Source of the DNA: Leptolyngbya sp. PCC 6406
GTDB lineage: Bacteria > Cyanobacteriota > Cyanobacteriia > Phormidesmidales > Phormidesmidaceae
Reading direction: 5' to 3'
DNA length: 64,000 nt
Assembly: GCF_000332095.2 (NCBI RefSeq)
Contig: NZ_KI913949.1
Location: 1,539,286-1,603,285 of the forward strand
Made by a program: the position numbers and the translations under genes. The notes beneath the pieces were generated by a model, which was given only the letters and a program-made list of their open reading frames with translations, had not been told where the DNA came from and searched no databases. Positions 1 to 64,000 of this stretch are shown in pieces (within the stretch, counting starts at the first letter, position 1; every line of letters begins with the position of its first letter).

Positions 1-333
1 ATGCACCATGCCAATGGCGTAGTAGGGGTAGGTGTTAAGAATTTGGCCCCCTGCCCCGATCCCTAGGCCCAGGGTGGCCAGATGGGGCAGCAAGATCAGT
101 CCTTGGTCGTACATGGGTAGCGCTGGGTCAAACTGGGACAGCTCAAACAGGGTCATGGCCCCGGCCCAAAAAACAATCAGCCCAGCGTGGGCCACATGGG
201 CACCGAGCAGTCGCCCGGATAGGTGTTTGAAACGATCATTACCGGCTAGTAGGGGGGCACCGACCTGATCGGTGACGCGAAACGACCAGCCTAGAGATCG
301 CAGCAAAGGCATCCAAAATAATCCTTGTGCCAT
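1..333 (-). CDS. CP43-like chlorophyll-binding antenna protein (Pcb/IsiA/PsbC family), N-terminal part only
   Basis: Partial gene running off the left edge; 111 codons are visible. The start is ATG at 333 with GAGG about 9 nt upstream. The translation contains [23 protein letters not shown] (given here in two pieces: [13 protein letters not shown] and [10 protein letters not shown]), then [11 protein letters not shown] and [13 protein letters not shown], the hallmark first-helix and following segments of the six-helix CP43/IsiA/Pcb family, which binds chlorophyll through membrane histidines. The [11 protein letters not shown] stretch resembles Pcb/IsiA more than PsbC. The roughly 28-residue extension before the conserved core is longer than in IsiA. 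A thylakoid antenna role is inferred. Which subfamily it belongs to cannot be settled without the large lumenal loop region, which lies outside the window. Confidence 0.8.
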
Positions 334-810
334 CAATACATCCTCACATCCTCTCTGGGGCAATCATGGGTATTGTTATTGATACTAAAAGTCAACAGTA
401 ATGATTGAGACTTTGGCCCTAGACCAACCTTGTCCAACAGGACGGAAGTAGTTCATAAAGCAATCGCTGACGCGACAGAACAGGATGGATGATTCTAAGA
501 CGAAAGATTCACGACATGCCTTAAGGCATGGGCTTGGCCATAGACCCTGCTCCATCAACCCGAAGACTCACGCTTAACCGATCCAGCTCTATTGACTTAC
601 GATGTCAATAAGTATCTCACCATAGATCGGATTTATTCTCAATAAGTTGCCAATTAAGTTTTATTGCCTTTCAGTAGCGTGGGGGGTAGTATCCCCGATG
701 TCAGGGATCTGGATAAAACAAAAAAATGGACAAATCCCTTGCGTCGATATTGGGTCGGTGGTGGGGTGTTATTCAATTACACGTCCCTCATATAGCAGCC
801 ATATCGCAGC
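334..810. other. Intergenic region upstream of the CP43-like gene
   Basis: No convincing gene in these 477 bases. It holds the start-proximal region of the CP43-like gene, including an AT-rich tract at about 368-405 with GTATTGTTATTGATAC, loosely like a Fur (iron) box, and a perfect 16-bp palindrome CATGCCTTAAGGCATG at 515-530. Short open frames here show no codon bias or homology that I recognise. Confidence 0.4.
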
Positions 811-3444
811 TCATTGGGCGGGGCTACGCCTGACCCCGTCACCGACGACGATGAAGCCAGCCCAAGCAGAGGGAGTTGGATAGCGATCGCGGATTTGGAT
901 CATGGCGGTACGGAGGGCGTGGGCTGTGTCTGCGCCGGATTGCAGGGCGGTGTAGAAGGCCGTCATCAGGTCAGCGGTGGGCTGGTCGGGCACCTGCCAG
1001 AGGGAGACGACGAGGCGGGGAACTCCCGCTGCTAAGAGCGATCGCGAGAGGCCAATCACGCCATCCCCAGTTATCCGGCCCCGTCCCGTGTCACAGGCAC
1101 TCAACACCACTAAGTCCGCCCGTAGGGATAGGGAGAGTAATTCCGCCGCTGTAAGTAGGCCATCATCCTGAGCTGACGGGGTAAGGGCAATGGCGCTGCT
1201 GAGTCCTTGGGTTTCATCCAGTAGCCCATGGGTGGCTAGGTGAATCAGCCGCGCCGATCGTAATTGGGCCTTCACTGCTGTTTCCGTAGCCTGGGCACCC
1301 AGTAGGGGTGACACCCCCAACAACTGACCGATGGCGATGGCCTCCGTCTCTGTACCCGGTAGGGGCGGCAGGGACTGGGGCGCGGCCCCAAAGCTGGGGG
1401 CCACACTAGGCATCTGGGGATTCCCCACAATTAGCGTGTTTTCGCTCCTGACAACGTTTTGGGAACCAGAATCCAGGCGGGTCGAGAGGTCCAATGCCTG
1501 GAGCGACGGCACCACAATTAGGGTGTGCTGGTCAATCAGGGTGTGCCCATCTGCTGTGGGTAAGGCGGCAAAGGGAACCAGAAAGAGCTCCGCTTGGGGC
1601 ACGATGATGACAGGTTGTTCAGGATCTGACGGCAGCAGATCGGCAATGGGATCAATCAGCACTGTGGAGAGTCGGGCTAACCGTGAGGTGGAGAGGGCCG
1701 GATCTCCGGAGGAGGCATCCCTGATAGAGGCGGAGGCGACGGGCGTGGCGGCAATGCCGAGCCCCCGTGCGCCGATCGCAAGGCGGCTGATCCACACCAA
1801 TTCCTGTAGGGAACCGGAGCCCGTGGGCAAGGTCTCTGCGAAGGGCACTTGGCGGGCAGTGATGCTGCCCTCGGGGGAAATAACCCAGATGGCAAGGCGG
1901 TTTGGCTGGCTCCCCTGGGCAGCGGGGGCTGACAGGAGGGAATATTCGACCAAGGTGGCTTGGCGATCGCGGGCCAGTGTCTTGAGCTGCTCTACGGTGG
2001 GAATCTGCATGGCAGCGACATCCGAAGACCCCAGGCGACGACTGAGCAAATCGACGAAGGCTCTGGCCCGTCCCCGTTCTGCTACCGCTAGTGCTGTTTC
2101 GGATTGCCCCTGGGCCAGTAGCAGGGTTTGCAGGTTTTCGTAGGGAAAGCGCTGGGTTTCAAACAGGGAAATTTTGTGGGCGTCGTTGCCGCCGAGCCGC
2201 CCTCGGGCTGATTCCAGACGGGTTAGACTTTGGTAGTAGGCTGCGATCGCGGCTTCAATATTTCCTGCCTTGAGATGCCCTGCCCCCAAATTATTCCAGG
2301 CGATCGCCTCGCCCTGGAGATTATCGCGATAGGTGGCGGACCGGAGGGCACGCTCATAGAGGTATTGGGACGCTTCTAAGTTGCCCTGTTGCTGATAAAC
2401 CAGCCCCAGATTGTTGCGAATAGTGGCCAGCATCTGGGTTTCGTTGATCTGCTGGGCAATCGCGATCGCCTCTTCGTATAGGGCAATGGCACGATCTGTG
2501 TCTCCCAGGAAAAAATAAGCTCCGGCCAAATTGGCTAGAGCTTGCTCCTGCCACCGCAGTTGATTGCGATCGCGGGCCACCTGCAAAAACTGTTCCTGGT
2601 AGTCCCGCGCTTGGGCATAGTCTCCCAGGCTGTGATAGGCGATGCCCAGGCTAGAGAGGGCCTGCCCCAGCCCGCCCCCATCCTGGTGGCGACGAGCTAG
2701 GGTAAGACGCTGCTGATGATAATCAATGGCCTTGGTATAGTCCCCCAACCCTTGATAGACCGTGCCCAAATCCCCCAGAGCCTTGCCTTCCCCTGCGGTG
2801 TCCCTCAGTTCCTGGGCTAGGGTCAAGCGTTGCTGATGCAGCTCAAGGGCGCGGCTATAATAATCCGCACCGAGAAAAAGGTTTCCTAGATTCCCCAGAA
2901 CCATTTCCGCCCAGCGGGGATCGCTGCCCTCGTAGTAATAGGCTCCATGCCAGGTATAGGCATAGAGCTGCTCTAGGTAGTCAACCGCATCCCGATAGAA
3001 AAAGGAGTGTTGCAGATACAGCAGGCTCAGATTCCCCAGCAGCAAAATCTCTAAAGTGCGATCGCGCAGATCCTGCGCGACCTCCAGCCCCTGTTTGTAA
3101 TAGGCTTCGGCCTGGGTATAGAAATTGCCGCCCAAATGGTCTGCCAAGCCAAGCTTCAGGAGGGCTTCAGCTTCGGCCTCGCGATTCCCCATTTGCTGAG
3201 CCTGGTACAAATCCCCCTCACTGGGAATAAAAAAATTCTCATGTAGGGGCGTCAAAGCAAAATACTCCAGCCCCTGGGGCGTTCTCTGGAGCCCCTCCCA
3301 CTCCAGCCGTTGGACAGGCTGATACACCACCAAGGGCGGAGGCACTGGCTCAGTTTGGGCTAGTCCTCGGGGATGAATGCTCCCTAACCCCAATACGATC
3401 AACGTACTTACACAAACCCAACCTAGCCAGCGCCAGCGGTGCAT
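811..3444 (-). CDS. Secreted TPR-CHAT domain protein
   Basis: 877 residues from ATG 3444, which has GAGGAA 6 nt upstream; the open frame extends further 5' but would overlap the divergent gene at 3535. An N-terminal signal peptide is visible (hydrophobic run after MHRWRW, ending GLAQ). It is followed by about nine tetratricopeptide repeats (roughly residues 80-470, many with the LGNLGxxYxxLGDYxxAxxYxxQ pattern) and a C-terminal CHAT (caspase-HetF-associated TPR) protease domain. The predicted catalytic His lies in HLATHGLLDE and the Cys in VLSACDTG, so both are present. CHAT proteins are caspase-clan cysteine peptidases; the substrate is unknown. Export to the periplasm or thylakoid lumen is inferred from the signal peptide. 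It is divergent from the 3535 gene, with a 90-nt shared upstream region. Confidence 0.88.
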   Translation of the reverse strand: MHRWRWLGWVCVSTLIVLGLGSIHPRGLAQTEPVPPPLVVYQPVQRLEWEGLQRTPQGLEYFALTPLHENFFIPSEGDLYQAQQMGNREAEAEALLKLGLADHLGGNFYTQAEAYYKQGLEVAQDLRDRTLEILLLGNLSLLYLQHSFFYRDAVDYLEQLYAYTWHGAYYYEGSDPRWAEMVLGNLGNLFLGADYYSRALELHQQRLTLAQELRDTAGEGKALGDLGTVYQGLGDYTKAIDYHQQRLTLARRHQDGGGLGQALSSLGIAYHSLGDYAQARDYQEQFLQVARDRNQLRWQEQALANLAGAYFFLGDTDRAIALYEEAIAIAQQINETQMLATIRNNLGLVYQQQGNLEASQYLYERALRSATYRDNLQGEAIAWNNLGAGHLKAGNIEAAIAAYYQSLTRLESARGRLGGNDAHKISLFETQRFPYENLQTLLLAQGQSETALAVAERGRARAFVDLLSRRLGSSDVAAMQIPTVEQLKTLARDRQATLVEYSLLSAPAAQGSQPNRLAIWVISPEGSITARQVPFAETLPTGSGSLQELVWISRLAIGARGLGIAATPVASASIRDASSGDPALSTSRLARLSTVLIDPIADLLPSDPEQPVIIVPQAELFLVPFAALPTADGHTLIDQHTLIVVPSLQALDLSTRLDSGSQNVVRSENTLIVGNPQMPSVAPSFGAAPQSLPPLPGTETEAIAIGQLLGVSPLLGAQATETAVKAQLRSARLIHLATHGLLDETQGLSSAIALTPSAQDDGLLTAAELLSLSLRADLVVLSACDTGRGRITGDGVIGLSRSLLAAGVPRLVVSLWQVPDQPTADLMTAFYTALQSGADTAHALRTAMIQIRDRYPTPSAWAGFIVVGDGVRRSPAQ

Positions 3445-3534
3445 AGGAATTTCCTCAAATTGGAATGGAAGCCTTGGGCAAGAACCACTATGATTAATGC
3501 ACCTTTGCCCCAATCCTTTTGACCTGACCTGGCG

Positions 3535-3810
3535 ATGCGCATCAATCCAGCCGTTGCATTCACAACCATTCTCTTGGCCCTGATGGTGGGAGCCGGTATT
3601 GTTAGCTCCTCCTGGGGATATGCCCTGGGTCGTCAAGCCCTCATGGGAGTCCGTCAACCTGACTCCCGACCCGCCAATAGTGCCGCCGCCAACCGCCCTA
3701 CCCCTGCTGCTGGAAATGCCACGGTTCTCCGGAGCGAACAAGATATTTTGAACGAAGTACAGGCCCGAATCTCGGGAGCGGCAGTGGAGGCTGAGCCAGC
3801 CGCTCAATGA
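3535..3810 (+). CDS. Small single-pass membrane protein, unknown function
   Basis: 91 residues. A transmembrane segment lies at about residues 6-30 (VAFTTILLALMVGAGIVSSSWGYALG), shown here only as the span 3550-3625, followed by a Pro/Ala/Asn-rich linker and a short acidic-amphipathic tail (SEQDILNEVQARIS). Its stop overlaps the start of the CNNM gene as ATGA (3807-3810), so the two are probably translationally coupled. I do not recognise the family; the size and the position before an HlyC/CorC-type gene suggest a conserved cyanobacterial accessory protein. Start choice is moderately sure, because the in-frame upstream sequence is short and the RBS is weak. Confidence 0.7.
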   Translation: MRINPAVAFTTILLALMVGAGIVSSSWGYALGRQALMGVRQPDSRPANSAAANRPTPAAGNATVLRSEQDILNEVQARISGAAVEAEPAAQ

Positions 3811-5213
3811 TCGTTGCCCAAATCGGTGATCTACCTTTGCTGATCGGACCGGAACTGACTGGAAAAGATATTGCGGTGCGGCTACTGGCGGTGTTGATGC
3901 TCATTAGCATCAATGCTTTTTTTGTGGCGGCAGAATTTTCCATCGTGTCGGTGCGGCGATCGCGCATCAATCAATTGGCGGAGGCCGGAGACATCCAGGC
4001 CCGCACCGTACAGCGATTCCAGCGCAGTCTAGATCGGCTCCTCTCCACGACCCAGATTGGCATTACCCTCTCCAGCCTTGCCCTGGGGTGGATTGGGGAA
4101 GACACCATTGCAGCGGCGCTGCTTTACACCCTGCCCCCCGTGTCTCCGCCAGATTCCCGGTTCCATGTCTTGGCCCATTCCCTGGCCATTCCCGTCGCCT
4201 TCCTCTCCATTGCCTACCTGCAAATTGTCTTGGGGGAGCTCTGCCCCAAGGCCGTTGCCATGCTCTATCCCGAGGCCCTGGCCCGTTTCCTGGGTCCCCC
4301 CAGCCTCACCATTGCTCGATTGTTTATGCCCTTTATCTGGGTGTTGAACCAGTCCACCCGCTGGCTATTGCAACTGGTGGGCATTCGCTACTCCGGCAAC
4401 CAGAGCTGGTACAGCCGGGTCACACCGGAGGAGCTGCATCTGATTATTCGCACCTCCACCGAATCCCCTGGCCTAGAGGAGGAGGAGCGAGAATTGCTCA
4501 ATAACGTCTTTGAGTTTCGGGATGTCACCGTTGGGGAGGTGATGGTACCCCGTACCCAGATTGCTGCGCTACCCAAGAACGCGACCCTGCAAGTGCTGCT
4601 CGACACCATGGTGGAAACGGGCTATGCCCAGTTTCCGGTGATTGGTGAGTCTCTGGATGATGTGGCGGGGCTACTGTCCCTAAAGGATTTAGTGGAGCCC
4701 TTGGCCCGCCAGCAGGTCACGCCCGAAAGTCTTGTTGAAAGTTGGATTCGCCCTGCGCGATTTGTGCCGGAATACACCCAACTCCATGAACTCCTGCAAA
4801 TTATGCAGCGGTCAGGTAAATCCATGGTGATGGTGGTGGATGAGTTTGGTGGCACCGCCGGACTCGTCACCCTGACGGATGTGACTGCTGAAATTATGGG
4901 GGATGGCTACGAGCCCGAAGAGGAGCCCGATGTGCTGGTACGGATAGTAGATGACCAGACCTATCAGGTCCAAGCCCAGATTCACATTGAAGAGGTCAAC
5001 GAATTCCTCAATGTGGATCTGCCGCTGGAGGAAGACTATCAGACCCTAGCTGGATTTCTGATCCATCAACTCCAGAAAATTCCCACGGAGGGGGATACTA
5101 CCGTCTATGGAGGGCTGGAATGGACTGTCGTGGCCATGGATGGTCCTCGCATTTTAGAGGTCCGGGCCAAGCGGATGATCACTGCTTCAGCCTTTCCTGA
5201 GGACGTATTGTAG
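3807..5213 (+). CDS. CNNM / HlyC-CorC family transporter with CBS domains
   Basis: 468 residues. Domain order is an N-terminal DUF21/CNNM membrane domain (about 20-200, with hydrophobic helices at NAFFVAAEFSIVSVRR and SSLALGWIGE), a CBS pair (about 210-340, containing VMVPRTQI and MVMVVDEFGGTAGLVTL), and a C-terminal CorC/HlyC domain (about 355-440). The family acts in magnesium/cobalt homeostasis, probably as Na/Mg exchangers in the cytoplasmic membrane; the old name 'hemolysin' is misleading. The VDEFGGTAGLVT signature is intact. It starts within the stop of the preceding small membrane-protein gene, and ends 10 nt before the convergent lgt gene, so there is no room for separate terminators. 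Confidence 0.9.
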   Translation: MIVAQIGDLPLLIGPELTGKDIAVRLLAVLMLISINAFFVAAEFSIVSVRRSRINQLAEAGDIQARTVQRFQRSLDRLLSTTQIGITLSSLALGWIGEDTIAAALLYTLPPVSPPDSRFHVLAHSLAIPVAFLSIAYLQIVLGELCPKAVAMLYPEALARFLGPPSLTIARLFMPFIWVLNQSTRWLLQLVGIRYSGNQSWYSRVTPEELHLIIRTSTESPGLEEEERELLNNVFEFRDVTVGEVMVPRTQIAALPKNATLQVLLDTMVETGYAQFPVIGESLDDVAGLLSLKDLVEPLARQQVTPESLVESWIRPARFVPEYTQLHELLQIMQRSGKSMVMVVDEFGGTAGLVTLTDVTAEIMGDGYEPEEEPDVLVRIVDDQTYQVQAQIHIEEVNEFLNVDLPLEEDYQTLAGFLIHQLQKIPTEGDTTVYGGLEWTVVAMDGPRILEVRAKRMITASAFPEDVL

Positions 5214-5223
5214 GGGCAGTCTG

Positions 5224-6060
5224 TCATCCTATCGGCTCCGAAGTGGGGCGATGACGCCAGTACAAGGCTGCTGCTGCTCCGATAATGGCGATCGCAGATA
5301 GAACGTGTACTGGATTAAAGGGAGTACCGGGGAAAAACCAGGAATCGGTGCGGAGAAACTCGATAAAAAACCGCCCCAAGGGATACCAAATCAGGTACAT
5401 CAGGGCAATGTCCCCCTCTTTTAAATCCTTAGCAAATCGGCGTGACAGCCAAAAAATTAGCCCAAATCCCACCAAATTCCACACCGACTCGTAGAGAAAT
5501 AGAGGCTGGAACCGGGTTTCAAGGGGATAGGTGCCCAAATCGTTGTAAGGGGCGATGCGATGCTGAGGATCGATCCGTAGTCCCCAAGGCAGGGTGGTGG
5601 GGGGACCATAGAGTTCCTGATTAATGAAATTACCCCAACGACCAATGGCCTGGGCTAGGGGTAAACCGAGTGCGATCGCATCCAGATAGCGCCGGACCTC
5701 TAGATTGCGAATGCGGCTAAACAACCACAGGGCAATGCCGCCAAAGATAAACCCACCGAAAATGTGAATGCCTCCGCCCCACACTTGTAGAATGGTGCCG
5801 GGATTACTTAGGTAGTAGCCCAGCCCTTCCGGTCCTCGGGGAGACTGGATAAATACGTAGTACAGCCGCGCCCCAATGAAGCCGGGAATCAGAATCCAGA
5901 ACAGCATATCCCAGAGGGTATCTGGATCCTCCCCTTTGCGCTCCACCTCCCGCACCGCCACCTGGGCGGCAGCCAGAATTGCCGCCAGCATTAGCAGCCC
6001 GTACCACCGTAGGGCAAAGGGGCCGATTTCAAAAATAATCGGATCGACGGGGGGATACAT
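5224..6060 (-). CDS. lgt: Prolipoprotein diacylglyceryl transferase
   Basis: 278 residues, normal length. Lgt transfers diacylglycerol from phosphatidylglycerol to the lipobox cysteine of prolipoproteins in the cytoplasmic membrane. The family signature GRWGNFINQELYGPP is present near residue 140, together with the N-terminal HPIIF-like start (here PVDPIIFEIGPFALRWYG), several transmembrane helices and the RTDSW(F) C-terminal region. It is convergent with the CNNM gene and lies downstream of map on the same strand, 117 nt after map's stop. Substrates in this window probably include the lipobox-bearing phosphoesterase at 19600. Confidence 0.96.
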   Translation of the reverse strand: MYPPVDPIIFEIGPFALRWYGLLMLAAILAAAQVAVREVERKGEDPDTLWDMLFWILIPGFIGARLYYVFIQSPRGPEGLGYYLSNPGTILQVWGGGIHIFGGFIFGGIALWLFSRIRNLEVRRYLDAIALGLPLAQAIGRWGNFINQELYGPPTTLPWGLRIDPQHRIAPYNDLGTYPLETRFQPLFLYESVWNLVGFGLIFWLSRRFAKDLKEGDIALMYLIWYPLGRFFIEFLRTDSWFFPGTPFNPVHVLSAIAIIGAAAALYWRHRPTSEPIG

Positions 6061-6176
6061 AAAGCCACAATGAAGAACAGGGTCAGGAGAGCGTTAGGGG
6101 AACACAACCTAAGCCCAATAGTGCCCATGCCCAAGGCGGGATAGTCCCCGTTAAAGTTGGGCCTAGGCGGGGACCA

Positions 6177-6971
6177 TTAAGCGGGGACTTGGGCGGGCAG
6201 CAGGGTCAGCACCTCCACCCCCTCGGTAGTCACCACAATGGTGTGCTCAAACTGAGCCGATAACTTGCGATCGGCGGTTAGAGCAGTCCAGCCATCTGCC
6301 AAAATCTCTACCTCATGGGTGCCCACGTTGATCATGGGCTCAATGGTGAAAACCATCCCCTTGCGAAATTTCTTACCCTTGCCAGCGGTGCCGTAGTGGG
6401 GAATCTGGGGGGCAGTGTGGAAAATGCGATGGACCCCATGGCCGACAAAATCCTGCACGACGGAAAAGCCTTCCGCCTCGGCATAGGCTTGAATCGCTGC
6501 GCCAATATCTCCCACCCGTCCTCCGGGCTTGACGGCGCGAATACCGCGCCACAAACATTCCTCCGTTACCTCCACCAGTTTGCGGGCCAAGGGCGACGGT
6601 TCCCCCACAAAGAAGGTGCGGGAGGTGTCGCCGTGGTAGCCCTCTAGGATGGGGGTGACATCGATATTGATAATGTCACCGTTACGGAGAATTTGGTCTG
6701 GACTGGGGATGCCGTGGCACACCACTTCATTGACGCTGGTGCAAATGGAGCGGGGAAAATCAATGACGGTGCCCTTGTAGCCTAGGGGGGCGCTGATGGC
6801 TCCGTGGTCTTGGGTCCATGCCTCCGCTGCATCATTGAGTTCCTGGGTGCTGATACCCGGTTTCACCATCGGCTCTAGATAGTCTAGAAGACGGGCGGCC
6901 AATTGCCCCGCCTGACGCATTTTTTCAATTTCCCGCCGCGATAGCAGCGTAATGACATCTTGCTGTTCCAC
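6177..6971 (-). CDS. map: Methionine aminopeptidase, type I
   Basis: Removes the initiator methionine from nascent proteins in the cytoplasm. All five metal ligands of the pita-bread fold are visible: Asp in INIDVTPI, Asp in HGDTSRTFF, His in GHGVHRIFH, Glu in FTIEPMI and Glu in FEHTIVVT. I place the start at GTG 6971 (264 residues, beginning VEQQDVITLLSRREIEKMR), because the family begins just before LLSRREI. The open frame extends to a TTG at 7043, and that 24-residue addition has no family counterpart. The 5' region contains a TATAGCGGTT stretch like the ends of the repeat at 9405-9510. Confidence 0.93.
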   Translation of the reverse strand: MEQQDVITLLSRREIEKMRQAGQLAARLLDYLEPMVKPGISTQELNDAAEAWTQDHGAISAPLGYKGTVIDFPRSICTSVNEVVCHGIPSPDQILRNGDIINIDVTPILEGYHGDTSRTFFVGEPSPLARKLVEVTEECLWRGIRAVKPGGRVGDIGAAIQAYAEAEGFSVVQDFVGHGVHRIFHTAPQIPHYGTAGKGKKFRKGMVFTIEPMINVGTHEVEILADGWTALTADRKLSAQFEHTIVVTTEGVEVLTLLPAQVPA

Positions 6972-7157
6972 GGTACCCGATGATCTCGTTGCGACACGGT
7001 ATATAGCGGTTACCAGCCCAGTTAGAACAGGACTGTAAACCAATTTGCTGTGGCACTCAGCATCTGAGAGGTGCCTGGTGTCCTCAGCAAATAAGCAAAG
7101 CTATATTTACTTTATCTACTGTAGCTTTCAGACCTACCTCTGAAACGGAGAAATCCC

Positions 7158-7185
7158 TTGACAGGGGGATCGAATTAGCTAGGAT
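7158..7185 (+). promoter_or_regulatory. Putative sigma-70 type promoter
   Basis: TTGACA at 7158-7163, a 16-nt spacer and TAGGAT at 7180-7185, about 30 nt before the start of the small gene at 7215. Near-consensus boxes; assignment is by inspection only. Confidence 0.5.
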
Positions 7186-7214
7186 TCGAGAGAAAGGGTA
7201 GAGAGGCAAGAACC

Positions 7215-7496
7215 ATGCGGCTGTGGCTGCTGTGCTGTGGGGTGATATTTGCAGGGGCGCAGGGGTACGACTGGCTTAGCCACCAGGGCTGGTTTACCCA
7301 TCCCGATCTGGGGTTACCCTGGCTGGTGTTGGGGGGGCTGGGTCTCGCGATCGCGTCTAATTACCGCCAAGCCAAGGCCCAGATGCAGCCGATTTCGGCG
7401 GATCCTCAGATGTTGGTAGATCGGGCGGGGAAGCGGGAGAATCTAACCGCATCTTCTCTCCAGTCTTCCAGTTCCCCAAATTCAGAGGGTGTCTGA
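7215..7496 (+). pseudogene. Small membrane-anchored protein gene, 3' end split by IS insertion
   Basis: As it stands it encodes 93 residues, with a hydrophobic N-terminus (MRLWLLCCGVIFAGA) and a second hydrophobic segment near residues 35-50. I do not recognise the family. The last three codons and the stop (TGA 7494-7496) are provided by the terminal repeat of the IS5-family element. Removing the element and one copy of the TCA duplication joins codon 90 (TCA 7482-7484) in frame to 8399, giving 47 more Pro/Ser/Thr-rich and basic codons up to TAA at 8540-8542 (about 137 residues in all). So the intact ancestral gene was probably longer; whether the truncated form still works is unknown. Confidence 0.6.
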
Positions 7497-8395
7497 AAAG
7501 CTGGAATGTAGGTATGAATTAGCACGTTAGTCGCCTTAACATGACTCGAATATTGGCCACATAAATCCATGCCTCAGCGGTCTCTGGTAGGCGCTCATAG
7601 TCTTTACTCAAGCGGCGGCAAAAAGTAAACCAGCCAAATGTGCGCTCCACCACCCACCGCTTGGGTAACAGCACAAATCCCTGCGCACAGTCGGGGCGCT
7701 TGATCACCTCAATCACCCATCGAAAGCGGTCCATGATCTCTTTCATGAAATCGTTACCGCTATATCCCCCATCAACCCAAATGACACACAGGCGAGTGAA
7801 CCACTGACTAACCTGATGCATTTTTTCTAGCACCTTTCGTGCGCCATCCCGCTCAGGGAGACTCGCTGCGGTAACCACAACCATCAGCACTAAACCCATT
7901 GTGTCGACCACCACGTTTCGCTTCCGACCTTTGACCTTTTTGTTTGCATCGAAGCCGACCGACTCCGAAATGTAGACATCGCTGTTCACCGACTGACTAT
8001 CCATCACCGCTGCACTGGGAGACGCTTCGCGCCCCTCCGTTAACCGCACCAACTCCCGCAATCGGTGATTGATGTGTTCCCACACCCCATCATTGCGCCA
8101 TTGGCGAAAATAATGGTAGACCGTTTTGGCCTTCGGGAAATCATGGGGTAAGCACCGCCACTTGGTGCTATTGTCCAGAACGTACAGAATCGCATTGACC
8201 ACTTCTCGCATATCCGTGCTCCGAGGTCGTCCACCAGGCTTCGCCGGAGGAATCAAGAGAGAGAGAATATCCCATTGTTCATCAGTCAAATCGGTGGGGT
8301 AGGATAATCGCATTGCCCTCAAAAACCCTATCAAGTGTACTTACTGACTGATAGAGTAGCGTTTTTGAGGGCCTTTCTACTTCTCAGACACCCTC
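7485..8395 (-). mobile_element. IS5-family insertion sequence (IS1031-like), 911 bp
   Basis: The ends are GAGGGTGTCTGA at 7485-7496 and its reverse complement TCAGACACCCTC at 8384-8395. The repeat extends imperfectly to about 22 bp. It is flanked by TCA on both sides (7482-7484 and 8396-8398), a 3-bp T-N-A target duplication typical of the IS1031 subgroup. One transposase gene fills it. Perfect inner repeats and an intact transposase point to a recent, possibly active copy. Confidence 0.9.
7519..8313 (-). CDS. IS5-family DDE transposase
   Basis: 264 residues from ATG 8313; an alternative in-frame start lies 7 codons upstream. The N-terminal DUF4096-type region begins MRLSYPTDLTDEQWDIL, and KWRCLPHDFP follows. 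The DDE catalytic residues lie in VMDSQSV (first Asp), IWVDGGYSG (second Asp) and VVERTFGWF (Glu). It is intact with no frameshift. It carries out cut-and-paste transposition of the surrounding element. Confidence 0.95.
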   Translation of the reverse strand: MRLSYPTDLTDEQWDILSLLIPPAKPGGRPRSTDMREVVNAILYVLDNSTKWRCLPHDFPKAKTVYHYFRQWRNDGVWEHINHRLRELVRLTEGREASPSAAVMDSQSVNSDVYISESVGFDANKKVKGRKRNVVVDTMGLVLMVVVTAASLPERDGARKVLEKMHQVSQWFTRLCVIWVDGGYSGNDFMKEIMDRFRWVIEVIKRPDCAQGFVLLPKRWVVERTFGWFTFCRRLSKDYERLPETAEAWIYVANIRVMLRRLTC

Positions 8396-8398
8396 TCA

Positions 8399-8542
8399 GC
8401 CCCAGCACCCTCCCGTTACCCGCCACCTTCTCCCACCCCTACCCCCGTTGCGACCTCCTCCTCCAGGGGTTCTATCTCCTTTGAGATTCCGAACCGACAA
8501 TATTCCCGCCGAACCCCCGTCGGAGGCAAAGGGGATTGTTAA
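8399..8542 (+). pseudogene. Displaced 3' part of the small gene split by the IS
   Basis: An open frame that continues codon 90 of the gene starting at 7215 when the IS and one TCA copy are removed. It begins APAPSRYPPPSPTPTP, then a basic tail, and stops at TAA 8540-8542. Pro/Ser/Thr-rich composition agrees with the upstream SSSPNS linker. Confidence 0.45.
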
Positions 8543-8614
8543 GGCGATCTCCGGAACAGAAAATCCCAGCTTGACCTTATCAATTGCAGGCTTTGTGGGG
8601 TGGGCAGTACTAGT

Positions 8615-8740
8615 TAAGTAGGTTGGCCTAAGAATTTCGTTAGAATTTCGTTTTATGTTACGGAACATGAAATCTGGGCTGCTTGGTATCCAGCGCTTCT
8701 GGCTCTGATTCACCTCGGATTAACGAGGTCAACCTACTTA
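8615..8740. repeat. MITE-like element with 15-bp inverted ends
   Basis: TAAGTAGGTTGGCCT at 8615-8629 and AGGTCAACCTACTTA at 8726-8740 are inverted copies with one mismatch, enclosing about 95 bp of noncoding, AT-richer DNA with an internal near-duplication of TTAGAATTTCGTT (8639-8653). No coding capacity. It lies between the IS-split gene and the YdeI-like gene. Confidence 0.55.
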
Positions 8741-8786
8741 TCTTGCAACGCAGACACCATCCCGTCCCGAATCATCACAAAAATCT

Positions 8787-9368
8787 CTATGTCAACGGAT
8801 TTTTGTTTTGGGCTGCTGAATTTACAACTTTTTCAATTCTCTTCAACCTTGTCTCTGAACGTTTTGAACTATCAATCCAAAAGAGAACGTTTTTCTTTAA
8901 TGAATTACTGAATGCCTCAAAGTTCTGGCTAGCTGTTTCATTTTTTTCTAAGGCTTGCTTCAAATCTGCTGGAATGATGAGTGCCTCAATCGCATCTAAC
9001 GCAGTCCAAGAGCCATCTTGTTTAGCCGTGTTAATCTTTTCAAGACCTGCTCCAGTCATTAAACCTTGTTCAATGAGTTCTTCAATATATTGCTTATTTA
9101 ATTTTGACCATACACTTTTCAATTTTCGGGGTGTAAAGATCTGCCGATAACGCTGTTCGTCTAATGATTGAACCTTGCTGTCAATCCAACCAAAGCATAA
9201 AGCTTCTTTGACTGCTTCACTATATTTAATACTTGGCTGACTACTGTTAACTTTGTAATAAATTAACCATATACCAAGCGTAGTACGATGATGTTTTTCT
9301 AGCCATTCCCTCCATTCTTTGCGATTGTTAGCATAAATTGCTTCTAACTGATCATCAAATTTTGGCAT
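8787..9368 (-). CDS. YdeI/OmpD-associated family protein
   Basis: 193 residues from ATG 9368 (MPKFDDQLEAIYANNRKEW); the frame extends 17 codons further but into the adjoining repeat. The family core is clear: EWREWLEKHH, GIWLIYYK, EALCFGWIDSKV, RYRQIFTPRK and WSKLNKQ. The C-terminal part matches the DUF1905/YdhG-like tail (IPADLKQALEKNE). The function of the family is unknown; members are small cytoplasmic proteins often encoded in accessory regions. The gene is clearly AT-richer than its neighbours and is bracketed by MITE-like repeats, which suggests horizontal acquisition. Confidence 0.85.
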   Translation of the reverse strand: MPKFDDQLEAIYANNRKEWREWLEKHHRTTLGIWLIYYKVNSSQPSIKYSEAVKEALCFGWIDSKVQSLDEQRYRQIFTPRKLKSVWSKLNKQYIEELIEQGLMTGAGLEKINTAKQDGSWTALDAIEALIIPADLKQALEKNETASQNFEAFSNSLKKNVLFWIDSSKRSETRLKRIEKVVNSAAQNKNPLT

Positions 9369-9404
9369 TGGAGTCAGATGGATTATTTTTTGAATGGGAC
9401 ACTC

Positions 9405-9510
9405 TATAGCGGTTCTCACTCAGGTTAAGTACAGGCAAGGGGCTTAAGCCCCTTGTTCGCCGAAGTGTCGTTAAGTTGAGGTGTACCTCATACATTAGGG
9501 AACCGCTATA
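9405..9510. repeat. MITE-like element with TATAGCGGTT ends
   Basis: TATAGCGGTT (9405-9414) and AACCGCTATA (9501-9510) form 10-bp perfect inverted ends (12 of 13 if extended). Inside is a 20-bp perfect palindrome, CAAGGGGCTTAAGCCCCTTG, at 9436-9455. No coding capacity. A related layout occurs at 29085-29186. Confidence 0.6.
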
Positions 9511-9541
9511 CAGCATTTGCAAAAGGCATGGGAGACATCTG

Positions 9542-11368
9542 CTAATCACTCTTGTGGCTCAGTAGCCAATAGGTCTGAATGTGCCCTTTGCCCTTGATCT
9601 CGATGGGGCCTCGGGGTTCAAAGTTGTAGCGTTGTTCTAGGCGTTGATAAACTGCCTCCGTTACTTGAATTCGATCGCTTTCTCCCTGGGATTCCATACG
9701 GTTGGCCACATTGACCGTGTCTCCCCAGAGGTCATAGGTAAACTTGCGGGTGCCAATTACCCCAGCAATGACGGGGCCGGTATGAATGCCCACTCGCAGT
9801 CGAATGGGCTGGCCATCAATTTGGAAGGGGTCCATGGCCTCTCGCATGGCTAAGGCCATATCCGCGATCGCGGATATGGCATCGATTTGAGGCTTGGGCA
9901 ATCCCCCCGCCACCATGTAGGCATCCCCAATAGTTTTGATTTTCTCTAGACGATAGTAATCTGCCAGTTGATCGAAGGTCGAGAAAATGTCATTGAGCAG
10001 GGCAACCATGGACTTAGGATCGATGCGGCTGGAGAGACTGGTGAAGCTAACAATATCAGCAAAAAGAACTGTCACATTGTCGTAGTAGTCAGCAATGTTT
10101 TTTTGGCCTCGCTTCAGGCGCTGGGCGATGAGTTGGGGCAACACATTCAGCAGTAGGCGCTCAGAGGTCTGGCGCTCCTGGCGTAGGGCTGCCTCGGTTT
10201 GCTTGCGTTGGGTAATATTCCAGACGCTGCCTTCGTAGTAGAGGAGTTTGCCCTGGGGATCGCGGACAGGGCGAATGCTCTCGGAGATCCATATCGTGGA
10301 CCCATTTTTGCGGTACACCTCAGATTCAAAATCCGAAAGAGTGTCATAGCGCTTTAGATAGGCCATCAACTCATGCCAGCGATGGGACTCAACATAGAGT
10401 TGCCGACGGGCGTCAGTGAGGTTTTCCTTTAAATCTGCGGTGGAGTCATATCCCAGTATCCTCACCAAAGCGGGATTGACCTGGAGATAGCGACCCTCGG
10501 CGGTAATTTGAAAGATACCCTGGGCTGCATGTTCAAAAATGCCGCGATATTTGGCCTCAGCTTGCGCTAGGTCACGGGTGCGCTGTTCCACGCGCAGTTC
10601 TAGCTCTTGGGCCTGCTGCCGCAGTTTATCCTCAGAGTCTTGCAAGAGGAGTTCGGCCTGTTTGCGATCGCTGATGTCGTAGAGGGTGGTTAACAGGATC
10701 TGTTGTCCATTCAAAACCAAAGGATGGATGGAAGCTGAGACCCAAAGGTTACATCCCTGATGATTACGAAGTTGCACTTCGTAGTCCCGCACGTAGCCCG
10801 AAGTCTGGAGACGTTGCTGTAATTGTTCGTCATCTTTTGGGTCGGGCAAAAACTCGCCAAGGCGGCGACCCACGAGACTCTCTTCCTCTGGCATGAGGCG
10901 CTGTATCGAAATGGAGTTGGCATAGGTGATGATGCCATCGGGAGCTTGGGACAGGATCATCAAAATCGGGGTAGATTCTGCGATCGCACGAAACAGCGCC
11001 TCACTCTGGCGCATGGTTTCCACGGCCTGCGTGTAGAGCTGATATTCCACGGTGTCACCATGCTGAGCAGTAGCCTCCAGCATGATTTCCAGATCCGCCT
11101 TGTCCTGGGAAACCTTCTCAAAGATCTCTTGCAGTACGGCTTGAACCTGTTTCCGCTCCGCCACCTCTGCTTGTAACTGTTGGTTGGTCTGGTAAAGTTG
11201 CGCCTCAATCAAATCGCCGTGCTCAGTAGTAGTCAGCAGTGCAATCTGAAGATCCTCATTCTCTTGCCGTAGGCGCGCCAATTCTTGCTGAAGTTCAGCC
11301 GTCTGATCTCGCGCTGACTCCGATCCTTGCCCTGGTAATGCTTGGTCCTGCCCTGCTGCTGTCATCAC
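9542..11368 (-). CDS. PAS-domain class III adenylate cyclase
   Basis: 608 residues, soluble. There is an N-terminal coiled coil (about 20-125), in which a GD-x-x-E-x-QLY motif occurs twice, then PAS domain 1 (about 125-240), a short coiled coil, PAS 2 with PAC (about 272-395) and a class III cyclase domain (about 405-605). Metal-binding Asp438 (VLFADIVSFT) and Asp482 (KTIGDAYM) are present. Purine-specifying Lys478 and Asp546 (YDLWGD) are of the adenylate type, and transition-state Asn553 and Arg557 (NVANR) are intact. It should make cAMP from ATP in response to a signal sensed by the PAS domains; the ligand is unknown. It is similar in plan to cyanobacterial Cya proteins. A Crp-family regulator is present at 41235 but is not adjacent. 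Confidence 0.92.
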   Translation of the reverse strand: MMTAAGQDQALPGQGSESARDQTAELQQELARLRQENEDLQIALLTTTEHGDLIEAQLYQTNQQLQAEVAERKQVQAVLQEIFEKVSQDKADLEIMLEATAQHGDTVEYQLYTQAVETMRQSEALFRAIAESTPILMILSQAPDGIITYANSISIQRLMPEEESLVGRRLGEFLPDPKDDEQLQQRLQTSGYVRDYEVQLRNHQGCNLWVSASIHPLVLNGQQILLTTLYDISDRKQAELLLQDSEDKLRQQAQELELRVEQRTRDLAQAEAKYRGIFEHAAQGIFQITAEGRYLQVNPALVRILGYDSTADLKENLTDARRQLYVESHRWHELMAYLKRYDTLSDFESEVYRKNGSTIWISESIRPVRDPQGKLLYYEGSVWNITQRKQTEAALRQERQTSERLLLNVLPQLIAQRLKRGQKNIADYYDNVTVLFADIVSFTSLSSRIDPKSMVALLNDIFSTFDQLADYYRLEKIKTIGDAYMVAGGLPKPQIDAISAIADMALAMREAMDPFQIDGQPIRLRVGIHTGPVIAGVIGTRKFTYDLWGDTVNVANRMESQGESDRIQVTEAVYQRLEQRYNFEPRGPIEIKGKGHIQTYWLLSHKSD

Positions 11369-11681
11369 CCCATTTAACCTAGACCTTGGCCCCGTATGTC
11401 ACAACTTCTCAGCGTCACGGATGCACCTGCTTGTAAAATTCCAGTATTCCCTGAGGATTCCCATCTCTTCAGTATTGCTGCTGAATTCACAGCCCACTCT
11501 CCACCTAGGATATGCATTTTTACGGGCATACCCAGAACCTTTCCTGACAAAACTCAGGAGACAGCCCGGTTTCTGGATTGCCCGTACGGTTCGTTATCGT
11601 AAAGACAGGCTTTACATCCAAGCCCTGTCCCTATCTCCCCCAGTTCTGACCCTCAACCCTAAAATGTCTTCGGAGAGTCCT

Positions 11682-12296
11682 ATGACGGTTCCGCCTATAT
11701 CCTCTGAGTCCACTGATGCGATCAACCGGGCTGTACCGGAGGCTAACACTTCCCCCTCCCTAGGCCAACGCTGGCGTAATTTGCTGATTGTCTTAGTGGC
11801 GGTGACCCTGTCGGTCTTGGTAGTCCTAGGTATCCGTACCGAAACTCCGGCAGCTTCTCTAGAGGCCCTTGCCCTGGATTCGGTGCCCTTGGAATCGGCC
11901 CTAATAAATGGCAAACCCTCCTTGGTGGAGTTCTACGCCAATTGGTGTACCTCCTGTCAAGCCATGGCGGGGGAGATGGCAAATCTGCGAGAGGGATACC
12001 GCGATCGCGTCAACTTTGTCATGCTCAACATCGACAACAGTAAGTGGCTTCCGGAGATGTTGTCCTACCGGGTAGACGGCATTCCCCACTTTGTCTATTT
12101 GGATGATCGAGGAGAGACCGTGTCCATGGCCATTGGGGAGCAGCCCCAGACAATTCTCTCCAGCAATCTTGATGCCCTCCTCAGCGGCGAGTCCTTGCCC
12201 TACGAGCAGCACACGGGCCGCACCTCAGAGCTGGAAACCCCACCCTCCATCCGCAGCGACAATCCCCGCAGCCACGGCGCACAGGCATCCAGTTAG
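11682..12296 (+). CDS. txlA: Membrane-anchored thioredoxin-like protein (HCF164/TxlA type)
   Basis: 204 residues from ATG 11682, chosen because GGAG sits 8 nt upstream. An in-frame ATG at 11664 is possible, and the frame opens earlier. One N-terminal membrane anchor (about 35-55, LLIVLVAVTLSVLVVLGI) is followed by a thioredoxin fold with active site WCTSCQ (usual WCGPC changed as in HCF164/TxlA), the cis-Pro in DGIPHFVYLD, and a disordered Ser/Pro tail. HCF164 homologues act in the thylakoid lumen, passing reducing equivalents to apocytochromes during cytochrome b6f assembly. It is divergent from the cyclase gene. Confidence 0.86.
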   Translation: MTVPPISSESTDAINRAVPEANTSPSLGQRWRNLLIVLVAVTLSVLVVLGIRTETPAASLEALALDSVPLESALINGKPSLVEFYANWCTSCQAMAGEMANLREGYRDRVNFVMLNIDNSKWLPEMLSYRVDGIPHFVYLDDRGETVSMAIGEQPQTILSSNLDALLSGESLPYEQHTGRTSELETPPSIRSDNPRSHGAQASS

Positions 12297-12341
12297 CCCC
12301 ACACCAGCCCAACACGGTTCACACCTGTCACCCCCTACATT

Positions 12342-12360
12342 GGGCGCGGTTTCCGCGCCC
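12342..12360. terminator. GC-rich hairpin downstream of the thioredoxin gene
   Basis: GGGCGCGG-TTT-CCGCGCCC, an 8-bp perfect stem with a 3-nt loop, 45 nt after the thioredoxin stop. No T-run follows, so it may be a dispersed cyanobacterial hairpin repeat rather than a true terminator. Confidence 0.4.
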
Positions 12361-12435
12361 CTACCCCTAAGCCCTATGCCAAAGACAGGCTCCTCGCCAA
12401 CGGGCAGGCTAATTTCCAGGGAGTGGCTTCGCCAA

Positions 12436-12466
12436 CGCCTTTCTTGAATGCCGTTAGGCTATACAC
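12436..12466. repeat. 31-bp dispersed repeat, copy 1
   Basis: The 31 bases at 12436-12466 are the exact reverse complement of 26806-26836 (core GCCTAACGGCATTCAAG in that orientation). Similarity continues weakly beyond it on the side holding AGCCTGCCCGTT. It lies in noncoding DNA before the S4-domain gene. Confidence 0.7.
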
Positions 12467-12644
12467 CGGGCGACAAGGGCAACCTGCCCCTACGGGGCAC
12501 TGGACTGTTGACGGGTGGCCAGCCTCTAGAAGCCCCACCAGACATGCGTTTCAGCCTGTTTGCGGCAAATCAGCTAGAGCCCTTGCAAGATCAGCCTTTC
12601 AGGTATTCATCACCTCTTTAGAGACCAGTGCCCTTCTTTACCCT

Positions 12645-12845
12645 ATGACACAGCCGTTTATCAAACTAGATCAGTTCTTAAAGTGGCAACAGCTTGCCCA
12701 GACGGGGGGAGAGGCCAAGATGCTGATTCAATCGGGTTCGGTTTGGGTGAATGGGGAGCCGGAAACCCGTCGCGGTCGCAAGTTGGTTCAGGGGGACAGG
12801 GTGCAGGTGGGGGAGGTCACTTACCCGGTTGAACTGGAACTCTAA
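12645..12845 (+). CDS. Small S4-domain RNA-binding protein (YbcJ-like)
   Basis: 66 residues from ATG 12645. The whole protein is a single S4 RNA-binding fold: FIKLDQFLKWQQLAQTGGEA, KMLIQSGSVWVNGEPETRRG, RKLVQGDRVQV. The length and pattern match YbcJ/RlbA-type stand-alone S4 proteins, which bind structured RNA, perhaps on the ribosome. The frame is open further upstream, but that part overlaps the repeat region and has no family match. No operon partner is seen. Confidence 0.85.
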   Translation: MTQPFIKLDQFLKWQQLAQTGGEAKMLIQSGSVWVNGEPETRRGRKLVQGDRVQVGEVTYPVELEL

Positions 12846-13033
12846 TGGTGTTTTGGGCGAGCCTCCACAGGTATAAAAGGGGAAGGGGTGATGGTATGTG
12901 ATGAATTCTGGTAATGACCGGGGAAAGACCTAGTCGATCTTGATGGTAGCTAAATCGTCCGATAATTTTTCAGTAAAGACACTCATCTGATTGTGGGCAT
13001 CTGGGTCTATTTTGATACTGTCATTGGTAAGGG

Positions 13034-13855
13034 ATGCTTGCCACCTTGACTCGGTATCAAACGTTTGGGACACGGCTTATGACTTCACACTCGACTCGAT
13101 TCGCTATGGCAACGGGTACCGCGATCGCGACCCTGATGACCCTTGCTGGTAGCGCCAATGCCTTTAGCTTCACCACCAACTTCACTGGCAATAATGCCAA
13201 AGAGGATATCTGGCTCAATTCCGTCACCATTGGCGATCAGGTCATTAGCAACTTTGCAGTGGTGAATAGCGCCAATATTATCTACAACGCCCCCTACACG
13301 GGCGGTAACACTGGGGCTGCTAGTGCTGATCGAGGGGATAATGCCAGCGGCATTAACGTTGAAGACCCCACCAATGGCCATGTGGTGCAGGCACTGGGCA
13401 ACCTGAACTTAAATAACATCCTTGATGGCGAGGACAACGGCAAATTCATCATCGACGTAACCTTCAATGGTCTGGTGGATAATCTGCTGTTTTGGGAGCG
13501 GGGGCAGAACAGCAGGCTGGGTGTGCAAGCTCTGGATGCCTTTGGCAACTTGGTTGGCAACTTCCTACTGTTGGATTCCAAAACCTGGGATTATGCTGGC
13601 TTCAAAATTGACACCACGGAAATTGGCGGTGCCCAGAACGTCGGCTCTCTGGGGGTTTCCCTGGCGGATCTGGGGGTTTCAGGTCCGATTCAAAGCATTC
13701 GTCTGACCAGCGAAACCAGCTACAACGGTCCTGACTTCAAGGTGGTGGGTACGGCTGCCACTGCCGCTGCGGTTCCAGAACCCACTACAGTCTTGGGTCT
13801 GGGGCTAGTGGCAGGGTTGGGCTTTGTGAGCCGTCGTCGTCGCGATCGCGCTTAA
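13034..13855 (+). CDS. PEP-CTERM sorting-domain extracellular protein
   Basis: 273 residues. It has an N-terminal signal peptide (hydrophobic AMATGTAIATLMTLAGSANA, cut after ANA) and a beta-rich, Asn/Gly/Asp-rich middle. The C-terminal sorting signal is VPEPTTVLGLGLVAGLG followed by SRRRRDRA: PEP motif, membrane helix, then basic cluster. PEP-CTERM proteins are processed by an exosortase and exported, often into an exopolysaccharide matrix. The middle domain is not one I can name. An alternative start, MTSHSTRF, lies at 13079. Its 3' end overlaps the convergent 13785 gene by 71 nt, and the PEP-CTERM codons lie in that overlap. Confidence 0.88.
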   Translation: MLATLTRYQTFGTRLMTSHSTRFAMATGTAIATLMTLAGSANAFSFTTNFTGNNAKEDIWLNSVTIGDQVISNFAVVNSANIIYNAPYTGGNTGAASADRGDNASGINVEDPTNGHVVQALGNLNLNNILDGEDNGKFIIDVTFNGLVDNLLFWERGQNSRLGVQALDAFGNLVGNFLLLDSKTWDYAGFKIDTTEIGGAQNVGSLGVSLADLGVSGPIQSIRLTSETSYNGPDFKVVGTAATAAAVPEPTTVLGLGLVAGLGFVSRRRRDRA

Positions 13856-14906
13856 CTGCGATCGCAATATGAACTAGTGCATCCCCTTGATGGGCTAAGG
13901 GATTTTGGTTATGGCCAATCACCCAGCCCTCTAGGGGACTTCGCACCTCCACCGCCTTATCACCAAAGGCATCAGCAATCACTCCTAGGGTCTGTCGCCG
14001 CGCAATCCACTGTCCTAGACCCACTCGGCAGTGCCAAAAGCCCCCCCGCGAGGCCCTCACCCAACGGGTATCGTGGGCCTCTGAAGACAGCGGTACAGAG
14101 GTGGGGGCGGCAACACTATACATGCCCAAAAAATCCAAGACGCGGCGGATGCCCTCTACGCCTACCGCGATCGCCTCTTCACTAAAACGCAGCGCCTCTC
14201 CCCCTTCGTAGAGCAGGGTAGGGATGTGGCGGTGGGCGGCGGCTTGGCGCAGGGATCCGTCCCGCATTCCAGTATGGATAACGATAGGAGCCCCAAAGGA
14301 CTTGGCAAAGCGGTAAGTCTCCGGATCCCTTAGGTTGGCGCGAATCTGGGGCAGATTGGTACGGTGAATTGCCCCCGTGTGGAGGTCAATGCCGTGGGTG
14401 CAGTGGGTCACAACCTCCCGCATAAAGATAGAGGCGAGACGCGCCCCGAGGCTCCCTCGGGGGGAACCGGGAAAGGAGCGATTCAGATCCCGACGGTCGG
14501 GGAGATAGCGAGACTGCTCTAGAAGACCAAAAATATTGACAACAGGTACGGCAATGACGGTGCCGCAGAGGTGGCTGGGCTTGAGGAGACGCATCACCCG
14601 GCGGATGATTTCGATACCATTTAGCTCGTCCCCATGGATGGCGGCGCTGAGCCAGAGGCAGGGGCCATCGCGGTGACCGTGGATCACGGTGACGGGTAGA
14701 GATAGGTCGGTCCCTGTGGGCAGGCGTGTGACCGGAATTTCAATCTTGACCCGCTTGCCAGGGGTAATGGTGACGCCCCCGAGGGTAAGAGTACGTTCCG
14801 GTGGGACAGCGGCAGAATGGGGCCGTTTGGGCGGATTTGACGGATTCAGTGGGATAGGCGGAGTCGGCGGAGTCGGCGGAGTCGCAAACCTAGAGTCTTG
14901 ATCCAA
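13785..14906 (-). CDS. Succinylglutamate desuccinylase/aspartoacylase family zinc hydrolase
   Basis: 373 residues. The carboxypeptidase-like zinc fold is clear: the His-Glu pair in AAIHGDELNGIE, the third ligand His in GIDLHTGA, the Arg-rich substrate pocket in RDLNRSFPG, and a C-terminal Glu region (TLLYEGGEA). It probably deacylates an N-acyl amino acid or related amide in the cytoplasm; the substrate is unknown. The first 35 residues are low complexity (TPP repeats made by a 9-nt tandem repeat at about 14862-14886), so the true start may lie nearer TLTLGGV. The last 23 codons are antisense to the PEP-CTERM gene. Confidence 0.85.
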   Translation of the reverse strand: MDQDSRFATPPTPPTPPIPLNPSNPPKRPHSAAVPPERTLTLGGVTITPGKRVKIEIPVTRLPTGTDLSLPVTVIHGHRDGPCLWLSAAIHGDELNGIEIIRRVMRLLKPSHLCGTVIAVPVVNIFGLLEQSRYLPDRRDLNRSFPGSPRGSLGARLASIFMREVVTHCTHGIDLHTGAIHRTNLPQIRANLRDPETYRFAKSFGAPIVIHTGMRDGSLRQAAAHRHIPTLLYEGGEALRFSEEAIAVGVEGIRRVLDFLGMYSVAAPTSVPLSSEAHDTRWVRASRGGFWHCRVGLGQWIARRQTLGVIADAFGDKAVEVRSPLEGWVIGHNQNPLAHQGDALVHIAIAVKRDRDDDGSQSPTLPLAPDPRL

Positions 14907-15018
14907 CAGCGTTACAGGTCCTGGACACAGAGCTTCCGCCTACGGTAGCAGATTCCTACCCCAGTACTGGGGGCGAATAGAACCACGCCCACCCATTTGG
15001 TAGACTCCTACTGGGTAC

Positions 15019-15630
15019 ATGAATTTGTTTTCCACGAAGACTTTCCTAGGTGACATGGCTATCCGTTTTCACAGAACTCAGCGTCAGTGGTTAATAGGAG
15101 TCATACTTATTAGCCTAGTCATACCCATACTGCTAGCAACTTTGCTTGCCGTTGTTGGCAACATAGCGGGTTGTCAAATGGTAGGCGAAACGGCGACAGT
15201 ATGTCGGGTTGCAGGGATTAATATCGGCCACAGCATCAGCCTTTTGGTGGGCTGGACTTTTACGTTTACAAGCCTGATCATATTTGGGATTCCACTGCTG
15301 GGCATGGCAGTTTTGGTCGGTCTGTTGGTCTTAATCTACAAAAGCTTTCGCGGCTGGTATCGTGTCTTAATTGGGTTTTTCAGTGTTTGGCATCTGGGAT
15401 TTTGCCCGCCCATTACTGGGATCCTGTTTGTTGCATACTTTGCGAGTCGAGCCCAATGCGCTCTCAACGAAGGGGGTGTGGGTGCTTGTTACCTGTTTGG
15501 ACTTGATGTAGGGGACTCTTTTCACTTAGCAGCCATTGTGCCCTGGTTGATGATTATCCTTCTGCCGATGTGTGCTCTTGCCTCTTTGGTCTATGTTGCT
15601 GTTGCTCTGGGAACGTTCAATCAAGAGTGA
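15019..15630 (+). CDS. Integral membrane protein, unknown function
   Basis: 203 residues with four or five predicted membrane segments: about 25-50 (IGVILISLVIPILLATLLAV), 75-110, 115-140 and 165-198. There are two Cys near the extracytoplasmic loops (NIAGCQMVG, TVCRVAG). I do not recognise a family. The codon use is less GC-biased than in neighbouring genes. An alternative start is ATG 15055 (MAIRFHR). A TPR-like gene fragment follows immediately in the same orientation. Confidence 0.65.
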   Translation: MNLFSTKTFLGDMAIRFHRTQRQWLIGVILISLVIPILLATLLAVVGNIAGCQMVGETATVCRVAGINIGHSISLLVGWTFTFTSLIIFGIPLLGMAVLVGLLVLIYKSFRGWYRVLIGFFSVWHLGFCPPITGILFVAYFASRAQCALNEGGVGACYLFGLDVGDSFHLAAIVPWLMIILLPMCALASLVYVAVALGTFNQE

Positions 15631-15834
15631 AGAGGTGCAGAGGGGTATCAAAAAGCTCTTTGCCACGCCCACCAAGGGAATAGTTCTGCGGCGTTAGAGG
15701 CATTGGAAGCCGCCATCGGGCTGGCTGCGGGGCTCAAAGACTCGGCACGCACCGAGCCCGCTTTTGAAATTTTTCAGGAGCAGTTGCGATTTCAGGCGCT
15801 GCTCACAGCCGACGCTCCGGCGGCGGAGAGCTGA
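15631..15834 (+). pseudogene. C-terminal fragment of a TPR protein
   Basis: An open frame without a plausible start, directly after the stop of the 15019 gene. It translates as EGYQKALCHAHQGNSSAA, then LEALEAAIGLAAGLKDSA, RTEPAFEIFQEQLRF and QALLTA, which fits the terminal repeat of TPR 'end-of-group' proteins (pattern A-x-x-x-x-x-G-N-x-x-x-A-L-x-x-L-x-x-A-I ... D-x-x-F-x-x-x-x-x-x-x-F-x-A-L-L). The N-terminal part is missing, so this is a relic. The following 110 bases up to tRNA-Phe hold nothing I can assign. Confidence 0.5.
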
Positions 15835-15943
15835 CCGCAGGGTGGATGGAGGCATCGGTGCTAATGGCAACGCAGCGCCATCGGACAACATCGCAGCATA
15901 CGCCCCAGGTAGAGCCTGGGACGAGGGTGAAAAGCTTGGAAGA

Positions 15944-16016
<73 letters not shown>

Positions 16017-16171
16017 CTGGGAGCGCATCTAAGCGCCCAGCTACGATAACAGAATCCGCGATCGCACTGCAACCACAACCCTCTCCCCCTCGAATTTGCA
16101 GCAGAGCCTGGGTGGGAGGAAGGAGGGACGCCTCAGGCAATACTCCCAGCAAATTGGCCCAAGCAATGCCT

Positions 16172-16297
16172 TAGGGCGTGTGGATAATTAGCGAGGAAAC
16201 CCTTGCAGGGTAGGGATGACCACGCTCTGCTGAATCAAGCTAGGGGCTGTAACCGCCCCATAAACAGGAATCTAGCTTTGATTGTCCACAGCCCCTA
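16172..16297. repeat. MITE-like element with TAGGG..TGTGGA ends
   Basis: TAGGGCGTGTGGATAATTA (16172-16190) and the reverse complement of 16279-16297 (TAGGGGCTGTGGACAATCA) are imperfect 19-bp inverted ends around 88 bp. The right end supplies the TAG stop of the neighbouring minus-strand gene. A single related end, TAGGGCGTGGGGACAATTA, occurs at 41898-41916. Confidence 0.5.
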
Positions 16298-17419
16298 ATA
16301 TTCTGGAGGCGGTCCAGAAGGATTAGAAAACGTATTGATGTAGCCGCCACCAATGTAGGATCCCGGCGGTCTCTGGACCGAGAAGGGAGCAGGGGGAATC
16401 GCCGGAGCGGCGGGTACAACAGGTGTTGTCGGCAAGACCGATCCCCCGCCCACATTGGCATTGGGGGTTGTCAGATTGAGGGGTGCACTGCTGTTGGGAA
16501 AGGCATTGTTGGGAAAGGCACTGTTGGGGAAGCCATTACTAGATGTCCCCGTAGCATTGGGAATCGTGGGAGTTATCTGGAAAGAAGCAGGAGGAGTATA
16601 TCCCGTCGTTCCTGGCGGCGGCGACATCTGGGGCGTTGTGGGTAAAAACGGTCCCGCTACCCCTGGAATTGAAACGGGTGCCGGTAGGCCATTAGGGCCG
16701 ATTCCAGAGGTGTTAGCAGTGCGCTGCCCCGAGGCAGTCTCAGCAGTATTCCCACCGCCATTATTGCCCGTAGTTGTGGTTCCTTGGGCAGCATTTTGAT
16801 TCGGCGCAGTGTCATAGCCCCGCAAAACAGCCTCTAGGGGACTGATGGTCCGGTTAGCCTCAGTCGCTGTGGGATCGTTCTGAGATCTATCTCCGGCAAA
16901 AAAGTTACTGGCAGTATTACTGGCAGTAGCGGACAAGGAATTGCGGCCAAACAAACCGCTGTAGATATTGGTGGCTGCGGTCTCTGCCCTCTGAGGAGCC
17001 CCGAGAAACTGATAGCGGTCTAGATATTCAGAGAGGGGTGGCGTAGTCGCTTGTGCCCCCTCTGAACCTTCCCTAGGCGCGGTGCCCAGTAGCTCTTGGA
17101 GTAGTGATAGGTCTTGCTGAATTTCATCACTATCACTGTCCCCCTCCGCAGGGACATCGCCGAGATCGCGTTGTAATACAGAAATGTTGTCAATATTAGC
17201 CAAAAGCGCCTGCTCATCAGGGGTCAACCCCGATAGATCAGCATCAGCATTGGCATCTTCCCCTTCTTCAAAGGCCCCAAAGCGCTCGGGATTGTGGGTA
17301 TATTCCCAGACAAAAATACCCAACAGCACGGTAAAGAGACTCGACGATACGAAGAGGGGTCGAGCTAGGGGTTTGGCCCGCGCGATCGCGGAGCGCAGAA
17401 TTGGAGGAACATCCATCAT
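16295..17419 (-). CDS. Membrane-anchored Pro/Asn/Gly-rich protein, unknown function
   Basis: 374 residues; ATG 17419 or 17416. One N-terminal transmembrane helix (about 22-40, LFVSSSLFTVLLGIFVWEY) is followed by an acidic segment with a possible short helix (LTPDEQALLANIDNISVLQRD) and YLDRYQFLG. A long low-complexity tail is rich in Asn, Thr, Pro and Gly, including short tandem FPN-x-AFPN units near residues 300-315. I do not recognise the family; it could be a cell-envelope structural or scaffolding protein. The stop codon TAG is the outermost triplet of the adjoining MITE-like repeat, so the original C-terminus may have differed. Confidence 0.65.
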   Translation of the reverse strand: MMDVPPILRSAIARAKPLARPLFVSSSLFTVLLGIFVWEYTHNPERFGAFEEGEDANADADLSGLTPDEQALLANIDNISVLQRDLGDVPAEGDSDSDEIQQDLSLLQELLGTAPREGSEGAQATTPPLSEYLDRYQFLGAPQRAETAATNIYSGLFGRNSLSATASNTASNFFAGDRSQNDPTATEANRTISPLEAVLRGYDTAPNQNAAQGTTTTGNNGGGNTAETASGQRTANTSGIGPNGLPAPVSIPGVAGPFLPTTPQMSPPPGTTGYTPPASFQITPTIPNATGTSSNGFPNSAFPNNAFPNSSAPLNLTTPNANVGGGSVLPTTPVVPAAPAIPPAPFSVQRPPGSYIGGGYINTFSNPSGPPPEY

Positions 17420-17554
17420 TTCAGCGAACCGTTGTTGCAGTATCTATATCTTACCCATATCTACAGGAGAGCCATCGGATGGTTGGCCACCAGATAGGGG
17501 CATGGGTAGGTGCATTAAGGTTCATTTCGAGATCGCCAAGGGGTTTAACGGTTC

Positions 17555-17815
17555 GTGATAGCTTCAAACCTGTTAAGCGTTGCATTCCGTAACGGAGACA
17601 TAATAAGCGTGTTGGCATTCTCTGAGCATTCTACTGAAGCAATCGACGCATCCCGCGAAGCTTGCAGCGATTATGTGGCTCATCTTCAGCTTCACATGAC
17701 CCTCCAAGCTCGTAACCTTGTGCCTTCCTTGAGTCAAAAGAGTGATCGCCGCGAGATCTTGCTCCACCAGACCCAGGCCAATTTTGAGAAGATGGTGTCT
17801 CGACAAGGGTTCTAG
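17555..17815 (+). CDS. Possible small protein, unknown
   Basis: 86 codons from a GTG at 17555, with no clear ribosome binding site. The translation ends SQKSDRREILLHQTQANFEK and has a moderately helical, charged character. No family recognised. The only support is that it fills most of an otherwise empty 630-base region and is followed 70 nt later by a strong hairpin. The opposite strand is also open here, so this is a weak call. Confidence 0.3.
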   Translation: MIASNLLSVAFRNGDIISVLAFSEHSTEAIDASREACSDYVAHLQLHMTLQARNLVPSLSQKSDRREILLHQTQANFEKMVSRQGF

Positions 17816-17884
17816 GGCTGGATGCAATGGCCCTTGGGGGTGAGTCTTTGACTATTGCCATCACCAGTATTTCTCAATGCAAAC

Positions 17885-17918
17885 CAAGAGGGGGTGTAGC
17901 AATGCTATACCCCCTCTT
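17885..17918 (+). terminator. Long hairpin, probable terminator
   Basis: CAAGAGGGGGTGTAGC and GCTATACCCCCTCTTG pair over 16 bp with one internal G-T pair around an AAT loop. Only a weak T-rich tail follows (TGTGTGAT). It lies between the small ORF at 17555 and trmB, so it may insulate trmB. Confidence 0.6.
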
Positions 17919-18049
17919 GTGTGATACCCCATTATTGTGATGAGCCCTTAGCTTATAGACGCTCATAATTCTGGGGCGGAGTTGCGATCGCACTCCATCA
18001 CGAATTACCGTAGGGCTCCGAGCCATTTGCGGGTATGTGGAGGTGTTTT

Positions 18050-18682
18050 TTGGCCCTTATTCGTGTTCGTCAGCACGTTAATCCCCTCAGCAACAAATAC
18101 CAGGGCATCCCTGCCCTGCCAGATTGGGGCACCCTCTATCCTCAACCTGAGCAGCCCCTACACCTGGATATTGGCTCCGCTAAGGGCCATTTTCTACGCC
18201 AGATGGCGACCCACTACCCCGACTGGAACTTTCTGGGTTTAGAGATTCGTGCCCCCTTGGTGGACTACTGTCTACGACAGCGTGACGAGGCGGGACAGCA
18301 TAACTTGCATTTTCTCTTCTGCAACGCCAATACCTCCCTACAGCCCCTCTTGGCCAGTCTGCCCCCCGCAACGCTGCAACGGGTCAGCATCCAATTCCCC
18401 GATCCCTGGTTCAAAAAGCGCCATCAAAAGCGCCGCGTCGTGCAGCCCGAATTAGTGGCTTGCCTTGCCGCTGTTCTTCCCTCTGGCGGTGACATCGTCC
18501 TACAATCCGATGTTCTAGACGTGGCGGTAGACATGAGCGATCGCTTTGCTGAACACCCAGGCTTCTATCAAACCCCTGAGTCCTGGCTACCCACTAGTCC
18601 CTTCCCGGCTCAGACAGATCGGGAAGAGGTCACATTGGGGAAGGGGCTACCGGTATATCGGGCGATCTTTGTGAAGAAGTAG
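18050..18682 (+). CDS. trmB: tRNA (guanine-N7-)-methyltransferase
   Basis: 210 residues from TTG 18050, preferred over ATG 18035 because GGAGGT at 18039-18044 is placed correctly for the TTG and would lie inside the longer frame. Homologues also begin with ALVRVRQHVNPLS. It methylates G46 of tRNA using S-adenosylmethionine. Motifs visible: HLDIGSAKGHFL (SAM loop), LGLEIR, QFPDPWFKKRHQKRR (catalytic/tRNA-binding signature) and a C-terminal TDREE-like region (QTDREEVTLGKGLPVYRAIF). It is normal in length and intact. Confidence 0.95.
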   Translation: MALIRVRQHVNPLSNKYQGIPALPDWGTLYPQPEQPLHLDIGSAKGHFLRQMATHYPDWNFLGLEIRAPLVDYCLRQRDEAGQHNLHFLFCNANTSLQPLLASLPPATLQRVSIQFPDPWFKKRHQKRRVVQPELVACLAAVLPSGGDIVLQSDVLDVAVDMSDRFAEHPGFYQTPESWLPTSPFPAQTDREEVTLGKGLPVYRAIFVKK

Positions 18683-18798
18683 AAGGGGATAGCTGCCCCG
18701 GCAGCGAGGCGAGGGGAGCAGTAGGCGCGCAGCCGCGACAGTTTCAACCGATACAGGCAGAGACAGATTCACTGGCAGTGCTGATTGGACAAAAGGCC

Positions 18799-19284
18799 AT
18801 GACCGCAAAAATCTTGCAAATCAGCATCTCCCCTGGAGGAGTGCCCAAAACTGCCATTCCCGAGGTCGAGGTAACCGAGACCGGACTGGTGGGGGATGGC
18901 CACAACGCCCCCGACATCCATGGTGGCCTAGAAAAGGCGGTGTGCCTCTGGTCCCAGGAAGTGATCCAGCAGTTGCGGGCCGAAGGCCATGCCCTGGCAC
19001 CGGGCTCTGCCGGGGAAAATGTCACCCTCACCGGGTTGGACTGGGCGGCAATCGGGCCAGGAGTCCGGCTGAAATTAGGAGACACCGTGCTATTGGAGGT
19101 AGTCAGCTACACCACCCCCTGCCGAAAAAATATGCGCTGGTTCAGCGACAAGCGCTATAGCCGTATCAGCCAGAAGCATTATCCTGGCTCTAGCCGAGTT
19201 TATGCCCGAGTCTTGCAACCGGGCCAGATCAAGACCGGGGACAAGGTTAAGGTTCTAGGGACACCAGCAGCTTCGGAGCGCTGA
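18799..19284 (+). CDS. MOSC domain-containing protein (YiiM-like)
   Basis: 161 residues from ATG 18799 (MTAKILQISISPGGVPK); seven extra in-frame codons upstream are less likely. A single MOSC domain shows VTETGLVGDGH, HGGLEKAVCLWS, PGSAGENVTLTGLDW, LRLGD-like VRLKLGDTVLLEV and the conserved cysteine in TTPCRKN. MOSC proteins bind molybdenum cofactor or act in sulfur/N-hydroxylated-base reduction; stand-alone bacterial members resemble YiiM, a 6-N-hydroxylaminopurine reductase partner. It is followed, 4 nt later, by a methyltransferase pseudogene. Confidence 0.88.
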   Translation: MTAKILQISISPGGVPKTAIPEVEVTETGLVGDGHNAPDIHGGLEKAVCLWSQEVIQQLRAEGHALAPGSAGENVTLTGLDWAAIGPGVRLKLGDTVLLEVVSYTTPCRKNMRWFSDKRYSRISQKHYPGSSRVYARVLQPGQIKTGDKVKVLGTPAASER

Positions 19285-19288
19285 AATC

Positions 19289-19596
19289 ATGAGCACTGTA
19301 GATCTCATTTTGGGAGACTGCTTATACCAAGTCCAGAAGTGGAGTTTTCCCGGTGGGAAAACTCCACTTCTGGACTTGGACAAGGTTTAGATCAGATAAC
19401 TCGGCTTCAAGACGAGGGAATCCATGCCGTATGCATAGATCCGCCCTATAGCCTAGTCGAGTTTTCCGCCAAAGAGATGACAAAGCCCAGGGCTGGACGC
19501 GGTGGGATATGGCGACTACCCCCCAGTTGGGATGGCTGCGACAGACGCCCTCTACCCAGAGATAGGGTATGGTGGGCTTGGAATTTTGAGGGATGA
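19289..19596 (+). pseudogene. DNA methyltransferase (N6/N4, DPPY type) remnant
   Basis: ATG 19289 begins MSTVDLILGDCL, the usual start of beta-class site-specific DNA methyltransferases. The frame is then broken by a 62-bp hairpin element (19325-19386). After it the frame resumes as DQITRLQDEGIHAVCIDPPY and SLVEFSAKEMTKPRAGRGG, then WRLPPSWDGCDRRPLPR, matching the family's DPPY catalytic motif and the following conserved block. Homology stops near 19560, so the C-terminal two-thirds are deleted. Removing the element and one TTA joins both parts exactly in frame. It was probably part of an ancient restriction-modification or orphan methylase locus. Confidence 0.8.
19325..19386. repeat. 62-bp hairpin element with perfect 25-bp stem
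   Basis: 19327-19351 and 19355-19379 are perfect reverse complements (start CCAAGTCCAGAAGTGG) separated by the 3-nt loop GGT. The element is flanked by TTA on both sides (19322-19324 and 19387-19389), consistent with a target duplication, and it interrupts the methyltransferase frame. Confidence 0.85.
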
Positions 19597-19599
19597 AGG

Positions 19600-20820
19600 A
19601 TGACCGCTAGGGCTTGGCGACAAGGCTTGCTGCTGTTATTGGCAGGCTTTTTGATGGCTGTGGGGGTGGCCTGTATTGGGGAGAGACAATTGGGGCCGGA
19701 GGTTACTGAATCGGTACCATCCGGTGTTGAGGAGGTTGAAGAGGTTGAGATCGCAACTTCCGCACCCCTACCCCCAGAAACCCAAGCCGTTCTCGACGGT
19801 TTGCCGGGGGGAGGGCTGTTTAACCCGCCCCGAGGCGATGTGCGACTAGTGGTAGTCAGCGATCTCAACGCTTCCTACGGTTCCATTACCTACGACCCCG
19901 AGGTAGATCAGGGCATCAGCCTCCTGCCCTTCTGGGCTCCTGACTTAGTGGCGTGCAGTGGCGACATGGTCGCAGGTCAGGACTTGAGCCTGTCAGAGGC
20001 CCAAATCAAGGCCATGTGGGATGGATTTGAAACCCATGTAGCCCGTCGGCTGCGGGCCTACAACCTGCCCTTTGGCTTTACCGTCGGCAACCACGACGCC
20101 TCCAGCGCCATAGGCAGCGGCGGTAAGTTCCTGTTCCAGAAGGATCGGGATCTAGCTTTCGACTACTGGGCCGTACCAGAACATGATCCAGGGGTGGAGT
20201 TTGTGGATCGCTTCGAGTTTCCCTTCTACTACACCTTTAAGCACGACGATGTTTTCTTCCTAGCCTGGGATGGCTCCTCCCACATAATTCCTGAGGATAA
20301 ACTGAGATGGGTGGAAACGGCCCTAGCCAGTGAAGCCGCCCAGGGGGCTAAACTACGGATCGTTCTGGGACATTTGCCCCTCTATGCGGTGGCAGTGGGT
20401 CGCAATGAGCCTGCTGAGGTGCTGGAGAATGCCGAAGCCCTCCAGACGCTTCTAGAGCGTTATGACGTGCACACCTACATCAGCGGCCACCACCACGCCT
20501 ACTACCCTGCCCACCGAGGCAATCTGCAACTGTTGCACATGGGTATTTTGGGCTCCGGTCCCCGCCCCTTGATCGATAGCAATCTCGCCCCCCGCAAGGC
20601 CATTACAGTCCTAGACATCAATTTTGCCGATCCCAATCTCACCACCTACACTACCTACGATGCCCAGACGCTGGAACTAATCGAGTTTGAACAACTGCCC
20701 CGATTCCTAGCGGGCCACAATGGCATGGTGCTACGGCGGGATGTGGATATGGACGAGCTACAGGCCACAGAGGTGGACTTTTGCCGTCAACGGCTGGGAG
20801 ACACCCTCTGTCACGCCTAA
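19600..20820 (+). CDS. Calcineurin-like metallophosphoesterase, predicted lipoprotein
   Basis: 406 residues. The N-terminus has a hydrophobic signal ending VGVAC at residue 25, a plausible lipobox, so it is probably lipid-anchored on the outer face of the membrane. The catalytic domain carries the five metal-binding blocks: VVVSDLNAS, ACSGDMVAG, TVGNHDAS, VLGHLPLYA and YISGHHHAYY. The first block has DLNAS where DxH is usual, so the first-site His may be replaced. The substrate is unknown (phosphomonoester or diester). AGG of GATGAAGG precedes the ATG. It is convergent with petH; a shared hairpin lies between them. Confidence 0.88.
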   Translation: MTARAWRQGLLLLLAGFLMAVGVACIGERQLGPEVTESVPSGVEEVEEVEIATSAPLPPETQAVLDGLPGGGLFNPPRGDVRLVVVSDLNASYGSITYDPEVDQGISLLPFWAPDLVACSGDMVAGQDLSLSEAQIKAMWDGFETHVARRLRAYNLPFGFTVGNHDASSAIGSGGKFLFQKDRDLAFDYWAVPEHDPGVEFVDRFEFPFYYTFKHDDVFFLAWDGSSHIIPEDKLRWVETALASEAAQGAKLRIVLGHLPLYAVAVGRNEPAEVLENAEALQTLLERYDVHTYISGHHHAYYPAHRGNLQLLHMGILGSGPRPLIDSNLAPRKAITVLDINFADPNLTTYTTYDAQTLELIEFEQLPRFLAGHNGMVLRRDVDMDELQATEVDFCRQRLGDTLCHA

Positions 20821-20939
20821 AGCGGCATCAGGGCAAAGAAAGCAGAAGTGAATCCTTCCGCATCTGTCAGTCCATAACCCTTTTCAGTGGCGGAGAGACA
20901 GCACGGTCACCCTCCATGGCGGCATAGCGGTATCCTAAA

Positions 20940-20980
20940 CACAACAACAGCCGAGGGAGTTTCCCTCGGCTGTTGTTGTG
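20940..20980. terminator. Bidirectional hairpin between convergent genes
   Basis: ACAACAACAGCCGAGGGA (20941-20958) pairs perfectly with 20962-20979 around a GTT loop; one more C-G pair extends it to 19 bp. It lies 120 nt after the phosphoesterase stop and before the convergent petH end. Confidence 0.75.
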
Positions 20981-21046
20981 CACTTTCAAAGGTCTAGAAA
21001 GGCTTGTGTAACGACACAATACCCACAGAATTTACACCTTGGTGTA

Positions 21047-22663
<1,617 letters not shown>

Positions 22664-22732
22664 TCAGAATGTGATGCCCGACGCATTTTGATGCCCCTTA
22701 AGGATGTTTTAGGGAATCTACCACTTCAGGAG

Positions 22733-23041
22733 CTACCACTTCAGGAGGTTGAACTGTTCCATATCCACCGTGTCCCGGTTGCGGTAAATGGAGAGGACAA
22801 TCGCCAGCCCCACCGCTGCCTCCGCCGCTGCGATGGAAATGACAAATACGGCAAACACCTGCCCCGTGGCCGTAGCAGGATCCAGATAGTTGGCAAAGGC
22901 CATGAGGTTCAAGTTGACCGCGTTCAACATCAACTCGATGGACATCAACACCCGAATCACATTACGGCTGGTCACCAGACCATAGATGCCGATACAAAAC
23001 AGGGCCGCTGCCAACAGCAGAAAATACTCTAGTTGAATCAT
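22733..23041 (-). CDS. ndhE: NAD(P)H-quinone oxidoreductase subunit 4L
   Basis: 102 residues, three transmembrane helices, NuoK family: [19 protein letters not shown], then [20 protein letters not shown] with the conserved membrane Glu, then [19 protein letters not shown] with the second Glu. It is part of the proton-pumping membrane arm of the cyanobacterial NDH-1 complex in thylakoids, serving cyclic electron flow, respiration and CO2 uptake. It is the last of four ndh genes, 31 nt after ndhG. Confidence 0.97.
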
Positions 23042-23072
23042 GGGTTTGAGGACGCTGTTTTAGGATGTTGGT

Positions 23073-23690
23073 TTAGGAGGCTTTAGAACTCTCAGAACCC
23101 GCCGCAGGGACCAATTCTCGCTGTCGCTCCGGCAGTTTCAGGGTGTCCACGGTACTACCTGTGGGTACGTCGTCGGGGATGTATTCGCGACGGGCAATAA
23201 TAATCGCTCCGACCAAAGCCATCAACAGCAACACCGAGGCCAGTTCAAAGGGCAGTAGGAAGTCACTGAAGAGATGCAGGCCGATCAATACCGTAGCGCC
23301 ATCTCCCGCCGCTGGCTCTGAAGACAGAGCCCAGGATGTGCCCAAGACCATACTGCTCAGGAGGGCAAAGAGCCCAAAGCAGACCACAGCGGTGGCGACA
23401 CGGCCAATCCAAGCGCGTGGGATAGGGGTAAAGTCCTCTTGCTTGTTGACCAGCATGATCCCAAATAGGATCAGGATATTGACAGCTCCCACGTACACCA
23501 GCACCTGGGCCGCCGCCACAAAACCGGCATTCAGGAGCAGATACAGGCCCGCCATACTAATAAACACCCCTCCCAACAAAAAGGCGGAGTAGACAATATT
23601 AGCGAGTAAGACCACCCCCAGCGCTGTGCCAATCATCATGGCCGCCAGCAGCCCGAAGGAAACGAGTTGAACCCCTTCTGCAAGTGTCAC
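23073..23690 (-). CDS. ndhG: NAD(P)H-quinone oxidoreductase chain 6
   Basis: 205 residues, NuoJ family with five transmembrane segments; recognisable blocks are YVGAVNILILFGIMLVNKQEDF, quoted here as YVGAVNILILFGIML and VNKQEDF, and a hydrophilic C-terminal tail (VDTLKLPERQRELVP). Membrane-arm subunit of NDH-1. It sits between ndhI (76 nt upstream) and ndhE in the conserved cyanobacterial order A-I-G-E. Confidence 0.97.
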   Translation of the reverse strand: MTLAEGVQLVSFGLLAAMMIGTALGVVLLANIVYSAFLLGGVFISMAGLYLLLNAGFVAAAQVLVYVGAVNILILFGIMLVNKQEDFTPIPRAWIGRVATAVVCFGLFALLSSMVLGTSWALSSEPAAGDGATVLIGLHLFSDFLLPFELASVLLLMALVGAIIIARREYIPDDVPTGSTVDTLKLPERQRELVPAAGSESSKAS

Positions 23691-23766
23691 GCAGTAAACC
23701 CCTTATTGAACGCTATTGACAGTACGGTTCCAGCCCAGAATTGGGCTGAGAATGGATTGATGCACC

Positions 23767-24378
23767 CTAGTTTTGCTCAGGGTCATTATCCGTCTTGGCT
23801 TGCGCCTCGGCCAAAATTTCTTGGGGCAGTTTGCCCGCCCGCCGAGAGCCCACTGGCAGATCGTGGGGATCCATGACGCCCTTGGGCAGGTAGGCTAACT
23901 CCCGCAGGGGAGTAACCATGGGATCTTGGGTCACCTTGTAGGGCAGACGTCCTAGGGCGACGTTGTCGTAGTTCAACTCATGGCGATCGTAGGCTGCTAG
24001 CTCGTACTCCTCAGTCATGGAGAGGCAGTTGGTGGGGCAATACTCGACGCAGTTGCCGCAAAAAATGCAGACACCAAAGTCGATGCTGTAGTGGTTTAGG
24101 GTCTTTTTCTTAGAGGCTTTGTCAAAGTCCCAATCTACGACGGGGAGATTGATGGGGCACACCCGCACGCAGACTTCGCAGGAGATGCACTTGTCAAACT
24201 CGAAGTGGATGCGTCCCCGGTAGCGTTCTGAGGGGATCAGCTTTTCGTAGGGATATTGAACGGTGACAGGACGCCGCCGCATGTGGTCAAAGGTGACGGA
24301 AAGACCTTGGCCAATATATTTGGCCGCTTGTAGGCTTTCCTGGGCATAGTCACCAACTTGCTTCAAAAAGTTCAGCAT
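23767..24378 (-). CDS. ndhI: NAD(P)H-quinone oxidoreductase subunit I, 2x[4Fe-4S] protein
   Basis: 203 residues. Two ferredoxin-type clusters are visible: [16 protein letters not shown] and [15 protein letters not shown]. The N-terminal [17 protein letters not shown] region is typical of the cyanobacterial/chloroplast subunit. It relays electrons in the peripheral arm of NDH-1. It lies 173 nt downstream of ndhA; that gap contains copy B of the 35-bp palindromic repeat. Confidence 0.97.
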
Positions 24379-24474
24379 GGGACATCTCCGCAGCAGGTCA
24401 TCATCAGTCGCAATATCCCAATTTAGGGAAAATAGGGGAATTCACAATACAGGTCAACGTTCAGAGATGAAAGT

Positions 24475-24509
24475 GCGATGGCCCCTTTGGGCCGGTCTCT
24501 GACCATCGC
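24475..24509 (+). repeat. 35-bp palindromic repeat, copy B
   Basis: GCGATGGCCCCTTTGG..TGACCATCGC, identical to copy A in the opposite orientation. It is embedded in a larger inverted repeat: GAGATGAAAG (24464-24473) pairs with CTTTCATCTC (24520-24529). Located between ndhA and ndhI. Confidence 0.85.
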
Positions 24510-24551
24510 AGACCATCGCCCTTTCATCTCAAGCTAGGGCTGGTCTAGTCA

Positions 24552-25670
24552 CTATCCCCCAAAGGCAAAGGGGAAAGTAATTTTAAGCGCCGCCGTCAGC
24601 AGTAGATTGACCAGGGAAATCGGCAGCAAAAACTTCCAACCCAGATCCAAAAGCTGGTCAATACGGACCCGAGGCACTGTCCACCGCAGCAGCACCGCCA
24701 GAAATACCAGCAGGTACGCCTTCAGCACCGTCATCATGATCCCTAGGCCAGCGGTAATCACTTGCAGCCAAGGGGTCGTCTCGCTGACACCAATGAGATT
24801 GGCCAGCATCTCAACGGGAATTGGGAAGCCCCAGCCCCCCAGGTACAGCACCGAGAAAATCAGGGCCGACAGCACTAAGTTAACGTAGGAGCCGACATAG
24901 AAGAGGCCAAACTTCATGCCGGTGTACTCGGTTTGGTATCCGGCCACCAGTTCTTCCTCCGCCTCCGGCAGGTCAAAAGGAAGTCGCTCACATTCCGCCA
25001 GAGCCGCAATCCAGAAAATCACCAGGCCCACGGGCTGACGCCAGACATTCCAGCTCAGAATGCCATAGGTGGCCTGTTGATCGACAATGTCGATAGTGCT
25101 GAGGCTGTTGGACATCATGACGATGGCCAAAACTGACAATGCCAGGGGAATCTCGTAGCTAATGGACTGGGCCGCCGCTCTGAGCCCCCCCAGCAAAGAA
25201 TATTTGTTATTGGAAGAATAGCCCGACATCAACAGCCCGATGGGGGTAATGCTGGAGAGGGCAATCCATAGAAAAATGCCGATGCCCAAGTCCGTAATCA
25301 CCATGTGCTGCCCAAAGGGCACGATCAGAAAGGAGAAAAAGACTGGAATAACGACAATGGCTGGCCCGAGGGTGAACAGAATCGTGTCCGCCTTGGCCGG
25401 AACAATGTCTTCCTTAAACAGCAGCTTGATCCCATCCGCTGCTGCCTGGAGTGTTCCCAGAGGACCGGCATATTCTGGGCCAATACGTTGCTGTGCTGCC
25501 GCTGAAATTTTTCGCTCCAACCAAACGGTGACGAAAATACTGACGGTGGCTGCAATCAACACCAAGGTCATGGGAATGGGTAGCCAGATGGCCTTTGCTG
25601 CCCCAGCGGGTAGCCCCAACTGGACCAGTAGTTGAATAAAACTGCCTTGCAGGTCAATGCCTTGACTCAT
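24552..25670 (-). CDS. ndhA: NAD(P)H-quinone oxidoreductase subunit 1
   Basis: 372 residues, NuoH family, eight or more membrane helices. Diagnostic stretches are [22 protein letters not shown] (cited as [16 protein letters not shown]), [32 protein letters not shown]-type region (here [20 protein letters not shown]) and YLGGWGFP. It forms the junction of membrane and peripheral arms and part of the quinone chamber of NDH-1. First gene of the ndhA-I-G-E cluster. Confidence 0.98.
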
Positions 25671-25916
25671 GTAACCGCCCTTGTCAGCTCCCTATACTGT
25701 GCGTCTAATCTAGTGCGCGCCTAATCTAGTGCGCCCAACCCAATCTGGGCTTGAGGCCGCATCTATATAAACTGCATCTAGATTATATAGGCGAGATGCC
25801 GATGGACGAAGGTTGGGTATTGGGAGATGGGGTGTTTGGGTATTGGGGGATTAGGGGGTTACGATTCCCTATGGCCTATCCTGACAAGTAAAGTCTCTTC
25901 ACTTTCTTCTAGGTTC
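25671..25916. other. Divergent intergenic region ndhA / UbiA
   Basis: 246 bases. It contains short direct repeats (CTAATCTAGTGCGC twice near 25706-25735 and GGGTATTGG twice near 25814-25848) and an AT-rich segment ATCTATATAAACTGCATC near 25760 that could hold a promoter. No gene. Confidence 0.35.
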
Positions 25917-26801
25917 ATGGAAGCTTCTTCTGAATCCCGACCGGAGCCGACTTGGAGGGCGGTATTGCGCCTTATGCGCTGGGATAAACCGGCGGGACGC
26001 CTGATTTTACTGGTGCCTGCCCTGTGGGCCTTGGTGCTGGCGGCGCGGGGCATCCCGCCATTGCCGCTGTTGGGAGTCGTGGTCGTGGGGACGGTGGTGA
26101 CGAGTGCGGCGGGTTGCATTGTCAATGACCTGTGGGATCGCGATATTGATCCTCAGGTGGAACGGACTCGCACCCGTCCGTTGGCCTCGAAGTCTCTCTC
26201 GGTTCCAGTTGCGATCGCACTTGCGATCGCGGCTTTTCTCTGTGCCTATGGGTTAACGGGATACTTGAATGCCCTCAGCTACGGCCTCTGTGTCGCTGCG
26301 GTGCCCGTAATTGTGGTTTATCCCCTAGCCAAGCGGGTGTTTCCAGTGCCCCAACTGGTGTTGGCCATTGCCTGGGGCTTTGCGGTGTTGATTCCCTGGA
26401 CAGCGGTGACAGGGGCTTTGGAACTGGCGACTTGGTTGCTGTGGGGGGCAGTGGTTTTGTGGACCCTGGGCTTCGACACAGTCTACGCCATACCCGATCG
26501 CACCTTTGACGAAAAGTTGGGGGTCAACTCCAGCGCCCGCTTTTTTGGAGCCCACACCCCCCTGGCGGTGGGCAGTTTCTTTGTGGGCACCACAGCCCTG
26601 CTGGCCACCTTGGGAATCGTGATTGGGCTGGCTTGGCCCTACTGGCTCACCCTTGTCGCCGCCCTAGGGCTGTGGCTACGCCAGAGCTATCTCCTCAGCC
26701 GCTACAATCCTCCCCCTAAGCTGTACGGACAGATCTTTCGGCAAAATGTTGGCCTTGGGTTTTTGCTCTTGGCGGGGATGGGGTTGGGGATTTGGGTATG
26801 A
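25917..26801 (+). CDS. UbiA prenyltransferase, probable 4-hydroxybenzoate solanesyltransferase
   Basis: 294 residues from ATG 25917; the frame is open 30 codons further upstream but into repeats. It has eight or nine membrane helices and both Asp-rich metal/diphosphate motifs: NDLWDRDIDPQVERT and DTVYAIPDRTFDEKLGVNS. This pattern matches cyanobacterial 4-hydroxybenzoate polyprenyltransferase (plastoquinone biosynthesis; Synechocystis slr0926 type), rather than chlorophyll synthase or homogentisate transferase. It would act in the thylakoid or plasma membrane. It is divergent from the ndh cluster, whose complex uses plastoquinone. Confidence 0.88.
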   Translation: MEASSESRPEPTWRAVLRLMRWDKPAGRLILLVPALWALVLAARGIPPLPLLGVVVVGTVVTSAAGCIVNDLWDRDIDPQVERTRTRPLASKSLSVPVAIALAIAAFLCAYGLTGYLNALSYGLCVAAVPVIVVYPLAKRVFPVPQLVLAIAWGFAVLIPWTAVTGALELATWLLWGAVVLWTLGFDTVYAIPDRTFDEKLGVNSSARFFGAHTPLAVGSFFVGTTALLATLGIVIGLAWPYWLTLVAALGLWLRQSYLLSRYNPPPKLYGQIFRQNVGLGFLLLAGMGLGIWV

Positions 26802-26805
26802 GGGT

Positions 26806-26836
26806 GTGTATAGCCTAACGGCATTCAAGAAAGGCG
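26806..26836. repeat. 31-bp dispersed repeat, copy 2
   Basis: Exact inverse of 12436-12466, starting 5 nt after the UbiA stop. Downstream is a small palindrome, GATGCCGAAGGCATC, at about 26858-26872. Confidence 0.7.
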
Positions 26837-26974
26837 GAGCCTGCCCGTTCGCGTAGCGATGCCGAAGGCATCAGGGCTTGGGTGTGAGGGTGTGAGGTGC
26901 TTCATCTACAACTCCCTGGACAGCTTTCGTTAAGATAAGAACTGTAAACCCATTCCTTACCTGAGTCCCTTGCC

Positions 26975-28000
26975 ATGGCCGCCGCTGTTCACATCGAAGG
27001 CTTACGGAAGCGATATGGCACCGTCGAAGCGGTGAAGGACGTTTCCCTCACCATTGAGCCGGGGGAAATCTTTGGCCTCCTGGGGCCAAATGGGGCGGGT
27101 AAAACGACGACGATCCGCTGCCTTTGCACCCTCACGGCCCCCGATAGTGGCACGGTATTGATCAACGGGGTTTCTGTGCTGGACAATCCCCGTTTGGCGC
27201 GGCAATGTCTCGGCTACATTGCCCAGGAGGTCGCCCTAGACAAGATGTTGACGGGGCGGGAACTCTTGCAACTCCAGGCGGCGCTGTACCACATTCCCGC
27301 TAAGGTAGCCCGCGATCGCATTCAGCAAATGGTGGAGCTACTGGAGCTTCAAGACTGGGCTGATCGTCAATCCGGCACCTATTCCGGCGGACTCAAAAAG
27401 CGACTAGACCTAGCCCTGGGGTTATTGCACCAGCCCGATGTCCTAGTGCTGGATGAACCCACCGTGGGCCTGGATATTGAAACCCGATCGGCGGTATGGC
27501 AGTTTTTGCGCCAGTTGCAGCACAGCGGCACCACCATTCTGATCACCAGCCACTATTTAGAAGAGGTGGATGCCCTGGCTAACCGGGTCGCCATCATTGA
27601 CAACGGCGTGGTCATCGCCACTGGCACCCCAAACGAGCTGAAGGATCGCATCGGCGGCGATCGCATCACCCTGCGCCTGCGAGAATTCACCCCCGCCCCC
27701 GAAGCCGAGCAAGCCAAGACCCTGCTGCAACAGCTTCCCTGTGTGCAGAACGTGATCGTGAATAGCGCCCAGGGTAATTCCCTCAACCTCGTGGTGGCGG
27801 CGCAAACTGATGCCCTGATGACGGTACAGCAATCCCTCAAAGCAGCAGGCTTTCCTACCTTTGGCATCGCCCAGTCCCGTCCCAGCCTAGATGATGTCTA
27901 CCTTGCTGCGACAGGTCGCACCCTAATCGACGCCGAAATGGCGGCAGCGGGCAACCGCGACCTCAAAGCGGAGCGCAAGCAGGCCATGAAGGGGGCCTAG
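26975..28000 (+). CDS. ABC-2 type exporter, ATP-binding protein (DrrA-like)
   Basis: 341 residues. Nucleotide-binding domain with Walker A GPNGAGKTTT, Q-loop IAQEVALD, signature YSGGLKKRLDL, Walker B VLVLDEPTVGLD and H-loop TSHYLEE. The C-terminal 110 residues match the DrrA-type extension (ALMTVQQSLKAAGF, RPSLDDVYLAATGR). It energises export of a lipid, drug or polysaccharide through the partner permease encoded 79 nt downstream. The substrate is unknown. Confidence 0.93.
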   Translation: MAAAVHIEGLRKRYGTVEAVKDVSLTIEPGEIFGLLGPNGAGKTTTIRCLCTLTAPDSGTVLINGVSVLDNPRLARQCLGYIAQEVALDKMLTGRELLQLQAALYHIPAKVARDRIQQMVELLELQDWADRQSGTYSGGLKKRLDLALGLLHQPDVLVLDEPTVGLDIETRSAVWQFLRQLQHSGTTILITSHYLEEVDALANRVAIIDNGVVIATGTPNELKDRIGGDRITLRLREFTPAPEAEQAKTLLQQLPCVQNVIVNSAQGNSLNLVVAAQTDALMTVQQSLKAAGFPTFGIAQSRPSLDDVYLAATGRTLIDAEMAAAGNRDLKAERKQAMKGA

Positions 28001-28079
28001 GGACAGTCAAAGTGCAGACTTGCAAAATTCCGAATTCAAAACCCCAGGTCACAAGTCAAAACGTTTCCCGATAAAACCC

Positions 28080-29000
28080 ATGAGTACCACCTTGACCCCG
28101 GAATCCCAAGCCCTTGCCCTAGAAAACCCCGAGCTGCGCCAGTGGAAGGCGGCCCAGGGCGCAGAGACCAATACTCCACCCCCTGGACTATTTTCCGCTG
28201 CCTTTGTCCAGGAAACGGCGGCCATGACCCGTCGCCTCTTTATCCAGCTCCAGCGGCGACCCTCGACCCTGGTGGCGGGGGTGGTGCAGCCGCTGATGTG
28301 GCTGATTCTGTTCGGAGCCCTGTTTCAGAATGTGCCCCAGGGGTTGTTTGGGGAAAGCCAGAACTATGGCCAGTTTTTGGGGGCGGGCATCATCGTCTTC
28401 ACCGCCTTTGGGGGAGCCCTGAATGCCGGATTACCCATCATGTTTGATCGGGAGTTCGGATTTCTCAATCGCTTTCTGGTGGCTCCCTTGGCTTCTCGCT
28501 ATTCCATCGTCATGGCTTCAGCCCTGTTTATCGCTGCCATGAGCTTGGTGCAGACAGCGGCGATTGTCGCCCTGAGTGCGGCGCTGGGGGCAGGCTTGCC
28601 CAGTCCCCTGGGGTTGGCGCTGGTGGCCCTGATCGTGTTGACCCTGGTGCTAGGAGTGACGGCCCTGAGCCTGGGGTTGGCCTTTGCCCTGCCGGGACAC
28701 ATTGAACTGATTGCGGTGATTTTTGTCACCAATCTGCCCCTGCTGTTTGCCAGCACCGCCTTGGTACCCCTGGCCTTTATGCCCCCCTGGCTCCAGGTGG
28801 TGGCCAGTCTGAACCCCCTCAGCTATGCCATTGAGCCCATTCGCTATCTATATCTCCATCCCCAGTGGGGCCTGGGGAGTGTGGTGATGGCGGCACCCTT
28901 TGGGGCCGTTACGTTGGGGGCAGCCCTGGCTGTATTGGGAGGATTTTGTCTGGGGTCCCTGGTGTTGGTGCAACCCCTGTTACGGCGGCGGATTGCCTAG
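28080..29000 (+). CDS. ABC-2 type exporter, permease
   Basis: 306 residues from ATG 28080; a TTG 20 codons earlier is less likely. N-terminal cytosolic region with TRRLFIQLQRRPSTLVAGVVQPLMWLILFG, cited as RRLFIQLQRRPSTLVAG, the start of the ABC-2 membrane domain, then six helices. Conserved GAGIIVFTAF, FDREFGFLNRFLVAP and LNPLSYAIEPIRYL blocks are present. It forms a transporter with the ATPase encoded just upstream. Homologues next to DrrA-like ATPases are common in cyanobacteria. Confidence 0.92.
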   Translation: MSTTLTPESQALALENPELRQWKAAQGAETNTPPPGLFSAAFVQETAAMTRRLFIQLQRRPSTLVAGVVQPLMWLILFGALFQNVPQGLFGESQNYGQFLGAGIIVFTAFGGALNAGLPIMFDREFGFLNRFLVAPLASRYSIVMASALFIAAMSLVQTAAIVALSAALGAGLPSPLGLALVALIVLTLVLGVTALSLGLAFALPGHIELIAVIFVTNLPLLFASTALVPLAFMPPWLQVVASLNPLSYAIEPIRYLYLHPQWGLGSVVMAAPFGAVTLGAALAVLGGFCLGSLVLVQPLLRRRIA

Positions 29001-29084
29001 GTGGCATGAGTCCAGGGTGATGGCAACTTCCTGAAACCTAGGGCGTCTCATCTATCTGGGCTGGACTGACTAGATCTGGCTGGG

Positions 29085-29186
29085 CTATAGCGATCCTGCA
29101 TGAGCTTTGATTAAGCCTCTTCGTGGGTTACGCTTCGCTTCACCCACGCTACGAAGGTCTTCAGAAACCAAATGAGATTGCTATAG
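29085..29186. repeat. MITE-like element with CTATAGC ends
   Basis: CTATAGCGATC (29085-29095) and GATTGCTATAG (29176-29186) are inverted ends with one mismatch. The interior contains the hairpin CTTCGTGGGT..ACCCACGCTACGAAG, a motif seen in many cyanobacterial intergenic regions. This is the main content of the 319-base gap before 29320. Confidence 0.55.
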
Positions 29187-29319
29187 ATCTGCTCGGCGTT
29201 GGGTAAAATCCTGCCTATCCCTGAAGATCTCTGGTAGATATTTGCTAAGGTTGGGGGCAGAATTGCCCCTGTGGATGGTTTGAGAAGTTGATTTTTGAAA
29301 ACTTTAAGAGGCTGAGGTC

Positions 29320-29709
29320 ATGGCTCTGATCAAGCGTTCTATTCATGGAGTTGCGATGGCCCGTTTGGGCCGGTCCTTGACCATCGCGGCTCTAACCACC
29401 TTCGGGCTGACGGTATTAGTACCGGGGGCGATGGCCCAAGCCAACAATATTGACCCTCTAGAAGGGTTGGGCAGTAACAACGATGCCGGAGCCAATCTGT
29501 TTGGCGACAGCTCAAATCCCTTTGATCTGCTCCACCGGGCCATTCTGGCCCCTTCCATCAGTTCTGGAGAGTACCGAGTTCAGGCTGGGCGGCAAATTAG
29601 TACCGAAGCAGAAGCCTTCCGCCAACGTCAGCAAGAAGCCCTACGACAAGAGTCCGGGGTTGGGAGCCAGCCCATCGAGATCGAAGAGGAAACCTTCGAC
29701 GGACTGTAG
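29320..29709 (+). CDS. Secreted or periplasmic small protein, unknown function
   Basis: 129 residues with a signal peptide (cut after VPGAMAQA) and a mature part containing NNIDPLEGLGSNNDAG, a short hydrophobic LLHRAILAP segment and a charged helical tail (EAEAFRQRQQEALRQE). It resembles a family of small cyanobacterial exported proteins that I cannot name. The signal-peptide codons include an almost complete copy (32 of 35) of the palindromic repeat found at 22590 and 24475, encoding [13 protein letters not shown], so part of its export signal derives from a repeat. Confidence 0.75.
   Translation: MALIKRSIHGVAMARLGRSLTIAALTTFGLTVLVPGAMAQANNIDPLEGLGSNNDAGANLFGDSSNPFDLLHRAILAPSISSGEYRVQAGRQISTEAEAFRQRQQEALRQESGVGSQPIEIEEETFDGL
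29353..29387 (+). repeat. 35-bp palindromic repeat, copy C (inside a coding sequence)
   Basis: 32 of 35 bases match copies A and B, including both GCGATGG/CCATCGC arms. It lies in frame within the signal-peptide region of the 29320 gene. Confidence 0.8.
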
Positions 29710-29801
29710 GCCAGCCTATGTAGAACTCGCCCAGACTTTTCCCTCTGGCTGGGTTTTGCAGGAAAAACTTGCTGGGAATCAGTGATCATCCATGATGAGT
29801 T

Positions 29802-31679
29802 ATGGCCTCTAAAGGGAAAGGATTCCGGTTAGGTGTCCTAGGCATAGGCCAAAAAATCTGGCTGGGATACGGGGTAACCCTAGGCATTGCTATTGGTGGT
29901 GTGCTGCTGGGTATGGGCATTGGAGCCCATACCCAGCAGCGAGCCTTTGCGGTTGCCAATTGGGCACAGACGAAAGCGGAATTGCTGAATCGGTTGCGGA
30001 CCAGCGTTCTGGAAACCCGTCTCCACGAATATCTGCTGTTCTCTGCCCTAGACAATCCAGAGAGTTTGCGCCAAGAGAGCGCTGTTTTTGCTGAATATAG
30101 CCGGGAAACCCAGTTGGCTTGGTGGGATCTTCAGGTCTTTTTAGCCGAGTCAGGTCCAGAGGCAACAGGGGAAGCGACGGCAGCCCTGTTTTCTGGGGAC
30201 GCCACAGATCCCGAGCACAGCCATGGTTCTGAAGCGGAGCCCCATGGCCATGGAGATCACGGGCATGAAGATCACAGGCATGGCGGTAATCCTGAAGTCT
30301 CTCTTCCCCAGGTTATTGAGGCTTTTGATGCCAGCCTCACCGACTATTTGCAGCAGGTTGAAGCTCTAGACCGCCAGCTTTCCAACCCAGCAGGTCAGGG
30401 GACTGTATCTCAAGAAGCGGCAGAGATTGCCCTGTTGGCCCTGATCAACAGCGAGGCCGCTGCGGATCTCGATGACCTATCCCATGAGTTAGAGGATCTG
30501 ACGGCAGCGGCCTACAATCGCTTGCAACAGACGCAGGCCACTCTGGATCAGGCCATTGTGCTCAACCGCTGGATTGTTCTGGGCAGCGTCACCCTATCCA
30601 TTGGGCTAGCTCTCGTTCTGGGGCGCTATCTGAGCCATTCCCTCAGCCAACCCCTGCGACAGGTCACTGCGATCGCGCAGCGCATCACCCGCGAAGACAA
30701 CTTTGCTCTCCAAGCTCCCGTCACCAGTCGGGATGAAATCGGCACCTTGGCAGCGGCCTTGAATGGACTGGCCCAACGGGTGCAGACCTTGTTGACAGAG
30801 CAGGAGGCTGTAGCCCAACAAAAACTGATCCAGAGCGAAAAAATGGCCGGCCTAGGGCAAATGCTGGCGGGGGTTGCCCATGAGATCAACAACCCAGTGA
30901 ATTTTATCCATGGCAATCTTATCCACGCCCAGAACTATGTCACGGACTTACTCTCCCTGATCCATGCCTACGAAGCCGCTTTGCCTGAGATCCCCGATTC
31001 AGTCCAAGTGGTCGCCGAGGACATTGACCAGGAATTTTTAGAGGAGGATCTGCCCCAACTGCTCAAGTCCATGCAGATCGGTTCAGAGCGCACCTGTCAG
31101 ATTGTCATGAGCCTGAAAAATTTCTCGCGCCTAGACAACGACACGAGTCACTCCGTCGATCTCCACGCCTGCCTCGACACCACGCTGTTGCTGCTCCATA
31201 ACCGTCTCAAAAAGGGGGTGGAGGTGGTGCTCCAATACGGGGATATTCCTCTGATCGAGGGCTCCCCAGGATCGCTGTACCAAGTATTTATGAACCTGCT
31301 CAGCAATGCCCTAGATGCCTTCCAGGATGAGCCCCCGAACTCTCCCATCCTGACCATCACGACGGAACGGAGCGGTCCAGATCACGTGGCCATCCATATT
31401 GCTGACAATGGCCCCGGCATTCCTACGGAACACCAAGCTAAGATTTTTGAGGCTTTCTTCACCACCAAGCCAACGGGGGTGGGCACGGGCTTGGGACTAT
31501 CCATCAGTCGTGAGGTGGTTGTGGAAAAACATCATGGCCAGATTAGCTGTCAGTCTAGCCCCGGCGCAGGCACGACTTTTACAGTGGAATTGCCCATCGT
31601 GCAGCCCGTGGAAACAGGGGAAGTATTACCACCGCAACAGGCCATGGGGGATGCTGTGACCCTCGCTGCCCGTTCATAA
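29802..31679 (+). CDS. Membrane sensor histidine kinase with His-rich sensor region
   Basis: 625 residues. TM1 at about 15-41, extracytoplasmic domain 42-250, TM2 252-275, HAMP 276-330, dimerisation region with the phospho-acceptor His360 in GVAHEINNPVNFIHG, and an HATPase domain with N-box NLLSNALDAF, G1 DNGPGIP and G2 GVGTGLGLSIS. The periplasmic domain contains a His/Asp/Glu-rich loop at residues 139-161 (HSHGSEAEPHGHGDHGH and HEDHRHGG), a likely Zn, Ni, Co or Cu binding tract. No response regulator gene is adjacent. The HEINNPVNFI box is the type common in cyanobacterial orphan kinases. Confidence 0.9.
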   Translation: MASKGKGFRLGVLGIGQKIWLGYGVTLGIAIGGVLLGMGIGAHTQQRAFAVANWAQTKAELLNRLRTSVLETRLHEYLLFSALDNPESLRQESAVFAEYSRETQLAWWDLQVFLAESGPEATGEATAALFSGDATDPEHSHGSEAEPHGHGDHGHEDHRHGGNPEVSLPQVIEAFDASLTDYLQQVEALDRQLSNPAGQGTVSQEAAEIALLALINSEAAADLDDLSHELEDLTAAAYNRLQQTQATLDQAIVLNRWIVLGSVTLSIGLALVLGRYLSHSLSQPLRQVTAIAQRITREDNFALQAPVTSRDEIGTLAAALNGLAQRVQTLLTEQEAVAQQKLIQSEKMAGLGQMLAGVAHEINNPVNFIHGNLIHAQNYVTDLLSLIHAYEAALPEIPDSVQVVAEDIDQEFLEEDLPQLLKSMQIGSERTCQIVMSLKNFSRLDNDTSHSVDLHACLDTTLLLLHNRLKKGVEVVLQYGDIPLIEGSPGSLYQVFMNLLSNALDAFQDEPPNSPILTITTERSGPDHVAIHIADNGPGIPTEHQAKIFEAFFTTKPTGVGTGLGLSISREVVVEKHHGQISCQSSPGAGTTFTVELPIVQPVETGEVLPPQQAMGDAVTLAARS

Positions 31680-31792
31680 CTTTGACCTATCTGGGCGGGA
31701 GTTTTAGACCAGCCCTGCCCAGACAGCAAGGTTGCTCCTATTTGCCGAAAGAGGCCATTATAGCGGTGGGTATTCACTGACCGGGAGCCACT

Positions 31793-33172
31793 ATGCCTGC
31801 GGATACGCCTGGTCACTGGACCACTGAACAAGTATTAGCTCTGGCTCCCGATGCTGCCTCGGCTAAAAACGGGCGGGGGTTGGCGACTCAGCAGAAATGG
31901 CTCTCTTTGGGAGTCCATCACCCTGCGGTTTGGGGGGAATGCAAAGGCAGCGGCAAAACCCCTTACCGCACCCAAATTGATATCACTGAGCCTGCGTTTC
32001 GCTGTAGTTGCCCGAGTCGCAAGTTTCCCTGCAAGCATGGGTTGGGGTTGTTTCTGTTACTGGTGGAACAGCCGCAGGGTATAGCTGAAGGACCACCGCC
32101 GGATTGGGTGGCGGAATGGCTGGCGGCGCGAAAGGCAAGAACCGGCCCAAAGGGATCCTCTGAAGGTCAAGACAAGTCAGCCCAGAAATCCCCGTCAGCC
32201 TCCCGTGATGCCAAGGCCCAAGCAAAGCGGGCAGCAGCTCGGGAAGAGAAGATCAAAGCGGGCGTTGCTGAACTGCGCCTATGGTTGGCGGATCGGGTCC
32301 GGCAAGGATTAGCCACGTTACCCCAGGAGTCGTATCAGTTCTGGGATGGTATCGCCGCCCGAATGGTGGATGCCCAGGCTCCGGGGCTGGCGCGACGGTT
32401 GCGGAACATGGCGGGTATGGCCCATACCGGAGACGGGTGGTGCGATCTCATGTTGGCAGAATGGGGGCGACTCTATCTGCTGTTGGAAAGCTATGGGCGG
32501 ATTGAAACGCTGCCTCCAGCGGTACAGGCAGATTTGCGATCGCAGATTGGCTGGACCTTGACCCAGGAAGAAGTCTTGACCACAACGGCGGAGTCGGACG
32601 TATGCTCCGATCTCTGGTGGGTGCTGGGCCAGCGGACAGAAGAAGAAGCGAAAAATCTCAAGGTAAGACGCACTTGGTTGCAGGGAGACGCCAGCGGTAA
32701 ACAGGCGCTGCTGCTGGAATTTGCCCAGGGACATCGAACCTTTGAGCAGGTGTTGCCCAAAGGCAGCGGAATTCAGGCGGAGCTGGTGTTTTATCCCAGC
32801 ACCTATCCCCAGCGGGCGGTGATCAAAACCCGGCAAGAAGGGATCTCCGAGACCCAGACTCCTTCTGGTCAAGGGTCGATTGAAACTGCGATCGCAGCCT
32901 ATAGCCAAGCTTTTACCACCTGCCCCTGGCTAGACCACTTTCCCCTGTTGCTGATGGCGATGACGCCGATAAGGGTCGATGATCGCTGGCTGCTGCAAGA
33001 TGCCCAAGGCGTCGTCTTGCCCTTAGCGAACCGACTCGAGTCAGACGCGAATTGGCAACTGTTAGCCCTGAGTGGTGGACATCCGGTCACGGTACTGGGG
33101 GAATGGGATGGCACTGAGTTAATGCCGTTAAGTGTGTGGGTCAAGGACGAATTTTATGGTCTTAGCAACTGA
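31793..33172 (+). CDS. SWIM zinc-finger protein (first gene of MoxR-VWA cluster)
   Basis: 459 residues. A SWIM zinc finger, C-x-C-x(n)-C-x-H, is visible near residues 64-80 as FRCSCPSRKFPCKHGLGLFL. The N-terminal start WTTEQVLALAPDAASAKNGRGLA is shared by a widespread bacterial family (cited as WTTEQVLALAPDA). A Lys/Ala-rich linker (about 125-160) and an all-alpha C-terminal region follow. SWIM fingers bind DNA or protein; the job of this family is unknown. It overlaps the next gene by 17 nt and is the head of a five-gene same-strand cluster with DUF5691, MoxR, DUF5682 and VWA genes. Confidence 0.85.
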   Translation: MPADTPGHWTTEQVLALAPDAASAKNGRGLATQQKWLSLGVHHPAVWGECKGSGKTPYRTQIDITEPAFRCSCPSRKFPCKHGLGLFLLLVEQPQGIAEGPPPDWVAEWLAARKARTGPKGSSEGQDKSAQKSPSASRDAKAQAKRAAAREEKIKAGVAELRLWLADRVRQGLATLPQESYQFWDGIAARMVDAQAPGLARRLRNMAGMAHTGDGWCDLMLAEWGRLYLLLESYGRIETLPPAVQADLRSQIGWTLTQEEVLTTTAESDVCSDLWWVLGQRTEEEAKNLKVRRTWLQGDASGKQALLLEFAQGHRTFEQVLPKGSGIQAELVFYPSTYPQRAVIKTRQEGISETQTPSGQGSIETAIAAYSQAFTTCPWLDHFPLLLMAMTPIRVDDRWLLQDAQGVVLPLANRLESDANWQLLALSGGHPVTVLGEWDGTELMPLSVWVKDEFYGLSN

Positions 33173-34691
33173 TTCCCCCTGGCAGGCGGTGGTGGCTGCC
33201 GCCCTCATCGGCACTGATCGCCAGCCCTTTCAGCCCCCGAGTGCCCCAGGGGGGCTGGGTCAGGTATTGGCCCAACTGAGCCATCAACCGCCTGAAGTCG
33301 CCCTGCTGGCCACAGCGGCCACCTTGTCCCTCCATCGCCGCATCGGCTGGCTACCGACATCGGCCCCGCCCCCCACGGATGCCCCCTGCCCCGTCGATGA
33401 TCGGCCCCCCTGTGGGCCACTGGCCTGCCGCTTCCTTCAGCAAATGTTGTTGAAACGGGAGGCTCAAGTCCTGCCCGAATGGCTGGAAACTGTCGCCCGG
33501 TCTGGGCAGCGCCTGCCCGAATCCTATTTGTCTCCCCTGCTGGCGCTGGGACAAAAACAAAAGGATTTACGCCCCTTCATCCTCCCGGTGCTGGGACGGC
33601 GGGGGCTATGGTTGGCGGCGCAAAACCCTGACTGGCACTATGGTCTGCCGCTCACTTCAGCCCATTGGCACACCGGCAGCATTGAGCAGCGGGTGGCCTA
33701 TTTAGAGAAACTGCGATCGCAGGATCCCGACCAAGCCCGAACCCTCCTCTGCGAAACCTGGCCCGAGGAAGCCGCTCCGGATGCCCCCAAATTGCTGGAG
33801 GCATTACGAGCAGGACTTAGGATGGCAGATGAACCGTTTTTGGAAGCGGTACTGAAGGATCACCGCAAAAAAGCTCGCAATACGGCGGCCCATTTACTCA
33901 CCTATTTACCCGACTCACGCTTGGCCCAGCGCATGGTGGCGCGGATTCAGCCGTTGATTTCGTTGACGGTGCAGGACGACAAGGTAGGGGCTATTTCAGT
34001 TACCTTGCCCGAGGTCTGCGATGGGGCGATGGAGCAAGACGGCATTGACCCCAAACCCCCAAAGTCCATCACTATCGGAGAGCGGGCTTGGTGGCTACAG
34101 CAAATTTTGGCGGCAACTCCCCTGACCTATTGGGAACAACAGGGGGAACTGCACGACAGAGTGGTAGTCGAAGCCTTTTTGCATCAGATCACAGGCCATG
34201 AATGGAGGAAGCCTCTCCATCGCGGTTGGTTAAAGGCCACCGAACGCCAAGGTAATCCCCGCTGGTCTTGGGCATGGCTGACCTACTTGGACACGCTCAC
34301 CAACGTTGGAATTGATTCTAAGGACGTGCGGTGGCTAATGGACAACCTAACCGTTGAAGCGCGCCAGCAGTGGACCGCCCAGGCTAGCGATTGGTTACTC
34401 TCAGTGTTGGCAGAAGACCGAGAACCCTGGAGCCATGACCTAACCCGTTTAGCACTGGAAAACGTCTTGCAAACGCTGAACAGTCCTAAGGGCTCTACCT
34501 GGTACACCTTCGACATGCTCAAAGTCGCGGTTCTCTGTATCGACCCCAACTTTTTGCCGGAAGCGACGGCCATCTGTGGCCAGCTTCAGGCGGAGCCCCG
34601 TTTCCACGACTATTACGAGAAGGAACTGCAAAAGTTCTTGGCCATCCTTCAGTTTCGCCAGGAAATGCACCAAGCCTTTGCCGATCCATAA
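33156..34691 (+). CDS. DUF5691 family protein
   Basis: 511 residues from ATG 33156 (MVLATDSPWQAVVAAALIGTDRQ, cited in part); eight codons upstream are open but overlap the SWIM gene further. It is largely alpha-helical with HEAT-like character (LEALRAGLRMADEPFLEAVLKDHRKKARNTAAHLL region around 210-260) and ends in a helical LQKFLAILQFRQEMHQAF tail. The conserved AALIGTDR start and KDHRKKAR motif match the family found beside SWIM and MoxR genes. No enzymatic motif is evident; a scaffold or adaptor role is inferred. Confidence 0.78.
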   Translation: MVLATDSPWQAVVAAALIGTDRQPFQPPSAPGGLGQVLAQLSHQPPEVALLATAATLSLHRRIGWLPTSAPPPTDAPCPVDDRPPCGPLACRFLQQMLLKREAQVLPEWLETVARSGQRLPESYLSPLLALGQKQKDLRPFILPVLGRRGLWLAAQNPDWHYGLPLTSAHWHTGSIEQRVAYLEKLRSQDPDQARTLLCETWPEEAAPDAPKLLEALRAGLRMADEPFLEAVLKDHRKKARNTAAHLLTYLPDSRLAQRMVARIQPLISLTVQDDKVGAISVTLPEVCDGAMEQDGIDPKPPKSITIGERAWWLQQILAATPLTYWEQQGELHDRVVVEAFLHQITGHEWRKPLHRGWLKATERQGNPRWSWAWLTYLDTLTNVGIDSKDVRWLMDNLTVEARQQWTAQASDWLLSVLAEDREPWSHDLTRLALENVLQTLNSPKGSTWYTFDMLKVAVLCIDPNFLPEATAICGQLQAEPRFHDYYEKELQKFLAILQFRQEMHQAFADP

Positions 34692-34775
34692 CCTCTGTCT
34701 GCCTGTCCACCTCAGGAACCCTGTTCGCCTGCTCCGCTAGTACGATGCGACGACAAAATTTATCCTAAATACCCT

Positions 34776-35915
34776 ATGGCAAGTGCAAAATCCAAGGCTC
34801 ATTCGTCCGATCCTCAGTCCTCTCCGGCAGACTCCCCATCGGGGTTGCTGCGCCAACAGGCCGAACAGCAGTTTGCCGAGGAGTTGGCGGCGCTGGCCAA
34901 GACGGATACCCGACATCGGCCTCCGAATTGGCATCTATCTCCTTGGGCCGTGGCCCTCTATTTGCTAGGCGGCTCCTTAGAAAACGGGTTTGAAATTACC
35001 CCCAAGTATGTGGGCAATCGGCGGTTGATCGAAGTTGCGATCGCAACCCTGGCTACCGACCGCGCTCTGTTGCTCTACGGCGTCCCCGGCACCGCCAAAT
35101 CCTGGGTCTCAGAACATCTAGCCGCCGCCATTTCTGGTACCTCCAAGCTACTGGTGCAGGGGACCGCAGGCACCAGTGAAGAAGCGATTCGCTATGGCTG
35201 GAACTACGCCCGCCTGTTGGCCGATGGCCCCTCCATGGCCGCCCTCACCGCCAGCCCAATGATGCGGGCGATGAACGATGGCAAAATTGCCCGCGTGGAA
35301 GAACTCACCCGGATTCCCTCTGACGTGCAGGACACCTTGATCACGATTCTGTCGGAAAAGCTACTGCCGATTCCCGAGCTGAATACGGAGATTCAGGCTG
35401 CCAAAGGCTTTAACGTTATCGCCACAGCCAATAACCGCGATCGCGGCGTCAACGAACTGTCCAGCGCCCTCAAGCGCCGCTTTAACACCGTGGTGCTGCC
35501 CGTTCCCAGCACCATGGAAGAGGAAGTCAGCATCGTGCATCAGCGGGTAGAGCAACTAGGCCGAGCCCTAGAACTCCCTGCCGAAAAGCCTGCCCTAGGC
35601 GAAGTCCAGCGCGTGGTCACCATCTTTCGAGAACTGCGTAACGGCGTCACTCTGGACGGCAAAACCAAGCTCAAATCCCCCAGTGGCACCCTCAGTCCGG
35701 CAGAGGCCATCTCCGTCGTCAACAGCGGCCTCTCCCTCTCCGCCCATTTTGGTGATGGCACCCTCAACGCCAGCGATCTGATGGCGGGGTTAATCGGGGC
35801 TGTCGTCAAAGATCCCGTGCAGGATCAGATTGTCTGGAAGGAATATCTGGAAACCGTCGTGAAGGAACGAGACGACTGGCAAGATCTGTACCACGCCAGC
35901 CGCGAGATGCTCTAG
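34776..35915 (+). CDS. MoxR-type AAA+ ATPase (first cluster)
   Basis: 379 residues. Walker A is GVPGTAKS. The Walker B region is KIARVEELTRIP, with Glu-Glu in place of Asp-Glu. Sensor 1 lies in FNVIATANNRDRG and the Arg finger in SALKRRFNTV. The HLVQG-like substrate loop is LLVQGTAGTSEEAIRYGWNY. MoxR ATPases act as chaperones that remodel complexes together with VWA proteins; the VWA partner is encoded two genes downstream. It lies 84 nt after the DUF5691 gene and 22 nt before DUF5682. Confidence 0.9.
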   Translation: MASAKSKAHSSDPQSSPADSPSGLLRQQAEQQFAEELAALAKTDTRHRPPNWHLSPWAVALYLLGGSLENGFEITPKYVGNRRLIEVAIATLATDRALLLYGVPGTAKSWVSEHLAAAISGTSKLLVQGTAGTSEEAIRYGWNYARLLADGPSMAALTASPMMRAMNDGKIARVEELTRIPSDVQDTLITILSEKLLPIPELNTEIQAAKGFNVIATANNRDRGVNELSSALKRRFNTVVLPVPSTMEEEVSIVHQRVEQLGRALELPAEKPALGEVQRVVTIFRELRNGVTLDGKTKLKSPSGTLSPAEAISVVNSGLSLSAHFGDGTLNASDLMAGLIGAVVKDPVQDQIVWKEYLETVVKERDDWQDLYHASREML

Positions 35916-35937
35916 GAATTGCGATCAGCCCTAAGCC

Positions 35938-38394
35938 ATGTCAGTTCACATTTTCGGTATCCGTCACCACGGCCCCGGTTCCGCCCGGAGCCTCTGTCAG
36001 GCACTCGCCCACCTCAAACCCGACATTGTGCTGGTGGAAGGGCCACCCGATGCTGAAGCAATGCTGCCCCTGCTGGTGCATCCCGAGATGCAGCCCCCGG
36101 TGGCTCTGTTGGTCTATGTACCTGACTGCCCCCAACAGGCGGTTTACTATCCCTTGGCTGTCTTTTCCCCGGAATGGCAGGCGATTCACTATGGGCTGAC
36201 CCAGCAGATTCCAGTCTGGTTGATCGACCTGCCCCAGGCCCATCGGTTTGCCCTCGACACCAGCGACAGCCCGGAAACCCCGGAAACCTTAGATCGCAGC
36301 GATCCCCTACGTCTCCTGGCCCAGGCCGCAGGCTATCAAGACAGCGAGCACTGGTGGGAAGATCTGGTGGAGCAACGTCGGGACAGCACCGACTTGTTTG
36401 CCGCCATCCTAGAGGCAATGACGGTTCTGCGGGCCGAAGTGGAGCAAGCAGCGGTTCATCCGGCCAAAGGGGAATCCTTGCCGATTGAACCTTCAGAAAT
36501 TCAAGCCTCTCCAGGGGAACAGTCCGTAGGGGAGCCCTCAGAAATTCAAGAGTTTCCAGAAGAACAGTCCGTAGGGGAACCTTCAGGAATTCAGCCAGAA
36601 GTTCAAGCATCTCCAGGGGAGCCAGGGGCTTCACCGCAACTGCTGGAGGCTCAGCGAGAAGCCTATATGCGGCAGCGCATTCGGGCGGCTCAGAGGCAGG
36701 GCTTTGAAACCATTGCTGTCGTCTGCGGTGCATGGCACGCCCCTGCCCTAGCGACTATGCCCACCGCAAAAACCGACACGGCGCTGCTGAAGGGCTTACC
36801 CAAACTGAAGGTGACCGCCACCTGGATTCCCTGGACCTACCGCAATTTAGCTAGAAGTAGCGGCTACGGCGCAGGGATTGAGTCGCCGGGATGGTATGAG
36901 CATTTGTGGCAGCAGGGGGAAGCGGCGGAATCTGGCCAGGACTTTGCTCAGGCATCTATTCAGGGATCTACTCAGGGAACCGACGCTAGAACCAGCTCGA
37001 TTCACTGGATGACTCGGGTGGCGCGTCTACTGCGCCAACAGGACTTAGATGCCTCTTCCGCCAGCGTGATTGAAGCCGTGCGACTGGCAGAGACCTTGTC
37101 GGCTCTGCGCGATCGCAGTTTTCCCGGCTTGAGCGAACTGAACGAAGCTGCCCAAACGGTGCTGTGCTTTGGCGATACCCTGCCTTTGCGGGTCATCCAC
37201 AACCAGCTCATCGTCGGCCAACGGCTGGGGCAAGTTCCTGCCGAAACCCCGATGGTGCCTCTCCAGCAAGACCTGTTTCGCCAGTTAAAGCGGCTGCGGC
37301 TAAAGCCCGAGACCGCCAATACGGAGCTAGATTTAGACCTACGTAAACCCATGGATTTGGCGCGATCGCACCTGCTCCACCGGCTTGTGCTGCTGGGGCT
37401 GACCTGGGCTCGCTATCGTGACGCCACCAGGACCAAAGGGATGGGAACCTTCCGCGAGTCTTGGCATTTCTCGCAGTGGCAGCCGGAATTTGCCCTGCGC
37501 CTGATTGAAGCTGGGATTTGGGGGAATACCCTGGAGCAAGCCACCACGGCCTGGACCTGCGATCGCGCAAATCGAGCCACCCTGCCAGACCTGACCCATC
37601 TGATTGAGCAAACCCTGCTGGCCAACCTGCCCGAAGCGATCGCCCATTTGATCACCCGGCTGGAATCAGAAGCGGCAATCGCCAGCGACATCACCCACCT
37701 GATGGCGGCCCTGCCCCCCCTGGTAAACGTGATGCGCTACGGCAATGTGCGGCAGGTAGACACGATCATGGTGGCTCCGGTGGTGGAAGGGCTAATCACT
37801 CGGATTTGTATTGGCCTCCCCCTGGCAGCAGTGTCCCTGGACGATGGAGCCGCCGCCAATCTATATCAACTGCTGATCTCGGTGCAGGGTGCGATCGCAC
37901 TGCTCCAGCACCCCGATGCATTGGCCCAATGGCAACAGGTTTTGGCCCAACTCAGCGACCAGCAGGGACTCCACGGACTGATTGCAGGGCGCTGCTGTCG
38001 CCTGCTCTTTGAGGCCGGATTTTTCTCGCCAGAGGAAACCAGCCGCCGCCTGGGGTTTGCCCTATCGATGGCCACCGATCCGCCCCAAGCCGCCGCCTGG
38101 ATAGAAGGGTTTTTATCCGGCAGCGGGCTGCTGTTGCTGCATAACCCCGCCCTCTGGGAGGTCTTAGAGGATTGGGTGATGCAGCTTTCCCCCGAGGGCT
38201 TCACCGCCACCTTGCCCCTATTGCGTCGCACCTTTGCCACCTTTGCTGCGCCAGAACGACGACAGATGGCTGAACGGGTACGCCAGGGTCAGACCCGTTC
38301 TCAGGGGAATGCCAAATCAAATGCCTTTGATTGGCATCGTGCCGATGCTGCCCTGCCCCTGATTACCCAGCTCCTTGGACTACCCATCCCATGA
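35938..38394 (+). CDS. DUF5682 family protein
   Basis: 818 residues. The N-terminal region begins VHIFGIRHHGPGSARSL, then DIVLVEGPPDAEAML, and later VVCGAWHAPAL. This spacing of GxRH, EGP and GxxH recalls the TIKI/TraB-EreA-ChaN metalloprotein fold, so a metal-dependent hydrolase or regulator is possible (inference). Residues 183-230 are a low-complexity insert of repeated PSEIQ and SVGEPS units. The C-terminal half is helical with repeated amphipathic helices. It shares a 4-nt ATGA overlap with the VWA gene (38391-38394), implying coupled translation. Confidence 0.8.
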   Translation: MSVHIFGIRHHGPGSARSLCQALAHLKPDIVLVEGPPDAEAMLPLLVHPEMQPPVALLVYVPDCPQQAVYYPLAVFSPEWQAIHYGLTQQIPVWLIDLPQAHRFALDTSDSPETPETLDRSDPLRLLAQAAGYQDSEHWWEDLVEQRRDSTDLFAAILEAMTVLRAEVEQAAVHPAKGESLPIEPSEIQASPGEQSVGEPSEIQEFPEEQSVGEPSGIQPEVQASPGEPGASPQLLEAQREAYMRQRIRAAQRQGFETIAVVCGAWHAPALATMPTAKTDTALLKGLPKLKVTATWIPWTYRNLARSSGYGAGIESPGWYEHLWQQGEAAESGQDFAQASIQGSTQGTDARTSSIHWMTRVARLLRQQDLDASSASVIEAVRLAETLSALRDRSFPGLSELNEAAQTVLCFGDTLPLRVIHNQLIVGQRLGQVPAETPMVPLQQDLFRQLKRLRLKPETANTELDLDLRKPMDLARSHLLHRLVLLGLTWARYRDATRTKGMGTFRESWHFSQWQPEFALRLIEAGIWGNTLEQATTAWTCDRANRATLPDLTHLIEQTLLANLPEAIAHLITRLESEAAIASDITHLMAALPPLVNVMRYGNVRQVDTIMVAPVVEGLITRICIGLPLAAVSLDDGAAANLYQLLISVQGAIALLQHPDALAQWQQVLAQLSDQQGLHGLIAGRCCRLLFEAGFFSPEETSRRLGFALSMATDPPQAAAWIEGFLSGSGLLLLHNPALWEVLEDWVMQLSPEGFTATLPLLRRTFATFAAPERRQMAERVRQGQTRSQGNAKSNAFDWHRADAALPLITQLLGLPIP

Positions 38395-39548
38395 CCGACG
38401 CCCTGAGTGCCCTAAACCAAGAACGACTACGCCGCTGGCGGCTCATCCTAGGCGCGGAGACTAGCGCTGGCGGCACAGCGGGCGACAGTGAGGTTTCCCT
38501 CGGCGTCGCCGATAGGGCGATAGATCAAACCCTGGAAGCTCTCTATGACTGCGATCGCAAGGGGAGCCTAGGAGCCTCCTCCCCTCGGGTGGCCCGCTGG
38601 CTGGGGGATATTCGCACCTACTTCCCTCCCTCAGTGGTCAAGGTCATGCAGCAGGATGCCCTAGAACGGCTGAACCTGCGTCAAATGCTGCTAGAGCCCG
38701 AGCTGCTAGAAGCCATGGAACCAGACGTGAATCTGGTGTCGAATCTACTGGCCTTCAGCAGCATCATGCCAGCAAAAACAAAGGAAACAGCCCGCCTCGT
38801 AGTACGGCGAATCGTCGATGACCTGATCCGAAAGCTAGAGAATCCGACCCGACAAGCGATCGCCGGTAGCCTCAACCGCGCCACCCGCAACCGTCGCCCC
38901 CGCCACAACGAAATTGACTGGCACCGCACTATCCGCGCCAACCTCAAGCATTATCAACCCACCCTCCGCACCATCATCCCCGAAACCCGCATTGGCTATG
39001 GCCGCAAACGTACCGCCCTGCGAGACATTGTCCTCTGTGTAGATCAAAGCGGCTCCATGGCGACCTCAGTGGTCTATGCCGGAATTTTTAGCGCCGTGAT
39101 GGCGATGATTCCCGCCATGAAAACCCATCTGGTGGTGTTTGATACGGCGGTGGTGGATTTAACTGACCTGCTGCAAGATCCGGTAGAAGTTCTGTTTGGC
39201 ATCCAGCTCGGGGGCGGCACCGACATCAACCGGGCGCTCACCTATTGCCAGAGCCTGATTCGCAATCCCCAGGACACGATTTTGGTCTTGATCAGTGATC
39301 TGTTTGAAGGGGGCAATGCAGCGGAAATGCGCCAGCGTGTCTCTTCTCTGGTCCATTCCGGTGTCCAAATGATTACCCTGCTGGCCCTGAATGATGACGG
39401 CGTTCCCTGCTATGACGGCACCACGGCCCAATTTATGACCACCCTCGGCATCCCTGCCTTTGCCTGCACCCCCGATCGCTTTCCTGACCTGATGGCCGCC
39501 GCCATCAAGCGCCAAGATTTGAGACAATGGGTCGCTGCTCAGCAGTGA
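38391..39548 (+). CDS. VWA-domain protein (CoxE-like, first cluster)
   Basis: 385 residues from ATG 38391. The N-terminal helical region (about 1-190) is followed by a von Willebrand A domain with an intact [15 protein letters not shown] (DxSxS), [10 protein letters not shown] (Thr) and [11 protein letters not shown] (Asp). An FxFD-like segment ([11 protein letters not shown]) is also typical. Such proteins partner MoxR ATPases and bind divalent metal plus ligand in the cytoplasm. It is last in the five-gene cluster; leuC follows 55 nt later but is probably separate. Confidence 0.9.
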
Positions 39549-39603
39549 AGGGCTTTGGCTTTGGGCTACCATGGTTCTTTGCGGTTTTGTAGTCATTAGC
39601 ACC

Positions 39604-41046
39604 ATGAGTCAGGGCACCCTGTTCGACAAGGTTTGGGATTTACATACGGTGGGGACACTGCCCTCGGGGCAGACCCAGCTCTTTATTGGCCTCCACCTCA
39701 TCCATGAGGTGACCAGCCCCCAAGCCTTCGCCATGCTGAGAGAACGGGGGCTGAAGGTGCTGTTTCCCCAGCGGACGGTGGCAACGGTGGACCACATTGT
39801 ACCAACGGAAAACCAGGCCCGTCCCTTTGTGGACACCCTGGCGGAGGAGATGATGCAGGCTCTGGAGCAAAACTGCCAAGAGAATGGCATTACCTTCCAC
39901 AACATTGGCTCTGGCAACCAGGGCATTGTCCATGTCATTGCGCCAGAACAGGGACTGACCCAGCCCGGTATGACCATTGCCTGCGGTGATAGCCACACCT
40001 CCACCCACGGGGCCTTTGGTGCGATCGCATTTGGCATTGGCACCAGTCAGGTCCGGGATGTCCTGGCCTCCCAAACCCTAGCCCTAGGGAAACTCAAGGT
40101 CCGCCGCATTGAAGTCAACGGCGACCTAGGACCGGGAGTCTACGCCAAAGACGTGGCCCTGCACACCATCCGCACCCTGGGGGTAAAGGGGGGGGTGGGC
40201 TATGCCTACGAATACGGCGGCAGCACTATTGAGGCCATGTCTATGGAGGAGCGCATGACCCTCTGCAACATGTCCATCGAAGGGGGAGCCCGCTGTGGCT
40301 ACGTCAACCCCGATGGCATCACCTACGACTATCTGCGGGGGCGGGACTTTGCCCCCAAAGGCGCGGATTGGGAGCGGGCGGTGGCCTGGTGGAATGCCCT
40401 CCGCAGCGACGCCGATGCGGTCTATGACGATGTGGTCACTCTAGATGCGGCGACCATTGCCCCCACGGTGACCTGGGGTATCACCCCCAGCCAAGGGGTC
40501 GGGGTGGATGAGGCCATCCCCACACCAGAGGAGATGGCCGAGGGCGATCGCGCCATCGCCCAGGAAGCCTACGCCTACATGGATCTACAACCGGGCGTCC
40601 CCATCCTGGGCACCCCAGTGGATGTGTGCTTCATCGGCAGTTGCACTAATGGCCGTATTAGTGATTTGCGCGAAGCCGCAAAGGTGGCCCAGGGGCGCTC
40701 GGTGGCCCAGGGTATCAAAGCCTTTGTGGTGCCCGGTTCTGAACGGGTGAAGCAGCAGGCCGAGGCGGAGGGGCTGGACAAAATCTTTGAGGCGGCTGGC
40801 TTTGAGTGGCGGGAGGCAGGCTGCTCTATGTGCCTCGCCATGAATCCCGACAAGCTCCAAGGCCGTCAAGTCAGCGCCTCTTCCTCAAACCGCAACTTCA
40901 AGGGGCGGCAGGGATCCTCTTCGGGGCGGACGTTGCTGATGAGCCCAGCCATGGTGGCCACCGCCGCCATTGAGGGCAAGGTGGGGGATGTGCGATCGCT
41001 GTTAAGCGCGCCAGCCATTGCCCCTGCACCCAGCGCTAAAGCTTAA
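39604..41046 (+). CDS. leuC: 3-isopropylmalate dehydratase, large subunit
   Basis: 480 residues from ATG 39604 ([16 protein letters not shown]). Aconitase-family enzyme of leucine biosynthesis that isomerises 2- to 3-isopropylmalate. Visible motifs: [28 protein letters not shown], the cluster cysteine in [14 protein letters not shown], and [13 protein letters not shown] with the other two Fe-S ligands. The last 15 residues ([13 protein letters not shown]) are an Ala/Pro tail beyond the usual end. leuD is not adjacent. Confidence 0.97.
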
Positions 41047-41234
41047 CGGCTTGTTAATATTGGCATCGTCACCTGTTAATAAACAGCACCCACCATAGCC
41101 AGTAAGCATATCTGTCGGCAGCTTGTTGCGACTTCCCTCAAGGACTGGGGGACGGATGATCCCTTTGGTTGTCATCCCACGGCAAAACTGCGATCGCCTG
41201 TCGGGGACTGCTTGCTGCGATCAAGGTGATTTCT

Positions 41235-41900
41235 GTGCTGGCAAAATCCTCACTGCTGCCGTCTCGACCCCTATCTCCCCTAACCGCTCGGAGCTTTGTG
41301 GCGGTGCTAGAGCAGCTCTATCAGGAGCGCACCCTAGCCCCCTACCGAGCGGGTCAAGCCATTCCCCTCCGCCTGGAGGAGGTGCTGGTGATCTGTCGTG
41401 GTGTCGTGCAACTCTTCACCATTCAACAGGACGGTAGCGAAACTCTCCTGGGATTGGCAGGGCCATCTATGCCTGTGGGTCTCCCCCTGACTATTGTTCA
41501 TCCCTACTGGGTCACAGCGCTCACCGATGTGGATGTGCTGCCCCTGCCCATGGTAGAGGTGGAACAGTCTCCGGTGTTGATGGCAGGATTGTGTCGCCAT
41601 TTGATGCTGCGCCTACAACAAACCGAGGCATGGTTAGCGCTGTCGGGCAAGCGGCTAGTAGCGGATCGCCTCCGGCAACTGCTGTGTCTGATAGCCGAAG
41701 AATTTGGCCAAGTGGAACGGGAGGGGGTCCGCATTCCCGTGCGCCTCACCCATCACCAACTGGCGAATGCCACCGGCACCACTCGCGTTACGGTGACCCG
41801 ATTGCTCAAGGATTTTAAGGCCGAGGGCTGGCTTCACATCCACCAGCGGTACCTGATCGTGGCCCTAGACGAGATCAAGACCACCACTGGTCTGTTCTAG
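41235..41900 (+). CDS. Crp/Fnr-family transcriptional regulator
   Basis: 221 residues from GTG 41235, chosen for AAGGTG about 8 nt upstream; the frame opens further 5' without homology. A cyclic-nucleotide-binding-like beta barrel (about 20-125) lacks the consensus cAMP pocket residues (no RTA motif), then a dimerisation helix and a Crp-type winged helix with HTH LTHHQLANATGTTRVTVTRLL. It resembles the NtcA/NtcA-like branch in length, but I cannot assign it. The stop TAG lies in a 23-nt stretch like the ends of the repeat at 16172. Convergent with the next gene, 13 nt apart. Confidence 0.85.
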   Translation: MLAKSSLLPSRPLSPLTARSFVAVLEQLYQERTLAPYRAGQAIPLRLEEVLVICRGVVQLFTIQQDGSETLLGLAGPSMPVGLPLTIVHPYWVTALTDVDVLPLPMVEVEQSPVLMAGLCRHLMLRLQQTEAWLALSGKRLVADRLRQLLCLIAEEFGQVEREGVRIPVRLTHHQLANATGTTRVTVTRLLKDFKAEGWLHIHQRYLIVALDEIKTTTGLF

Positions 41901-41913
41901 GGCGTGGGGACAA

Positions 41914-43713
41914 TTAACGGGAGCGGGCTATCCATCGCTGGGAGAGGGCAAAGAGCATCTGGCGGTTGTATTTCCAGAAGAAATAAAGATAAACCCCTAG
42001 AATTGCGATCAAACAGAGATTCGCGATCGCATTATAAGTCCCCATGATTTGCCCCGGCGTCCAGTGATGGATATTGGCAAGGCGATTCATATCACCATGG
42101 TCCGGGTCGCCCCACATCGCCCCCCAGGGAATGGAGGCTTGGAAGCGGACAATTTGCTTCCAGAGCCAAAATTGGCCCCAGAAACAAAAGGCTGCCCCCA
42201 ACACCACCGGATAGCGGTAAAAGTCCCAGCGAAAGTACTGGGGCAGGGGAAAGTAAAAACTGACCATCAGCAGGGCACAGAGGTACAGTTCACCCCCGAT
42301 GCCCCCAAAGGACAGCAGCATATCGAAGGTCTGGGCGGGCATTAGCCAAGTCATGGCAAACTGCATCACCATCAGCACGACGGCCAAGATCATGGGCCAG
42401 CGGTGCTGCTCCTTCCGCCCATAGGCAAACAGCAGGCCAAATAAAATCAGCAGACCGAAATACACAAATAGCGATCGCGTCGGGTCCACGGCGGTCCAAC
42501 CCAGGGGTAGGGGCAGCGCCCGCCGTCCCGCCAGCCAAGCCACCGTAGCATGGCCAAATTCGTGGAACCAAATCTTGATGCCAAACAGCAGCCAGTTGAC
42601 GATGGGCAGGGCATTCATCACCATGCCCAACACCAATAGGGCCGGGAAGATATAGGTATTGCTATAGCGATTCCGAAAGGAAAATAAATCGGTGTTGTCT
42701 GGAGATAGGGCATCCTGGCGGGGTAGGAGAGCGGTCCGTTTCCAGACTATTTTTGGCGTACTTTTCTGCGTACTTTTCTGCGTGCTGCTGAGACCAGACA
42801 CCACCAGGGTTTCTACCCCCCCTAGCCCCAGGGCCGCTAGGTCTTGCTGGGCCAAAAACGTGTAGATCTGGGCCAAAGCCTTAGCGGGATTCGGCGTTCG
42901 AGCTGCGGGCAGACCAATGTGCAGTTGGCCATTACGGAGGGCGACTTGGGCAGAGAAGCCCCGTTGTTGCAAGAGCGTTGGAAGCTGGGTCAGGGCCGGA
43001 ATTTCCGCCTCCTCTAGCGGACCAGTTCCTCCAGAACTATCGGTAGCCGAGGGCAGTGCCTCTAAATGGGCCTTGAGCACCAAGTAAGCGGTTTTCAGGG
43101 GCTCTAGCTCCCCTCGTTCCCCTTGGCGAATCAGGACCGATCGCTGCTGGAAATAGACCGTTTTGACAGCTTCGAAGGGGGCTCCCAGGGGGAGGCGAAG
43201 GTGCTGATAGGCATCCGCGATGGCGGCGGTCTGCTCCCAGGATGTTTCTGAAGGCGGGGGGCCAGAATTCCCGCCAGAATTCCCGCCCCCATTTTGAACC
43301 CCATGGGGATGGGAATAGGGCGCAGAACGCCGCGCAGAAGCTGGAGCAGGCATTTGCCCAGACGCAGTTCCCTGGAGATGGGGGGCAGACGGCCCAGGGG
43401 CAGGGCTGAGGATCATGGTTTTGCGCCAGCCACCAGCGCCCTTGTCCGTCTGCTCAGCCTTGCCCGTCTGCTCGGCATAGATATGCAGTTCTCGCAACAT
43501 GGGAATTTGCAACCGTTCAATCCCCTGCCGAAGATACAGAGCGGTGGCATTTTCCGGCGGTAGGGTGGCCCCACTCACCCACACAGTCAGGTGCTCACCC
43601 TGGCGATCGCAATGCACCGTGAGCCCCCTGCCCTGGAGAGCCGGGTTAATCAGATCCGCGATCGCATCGGCATCTCCCATCTTCGCCCGATCCAGCAGAG
43701 AAAGGATGCCCAT
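41914..43713 (-). CDS. Membrane protein with J-like N-terminus and HEFGH (M50-like) motif
   Basis: 599 residues. N-terminal cytosolic part: GDADAIADLINPALQGRG and VHCDRQGEHLTVWVSG (a small alpha/beta unit that recurs near residues 250-300), a Pro/Ser linker, then a J-domain-like helix pair (AYQHLRLPLGAPFEAVKTVYFQQRSVLIRQG, cited as LRLPLGAPFEAVK) lacking the HPD motif. The C-terminal 260 residues have five to seven membrane helices with IWFHEFGHATVAW, an HExxH metalloprotease signature as in site-2 proteases, and a later WGDPDHGDMNRL. Intramembrane protease activity is possible but unproven. Unrecognised as a named family; cyanobacteria-specific architecture suspected. Confidence 0.75.
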   Translation of the reverse strand: MGILSLLDRAKMGDADAIADLINPALQGRGLTVHCDRQGEHLTVWVSGATLPPENATALYLRQGIERLQIPMLRELHIYAEQTGKAEQTDKGAGGWRKTMILSPAPGPSAPHLQGTASGQMPAPASARRSAPYSHPHGVQNGGGNSGGNSGPPPSETSWEQTAAIADAYQHLRLPLGAPFEAVKTVYFQQRSVLIRQGERGELEPLKTAYLVLKAHLEALPSATDSSGGTGPLEEAEIPALTQLPTLLQQRGFSAQVALRNGQLHIGLPAARTPNPAKALAQIYTFLAQQDLAALGLGGVETLVVSGLSSTQKSTQKSTPKIVWKRTALLPRQDALSPDNTDLFSFRNRYSNTYIFPALLVLGMVMNALPIVNWLLFGIKIWFHEFGHATVAWLAGRRALPLPLGWTAVDPTRSLFVYFGLLILFGLLFAYGRKEQHRWPMILAVVLMVMQFAMTWLMPAQTFDMLLSFGGIGGELYLCALLMVSFYFPLPQYFRWDFYRYPVVLGAAFCFWGQFWLWKQIVRFQASIPWGAMWGDPDHGDMNRLANIHHWTPGQIMGTYNAIANLCLIAILGVYLYFFWKYNRQMLFALSQRWIARSR

Positions 43714-43772
43714 GGGTCAACCTCCTTGAGAATATTCCAGTTCACCTTCAATTCCAGATCACCCCCAGAACA

Positions 43773-44819
43773 TCAGGACTGGGCCAGCAGGTGTCGGAGT
43801 CCATTGACCAGCAGCTCCACATGGTCATTGGTGATCCAATAGTGGGTAACAGCACGGAGCGTGCGATAGGAATAGATCCCCACCTTAATACCGTAGCCAT
43901 CCCACAGTTTCGCCACCAGTTCTGGGGGTGTCAGCGGAGCATCCGCCGCTAGGGTGAAAAACACCATATTGGTTTGCACCACAGCCGGGTCAATCTCAAT
44001 TCCCGGCACAGAGGCCAGCCCCTGAGCCAGACGCTGAGCCAGGGCATGGTCTTCCCCCAGGCGCTGGGTCATCTCCTCTAGGGCAATCAGCCCCGCTGCC
44101 GCTAGAATACCCGCCTGACGCATCCCGCCCCCCACCAGCTTGCGGGTGCGACGGGCCTGATGGATAAACTCGCGATCGCCCACCAGCACCGACCCCACCG
44201 GAGCGCAGAGGCCCTTACTCAGGCAAATACTGACGGAGTCCACAGAGCGAGTAATAGCAGTGGGTTCACAGCCCAGGGCCGTAGTGGCATTGAACAACCG
44301 GGCACCGTCTAGGTGAATACGAAGATCGTGGCCATTTGCGATCGCCCGTAGCGCCTCAAAATAGACGGGGGGAATGGCCGCCCCATGATTGCCGCCAGAA
44401 CTATTCTCCGTCAGAATTAAGCGGCTTCTAGGCCAGTGGGGATTGTCCCCTCGAATAGCTCCCTGCACCTGGGCCAAATCCATCTGCCCCAGGGCATCCG
44501 TGGGCAAGGGCCGAGGGGTAATCCCTCCCAAAACCGCCAAGCCCCCCGCCTCCCAGCAAAAAGTATGGGCATCTTCCCCCAGAATGGCCTCATCCCCCCG
44601 CTGGGCATGGACCAACGCGGCAATCAGGTTGCCCTGGGTACCGCTGCTAACAAAAAGACCCGCCTCCTTGCCTAGCCTCTCCGCCGCCCTGGCTTCTAGG
44701 GCTGAGACAGTAGGGTCTTCACCGTACACGTCATCTCCGACGGGAGCCGCCGCCATGGCCGCCCGCATCGCCGGGGTGGGCCAAGTCACGGTATCAGAAC
44801 GAAAATCGATAGTGTCCAT
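43773..44819 (-). CDS. ltaE: Low-specificity L-threonine aldolase
   Basis: 348 residues, PLP-dependent fold type I. It cleaves L-threonine or allo-threonine to glycine and acetaldehyde. Motifs: DFRSDTVTWPTPAMR at the start, VGDDVYGEDPTV, HLDGARLFNATTALG, and the PLP lysine in VSICLSKGLCAPVGSVL. C-terminal TNMVFF and YSYRTLRAVTHYWI regions are intact. It is divergent from the BrkB-family gene, with 62 nt between starts. Confidence 0.94.
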   Translation of the reverse strand: MDTIDFRSDTVTWPTPAMRAAMAAAPVGDDVYGEDPTVSALEARAAERLGKEAGLFVSSGTQGNLIAALVHAQRGDEAILGEDAHTFCWEAGGLAVLGGITPRPLPTDALGQMDLAQVQGAIRGDNPHWPRSRLILTENSSGGNHGAAIPPVYFEALRAIANGHDLRIHLDGARLFNATTALGCEPTAITRSVDSVSICLSKGLCAPVGSVLVGDREFIHQARRTRKLVGGGMRQAGILAAAGLIALEEMTQRLGEDHALAQRLAQGLASVPGIEIDPAVVQTNMVFFTLAADAPLTPPELVAKLWDGYGIKVGIYSYRTLRAVTHYWITNDHVELLVNGLRHLLAQS

Positions 44820-44881
44820 AGCAGGGGATAGAGCAGGTCGGGTTACGGGTACGATCGAAGTACTCGTAAGCCTATTGTCCT

Positions 44882-45829
44882 TTGAAGAATCTGAAAAACA
44901 CGCCCCCCTTCCGCCTCCTTAAGGCCAAACCCGTTGTCCTCGTCCTCCAAACCGTCCTCAAATGGCAACGGGATGACTGCTTTGAGATGGGAGCAGCCCT
45001 ATCGTATTACGCCCTATTTTCCCTGTTTCCCCTATTTTTAGTGATTCTAAGCGTATTTGGAGCCCTCACAGGCCCGACAAGTCAGGTTTACGATCAAATT
45101 CTATTTTTTGCTCAAAATGGCTTGCCCCCCGAAGCCTATACCCTAGTCACCGATACCCTGATTCACCTGAATCGCAATAGTGTCGGGGCGGGTATCATCA
45201 GCTTTCTATTACTCTTTTTTACCGCCAGCGGCGTCTTTGGGGCCTTGACACGGGCGATGAATAAAATTTGGCGCACCCATCCCATGGAAGACAGCCCGAC
45301 CAACCTGAAAACAGCGGTCGGCACCTTTTTGCGGAACCGGATGCTGGCGTTTTTACTCGTTTTTAGCACCACTGCCCTGATGCTGGTATCCCTAGTATCC
45401 AACATTGTGATCAGGGTAATTCTAGATCTGATCACAAATCTGGATGGCGTCATGGATTTCCTTCAGATTGATGACTTGTTGCTGTTGCGATCGCTCCAGG
45501 CCAGCTTTACTTTTGTCATCCTCTCCACCGTGATTATGGTGATGTTTAAGGTACTGCCTTCAACCCCGATCCGCTGGGGGGATGTGTGGCTGGGGGGCTT
45601 GGTTACTACCGGATTATTTATGCTGCTGCAACATTTAGTGAGCAACAGCATTATTCGAGTGGGCGAACAGTTTCGATCCTATGGGGTGGTGGGCAGTGTC
45701 ATGATTCTTATGCTGTGGTTGTTTCTCACCTGCCAAGTCTTTTTGCTGGGTAGTGAAATGACCTTTGTCTATGCCTATATGTTTGGCAGTCGCTGCGGTA
45801 TGCCGCCCCCCCGCACTGGCTTTAAATAA
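44882..45829 (+). CDS. YihY/BrkB-family inner membrane protein
   Basis: 315 residues from a TTG start at 44882; no better ATG lies before the conserved region. Six membrane helices. Family marks are DDCFEMGAALSYYALFSLFP, FLLLFFTASGVFGALTRAMNKIW (cited as ASGVFGALTRAMNKIW), a VLPSTPIRWGDVWLGG block and SYGVVGSVMILMLWLF. The family was once called ribonuclease BN, wrongly; its function is unresolved (possible transporter or virulence-related membrane protein). Confidence 0.92.
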   Translation: MKNLKNTPPFRLLKAKPVVLVLQTVLKWQRDDCFEMGAALSYYALFSLFPLFLVILSVFGALTGPTSQVYDQILFFAQNGLPPEAYTLVTDTLIHLNRNSVGAGIISFLLLFFTASGVFGALTRAMNKIWRTHPMEDSPTNLKTAVGTFLRNRMLAFLLVFSTTALMLVSLVSNIVIRVILDLITNLDGVMDFLQIDDLLLLRSLQASFTFVILSTVIMVMFKVLPSTPIRWGDVWLGGLVTTGLFMLLQHLVSNSIIRVGEQFRSYGVVGSVMILMLWLFLTCQVFLLGSEMTFVYAYMFGSRCGMPPPRTGFK

Positions 45830-46053
45830 CAGCCTCGCATAATGGACCCACCCGCTGGGATGTGACAATCCACAACTGGATATCAAGCCGGATGGATATC
45901 AAGAAGGGGCAGCAATTGATGCCATAAGCAAACCTGCTGTCCGATAGGCCCCTATCTATGGGATAACCAGAAAAGCGGTTGCGGTCAGCCATCGGGTCGC
46001 AGCACACACCAGGATAGACTGAGACAGACCTAGGGGCCGAGGGAAAAAGAGGC
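45830..46053. other. Upstream region of the carbonic anhydrase gene
   Basis: 224 bases without a gene. It holds a direct repeat GGATATCAAG at 45878-45887 and 45894-45903 (16-bp spacing) 150 nt before the start codon, a possible regulator site. Confidence 0.35.
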
Positions 46054-46830
46054 ATGAAGAAGCTAATTAAGGGACTGCGACAATTCCAGAGCGACTACAT
46101 CCCCTCCCACAAGGCACTTATGGAGGAGCTGAGCAAGGGGCAGCATCCTCGGGTGTTATTCATTGCCTGCTCCGATTCTCGGGTGGATCCAGCCCTGATT
46201 ACCCAGTCGGAAATTGGCGATCTCTTTGTCATCCGCAATGCAGGCAATATTATTCCCCCCTTTGAGGCGACCAATGGTGGCGAAGGAGCCACCATTGAAT
46301 ACGCGATAGAGGCTCTGGGCATTCGCCAGGTGATCATCTGCGGCCATACCCAATGCGGTGCCATGAAGGGATTATTGCAACTGGGGGAGCTGGAGGAGAA
46401 GATGCCCCTGATCTATGACTGGCTGCACCACACCGAAGCCACCCGCAAGCTGATTGAAGATCACTATGGCCACTTGGATAAAAAGGAGCGGCTAGATGCC
46501 CTAGTGGCAGAAAATGTCCTGACTCAAATTGAAAATCTTCGCACCTATCCGGTGATTCGTTCCAAGCTCTACCGGGGAGACCTGTCCATCCACGCTTGGC
46601 TCTACAAGATTGAGTTGGGCGAGGTCTTGACCTACGACATGGAAAAACATGCCTTTGTCCCTCCCTACAGCTCAATTGACCCTGACGCCACCCTCAGAGC
46701 GCGGCAAGATCTGCCCATCTCCACCCCCGACCCTGTCTCAGAGGATCCGCTGCCCAGCTATCTGCCGGGGGCCAACCGCCTGTCCCGCGCCCAGGCGGAA
46801 CGGATCTATCGAGGCTCCGCTGCCCGCTAA
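46054..46830 (+). CDS. ccaA: Beta-class carbonic anhydrase (carboxysomal CcaA/IcfA type)
   Basis: 258 residues. Zn ligands and the catalytic dyad are present: CSDSRVDP (Cys and Asp-Arg) and GHTQCGAMKG (His and Cys). The start MKKLIKGLRQFQSDYIPSHK matches cyanobacterial CcaA. The C-terminal extension after YDMEKHAFVPPY, about 55 residues ending in an RLSRAQAERIYRG helix, is of the type used for carboxysome docking. It interconverts CO2 and bicarbonate, feeding Rubisco in the beta-carboxysome. AGAGGC precedes the start. Confidence 0.93.
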   Translation: MKKLIKGLRQFQSDYIPSHKALMEELSKGQHPRVLFIACSDSRVDPALITQSEIGDLFVIRNAGNIIPPFEATNGGEGATIEYAIEALGIRQVIICGHTQCGAMKGLLQLGELEEKMPLIYDWLHHTEATRKLIEDHYGHLDKKERLDALVAENVLTQIENLRTYPVIRSKLYRGDLSIHAWLYKIELGEVLTYDMEKHAFVPPYSSIDPDATLRARQDLPISTPDPVSEDPLPSYLPGANRLSRAQAERIYRGSAAR

Positions 46831-46956
46831 GGGGCTTGCGACTCCATAAATCCCGCTATCATTTCTCTGGGCTCAGGGGACGGGACAGGATATAGTGCCT
46901 ACAGAAATCGCGCCTATAGGTCTTGGACGAACCGTAGAATTGGGTCACAACAGCCT

Positions 46957-47030
46957 GGGGCTGTAGCTCAGATGGATAGAGCAGCCGCCTCCTAAGCGGC
47001 AGGTCGCGCGTTCGAATCGCGCCAGTCCCG
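46957..47030 (+). tRNA. trnR: tRNA-Arg (anticodon CCU)
   Basis: 74 nt, no encoded CCA. Acceptor GGGGCTG pairs with CAGTCCC (one G-T), discriminator G. D-arm GCTCAGATGGATAGAGC; anticodon stem CCGC/GCGG with loop CTCCTAA; T-arm GCGCGTTCGAATCGCGC. Accessory genes follow directly downstream, as often seen at tRNA integration sites. Confidence 0.96.
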
Positions 47031-47059
47031 TTCAGCTAATAGTTGATGAAGTTCCTGCT

Positions 47060-47338
47060 ATGGCGATCGCAGACACCATTTACGAACTCGTGAAAACATT
47101 GCCAGAGGGCAAGGCTAATTTGGTGCTGACGTTTGCCCAGTTTGTGCAGCAGCAGGATCAGGTGCTGGGCGTTAACGGCTCAGCGGAGTCCATCGTTCAG
47201 TGTGTAGCAACGACCCAGTCAGAGCGAGTCGCCCTGAGTCAGCAGGCTAAGGGACGCTTTGCCCATTTGCCTAACAGCAGTGAAGCCTTTGCCCAGCAAA
47301 AGCAGGCTGAAATTGACTGGGAAGATCGGCATCGATGA
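47060..47338 (+). CDS. Antitoxin-like protein of a PIN-toxin pair
   Basis: 92 residues (MAIADTIYELVKTLPEGKAN, then LVLTFAQFVQQQ). The short helical N-terminus and Gln-rich charged tail (EAFAQQKQAEIDWEDRHR) fit antitoxins paired with PIN-domain toxins in cyanobacteria. Its stop overlaps the toxin start as ATGA (47335-47338). With the toxin broken by a stop and a frameshift, the antitoxin may be a solitary relic or may act against related toxins elsewhere. Confidence 0.7.
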   Translation: MAIADTIYELVKTLPEGKANLVLTFAQFVQQQDQVLGVNGSAESIVQCVATTQSERVALSQQAKGRFAHLPNSSEAFAQQKQAEIDWEDRHR

Positions 47339-47734
47339 ACATCATTTTGGATGCTTGCGCGGTGATTGCCTATGAGCGGGGCGAGGCCGGGGCTGAGATA
47401 GTGGAGCGCTTTCTCGTTGAAGAGGATCGCTGCTGGATCCACGCGATTAATCTTTGCGAGGTGTACTACGACTTTTTGCGGGCAGGGGGCCAAGCAGCAG
47501 CGCAAGTGCTGGCTGATTTGCGCAGCTTTGAGGTGCAAATCTATGACCAAGTAGAGGCTGATTGATGGAAGCGGGGGGCATCCCACAAAGCCAGCCTCCG
47601 CAGAATTTCATTAGCAGACTGTTTTGCCTTGGCGCTGGCTCAAAAGCTGGAAGGGAAACTGTTGACTTCTGAATCATGCGGAATTTGACCCCGTGGTGTC
47701 TCAGGGGCTGTGTGCGGTTCAATGCATTCGGTGA
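47335..47734 (+). pseudogene. PIN-domain toxin (VapC-like), inactivated
   Basis: Starts MNIILDACAVIAYERGE with the first PIN Asp, then HAINLCEVYYDFLR. An in-frame TGA at 47563-47565 (probably once Trp) interrupts it. The same frame continues WKRGASHKASLRRISLADCF and ALALAQKLEGKLLTS, with the Asp of the ADCFALALA motif. A one-base shift near 47675 then moves to HAEFDPVVSQGLCAVQCIR, ending at TGA 47732-47734, with the last PIN acidic residues. So all PIN blocks are present but in two frames with one nonsense codon. Confidence 0.8.
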
Positions 47735-47797
47735 ATCGGCGATCGCGTTTTTAACAGCATTCCTTTTGCCCAAAATCGCAAGTAATTTGCGTAAAGG

Positions 47798-47943
47798 CTA
47801 CTCAGCCGTGAGGATTTGAGCAACGGTGAGGGGGAGGTCGGGGAAGGTGGGTGAGGGAATGAGATCGCCCCCTGTGAGGCGTGTCTCTTCGTAGAGGTCA
47901 TCGACGGGCTGCATGAGGGTGATGCAGTTTTTGAGGGGATGTT
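47798..47943 (-). pseudogene. Uma2-family endonuclease remnant, 3' exon side of the intron
   Basis: Encodes HPLKNCITLMQPVDDLYEET, then RLTGGDLIPSPTFPDLPL and TVAQILTAE, the C-terminal end of a Uma2 (DUF820) PD-(D/E)XK family protein; compare LLDGLYEETTLAG in the intact paralogue at 50396. It continues the EYWIV fragment on the far side of the group II intron. Confidence 0.75.
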
Positions 47944-50341
47944 GTTGGGTAGGAGAGAAAGACATCGCTGCCCCTCTCCCCCCTAAGAACCGGACTTGAT
48001 AGTTTCCTCTCATCCGGATCAAGCCCTCTGTGAGCCAACAGGTGTTTTGGCCTGACCATGTACCTGCCGATGACAGGCCTGATGGAGCAATTGTAGGTTC
48101 TCGTCCTGACTCAAACCACCCGCCTGGACAGGAGAGCGGTCATGAGCATGGACTTCCTCGCCATTGACGAGCCCTTCACCACAGACAGGGCACCGCCATT
48201 GCTGACTTTGGGCCAGTCGATAATACGTGGAGCCTCGACTCCAGTATCGCTTGCCATGCCGCTGTTGACGGTGTTGCCAGTAGTCGTGCAGGTCAGGGTC
48301 ATCCGGAGAGGCGGTGCCTTTGACTTTGACATGCCGCTCAATCGTTAAGGAATCGAGCCGAAACAATGAGATGGACTTGTCGCCGTCGGTTGGCGTGTGA
48401 ACCGTGGCCGCAAACACCCAGTGCCGATAGCCAAAGGCTTTGAAATAGCGCTTAGCCACCCAGGTTTTGGATTTGTTGGGATGCCGTCTGAGGCACCACC
48501 GCCAAATCGCCCGCCAGAGTTGGTCATCCATGGCATTGAAGACCCGCTTACTCACGACATGACGGTAGTAGCGTCCCCAGCCCTGCAAAATCGGGTTGAG
48601 GAAACGGATGACCAGGGCCGGTGAGGTGTGCAGGTGCGCTTTGAGCCAGGCTCGTAGCGCTTGCAGTTTGGCATTCACCTTCGCCGCTTGGGGCGTAATC
48701 AAGCACTTCCCTTGTCGGGACTGGATATGGAAGCCCAAGAAATCAAAGCCTTCGTCTTTGTGGACGATGCGCGTTTTCTCAGGATGGAGCATCAGCCCCC
48801 GCTGCTGGAGCCAGTCTTGCAGGATAGGGACTACGGCTTCAAGCGCTTCGCGACTGCGGGCCGTAACGAGGAAGTCGTCGGCATAGCGGATGAACCCGTA
48901 GCGGGTAACCTGGCGGTATCCGACTTGCCCCTCCCGACCCGCTTGGGTACGAGGAAAGGCTTTGCGGTCCCGGAACTGACTCAAGAGCTCGCCCATGCCA
49001 TCGAGGGCAATATTGGCGAGGAGCGGGGAGATGACGCCGCCTTGCGGGGTGCCCGCATCGGTCGTGTGAAACACCTCCGCTTCCATATAGCCTGCCTTCA
49101 ACCATTGCCGAATCCATTCGCGACCGGGACAGAGCCCAATGGCATCGAGAATGAAGTCATGGCTGATGGTATCAAACGCACTTTTGATATCGGCATCAAG
49201 AATCCAACTGTCATGGCCTTGGTTGAGGCGAATCCACGTTTGGTCGATAGCGTCCTGGGCACTGCGTCCGGGCCGAAACCCATAGCTATGTGCCTCAAAG
49301 CGAGCTTCCCAACTGGGTTCCAGGGCATTCTTGACCAGGCTTTGGGCCACTCGGTCAAGGACGCAAGGGATCCCCAGGGGACGCTGTTTACCCTTAGCCT
49401 TGGGAATATATATCCGTCGGGCTGGACGCACCTGACCGGGCGCATAGGCCGACATCTGATGGACCAGGTGCACCCGCTGGGCGGGTGTTAGGGCGGTATA
49501 ACCATCAATGCCCGCCGTCTTGCGTCCGGCATTCAGTTGGGTGACTCGTCGCACCGACCACAACAGGTTGGCATGACTCCGTAGCATCAGTTTCATCAGG
49601 CTTCTCACCCGATTCCACTGCTGCTGTTGGCTCGCCCGGTAAATTCGCCGTCTCAGGTTCCGCAACCGCTTGTTGACCGACTTCCAGACGATGCTGTGCC
49701 AGTCCACTTGCGCTGTCGTAGTTCCGATGTCGTTGCCGACTCTATCTTTCACTCACGATTAGGTTCCTTTACAGTGGTTTATCGGTGAAGACCCACTGGA
49801 AGTCTGCGACCTTTCAGTCCGGGGCAAAGCTTGAACCCCTATCTGCGGCATTACCCACAGCCTTCGCTTTCTCCAGTTTCCTTTACCCGCTAGGGAGTTC
49901 TGCCGCCTTTACAGACTGGCTTACTGAGGCTATCGACCTGGCCTCAGACCCTATCGGGCTTACCGTGTTCCCTACCTGTGACCTGCGACTGTGGGGGGTT
50001 CCATCTATATGCCGGTGGGAGTTCGGTTCCTGCACGGTCAACTCGTAGACTTTGACCGCCCACCCACTTACCTTTTGGTCAGAGTGTTTCAGCCTCTTTC
50101 ACTCGGCTACTGTGACGACACTTACGATGATTCACTCGCGTTAACCCTTCACAGTCTTCGTCTTGCACTCTCTCCAGATGGAGGCTGCCAGAGGTCGTGC
50201 TTGCGTGCCTTGCATTCCATTGCGTTCATTACTTACTAGCAACGTAGGCAGGGTCATTGACCCCGTTACGGGACGATGGGGAGCAAGAATTCCCCAGAGA
50301 GGACGGCCTCTCAGTCAGCAGGTACAGCTTTCACGTCGCAC
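47944..50341 (-). mobile_element. Group II intron with reverse-transcriptase ORF, about 2.4 kb
   Basis: The 5' end is GTGCGAC (reverse complement of 50335-50341), the group II consensus. The 3' end is placed at 47944 (..CCTACCCAAC), which keeps the host Uma2 frame. A domain V hairpin lies at 47987-48020 on the minus strand: GATCCGGATGAGAG, GAAA, CTATCAAGTCCGGTTC, followed by a domain VI stem with GGGAGAG/CTCTCC. The usual AGC triad of domain V reads ATC here. The reverse transcriptase fills domain IV and its stop TGA touches domain V. Confidence 0.85.
48019..49752 (-). CDS. ltrA: Group II intron-encoded reverse transcriptase/maturase with HNH endonuclease
   Basis: 577 residues, intact. Reverse transcriptase blocks: RRIYIPKAKGKQRPLGIP, HSYGFRPGRSAQDA, DADIKSAFDTISH, GTPQGGVISPLLANI and the catalytic RYADDFLV. 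A maturase (X) domain (about 395-445) and a C-terminal HNH module CPVCGEGLVNGEEVHAHD..LLHQACHRQVH complete it. QGGVISP marks it as group II type, not a diversity-generating retroelement enzyme. It splices and mobilises the intron that contains it. The plus strand is also open here (48661-49491), which is only a shadow. Confidence 0.95.
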   Translation of the reverse strand: MKDRVGNDIGTTTAQVDWHSIVWKSVNKRLRNLRRRIYRASQQQQWNRVRSLMKLMLRSHANLLWSVRRVTQLNAGRKTAGIDGYTALTPAQRVHLVHQMSAYAPGQVRPARRIYIPKAKGKQRPLGIPCVLDRVAQSLVKNALEPSWEARFEAHSYGFRPGRSAQDAIDQTWIRLNQGHDSWILDADIKSAFDTISHDFILDAIGLCPGREWIRQWLKAGYMEAEVFHTTDAGTPQGGVISPLLANIALDGMGELLSQFRDRKAFPRTQAGREGQVGYRQVTRYGFIRYADDFLVTARSREALEAVVPILQDWLQQRGLMLHPEKTRIVHKDEGFDFLGFHIQSRQGKCLITPQAAKVNAKLQALRAWLKAHLHTSPALVIRFLNPILQGWGRYYRHVVSKRVFNAMDDQLWRAIWRWCLRRHPNKSKTWVAKRYFKAFGYRHWVFAATVHTPTDGDKSISLFRLDSLTIERHVKVKGTASPDDPDLHDYWQHRQQRHGKRYWSRGSTYYRLAQSQQWRCPVCGEGLVNGEEVHAHDRSPVQAGGLSQDENLQLLHQACHRQVHGQAKTPVGSQRA

Positions 50342-50395
50342 CCACAATCCAGTATTCGGGGATGTTGAGGGCGTTAGGCAGGGGGATGCACCGAA
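50342..50395 (-). pseudogene. Uma2-family remnant, 5' exon side of the intron
   Basis: On the minus strand, ending at 50342, the frame reads LPNALNIPEYWIV plus one base, the conserved end of the Uma2 nuclease core, and is continued by the exon at 47943. The rest of the gene is missing: its place is taken by the stop of the intact Uma2 gene at 50396, so a deletion or recombination between tandem Uma2 genes is likely. Confidence 0.65.
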
Positions 50396-50980
50396 TCAGT
50401 TTCCGGCTCCGAGGAGTTGGGCGGCGGTGAGTTCGGTGGCGAGTTCGGTGAGCAGGGGGGAGGGGATGGCTTGGGTGCCCGCTAGGGTGGTTTCTTCGTA
50501 GAGGCCGTCCAGGAGGGTTAGTAGGGTGACTTGCTGGGTGGTGGGGTCGATGATCCAGTATTCGTCGATCGCACGGGATTGGTATTGCGATCGCTTGTAG
50601 CGATAATCGCGATTTTTGTTTTCCTTCCCCGGCGAGACAACTTCCACTACCAACCGGGGTGGGGGCATGTCTAGGGTGAGGGTGGAGCGGGTGGCCCCGG
50701 CTAGGGCGGCGTCTGCCTCGGGGGACAACACCACCAAGTCTGGCACCCGCACTGTCGCCCGCGCTCCACTCACCACAATTTCAGTTTTCATGCGTAACAG
50801 GGCGGGGGGGAGTCCCTGCTGCACAAAGTACGCCAAGAGCCGAATGGCAATCCTTTGATTGAGATCACTTTCTGGTGGTATCTGCCGTAGCTCTCCCGCC
50901 TCTAGCTCATACAGGGCTTCCCGGTTCTCGGTTGCGGCCCAAAATTCGGCTAGGCCCATTTTCTCTACGGCGACAACCAT
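50396..50980 (-). CDS. Uma2-family endonuclease-like protein (DUF820)
   Basis: 194 residues. PD-(D/E)XK fold: RVPDLVVLSPEAD (Asp), RLVVEVVSPGKENKNRDYRYK (Glu ... Lys; cited across 50620-50680), and DEYWIIDPTTQQVTLL. Uma2 proteins are abundant in cyanobacterial genomes as scattered paralogues; their function is unknown, perhaps nuclease domains of mobile or defence elements. An alternative start lies at MGLAEFW (50959). A related, intron-split remnant lies immediately downstream. Confidence 0.88.
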   Translation of the reverse strand: MVVAVEKMGLAEFWAATENREALYELEAGELRQIPPESDLNQRIAIRLLAYFVQQGLPPALLRMKTEIVVSGARATVRVPDLVVLSPEADAALAGATRSTLTLDMPPPRLVVEVVSPGKENKNRDYRYKRSQYQSRAIDEYWIIDPTTQQVTLLTLLDGLYEETTLAGTQAIPSPLLTELATELTAAQLLGAGN

Positions 50981-51248
50981 CTTTCCCCCCTTGGCCGAGC
51001 TTGGGTTGTGCCCGGTGTCTTCCCATCTTACTCTCCGCCATCTAGCCGGATAGACAGGGATTGCTGAGGGGGAACAGAGCTTGTGGCCCCCCTACCACTG
51101 GTTGCATGGCGTTACCCCTCACTCAATGGGCCATACGGGAATAGGATCGCGCCCAGGGCTATGGGTCGAAAATACACCATCATTGGGCTACCTTGCTGTA
51201 CCTGGGTGCGATCGCGCTAGTGGTCTGTCAACTTCGCCTTTGTGAGTG

Positions 51249-51304
51249 CCTTACGGTGCATTGCTTCGCGTGGGCGAAGCCACGCGAAGCAATGCACCGT
51301 AAGG
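51249..51304. repeat. 56-bp hairpin with perfect 25-bp stem
   Basis: 51249-51273 (CCTTACGGTGCATTGC..) and 51280-51304 are perfect reverse complements around the 6-nt loop GCGAAG. It lies 8 nt before the target duplication of the IS4-family element, and it is the main feature of the 340-base gap between Uma2 and the IS. The rest of that gap holds nothing assignable. Confidence 0.85.
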
Positions 51305-51320
51305 ATGTCATGCCAAGAAC

Positions 51321-52642
51321 CTTAACGGGTGACAAGGGCACTCAACGTCATACGGTACAGGGTTTTGAGATAATGGAGGGGACAAAAAAAAGGGAGCCTC
51401 AGTACAGCTCCCCCAACCAAATATGTTCCCTACATTCTACCAAACTACCCTTCTCACCCATCTCAGTGAAAAGCAGTACTTGACCTTCCAGTTACTGTTG
51501 TTATTGCTACAAGCGCATCGCCAAGTCAAACTCTCCGTCTTAGCCAGCGTCTTTCCTCAGCCCATTCAGTATCAAAGTCGCAAACGGAACTTACAACGCT
51601 TTTTAGCCTTACCCCAACTCACGCTCAAGGTGCTGTGGTTTCCGCTGCTCAAATATTGGATCCGCCAAGTGGAAACGGGACGGGGCTTGAACCGTGACCA
51701 ACGCCGTCGTCTGAGAACGCTCAAACACCATAAACACGGCTATTGGATTCTGGCAATGGACCGCACGGAATGGAAAGGGCGAAATATCTTCATGGTCAGC
51801 GTGGTGTGGGGGACTCATGCTTTACCCGTCTATTGGGAGCGTTTAGGGCGGGCGGGTACGAGTGACCTGAAAACGCAACGGCGACTGCTGAAAGCGGCCC
51901 TGTCCTTGTTTAAGTCCTACCCGGTTCTACTGCTGGGTGACCGGGAGTTCCATAGCCCTAAACTGGCGGACTGGTTGGAGCAGCGCGGGGTGTCCTTTGC
52001 ACTCCGACAGAAAAAGGACTTCCATTTCAAGACCGATACCGATACCGACTATCAAGTCCTCAAAAACGCTGGCTTCAAACCGGGCCAGTCTCGATTTTAT
52101 GAGGGAGTTTTGTGCAACAAGGGCGATGGTATGGGCCCGTTTAATTTAGCGGTGTATTGGAAGCGCTCCTATCGCCAGAAGGGGCCGAAGGAACCGTGGT
52201 ATATCCTGACTAATCTGCCCACCTTGAAGCAAGCCTTAGCAGTCTATCGATGTCGCTGGGGCATTGAACAGCTCTTCAAAGACTTTAAGACTGGGGGCTA
52301 TAACTTGGAGGATACCAAGGTCAATGACACCCGATTCTTAGCCTTAGTTTTACTGATCGCTCTGGCTTACAGTTTGGCGACTCTCCACGGCCAGTGGATG
52401 CAGGAGGCCAAGCTAGCTCAGTATGCCGGACGTCTCCAAGAGCACCAAGATAAGGCTCCACGGCACAGTGACTTTAGCTTCAGTCTCTATGGTCAACGAT
52501 GGCTCTATGCCATGGATTTATGGGCCGATTGGGCGCTCAAGCTGGTAGCCCTCAAACCCCATAAACACCGCTATTTTCAGCGAGGTTTTCACGCCCTATC
52601 CCTTATCCAGCAAGCTCTCTAGGGGGGTTGTCACCCTGTAAG
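51321..52642 (+). mobile_element. IS4-family insertion sequence, 1322 bp, with 9-bp target duplication
   Basis: The ends are CTTAACGGGTGACAA at 51321 and, reverse complemented at 52642, CTTACAGGGTGACAA (13 of 15). It is flanked by GCCAAGAAC at 51312-51320 and 52643-52651, a perfect 9-bp duplication. One intact transposase. All features point to a recent insertion. Confidence 0.93.
51423..52622 (+). CDS. IS4-family transposase
   Basis: 399 residues. DDE residues in ILAMDRTEWKG (Asp), VLLLGDREFHS (Asp) and the YREK box YRCRWGIEQLFKDFKTGGY, which carries Tyr, Arg, Glu and Lys at the family spacing. N-terminal helical DNA-binding region with YQSRKRNLQRFLALP. Intact and in frame with the element ends 100 nt upstream and 20 nt downstream. 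Confidence 0.95.
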   Translation: MFPTFYQTTLLTHLSEKQYLTFQLLLLLLQAHRQVKLSVLASVFPQPIQYQSRKRNLQRFLALPQLTLKVLWFPLLKYWIRQVETGRGLNRDQRRRLRTLKHHKHGYWILAMDRTEWKGRNIFMVSVVWGTHALPVYWERLGRAGTSDLKTQRRLLKAALSLFKSYPVLLLGDREFHSPKLADWLEQRGVSFALRQKKDFHFKTDTDTDYQVLKNAGFKPGQSRFYEGVLCNKGDGMGPFNLAVYWKRSYRQKGPKEPWYILTNLPTLKQALAVYRCRWGIEQLFKDFKTGGYNLEDTKVNDTRFLALVLLIALAYSLATLHGQWMQEAKLAQYAGRLQEHQDKAPRHSDFSFSLYGQRWLYAMDLWADWALKLVALKPHKHRYFQRGFHALSLIQQAL

Positions 52643-52684
52643 GCCAAGAACAGTCATACCCACAAAATCAGGGCTGACAGCGCG

Positions 52685-52829
52685 CTAGTACTGGGCGGCG
52701 GAAATACCCTGGCCGTTCTATCGTGGCACCCTCGGCCCCTCACCCTAGCCCTCTCCCACGGGGCGAGGGGACCGGAAAATGTTGGGCTGACGCGACAATA
52801 GTGGACTGATTTACGCCCTGTGGTACTAG
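52685..52829. repeat. 145-bp MITE, copy 2
   Basis: CTAGTAC at 52685 and GTACTAG at 52823-52829 are perfect ends; the inverted match continues as GGGCG-x-AAAT. It is similar throughout to 21047-21194. No coding capacity. It separates the IS from the FGE-fold fragments and may have truncated the first of them. Confidence 0.78.
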
Positions 52830-52935
52830 CGGCAGCATCGGCGGAGATAGCGCGAACCCGTCCCCTGGCCACTCCAGCGCTCCTGGGGGGCGCTGGGTCG
52901 GCGTGCCTTGACCCAGCCTACGCAATGTTTGCCTG

Positions 52936-53196
52936 GTGTATTCTGGCTCTTGGGGCAGGCCGGGTAAACGCGGCGGTTCCTGGAACAACAATGCTAGGAA
53001 TTGCCGTTCTGCCTTCCGCAACAACAACAATCCGCGCGAATCCAACAACAACATTGGGTTTCGAGTGGTTTGCGTTGCCCCCAGCACTCTTCTGGATCAG
53101 AGCTGGCAGGTGGGAATCTGTCGGGCGTGTTTTGAGGAGTCCAGACCTGCTCCAGCGATATCTGCGGGTATCCGAAAATCAACCGGGGTCGGTTAG
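52936..53196 (+). pseudogene. FGE/C-type-lectin-fold C-terminal fragment, Asn-codon-rich (DGR-template-like)
   Basis: The frame reads RGGSWNNNARNCRSAFRN, then NNNPRESNNNIGFRVVCVAP, the conserved C-terminus of formylglycine-generating-enzyme (SUMF1/EgtB) family proteins. Upstream homology is absent, so it is a fragment. Ten of the Asn positions are AAC or AAT, arranged in runs of three or four, as in template repeats of diversity-generating retroelements whose targets have this fold. The frame ends at TAG 53194-53196. No retroelement-type reverse transcriptase is visible nearby; the one at 48019 is of group II type. Confidence 0.6.
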
Positions 53197-53245
53197 CGTG
53201 GTAGGGAAACCGAAGCGTTGACTGACCCCTCTCAGCTTTGTCGCC

Positions 53246-53537
53246 ATGGCTAGCCTCGTTTTCAAGCCTGAAACCAAGACCGCCCGTTACTTCACCGAGC
53301 AATTAAGTGATGAAGTGAGTCTAGACATGGTATGGTTTCGGTGCCCGGAGGGGAGTTTGTCATGGGCTTCGCCGATCAAGACTCCCAGGGATATAACGAT
53401 GAACGTCCCCAGCATCCGGTGACTGTGCCCAGCTTTTTTATGGGGCGCTACCCTGTCACAGTCGAAACCTGGCCACTGGGTACACGATTAACCCGCAGAT
53501 CCCTAAGTGCGCCCCGTGTGCAGGCTCATAGGAGTTA
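53246..53537 (+). pseudogene. FGE-sulfatase-type N-terminal fragment, frameshifted
   Basis: ATG 53246 begins MASLVFKPETKTARYFTEQL, then SDEVSLDM. A tandem duplication ATGGT-ATGGT at 53327-53336 shifts the frame. The second frame gives MVSVPGGEFVMGFADQDSQG, then YNDERPQHPVTVPSFFMG, RYPVTVETW, the start of the FGE domain. Homology ends at about 53472, where the domain should continue for another 200 residues. So the gene is both frameshifted and truncated. It is convergent with the conflict operon and ends at its last gene. Confidence 0.75.
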
Positions 53538-56156
53538 ATGTCCAGATTGCCAAGGCCATCTGGGCTTGGCAACTGGGGTTGTGGTCAATCTGGTAGCAGT
53601 ATCAAAATCAGCTTTGGCCAACCTTTGCTGGCCTAGGCTGTCATAGGCGTAGGCCCGCTGACGATAGAATTCCGGATTTTTGCTGTCAAGGGCAATGGCT
53701 TGAGTCAGGGCGTCGATCGCTGCTGGATAATCTCTTAAATGAAAATGGGCACGGCCACTATCAAAATAGGCGTCGGCCTGATAGGTCTCTTGATTAGAGG
53801 CGTACTGAATCGCATATTGATAGTCCGCGATCGCGGCTGCAAAGTAGCGCCGCTCAAAATGGGCCTTACCCCGACGGTAGTAGGCAGGGCCATACTGGGG
53901 ATGCAGATCGATTGCCTGGGTCAAGTCCGAGATCGCGACTTCCCTATCCCCTTGCTCAATCTTGAGAAGCCCCCGCTCGTAGTACATCACATGGTTATCA
54001 GCATCGCGCCTAATGGCAGAATTGAGGTCAGCAATAGCTCCCTCGTAGTATCCCAACTGTTTCTTCACCAAGGCCCGCTGATAATAGGCAAAAATAGACT
54101 CCGATTCAATCTCTAGAATTACATCCAGCAACTCTAGGGAGGCCTGAAATTGCTTCCGATCGTATAGTCTTTGCGCTTTTGTAATCTGTTCATAAATTTT
54201 CCTGGATATAAGGTGATAAGCCAGTCTGATGAACCATAAATCAGAAACTTTAGCCCTCAAAGGTCGATCATCTTGCATCTTAAAATACCATTTCCACCAG
54301 CAAGCTAGGAGAGTCGTACGCTCTAGGCTCTGAATGACTTCCGCTTCTATGCGTTGGATATCTATCTCGTTCAGATTCCAGGAGTTAGCAATTTCCTCTA
54401 GAAACTTGCGGTTAGCAGCATTGATCGAACCATCTTGTAAGACTTGCGCTCGCAGAATGTTTTCATACCGTTGATATTGGTCAACGTTTTGTTGAGTTGA
54501 AAACAAGATTTCTTCTTCGATTGAGATTATTTCGACTTCACTCAATCCCAGTTGCTTAGCTTTGATTTTCAGGTATATTTGACCGGCTGAACCCCTATTG
54601 TCGTGATACTCGCTGGCTAGTGCACGGTAGACTTGTATCGGGTCAATAGTTTTGACCTTGGATAGTCTAATATCCGTGCCGAGACCCTTGAGTGGATTAA
54701 TCGGAATTATCTGTGGAGTTATGGACCTATCCATGCCTCTAATAACAGGATTGGCCTGTAATTTTTGACTGATATACTCATGAATTTCCGCGAAGGAAAT
54801 GTACCCGTCTTGGTCGATATCTGCTTCGCCCGTGTTAATGCCTCTCACCAGATAGTGGGTGTATAATGACAGTCCTGATGGCTCCTCCTCGGGCTCCAAA
54901 GAAACATGTGCAAGGGAGTATTCGATAGGACTACAGGATGTTAGGACGATATGGCCCTTTGCTTCTAATTTTTGCTGAAGATCTAAAGACATATCTGCTT
55001 TGAAGAAGGATTGATTAATGGCACCGCTGAAGCAACAGTCCAGGATAATAACTAATCCGCCGATTCTGATGTGTTGAAGAATCTCATAAATAAAGTCGAA
55101 AGATACTGCCGTAGAGCGCATCCAGCGGTTATTGGAATCCTTGCGCGTGCTGGAGGTCGCTAGGTAAATTTTATTGGTTAGGTCAGTCTTGAGGCCATAT
55201 CCAGAAAAGTACAAGACACCTAAATCAGCTTTTCTGATGTTGAGCAAAAAAGACTCGATTTCTGACTGCATGGTTTGCAGGTCAGGATTGGATAGGAGCT
55301 TAACATCGTCAAATCCCCCTAACTCTGGATCCTCTAGGACTTGCTTCAGTGCCTGGATGTCATTTAAGGCTGAAGGTAACGAAGCAAAGTCCGGAGTGTA
55401 TTCACTGACACCAATTAAGAGTGCAACCTTTAGCTGTCGTGCCACGGGCTCCGGTAGCCTCAGGGTTTGCCCCGGCAGCACCTCATAGCTTTGCGCGAGA
55501 TGCTCAGGGGCAATATCCCCTTCCCCCACCACCACCGCCCGCACCAGAGCCGCATAGTCTAACAGTGCTGGATAGTCCGCGAGTTGCGGCGCTAGCTCCA
55601 GGGCGATCTCCGCCAGTCGGGCCAGTTCCGCCTTCCCCACCAAGTTGTCCCCTAGACGTTCTACCGTGGTGGTGCCGATTTGCAACTGGGCCGCCATCTG
55701 ACTCACCGCCTCCCGGCGCTGCTCCTCATTCAAATAGACCATCGCCGCCCACTGTTGGGCTTCCAATTCCTTTTCATTAGCCTGGGGGTTGGTTTCTGCC
55801 AGGTACCTGACATAGCTAATCAGCAGCTTGGCCACCTGTTCTATCCGTTCCTGGCCATACTGGCGCTTCAATTCATCAAATAGATAAGCCCGAACATCCG
55901 TATCTAGGGCATAGAGTTCATAGCCCACGGGCTGACACAGATCTGAGAGTAGCAAATCCACCTCTGCCACCCACGGCACCCCCTGGTCCCGCAGAAACTC
56001 ATTGCGAAGGTAGTTGACCAGTTCCGGCGTGAGTACTAGGGGCAGAGCCGCATGGCAGGCGAGCGCTCGGTAAGCAGGCTGGAACCGCCGCACAAAACGC
56101 CGTACCGTTTGTGCCGCCTGAGCTTGGCGTTGTTCTAAGGACAGCGAATCAGTCAT
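53535..56156 (-). CDS. Caspase-fold / EF-hand / TPR protein (last gene of the conflict operon)
   Basis: 873 residues from ATG 56156, which overlaps the VWA stop as ATGA. Residues 1-190 are a helical region (RALACHAALPLVLTPELVNY, DLLLSDLCQPVGYELYALD) shared with cyanobacterial FGE and WD40 proteins near MoxR-VWA genes. The caspase-like domain (about 240-480) has VALLIGVSEYTP, VLYFSGYGLKTD, where Tyr320 replaces the catalytic His, and VIILDCCFSGA with the cysteine kept. An EF-hand-type loop DIDQDGYISFAE lies at 446-457. A linker (500-640) and about six TPRs (650-865) follow. Probably a pseudo-caspase sensor or scaffold, or an effector using another His. Confidence 0.88.
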   Translation of the reverse strand: MTDSLSLEQRQAQAAQTVRRFVRRFQPAYRALACHAALPLVLTPELVNYLRNEFLRDQGVPWVAEVDLLLSDLCQPVGYELYALDTDVRAYLFDELKRQYGQERIEQVAKLLISYVRYLAETNPQANEKELEAQQWAAMVYLNEEQRREAVSQMAAQLQIGTTTVERLGDNLVGKAELARLAEIALELAPQLADYPALLDYAALVRAVVVGEGDIAPEHLAQSYEVLPGQTLRLPEPVARQLKVALLIGVSEYTPDFASLPSALNDIQALKQVLEDPELGGFDDVKLLSNPDLQTMQSEIESFLLNIRKADLGVLYFSGYGLKTDLTNKIYLATSSTRKDSNNRWMRSTAVSFDFIYEILQHIRIGGLVIILDCCFSGAINQSFFKADMSLDLQQKLEAKGHIVLTSCSPIEYSLAHVSLEPEEEPSGLSLYTHYLVRGINTGEADIDQDGYISFAEIHEYISQKLQANPVIRGMDRSITPQIIPINPLKGLGTDIRLSKVKTIDPIQVYRALASEYHDNRGSAGQIYLKIKAKQLGLSEVEIISIEEEILFSTQQNVDQYQRYENILRAQVLQDGSINAANRKFLEEIANSWNLNEIDIQRIEAEVIQSLERTTLLACWWKWYFKMQDDRPLRAKVSDLWFIRLAYHLISRKIYEQITKAQRLYDRKQFQASLELLDVILEIESESIFAYYQRALVKKQLGYYEGAIADLNSAIRRDADNHVMYYERGLLKIEQGDREVAISDLTQAIDLHPQYGPAYYRRGKAHFERRYFAAAIADYQYAIQYASNQETYQADAYFDSGRAHFHLRDYPAAIDALTQAIALDSKNPEFYRQRAYAYDSLGQQRLAKADFDTATRLTTTPVAKPRWPWQSGH

Positions 56157-57238
56157 AACCACGGAGAATGCAAGTGCTGGAGGGGTTGACCCCGGACAAT
56201 GTCGATCCCATTGCTGAGGCCATCCTCATCCATCTGAAACATCGGCACAATATTGGCAATGATATCGGCAGAAGTACCTTCCCACCGCTCCGTAGGCATA
56301 GGATTTAACCAGGCCATCAGGTTGGTCACCTGCCGCAGTTTCAACAGAAAGCCCGTCGTAGACTGAATGCGAGAGAGTTGCCGATAGCCCCGCGCTGCCC
56401 CCCCATCACTGACGATGAGCACGCTGGTGTCGCTATCGATCGCTGCCAGCACCTTGCCCAGGGCGATGGGCTGGGTTAAAAAAGCATCTTGATACAGAAA
56501 GTCCCCTGGCTGGTTGTGGAAGTAGTAGGGGACGAACTGCCCCTCTGACAAAGTGCCCTCGCTACTGGCGGTCTCCACAAGGTCACGGGTGAAGCGATGG
56601 AAGGGCATCATGGAACCATTTTGGTCAATGAATAGCACTAGCCGCGCCTGGTTTTGCTCCCGACGCCGCAACACCGGAGCCAGGTAGAAGCCATTGCGGG
56701 CCGCTGATTGCACCGTTGCCTCCACATCTAAGATTGTGGCGACTCCCATGGCTACAGGCCGCCGCAAATATCGCCAGGTATAGCTCATGGACCGCCGCGA
56801 CACGGGCCAATAGGCGGCTAAATCGGTGGGGTCTTCTACCTCCGCTGGGGTGAATGGTGCCCGCACTGGCTGCACCGCCACCTCCGTTGCCGTCTGCACC
56901 ACTGTTGGATCGGGTTGCGGGCGGGACAGCGGCACTGATTCCGGTGATAGCGGGGGTACGGGGGGGGGGTGTCTTGGGATTTCCCCCGGAAGTGGGAGGG
57001 CTGGATCTGGAGCTAATATCGCCAACACCTCCTCCCAGATAGGGTCAAATTGACTGCGGTGGGATCTGGAACTGCACCAGAGCAGCTTCAGTGCCGATTT
57101 GAGGGCATCCGGTTGCGTCACCCGTTGCCCCCTGACCAGTGCCAAGGCGGACAGGTACTCTTGACCGCCCAAATCAAAGCCACTGCGGCGAAACCGCAGC
57201 AGGGCTTGGGTCACCAGTGCTGACAAATCTAAACTCAT
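56153..57238 (-). CDS. VWA-type (MIDAS) protein of the conflict operon
   Basis: 361 residues. An N-terminal helical domain (ALVTQALLRFRRSGFDLGGQEY) is followed by a Pro-rich linker (about 85-130). The von Willebrand A fold shows RLVLFIDQNGSMMPFHRF (a D-x-N-G-S MIDAS variant) and SVLIVSDGGAARGYR (distal Asp). C-terminal TNLMAWLNPMPTERWEGTSA is typical of VWA proteins that partner MoxR ATPases. Start and stop overlap both neighbours by 4 nt (ATGA), so it is translationally coupled to the MoxR gene upstream and the caspase-fold gene downstream. Confidence 0.88.
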   Translation of the reverse strand: MSLDLSALVTQALLRFRRSGFDLGGQEYLSALALVRGQRVTQPDALKSALKLLWCSSRSHRSQFDPIWEEVLAILAPDPALPLPGEIPRHPPPVPPLSPESVPLSRPQPDPTVVQTATEVAVQPVRAPFTPAEVEDPTDLAAYWPVSRRSMSYTWRYLRRPVAMGVATILDVEATVQSAARNGFYLAPVLRRREQNQARLVLFIDQNGSMMPFHRFTRDLVETASSEGTLSEGQFVPYYFHNQPGDFLYQDAFLTQPIALGKVLAAIDSDTSVLIVSDGGAARGYRQLSRIQSTTGFLLKLRQVTNLMAWLNPMPTERWEGTSADIIANIVPMFQMDEDGLSNGIDIVRGQPLQHLHSPWL

Positions 57239-58167
57239 GTCACCGCAGGTCGTGCCGCATTGCGCCAGTCAGCTCTGAGCTTAAAGAGCAACTCGCGGTA
57301 GGGCACCGGGTTGGCATCGGCCAGAGTCTGAGGGGAGAAAGGTTGCGACCCAAACTGATTCAAAGCCCGGAGCCAATCTAGAAATTCGCTGGTACCGGGC
57401 TTCTTGAACAGGCCATCTCGGTTGCGAATCTGCAAAAATCGCTCCGTGGCCACCTCCGCCAACTCTTCCGAGAGATCCCCCAGCACCGCCTGGTGGGCAG
57501 CGGCAATGTCTTGTAACCGCTCTGTCGGGAACTCCACAAAGTAGTACAAACAGCGCCGCAGAAAGGGGGCGGGTAGATTGCCCTTTTCCTTATTGCTGGT
57601 AATGATAACAATGGGCGGGTGCTTGGCCCGTTTCACTTCCCCGGTTTCGCGAATGGTGAAGGACCAGGGTTCATCCAGCACCGCCAGCAAGTCATTGGGA
57701 AAGTCCAGATCCGCTTTGTCAATTTCATCAATCAGCACCACCGCTGGACAATTCTCACACTCAAAGGCTTTGCCTAGGGCTTTCAATTCCAGATAGTTAT
57801 TGGGATTGCTGGGGTCAATGGAGCGCTGGGACTGGTCCGTTTGGCCGTCTAGCCCTTTCACCAAGTTGGCATCATGGAGCCGCAGGATGGTGTCAAATTC
57901 ATAGAGCCCTTCCTGGTATTTGGTGGTGGAGCGCACATCCCAGCGATAGAAGGGCAATCCCAGTTCATGGGCCACCGCCACCGCCAGTCGAGTTTTGCCA
58001 CAGCCCGCTTCCCCCTCTAGCAGCAGGGGCCGCTGGAGAAAAATGGCCAGATTAACCGCCGTAATCAATTCCTCCGAGGCCAGGTAGGGCTCGGGCCGCT
58101 GGGGCGACTCGGAATGGGCATCGGCGGGCCGATGGGCGGGGTTGCCGGTAAACGTGAGGGGGGCCAT
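57235..58167 (-). CDS. MoxR-type AAA+ ATPase of the conflict operon
   Basis: 310 residues. Walker A is EGEAGCGKTRLAVAVA, Walker B VVLIDEIDKADLDFPNDLL, sensor 1 IVIITSNKEKGNLP, and the Arg finger PAPFLRRCLYYF. The N-terminal YLASEELITAVNLAIFLQRPLLL is the usual MoxR entry (cited as YLASEELITAVNLAIF). All ATPase motifs are intact, unlike the preceding protein. It presumably loads or remodels the VWA protein whose gene overlaps its stop. It starts 2 nt after the previous stop. Confidence 0.93.
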   Translation of the reverse strand: MAPLTFTGNPAHRPADAHSESPQRPEPYLASEELITAVNLAIFLQRPLLLEGEAGCGKTRLAVAVAHELGLPFYRWDVRSTTKYQEGLYEFDTILRLHDANLVKGLDGQTDQSQRSIDPSNPNNYLELKALGKAFECENCPAVVLIDEIDKADLDFPNDLLAVLDEPWSFTIRETGEVKRAKHPPIVIITSNKEKGNLPAPFLRRCLYYFVEFPTERLQDIAAAHQAVLGDLSEELAEVATERFLQIRNRDGLFKKPGTSEFLDWLRALNQFGSQPFSPQTLADANPVPYRELLFKLRADWRNAARPAVT

Positions 58168-58169
58168 AC

Positions 58170-59195
58170 TTACTCCGTCTGGAATGCCAGTAACTCATCA
58201 AAATACTCTTGCAGGGCGGTGCGGGTTAAGGCAGGGTCGCCATTGCTCTCTGTATAAATCAGCTCAGCCCATTGGTTCCGTTGGTGTTTAGGAAGCTGAA
58301 AGTGATCCTGGAGCCAGAGGCGAATGTCTTGCTCTGTCCAGCGTTCTAGGGGCAATTCTAAGATGCTGCGACTGTCAAACTCGTCTACGGTGCAAAAGCA
58401 AGCAGATTCGCGGCAGTCGGGGGTTAACTCACGGTTAGCCACAATCACAAAAATCACCCGAGCGTACCAATCGTCCAGAACGGACGAGAGTTGCTGCACC
58501 AGCGATCGCCAAAAGGTTTCCAGCAGCCATTCCATAAACGCCTTTTGGTTACCGCTGCCCACCGCATCCCAGTTGGTGAGGTGAATGACCACGGTGGAAC
58601 TCTCCCGCAGGGAGGCACAGAGGGTTTGGGCAACAGTGGCCATGTCTGCCTCTGGGTCGCCACTGGGTTCAACCCCCAGGTACTTACCCAACAGTTTCAA
58701 AAAGGTGCGATCGTCCGTGCCACCCACCGCAGGGGAGAAGGTGATTTTGTACCAGAGGGGCGTTGTCACCCCATTTCTGAGCACGTCATCCAGTGCCCGC
58801 AGCAACAAGTCTCCAGCCATGGCGCGACTCTGCTGCATGAGCATCAGCGCTCCCCCTCCATCGAGTTGAAGGGTATCGAGAACCTGTTCGATTACTTTTC
58901 GTGCTTTGCGAAAGTCAATTCTGGGCAGGGCCTCGTCAAAATCCAGGGTCTGGCGGTTGAGGTCTTGGCCCTGTTTCTCCAGAGCTTTGAGTTGCAGTTC
59001 TTTGGCTTTGTACTTCCCTAGGAGGGTATCTCTCTGAGCTTCTAGTTTTACCTTCGCCACGGGATCGTTTGTGGTGCGGGCTGTCTCTGCACAGACACTA
59101 TGCTCAAGCATCAGGGCGGCCATGTCGCGCTCTAATTCCTTTTTCTGGAGTGCGACACTTGTCAAATCAGGTTGCGGGTTGCGATCGTTCACCAT
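58170..59195 (-). CDS. Inactive-STAND-like protein with N-terminal helical adaptor
   Basis: 341 residues from ATG 59195; a TTG at 59207 is possible. Residues 1-75 are a coiled coil with HSVCAETARTTNDPVAKVKL, similar to the end of the CHAT protein. Residues 85-335 look like a STAND/NACHT-type NTPase by segment order: ALMLMQQSRAMAGDLLLRALDD where the P-loop should be (no GK[ST]), TVVIHLTNWDAVGSG as Walker-B-like, VIFVIVANRE, and a winged-helix-like tail with LPLERWTEQDIRLWLQDHF. It fits the 'iSTAND' type proposed for conflict systems, a signalling platform that does not hydrolyse ATP. The assignment rests on pattern, not alignment. Confidence 0.72.
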   Translation of the reverse strand: MVNDRNPQPDLTSVALQKKELERDMAALMLEHSVCAETARTTNDPVAKVKLEAQRDTLLGKYKAKELQLKALEKQGQDLNRQTLDFDEALPRIDFRKARKVIEQVLDTLQLDGGGALMLMQQSRAMAGDLLLRALDDVLRNGVTTPLWYKITFSPAVGGTDDRTFLKLLGKYLGVEPSGDPEADMATVAQTLCASLRESSTVVIHLTNWDAVGSGNQKAFMEWLLETFWRSLVQQLSSVLDDWYARVIFVIVANRELTPDCRESACFCTVDEFDSRSILELPLERWTEQDIRLWLQDHFQLPKHQRNQWAELIYTESNGDPALTRTALQEYFDELLAFQTE

Positions 59196-59207
59196 CTCGC
59201 CTGTCAA

Positions 59208-60725
59208 CTACGCCCCACTTCCAGATTGCAGGGCTTCAATGCGCTCACCAATTCTAGAGATATCCGCCAATATTTTTTGTCCTTTGGTTTGCAGCTTAAT
59301 TTTGCTATCGGGATCTAGGGTGGAGCGGGCCGCTTCTTGGCAGGCTTGATATTCCGCTTGCAGTTGTACCAGTTGCGCTTGGAGGTCTTGCAGCTCTAGC
59401 TGTGCGGCTAGGCCCAGTGGTTGCGGGCGAGATCGCGCTGCTTCTGGTTTGGGTGGTGCAGAGGGCTGGGGTTCCGGTTTCACAAACAGCTCGCCGTGGT
59501 GATTTTCCTGCCATCGCAGGTACAACACCGGACGGTACCACTGATTCCCCTCCGGATCCATCCAGGTGCGCCCCGCCTGCACCGCCGCCAGAGCCGACTG
59601 CCCCCGCCCCAACACCCGATAAAACTGCTCCGCAAAGTCCTGCGCCGCCCGCACCTGCACGCTGTACTGCATCGCCACCACCGCCGGAATCTGGGCATCG
59701 ATCAACTGCTGGGCAGTGCCATTAAACACCGACTTCCCCGTCACCGCCATCCCCGACTGACAGGCACTCAACACCACCAGGGCAATGCCCTGATCCGCCA
59801 CCAAAGCCGCCAACCTGCGCGCACTGACAAACTCCGCCTTGCCCTGCTCATCCTCAAAGGCCAGAAACCCCTGGGCCTCCGGTAACGGCGCACCACAACG
59901 CTGACAGGTTTCCGCCTTCGTGCTGGCTTGCAAATGGCCACACACCTGACAGCGCTTGCCAAAGATGCCGTGGCCATCAAAGTGAACCACTTGCGGTGGG
60001 GTGGCCGATTCCGTCAGGTACGCACTCAGCCCGCGCCAGGTGGGGGTAGGCAACTTTTCGAGGGAAACGGATTCAGCCTTAGCAATGCCAGTTTGGATCG
60101 CCTGGGGCTCCCCATCGGACAAGTGGCCCACATCCCTAGCCCGTGGGGAAACCAACAAGACGCGCAGGCGATCGCCCAAGGGCTGCCGGGGAGGCACCGC
60201 ATCATAGGCAATGTAGCGAGACAGTTGCACCCGTCGGTTTAGGAGAAATCGAGTCCCGTCGTGGATCAGTTCCCAAGGGTAATCCGCAAGGCGAGATCGC
60301 TTTGCCGCATCCGCCGCAAACTTCAGCCTGAGATGCAAAGTCGCGCTGGCATTTTCGGCTTGGCGCAGGGCAGATTGAAACGCTTGCCCGACGGGCTGAT
60401 TGGGCGGCAATAGCGCCTGAAAGAGGGCTTGCCCAATCCTGGCCAAATAGTCCGGTGCAAAACTGGGATGTCCTGCGGACAAAATCCCAGCCCGCTTCAT
60501 CCAATCTTGCTCACCGAGCTGGGGAAAGTGTTCAGATTTGAACCCCCCTGAACTTTCCAACCCCTTAATCACCGTCGTCCGCCAATCCTGTTCACCGTCC
60601 CAAAAGGGCAAGGCCGATTCAGACTCCGCATCACTGCCCAAGGTCGATGCAGTGACGATCGCCTTGAATCGCAGCGAATCCAGCGGCGTCAAATACAGCT
60701 CAAACAAATGGGGAGAACTGGCCAT
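59208..60725 (-). CDS. CHAT-domain protease with zinc ribbon and C-terminal adaptor
   Basis: 505 residues from ATG 60725. An N-terminal beta-sandwich-like region (HLFELYLTPLDSLRFKAIV) is followed by the CHAT domain: WELIHDGTRFLLNRR, catalytic His252 in VVHFDGHGIFG and Cys322 in VVLSACQSGMAV, both present. Between them is an inserted zinc ribbon with CQVCG (259-262) and CQRCG (274-277). The C-terminal 70 residues are a coiled coil containing ACQEAARSTLDPDSKIKL, resembling the N-terminus of the next protein. It is the likely effector peptidase of the operon. Starts 4 nt after the trypco2-like gene stops. Confidence 0.92.
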   Translation of the reverse strand: MASSPHLFELYLTPLDSLRFKAIVTASTLGSDAESESALPFWDGEQDWRTTVIKGLESSGGFKSEHFPQLGEQDWMKRAGILSAGHPSFAPDYLARIGQALFQALLPPNQPVGQAFQSALRQAENASATLHLRLKFAADAAKRSRLADYPWELIHDGTRFLLNRRVQLSRYIAYDAVPPRQPLGDRLRVLLVSPRARDVGHLSDGEPQAIQTGIAKAESVSLEKLPTPTWRGLSAYLTESATPPQVVHFDGHGIFGKRCQVCGHLQASTKAETCQRCGAPLPEAQGFLAFEDEQGKAEFVSARRLAALVADQGIALVVLSACQSGMAVTGKSVFNGTAQQLIDAQIPAVVAMQYSVQVRAAQDFAEQFYRVLGRGQSALAAVQAGRTWMDPEGNQWYRPVLYLRWQENHHGELFVKPEPQPSAPPKPEAARSRPQPLGLAAQLELQDLQAQLVQLQAEYQACQEAARSTLDPDSKIKLQTKGQKILADISRIGERIEALQSGSGA

Positions 60726-60729
60726 CGGG

Positions 60730-61110
60730 CTAGAAGCGATCGGCTAGGTTGTCCTCTGCCGCCCCGTCTTTCGTCAGGGCCTCTAAGCTGCGCGCGATCG
60801 CAGGCATGACCTGCTCCCCGCGAACATCCTTAAACCACTCCACCAGTTGGGCCTTGTCAAACAGCGGTGACAAAGACACCTTCACCGTATGGGTTTTCTC
60901 GTGGCTGAGGGTTCCGCCCGCTTCCCCCCCACCAATCGCGACCACATCAATTTTGATTCCCGCGTTGCCTTCCCGCTTGGCGGTCACCTGTAATTCCAGT
61001 TCCACCGAGTCCACAAAAAAGATGGGTGGCTCACCCTCCTTGTCTGGGGGCGTCAGCAGCTCCTTTTTGACCTGGTTGATGAGTTCAGACAGCCCAATGG
61101 GTTGAGTCAT
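60730..61110 (-). CDS. Trypsin-co-occurring domain 2 (trypco2)-like protein
   Basis: 126 residues. The start IGLSELINQVKKELLTPPDK and the beta-rich PIFFVDSVELELQVTAKREGN, GIKIDVVAIGGGE and THTVKVSLSPLF pattern match the trypco2 family, which occurs beside trypsin-like or CHAT peptidases in bacterial conflict systems. A helical tail (QVMPAIARSLEAL) follows. It is the first gene of the six-gene operon. Its molecular role is unknown; the family is thought to associate with the peptidase effector. Confidence 0.85.
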   Translation of the reverse strand: MTQPIGLSELINQVKKELLTPPDKEGEPPIFFVDSVELELQVTAKREGNAGIKIDVVAIGGGEAGGTLSHEKTHTVKVSLSPLFDKAQLVEWFKDVRGEQVMPAIARSLEALTKDGAAEDNLADRF

Positions 61111-61200
61111 GACAGCCGTAGTTGTTTTTACCCGTTCCTAATTAAAGCGATGCATCGGCGAGGATGTCATCCTTAATAAGGAAAAATCCCTAACCTCAGT

Positions 61201-61238
61201 CAAAAACCTTGCCGAAAACAGGCATTTTCGGCAAGGTT
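61201..61238 (-). terminator. Rho-independent terminator of the coiled-coil gene
   Basis: On the minus strand, AACCTTGCCGAAAA and TTTTCGGCAAGGTT form a perfect 14-bp stem (61205-61238) with a 6-nt loop, followed by a T-run (61201-61206). It lies about 60 nt after the 61297 stop, and it also insulates the conflict operon. Confidence 0.88.
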
Positions 61239-61296
61239 GATTAAACCTGAAAGCGACGCTTCAACCATTTGGGCTATCCTCTAGCTCCGCATGGGA

Positions 61297-62169
61297 TTAC
61301 CCCGCCAGCCGTCCCCAGATCCGGGCTACTTCCGCCAGCAGGGTTTGAAAAGTTTCCCGGAAGGCCCGGTGTTCTGCTTGATTGAGGGCGAAATCGCGAT
61401 CAGCCCTTTCCCGGTCACGCTCTGCCTGCTCCTGGCTTGCCCGCAAGGCTTCCATAAAAGCTAGATGTTCTGCTTCATTGCGATCGCGATCGCGATCAGC
61501 CCTTTCCCGGTCACGCTCTGCCTGCTCCTGGCTTGCCCGCAAGGCTTCCATAAAAGCTAGATGTTCTGCTTCATTGCGATCGCGATCGCGATCAGCCCTT
61601 TCCCGGTCACGCTCTGCCTGCTCCTGGCTTGCCCGCAAGGCTTCCATAAAAGCTAGATGTTCTGCTTCATTGCGATCGCGATCGCGGTCAGCCTGTTCTC
61701 GGTCTGTCTGCAAGGATTCTAGAAAAGCCTGGTGCTCTGCTTCATTGAGGGCGCGATCGCGGTCAGCCTGTTCTCGGTCTGTCTGCAAGGATTCTAGAAA
61801 AGCCTGGTGCTCTGCTTCATTGAGGGCGCGATCGCGGTCAGCCCGTTCCCGATCGCGGTCAGCCCTTTGGCGATCCGCCCTAGCATCCGCCAGTAGGTTC
61901 TCAAACCGCTGGTTTGCTTCCTGCTGTTCCCGCCTGAATTCTGCTTGGCGCTGCCTGATCTCCCCCTGTTCTTCGGCCATAGTGGTGATCATCCCCACCA
62001 AGTCGGTCACACTAGCCCGTAGCTCCTGATTGCTCTGGGTAATTTGTTCACCCTGTTGCGTTACAGACTGCCTTAGCTCAGAAATCTGTCTGCCGTTTTC
62101 CCGCACCGCCAGTAGCGTCACTTCGGCCAAAGTTTCCAAACGGTCGAGCCGTGTCTCATTCGTCGCCAT
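61297..62169 (-). CDS. Tandem-repeat coiled-coil protein
   Basis: 290 residues, almost wholly helical and highly charged. N-terminal part RLDRLETLAEVTLLAVRENG and a Gln-rich coil resemble small cyanobacterial coiled-coil proteins. Residues 110-260 are tandem repeats: two 25-residue units (ALNEAEHQAFLESLQTDREQ) and three 32-residue units (RNEAEHLAFMEALRASQEQA). The Arg-Asp runs are encoded by overlapping HIP1 octamers. No enzymatic motif; a structural or scaffolding role is inferred. A strong terminator follows. Confidence 0.8.
   Translation of the reverse strand: MATNETRLDRLETLAEVTLLAVRENGRQISELRQSVTQQGEQITQSNQELRASVTDLVGMITTMAEEQGEIRQRQAEFRREQQEANQRFENLLADARADRQRADRDRERADRDRALNEAEHQAFLESLQTDREQADRDRALNEAEHQAFLESLQTDREQADRDRDRNEAEHLAFMEALRASQEQAERDRERADRDRDRNEAEHLAFMEALRASQEQAERDRERADRDRDRNEAEHLAFMEALRASQEQAERDRERADRDFALNQAEHRAFRETFQTLLAEVARIWGRLAG
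61401..61688. repeat. Tandem repeat, 3 x 96 bp, inside the coiled-coil gene
   Basis: Units begin at 61401, 61497 and 61593 with CAGCCCTTTCCCGGTCACGC and are almost identical; each unit joins the next through GCGATCGCGATCGCGATC, three overlapping HIP1 octamers. Two related 75-bp units follow at 61689-61838. Confidence 0.92.
61689..61838. repeat. Tandem repeat, 2 x 75 bp, inside the coiled-coil gene
   Basis: Units begin at 61689 and 61764 with CAGCCTGTTCTCGGTCTG; they are essentially identical, keep the reading frame (25 codons each) and end in a HIP1 octamer GCGATCGC. Confidence 0.9.
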
Positions 62170-62239
62170 CGCCTTGCCCCATCACAAGTTTTCAGATTTT
62201 AACCGTTTTAGGATAGGGGTACGGTCTCTCTCCAAAGCA

Positions 62240-62274
62240 GCGATAGCCCTTCTGGGCCAGTCCCTGACCACCGC
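62240..62274 (+). repeat. 35-bp palindromic repeat, degenerate copy D
   Basis: GCGATAGCCCTTCTGGGCC..TGACCACCGC matches copies A and B at about 29 of 35 positions, including the length. It lies in the 177-base gap between the coiled-coil and glycosyltransferase genes. Confidence 0.6.
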
Positions 62275-62346
62275 CCGTCCCCGCTCTACCGCCGTTGCTA
62301 CCTGGGAAAGTTCTTTAGGGGATACTTGCGGATCGCTATTCAATCG

Positions 62347-63936
62347 CTATTCAACAGTGAGGCTCCAAATGGGGACATTTTCTAGATTTTCTAGGGGGGT
62401 TAAGGTATAGCCGCTGGCGGCACCGTATTCTGCCATCCAGTCGGCGGGGGGATAGGCCAGAAAGTAGTCGCTATAGCCGGGGGGAACCGCTGGCATTCCT
62501 AGGGTGCTGTTGAAGGGAATGAGGGCTGTGGTGGGGGGCAGTCGGTGGGCCAAGGCAAAGCTCCAGGCATCGCTGTCAAGCAGCACTAGGGGCCGATCCC
62601 TGGCTCCTATGATCTGGGCAACGACGGGAATGTAGTGGCCGGATTTGTGCCACCAGGTGGGCGCGATCGCATTATTGCCGTAGGACAGGGCTCCGATGGC
62701 TAGGATTGCCGTCGCTACCAGGATGCCGAGGCGGCGGGATGCTCCTTCTAGCCAATGGCCCAAGCTGTAGGCCACCGCCAGTTCCGCCCCGACATAGCAG
62801 GGGGTGAAATAGCGAGGAATGCCGGACTGCTGTTGGCCGATAGCGATTTCCAAAACCGCGATCGCAGCCAGGGGAACTAGAAATAACAGCAGCGGCAGCA
62901 GCCAAGACTGGCGGGGACTGTGGCGAATACTCAGGCCAAAGCTGTAGCCCACGAGGGCCACCGTGGCGAGGACCACCAAGCCGTAGGGCCACCAGTTTCC
63001 CAGGCTGAAGTTGTAGTTCCAGTCAAAATCGATAAAGCCTCGGGTCAGGGTTAGGCCCAGATTGTGCAGTAATTCCCAGGGACTGGTGCTGGCGGATTGG
63101 ACCTGCCAGCGGGTGTTGCCCGTGAGGTTGGCCCGGTAGGGGGCGATGGCCACCAGCCAGGGTAAAAAGGATATCGCCGCCGCGATCGCGGCCACCCAAT
63201 ACCGCCGCAGGGTCAGCGTCCAGCGGCCCCACTCCAGCCCCAGGACGTAAAGGCATTGGGCCAGCAACACCAGCGGCATATAGAGGAAGGTGTAGAGTCC
63301 CAAACTGGCGCTGAGGCCGTACAGTCCCCAATCTTGCCAGCGGCGGCGGTGTAGGGATTGCACCAGCAGCGCACTGGAGAGCACCGTGAGCAGCAGCCAC
63401 AAACTATAGGGGCGGGCCTCCTGGGCGTAGAGGCCATGGAAGGGGGACACCGCCATGAGGGCTACCGCTAGCCCAGCCCGCAAGCGGCTGCGAAATAGGC
63501 CCAGGGCCAGGGCATAGAAACTGGGCAGGGCCAGCAGGCTAAAGAGGACGGCGGTGCTGCGGAGGGCGCTGACGGAGCTGCCAAAGACCCGCACCCAGAG
63601 ATGGGTCAGGGCGTAGTACAGGGGCACATGGGTCGTGTCCTCCGTAATCAGGCTGTGGACCATGGCTCCTAAACCGCGATTGGGCTTCAGGGCGATCTCC
63701 TCCAGCAGATCCTCGGCGGTGGTCAGATGGGGAGGATGGAACAGAGTGGCCACCTCGCCGTTGGTATAGCCGCCGATGTTGAATTGGGTATAGACCTCAT
63801 CGACCCAGAACAGTTTGTGATCCAGCCCCCAGCAGCGCAGGATAACTCCCAGGAGGATGGCCAGACCAATGGCGATGGCCAAAGGCCGGTCGGAGACTAT
63901 CACCATTGGCCAGGATCTTTGGAGACGCCGTCCCAC
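62347..63936 (-). CDS. GT39-like membrane glycosyltransferase (PMT/ArnT superfamily)
   Basis: 529 residues from GTG 63936, which overlaps the previous gene's TAG by one base; ATG 63906 (MVIVSDRPLA) is an alternative. About eleven membrane helices. The first extracytoplasmic loop has LFWVDEVYTQFNIGGY, the WxDE pattern used for catalysis by GT-C lipid-linked sugar transferases, then THVPLYYALTHLWVRVFG and YAQEARPYSLWLLLTVLSS (cited as AQEARPYSLW), typical of this family. The C-terminal tail forms a small soluble domain. Substrate unknown; a role in envelope polysaccharide or lipid glycosylation is inferred. Confidence 0.85.
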   Translation of the reverse strand: MGRRLQRSWPMVIVSDRPLAIAIGLAILLGVILRCWGLDHKLFWVDEVYTQFNIGGYTNGEVATLFHPPHLTTAEDLLEEIALKPNRGLGAMVHSLITEDTTHVPLYYALTHLWVRVFGSSVSALRSTAVLFSLLALPSFYALALGLFRSRLRAGLAVALMAVSPFHGLYAQEARPYSLWLLLTVLSSALLVQSLHRRRWQDWGLYGLSASLGLYTFLYMPLVLLAQCLYVLGLEWGRWTLTLRRYWVAAIAAAISFLPWLVAIAPYRANLTGNTRWQVQSASTSPWELLHNLGLTLTRGFIDFDWNYNFSLGNWWPYGLVVLATVALVGYSFGLSIRHSPRQSWLLPLLLFLVPLAAIAVLEIAIGQQQSGIPRYFTPCYVGAELAVAYSLGHWLEGASRRLGILVATAILAIGALSYGNNAIAPTWWHKSGHYIPVVAQIIGARDRPLVLLDSDAWSFALAHRLPPTTALIPFNSTLGMPAVPPGYSDYFLAYPPADWMAEYGAASGYTLTPLENLENVPIWSLTVE

Positions 63937-64000
63937 TAAAACCGCTCCAACGTCGTGAACTGGGGATCGACGGTCGCCCGTGCCCCTTCGCCACAGGTGC
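63936..64000 (-). CDS. C-terminal end of an upstream gene (partial)
   Basis: The last 20 codons read TCGEGARATVDPQFTTLERF and end at TAG 63936-63938, overlapping the next gene's GTG start by one base. The rest lies beyond the window; the product is not identifiable. Confidence 0.5.
   Translation of the reverse strand, partial: TCGEGARATVDPQFTTLERF

Follow-up and report, generated by a model that had tools for sequence, protein, structure and literature searches.

Does an Asn-rich stretch that encodes an FGE-type motif, beside a conflict operon of Leptolyngbya sp. PCC 6406, represent the template of a diversity-generating retroelement (DGR) and, if so, what has become of the rest of that element? 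We addressed this question in a window, that is, a continuous stretch of 64,000 nucleotides that corresponds to C1:1539286-1603285 of the genome (G000; 5.78 Mb, 3 contigs). The interpretation that we advance, and that we hold to be very probable, is that the segment represents a template RNA gene, orphaned from a DGR that once diversified the FGE sensors of the adjacent vWA-MoxR operon. The features of the locus are compiled in Table 1.

Table 1. Features of the orphan template and the adjoining conflict operon (positions are those of the window).
Feature	Position	Strand	Basis or remarks
IS4-type DDE transposase	51423..52622	+	Pfam DDE_Tnp_1; second copy at L013
DGR template repeat (TR), orphan	52969..53080	+	encodes RGGSWNNNARNCRSAFRNNNNPRESNNNIGFRVV
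Structured RNA, putative 3' part of DGR RNA, spacer-like	53085..53228	+	covariation, profile model, weak RF02921 match
5' stub of DGR target gene (FGE-sulfatase N-terminus, ortholog of G050 target 3)	53247..53459	+	frameshifted, truncated
875-aa protein: target-1 N-domain, caspase (Peptidase_C14), TPR	53535..56162	-	Pfam; 78% identity to L065 target 1
vWA (VWA_CoxE) protein of conflict operon	56153..57238	-	Pfam; ortholog G050:C429:16066-17166
MoxR-like AAA ATPase	57235..58167	-	Pfam AAA, AAA_5; 87% identity to G050
EAD9-like + iSTAND protein	58170..59207	-	Pfam
CHAT peptidase + EAD9	59208..60725	-	Pfam
Trypco2 adaptor	60730..61110	-	Pfam

A template repeat outside any gene

The plus-strand frame through positions 52936-53196 reads ..GKRGGSWNNNARNCRSAFRNNNNPRESNNNIGFRVVCVAPS.., and its core contains 11 Asn codons, every one of them AAC or AAT; the Asn-rich frame with an FGE motif that was described in the earlier note is therefore real. 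The feature extends beyond this interval: conserved RNA continues to 53228, and the stub of a target gene to approximately 53459. At the level of sequence comparison, the likeness of the window TR to two other templates is far above chance. Identity to the TR on contig C3 of the same genome is 83% over 158 bp and 78% over 271 bp (E ~1e-57), and the window TR plus the RNA that follows it is 87% identical over 274 bp to its equivalent in a genome of the same genus, G050. Both of these TRs are proven as templates by their A-specific VRs (see below). The window TR is homologous to them, lies outside any gene, and is succeeded by a conserved RNA and then by a target gene: this is the arrangement of a relic DGR template.

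The earlier note had left a choice between an abandoned template and an undiversified target tail, and the homology to TRs with A-specific VRs upholds the first of these. According to the second, an FGE gene that is ordinary or undiversified would end in this segment, which would be Asn-rich by chance or an unmutated VR, and it is true that an FGE C-terminal motif is encoded in frame. However, just 19 codons are open 5' of RGGSW, at the start of RGGSWNNNARNCRSAFRNNNNPRESNNNIGFRVV, and no FGE body lies upstream; an FGE gene therefore does not end here. Moreover, structured RNA follows directly, and the order of TR, RNA and target is the same as in G050 and on C3. In the 11 FGE tails that a motif scan recovered from this genome, the corresponding stretch holds 0-4 Asn, as against 11 and 12 in the two templates. 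With the gene body missing upstream and the RNA present downstream, we rejected an ordinary FGE tail; this origin is highly improbable.

A covarying RNA follows the template repeat

The 144 nt of RNA behind the TR are predicted to form three main hairpins plus a short inner hairpin. Across an alignment of 21 sequences, 97.1% of cells pair, and both sides have changed in 21 of the 27 pairs (9.4 in shuffles); pairing falls to 23-45% in slid versions of the structure. The window copy keeps 27/27 pairs and reaches 136.4 bits under a model that was built without it. On the same scale, copies included in the model score 139-142 bits, two non-included copies (L162 and L084) score 134.5 and 127.8 bits, and those from RT-less loci in which the TR is damaged or VR-like reach 96-113 bits.

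A 23-base pattern taken from the RNA occurs in 70 stretches of public genomes, nearly all of them from Cyanobacteria and a few from sulfur Gammaproteobacteria. An Asn-rich TR precedes most of these, and a DGR-RT match lies within the stretch in 52, which supports the proposal that this RNA is the 3' part of the DGR RNA. Studied DGRs have a spacer, of which the post-TR RNA would be the analogue.

We also considered membership of the Rfam family RT-14 (RF02921), the model of which aligns with window positions 53085-53228 at full length (1-144; 34.5 bits, E 0.0074-0.0019), the first hairpin and the long last hairpin being in corresponding places. Since this score is below the gathering score of 48.1 bits, and the C3 and G050 copies are unreported at E values up to 1, membership of RT-14 is not established.

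An intact counterpart in the same genus

We surveyed 65 genomes of the order, and found TR-like DNA in 33 of them. The closest copy among these relatives is that of G050, in which a complete target 3 follows the TR, Avd and RT lie to its left on the opposite strand, and there are two further FGE targets. The gene order in G050 is Trypco2, CHAT, iSTAND, MoxR, vWA, target 1, target 2, RT plus Avd (in reverse), TR-RNA and target 3. Between the G050 TR and its three VRs, 9, 14 and 10 of 28 A positions are changed, and none of 74 non-A positions. The window TR, for its part, differs from the G050 TR at 1/27 A positions and 6/75 non-A positions. The ortholog of the window vWA gene (Table 1) is 5.7 kb from the G050 TR on the same contig. 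Because the operon ortholog thus shares one locus with an intact DGR, the earlier note was right to link the template to the neighbouring conflict operon.

In a working state such as that of G050, the DGR RT, acting with Avd, would copy the TR RNA into cDNA and randomise adenines in the process, and this cDNA would replace the 3' end (the VR) of each of three FGE target genes.

Loss of parts and a domain exchange at the window locus

Relative to G050, the window locus is without Avd, target 2 and an RT that carries the [LIV]GxxxSQ motif. The target-3 stub and the TR-RNA are directly behind the 875-aa gene, inverted relative to the operon. We identified the stub by local alignment to L065:10204-10394 and by tblastn to FGE residues 31-96: compared with G050, it carries a net frameshift near 53336, after which it is cut short. 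Approximately 350 bp to the left of the TR, at the place that Avd and RT occupy in G050, is an IS4-type transposase, a candidate for the agent of the rearrangement. The window does encode an RT at 48019-49752, which we rejected as a DGR RT: it is group II intron-like, with no DGR motif in its RT domain. A truncated copy of this RT is found at C1:4806417, beside another copy of the window-type IS4 transposase.

The operon itself has the composition of a vWA-MoxR ternary system, with MoxR, vWA, CHAT, Trypco2, iSTAND and caspase in one minus-strand gene run. No VMAP domain emerged from the Pfam scan of this operon; only a subset of cyanobacterial loci possess VMAP (PMC10907252). Beside the operon, positions 61297-62169 encode a coiled-coil-like protein with several near-identical ERADRDRNEAEHLAFMEALRASQEQ repeats.

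Another difference from G050 concerns target 1. The N-terminal ~245 residues of the 875-aa protein are the target-1 N-domain (78% identity over residues 1-258; G050, L065), and behind it are caspase and TPR domains, where G050 target 1 has an FGE domain with a VR. In a class-wide sample, FGE is in the same ORF as the N-domain at 18 of 30 loci, and so the caspase-TPR exchange in the window departs from the usual architecture. The combination of this N-domain with a caspase is not unique to the window: a weak caspase match comes after the same N-domain in L191 (G264).

The complete ancestor of the window locus, which is not seen in this strain, we infer from G050. From that state a rearrangement, probably IS-mediated, would have stripped the locus of its RT and Avd genes, of target 2, and of the portion of target 1 that held the FGE domain and VR. 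What remained of target 1, its N-domain, would have been joined in the same rearrangement to a caspase-TPR module that is fixed; target 3 would have been cut short, and the TR piece would have come to lie in inverted orientation. The sequences themselves show the identity of the template, its intact ortholog, the missing parts, the exchanged domain and the structure of the RNA; the succession of the events, their agent, and the present inactivity of the template are likewise matters that we infer.

A second DGR in the same genome

The earlier note had proposed a genome-wide search for A-specific variants, a DGR RT and Avd. The last two are present, as an RT with IGNLTSQ and a bAvd, at a locus on contig C3 (L029) in which the TR is accompanied by target 1 (861 aa, FGE), bAvd (PF22296), the DGR RT (full motif, GLPIGNLTSQ) and target 2 (278 aa, FGE). 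This RT is the sole carrier of the DGR motif, which is absent from the RT domains of the other RVT_1 matches in the genome, and no second bAvd was found there. The variants were found as well: the C3 TR differs from each of VR1 and VR2 at 14/29 A positions and at 0/83 non-A positions (Fisher p 3e-10), which reads as a textbook DGR signature. However, they belong to the C3 template and not to that of the window, which we discarded as the template of these VRs in view of its 16-17 non-A mismatches to VR1 and VR2. The window template is therefore without a surviving target here, and nowhere in the genome did we find a VR that matches it at non-A sites.

The C3 RT is itself split, by an insert (L029:11350-11815) that is flanked on both sides by CCCTGCTG, as 8-bp repeats. 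A 121-bp stretch of this insert exists in 13 identical copies in the genome, this site included, which indicates that the element moved recently. The insert has inverted ends, TAAGCCTTCAGGGG, and part of it reads N.

Age of the loss

How long ago, then, was the window template orphaned? The operon genes of the window and of G050 differ at 47-60% of their 4-fold sites, compared with 15% of sites in the TR plus RNA; the coding genes that neighbour the window TR are 71-79% identical to G050 in nucleotides. When the changes in the TR plus RNA are polarised with C3, G003 and G039, 16 fall on the branch that leads to the window and 18 on that of G050, with 8 left unresolved. That the window copy displays no accelerated change, its pairs being intact, would be surprising for a template that is long dead. 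Such low divergence implies that the template was constrained for most of its history, and hence either that its loss is recent or that the RNA is still used.

Use of the RNA could take the form of a working template that is employed in trans by a DGR RT elsewhere (for example, the C3 RT when uninterrupted) and kept by selection. At 85% identity, the window TR plus RNA is indeed better conserved with respect to G050 than are the adjoining coding genes, with no excess on the window branch and every one of the 27 pairs preserved; furthermore, trans action has been reported in Thiohalocapsa (PMC10907252), and other cyanobacterial contigs contain TR-RNA units without an RT in the stretch examined. 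On the other hand, none of the VRs found in the genome matches the window TR (those of C3, and others, differ from it at many non-A sites), and, its own target is a frameshifted stub, the C3 RT is split, and a recent loss accounts equally well for the conservation of TR and RNA. We judge such trans use to be unlikely. Support for trans templates might be sought in three RT-less loci (L076, L080 and L082), but we rejected them as such: the TR-like copies there are either damaged or VRs, and their fit to their neighbours is poor. A broader version, in which the RT-less TR-RNA is a functional, selected trans template, one of an RT-free cyanobacterial class, and the caspase-TPR fusion reflects switching between hypervariable and fixed sensors in such operons, seems to us just as doubtful. 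Recent loss is favoured by the comparison of non-A sites, at which the window TR finds no match among the 11 FGE tails examined in this genome, and a recently orphaned template is our best reading of the locus.

Other DGR traces in this genome and in relatives

Two FGE VRs on contig C2 (C2:61633-61758 and C2:63686-63808; L032) fit the TR of a genome from a different genus, G027, at 75/76 non-A positions, with 15-17 of 26 A positions changed; a TR of the G027 type was not found in this genome, which suggests that these VRs are transferred or orphaned targets. Two further FGE tails, at C1:1406650-1406763 (L034) and C1:1867864-1867977 (L031), fit the TR of G007 at 67-68 of 73 non-A positions and are traces of yet another DGR lineage; the L034 tail belongs to an ORF that also has a caspase match. 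The post-TR RNA has left partial remnants at C1:2728145-2728235 (L083; 57 bits) and C3:13293-13344 (L027; 40 bits), which are additional DGR fossils in the same genome.

Among relatives, the conserved RNA is positioned directly 3' of a target-like VR in L082:7143-7413 (G055) and L162:11950-12198 (G033), as though a TR and a target gene had been fused, or the RNA had been acquired by a VR. Five loci (L092, L124, L143, L150 and L152) contain an Asn-rich TR plus RNA, with at least 3 kb on both sides and no DGR RT match; these are candidate RT-less templates.

Comparison with known systems

Degenerate DGR loci, in which RT, TR or targets are missing or pseudogenised, have been described in Thiohalocapsa PB-PSB1 (Dore et al. 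2024, PMC10907252), together with IS/MITE damage, trans activity and several DGR loci per genome. In that organism vWA-MoxR ternary conflict systems are DGR targets, and the same study names cyanobacterial clade 5E DGRs as diversifiers of the sensors of such systems (PMC10907252). The window locus is alike in its missing parts, its link to an IS, the several DGR loci in its genome and its vWA-MoxR association, and is a further, well-documented case of this kind. It is unlike Thiohalocapsa PB-PSB1 in that a template with an intact RNA survives, and in that the target-1 sensor was exchanged for caspase-TPR.

Cyanobacterial DGRs (Vallota-Eastman et al. 2020, PMC7517822; for Nostoc punctiforme, PMC12691664) have CLec/FGE targets, a CHAT-MoxR-vWA neighbourhood and a non-coding TR, the RNA of which is expressed in Nostoc punctiforme, with flanks that are predicted to be structured (PMC12691664). 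The window locus shares the FGE-type target, the neighbourhood and the non-coding TR; those DGRs are complete, whereas it is without RT and Avd. In the open-access papers that we consulted, we found no precedent for a locus that keeps an intact orphan template RNA and has lost its hypervariable sensor through domain exchange.

The window thus illustrates clearly how hypermutation is lost from a DGR-driven conflict operon of which the same genus still has an intact counterpart: the template and its RNA are retained, and a fixed domain has taken the place of the diversified sensor. With the pair formed by this genome and G050, the loss of a DGR becomes datable and testable. In addition, the strongly covarying post-TR RNA can serve as a marker with which to find templates, be they live, relic or RT-less, that are overlooked by surveys based on the RT.

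Follow-up and report, generated by a model that had tools for sequence, protein, structure and literature searches.

To judge from its domain content, a minus-strand operon of Leptolyngbya sp. PCC 6406 belongs to the iSTAND-type MoxR-vWA ternary systems, conflict systems whose existence Kaur et al. (2020; PMC7159879) had already predicted. On balance, we favor the reading that this iSTAND-class system uses a zinc-ribbon CHAT peptidase as its output and the C-terminal arm of a vWA-L protein as its sensor. By analogy, it very probably serves as a "self-destruct" switch set off by infection. The operon lies at positions 53535-61110 of the analyzed stretch of 64,000 nt (the window), where six densely packed genes follow one another in the order Trypco2, CHAT-EAD9, EAD9-iSTAND, MoxR, VWA and vWA-L-caspase-TPR. 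The genes and their domains are as follows.

60730..61110, minus strand: Trypco2 protein, 126 aa, CHAT-associated subtype with a C-terminal extension (PF19631, 4.3e-19)
59208..60725, minus strand: CHAT peptidase with C-terminal EAD9, 505 aa (PF12770, 1.3e-24; PF19962, 5.5e-7)
59760..59972, minus strand: CHAT active-site span, from His252 (59970-59972) to Cys322 (59760-59762) (49-row alignment)
59883..59954, minus strand: zinc-ribbon insert just after the catalytic His, C259, C262, C274 and C277 (49-sequence alignment)
59223..59411, minus strand: EAD9 of CHAT, two-helix hairpin, aa 439-501 (PF19962)
58170..59207, minus strand: EAD9-iSTAND third component, 345 aa from TTG (PF19995, 1.7e-7; EAD9, 9.6e-4)
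59013..59153, minus strand: EAD9 of iSTAND, aa 19-65 (co-matches the CHAT EAD9)
57235..58167, minus strand: MoxR-type AAA+ ATPase, Walker A GEAGCGKT, Walker B LIDEID, RR after FL (PF00004, 2.8e-9)
56153..57238, minus strand: VWA co-chaperone of the CoxE/SAV_2336 type, MIDAS-like DQNGS plus SD (PF05762, 7.7e-10; NF041121, 6.8e-15)
53535..56162, minus strand: vWA-L - caspase fold - TPR protein, 875 aa from GTG (Peptidase_C14, 6e-16; TPRs)
55443..56162, minus strand: vWA-L linker domain, aa 1-240, GC 58% (identity to sister species, GC)
54648..55445, minus strand: pseudo-caspase domain, Tyr322 (55197-55199, codon TAT), Cys377 kept, GC 44% (homologue comparison, GC step)
53583..54185, minus strand: TPR array, aa 660-860 (PF13181/PF07719, 1e-15 to 1e-16)

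A conserved operon of the iSTAND class

All six open reading frames that an earlier note on this DNA had placed here are present, with place and strand correct, and its junctions are reproduced provided that ATG starts are taken. Trypco2 and CHAT are separated by 4 nt and iSTAND and MoxR by 2 nt, while MoxR and VWA share an ATGA overlap. The gap between CHAT and iSTAND is 12 nt with an ATG start at 59195, which is the likelier start, and 0 with TTG at 59207. VWA and the caspase gene also overlap by ATGA when the latter starts with ATG at 56156; the ORF listing took GTG at 56162. The note's labels trypco2-like, CHAT, iSTAND-like, VWA, caspase fold and TPR all score above the Pfam cut-offs, and only the EF part of its "caspase-fold/EF/TPR" label falls short (15.4 against a cut-off of 25.4 bits). 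The EF-hand loop is also present in homologues of the caspase and is thus a family feature, so we rejected it as a special calcium switch. The EAD9 domains of CHAT and iSTAND, the vWA-L domain and the His-to-Tyr change of the caspase had gone unmentioned. A promoter and terminator scan gave counts at shuffle level, which are uninformative.

The core components carry the motifs typical of this class. MoxR scores above the cut-offs for AAA/AAA_5 and is a MoxR-clade AAA+ ATPase with intact motifs, its Walker A, Walker B and sensor 1 being kept in 9 aligned copies; its match to the MadB-like model NF047784 (1.7e-25) is below the cut-off. The VWA protein is a CoxE-like co-chaperone (PF05762 above the cut-off) whose metal-site motif, DxNGS plus SD, is kept in relatives. 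The third component matches the inactive STAND domain PF19995 (32.2 against a cut-off of 24), and its P-loop is degenerate, with Walker A GK[ST] missing from all 10 aligned homologues.

The third component and the adjoining enzyme have an EAD in common. EAD9 is above the Pfam cut-off on CHAT and below it on iSTAND (19.3 against 25 bits), and across operons the EAD9 tails match the iSTAND of their own operon (permutation p=5e-5). In the AF2 model, the CHAT EAD9 consists of helices 439-468 and 472-501, with block pLDDT mostly 93-96. Elsewhere, the slot before EAD9-iSTAND holds Trypco2 plus CHAT-EAD9, TIR-EAD9 (L020, L022), CHAT-TIR-EAD9 (L159), or a caspase-EAD9 that retains both His and Cys (L230, L234). 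Judging from these architectures, the slot is filled interchangeably, by enzymes.

The gene-neighborhood search for co-occurrence of the families recovered the core from 8 further genomes within the order, and from more across the class, with the same gene order recurring far beyond chance. The claim that the operon belongs to a family of conflict systems thus proved right, and the outcome named as speaking against it, a lack of conserved co-occurrence in other genomes, did not arise.

As in described iSTAND-class systems (PMC7159879, PMC8195603), the operon combines MoxR, a CoxE-like VWA, an EAD-iSTAND third component and an adjoining EAD-coupled enzyme, and, as in a minority of them, vWA-L and its variable C-terminal module form a separate gene. 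It differs from them in having, instead of trypsin, a zinc-ribbon CHAT accompanied by a Trypco2 of its own and, instead of FGS, a C-terminal module made up of a His-less caspase and TPRs. VMAP-class ternary systems follow the same MoxR-vWA logic, and in other cyanobacteria the Trypco2-CHAT cassette is fused to or adjoins VMAP (L123, L124, L165, L172). However, the MoxR subfamily differs, and we rejected a VMAP system because none of the six proteins matches VMAP-M or VMAP-C; VMAP was found only in other zinc-ribbon CHAT loci. MADS was rejected on its MadB and MadC scores (89.8 against 475 and 16.3 against 600 bits), and a two-gene EACC1-caspase system because the 5' gene is VWA, not an EACC1 membrane gene, although the caspase comes close to the cut-off of the EACC1-associated caspase model (138.2 against 140). 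PADLOC called no system and gave only weak matches, to CHAT, caspase and ATPase models.

Trypco2 and zinc-ribbon CHAT form a recurrent pair

The CHAT protein has the features of an active peptidase. His252 and Cys322 are invariant in the 49-row alignment, and the AF2 model (pLDDT 87) has the CHAT fold and matches separase, SAVED-CHAT and the Craspase CHAT in Foldseek (E of 5e-6 and 3e-8 for Craspase TPR-CHAT and SAVED-CHAT). Those two proteases have the CHAT fold, the His-Cys dyad and an immune output. Unlike them, the PCC 6406 protein has a zinc-ribbon insert and an EAD9 tail but neither a SAVED nor a CRISPR module, and the lack of the latter was our reason to discard Craspase.

C259, C262 and C277 of the zinc ribbon are invariant among the 49 sequences and C274 is conserved in at least 90%, and the insert was not found in the ribbon-less CHATs compared. 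The ribbon thus marks a cyanobacterial CHAT subfamily and is not peculiar to this operon. The proposal that CHAT, caspase and zinc ribbon make a new variant thus holds by half, since the ribbon is a subfamily trait but the caspase is unusual for its slot.

Trypco2 orthologues lie directly upstream of zinc-ribbon CHAT genes in other loci as well: of 46 evaluable zinc-ribbon CHATs, 42 have one, whereas none of 22 ribbon-less CHATs does. Around the four exceptions (L147, L156, L160, L170), a permissive search found no Trypco2 nearby. The arrangement resembles Trypco2-trypsin pairs, in which a Trypco2 gene directly precedes the peptidase gene in STAND or ternary loci, but the operon has no trypsin, and the subtype beside CHAT has about 126 aa versus about 100 aa beside trypsin. 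The AlphaFold model of Trypco2 is weak (pLDDT 63) and has no PDB match below E 0.8.

The pair is found with iSTAND, VMAP, NB-ARC/NACHT, CHASE2, caspase and Death-like architectures; on the tree it has changed partners at least 14 times, and one copy is on a mobilizable plasmid. A search of viral contigs for CHAT gave one distant, partial match only, hence no sign of phage carriage. Some STAND proteins, with no vWA-L in the same protein, carry Trypco2-CHAT as a fusion to NB-ARC/APAF1_C, NACHT and TPR, and there it would most simply be the output.

The vWA-L arm carries a caspase-like domain that looks dead

The N-terminus of the caspase protein (aa 11-114) matches the C-terminal part of SAV_2336_NTERM. 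Its vWA-L is 77-83% identical to that of an FGE-bearing protein of a sister species, and the C-terminus differs, so that vWA-L is linked to a variable module. In 17 of 19 comparable systems this slot holds an FGE domain of the ligand-binding type. The caspase cassette is low in GC (44% versus 58%), and its base composition is foreign.

The caspase motif reads FSGYG, versus FSGHG in all 23 readable homologues, so the His-Cys dyad of an active caspase or orthocaspase is missing its His. The domain looks catalytically dead, and with the catalytic His lost it probably does not serve as another executioner protease beside CHAT. Tyr also replaces the catalytic His in cyanobacterial pseudo-orthocaspases, whose known classes are mostly YS and YN (Klemencic et al., 2019; PMC6426788); in contrast to these, the PCC 6406 domain combines Tyr with a retained Cys and is fused to vWA-L and TPRs in a conflict operon. 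The vWA-L-caspase of Leptolyngbya sp. FACHB-321 (L232) retains both His and Cys. We therefore rejected the notion that active caspases are always absent from the sensor slot; it can hold a possibly active peptidase.

Proposed mechanism and alternatives

The most likely mechanism is control of the CHAT peptidase by MoxR-vWA remodeling, with support from the active motifs of MoxR and VWA, the dead P-loop of iSTAND, the conserved core order, the enzymes that fill the slot before EAD9-iSTAND and the match of EAD9 tails to the iSTAND of their own operon. We infer complex formation, signaling direction, invader sensing, protease targets and cell fate along these lines. The MoxR ATPase ring, VWA and EAD9-iSTAND would form a resting complex that sets the threshold. 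The variable vWA-L arm, here dead caspase plus TPRs and elsewhere an FGE/C-type-lectin-like domain, would touch an invader product, and binding would lead to ATP-driven remodeling by MoxR-VWA. The iSTAND protein would then expose or cluster its EAD9 hairpins, to which CHAT would be recruited through its own EAD9 tail. Once clustered, CHAT would become active together with Trypco2, its near-obligate partner and putative inhibitor, chaperone or substrate adaptor, and would cleave cell proteins, leading to dormancy or death of the infected cell. By analogy, the role may be anti-phage defense; no phage link was found within the 64-kb window. The same signaling direction was proposed from DGR-diversified vWA-linked domains (Dore et al., 2024; PMC10907252). 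We found no experimental work on any MoxR-vWA ternary system in the literature.

Kaur et al. (2020; PMC7159879) proposed the opposite order, in which iSTAND or VMAP senses and the peptidase releases a vWA-linked effector. Here, EAD9-iSTAND would sense invader nucleic acid, and CHAT, as a signaling protease, would cut the vWA-L linker after MoxR-VWA remodeling, freeing the caspase-TPR part as executioner or dominant-negative decoy. This is the model of PMC7159879 and PMC8195603, which predict nucleic-acid binding by inactive STANDs and list EAD9 as an EAD mostly recruiting signaling components, and the intact dyad in the vWA-L slot of L232 agrees with it. However, an executioner peptidase without its catalytic His is unlikely, and the STAND fusions of Trypco2-CHAT offer no vWA-L protein to cut; we consider this order rather unlikely. 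A housekeeping MoxR-VWA chaperone with accessory proteases, like RavA-ViaA or CoxD-CoxE, would recall MoxR-VWA pairs that mature enzymes or complexes (reviewed in PMC7159879), but it is highly improbable given the patchy presence of the core (9/65 genomes of the order) and the swapped modules, the EADs, Trypco2 and iSTAND, and the plasmid-borne Trypco2-CHAT, all unlike a housekeeping gene set.

The sensing arm assumed in our preferred reading could be an integrated decoy, in which a host caspase has been copied, without its activity, to trap phage inhibitors of caspase or CHAT proteases or to report them. This would refine the preferred reading rather than exclude it. We regard the decoy as doubtful, because it rests on one sequence and one TAT codon and, to our knowledge, no phage caspase inhibitor is known. 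In its favor, the Cys and the family resemblance are retained despite the His-to-Tyr change, active-looking relatives of the same caspase family are common across the class, the low-GC cassette occupies the sensor slot, and Kaur et al. discussed inactive enzymes as decoys. It is possible, though not probable, that Trypco2 and zinc-ribbon CHAT are a mobile two-gene protease cartridge of cyanobacteria, joined to many unrelated sensor machineries by exchangeable EAD or Death-like tails or by fusion, and that a foreign dead-caspase decoy has replaced the sensor arm here.

Significance

MoxR-vWA ternary systems are predicted bacterial counterparts of apoptosome and inflammasome immunity, and their signaling direction is disputed. 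The occurrence of one protease and partner cassette in both ternary systems and APAF1-like STAND proteins argues that the cassette is the output, and the natural swap of FGE and dead caspase between sister species argues that the C-terminal arm of vWA-L is the sensor. The PCC 6406 operon and its relatives thus give a clean handle on the direction of signaling, and Trypco2-CHAT is a plug-in unit that recurs across many other bacterial immune-like systems.

Operon composition and class

The six minus-strand open reading frames that the earlier note called at 53535-61110 are all present in the window, and its junction spacing reads +4, +12, +2, -4, and -4 nt with ATG starts, two junctions changing if alternative TTG or GTG starts are used. 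Pfam supports Trypco2, CHAT-EAD9, EAD9-iSTAND, AAA (MoxR), VWA_CoxE, and caspase-TPR. Walker A and Walker B are intact in MoxR, the DxNGS and SD motifs are present in VWA, and GK[ST] is absent from iSTAND in 10 of 10 copies. MoxR-vWA ternary systems include a second class whose third component is an inactive STAND (iSTAND) carrying EADs (Kaur et al., 2020, PMC7159879), and a minority of iSTAND systems have a separate gene for vWA-L plus effector (Kaur et al., 2021, PMC8195603). In NCBIfam, the model SAV_2336_NTERM matches the VWA protein with its N-terminal part and the first 100 residues of the caspase protein with its C-terminal part, so both genes resemble a split vWA/vWA-L pair. From position and the separate-gene layout, we infer that the N-terminal domain of the caspase protein is Kaur's vWA-L. 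The operon shows the features that Kaur et al. describe for iSTAND-class systems; a literature search found no published experiment on any MoxR-vWA ternary system.

Other features of the window are as follows.

61297-62169, same strand as the operon and directly upstream: repetitive charged coiled-coil gene
51423-52622: IS4-family transposase (NF033591, 7e-95), about 0.9 kb downstream of the operon
47944-48022, minus strand: group II intron match (Rfam, 49.9 bits vs gathering 40)
8401-9800: GC minimum of the window (38-44%); a 210-aa ORF lies here, next to a transposase-like ORF (7519-8334)
838-1680, minus strand: second gene for a CHAT protein (open frame of about 1029 aa), at the opposite end

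The coiled-coil gene contains 96-bp tandem repeats (3.5 copies, 95% match), with no Pfam domain above cut-off and no counterpart beside Trypco2 in the relatives examined. The low-GC stretch looks like a recent insertion.

Conservation of gene order

Of 65 genomes from the order, nine encode the iSTAND protein, counting the window's own, and MoxR and VWA-family matches directly adjoin it in all eight others, where the vWA-L gene comes next wherever the contig extends far enough. A class-wide vWA-L profile search was positive in 50 of 390 genomes, most of the loci examined having the same MoxR-VWA-vWA-L order. Among the relatives within the family group, some contigs carry the names Nodosilinea, Oscillatoria, and Phormidium.

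Loci in other genomes and the order Trypco2, CHAT-EAD9, EAD9-iSTAND, MoxR, VWA, vWA-L-FGE
L120, same genus as the window: full six-gene order
L121, Oscillatoria sp. CS-180: full six-gene order
L159, Scytonema: full six-gene order
L122, Nodosilinea sp. LEGE 07298: contig starts at CHAT
L162, Symploca: contig stops after VWA

Two exchangeable arms

The ternary operon has two exchangeable arms, arm 1 before EAD9-iSTAND and arm 2 after vWA-L.

Arm 1 in the window and other loci
Window: CHAT-EAD9 with Trypco2
L020 and L022: TIR-EAD9
L230 and L234: caspase-EAD9, His and Cys intact
L159 (Scytonema hyalinum), 7986-10043, plus strand: CHAT-TIR-EAD9 triple fusion inside a complete iSTAND ternary operon

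The iSTAND of L020 is 62% identical to that of the window, and therefore the enzyme was swapped on a single core. Trypco2 and CHAT are 86% and 77% identical between the window and another locus, L025, whereas the core is diverged (iSTAND 25%, MoxR 57%, VWA 52%, vWA-L 49%); L025 and L023 are 67-77% identical across all modules. The Trypco2-CHAT pair has therefore moved between two diverged cores. EAD9, a two-helix hairpin in CHAT (AlphaFold model, high confidence), does not track the CHAT body in tail similarity; the tails match their own operon's iSTAND (permutation p=5e-5, centred diagonal, 11 systems), and this co-matching supports a putative homotypic EAD9 pairing.

Of 19 comparable systems whose C-terminal domain is recognised, 17 have FGE as arm 2, and only the window and L232 have caspase; one additional system (L092) has a vWA-L gene without such a domain. 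The L232 locus (Leptolyngbya FACHB-321) is probably a frame-broken vWA-L-caspase-CHAT fusion.

L232 1572-3800, minus strand: vWA-L-caspase ORF that continues into a CHAT-like domain, of which it holds the first half and the next ORF the second

Over aa 240-614 the window caspase is roughly 32-43% identical to members of a cyanobacterial caspase family. All 23 homologues readable at the site have the catalytic His (FSGHG; one ISGHG), whereas the window sequence, from a single genome assembly, reads FSGYG (TAT codon) and keeps the Cys. Pseudo-orthocaspases with Tyr are known in cyanobacteria, mostly YS or YN (PMC6426788). GC is 58% in vWA-L, drops to 44% in the caspase and to 42% immediately beyond it, and is 50% in the TPRs; the resemblance to the vWA-L-FGE protein of the sister species ends at aa 266. 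Most simply read, a foreign cassette of caspase and TPRs took the place of FGE in the window lineage.

The zinc-ribbon CHAT subfamily

In an alignment of 49 CHAT rows, every sequence has the catalytic pair (His252, Cys322) and three of the ribbon cysteines (Cys259, Cys262, Cys277); the fourth, Cys274, is conserved in at least 90%. The insert begins 7 residues past the catalytic His. We scanned 84,980 species genomes and called ribbon and ribbon-less CHATs by two short motifs. Among the best 80 of 194 matches, every zinc-ribbon CHAT (about 38-82% identity, within L120-L173) comes from a cyanobacterium, and the next matches (28-33%), which include Methanosarcina, Anaerolineae, and Acidobacteria, have no ribbon; absence of the ribbon outside cyanobacteria is not proven by these 80. 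The genome that carries the window holds 26 CHAT matches, only one of the zinc-ribbon kind. Foldseek matches of CHAT have E-values of 1e-6 to 1e-8 but modest TM-scores (0.3-0.4), and in some members of the subfamily the N-terminus falls under Pfam TCAD3.

Where upstream DNA was available, Trypco2 directly precedes 42 of 46 four-Cys CHATs vs 0 of 22 without the ribbon; a 43rd Trypco2-preceded CHAT carries three of the four ribbon Cys. Because the CHAT rows are related, these numbers show an association across the clade rather than independent events. A literature search found no description of this pairing. A mobilizable Nostoc plasmid, p057_M, bears a zinc-ribbon CHAT copy with an annotated trypco2, and in Thiohalocapsa a Trypco2 gene shares its locus with a CHAT/TIR target of a DGR (PMC10907252). 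A second Trypco2 subtype (about 100 aa) adjoins trypsin-like genes, and at L064 (1-1752, minus strand) the gene after Trypco2 belongs to the GCS2 family (glutamate-cysteine ligase-like) and does not encode a peptidase.

The C-terminal partners of zinc-ribbon CHATs include VMAP, NB-ARC (some with APAF1_C), NACHT, CHASE2, caspase, TPR, FGE, bDLD3, EAD1, EAD2, and EAD9. A quick CHAT tree requires at least 14 partner changes, its starred branches forcing at least four for STAND, four for VMAP, and two for iSTAND. The fusion to bDLD3, the bacterial Death-like domain nearest animal Death domains, occurs at L134 and L139 (Okeania, Trichodesmium), with two copies at L139.

Direction of signalling

We lean slightly towards CHAT as the output and arm 2 as the sensor. 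The Trypco2-CHAT pair is also found on APAF1-like STAND proteins without a vWA-L substrate, which argues for CHAT as the output, and this comparative argument is the deciding one. Arm 2 is read as the sensor because the FGE of relatives has a ligand-binding-type fold, diversified by DGRs in some systems (PMC10907252), and its replacement in the window is catalytically broken. We keep our preference slight because the L232 caspase retains an intact His-Cys dyad.
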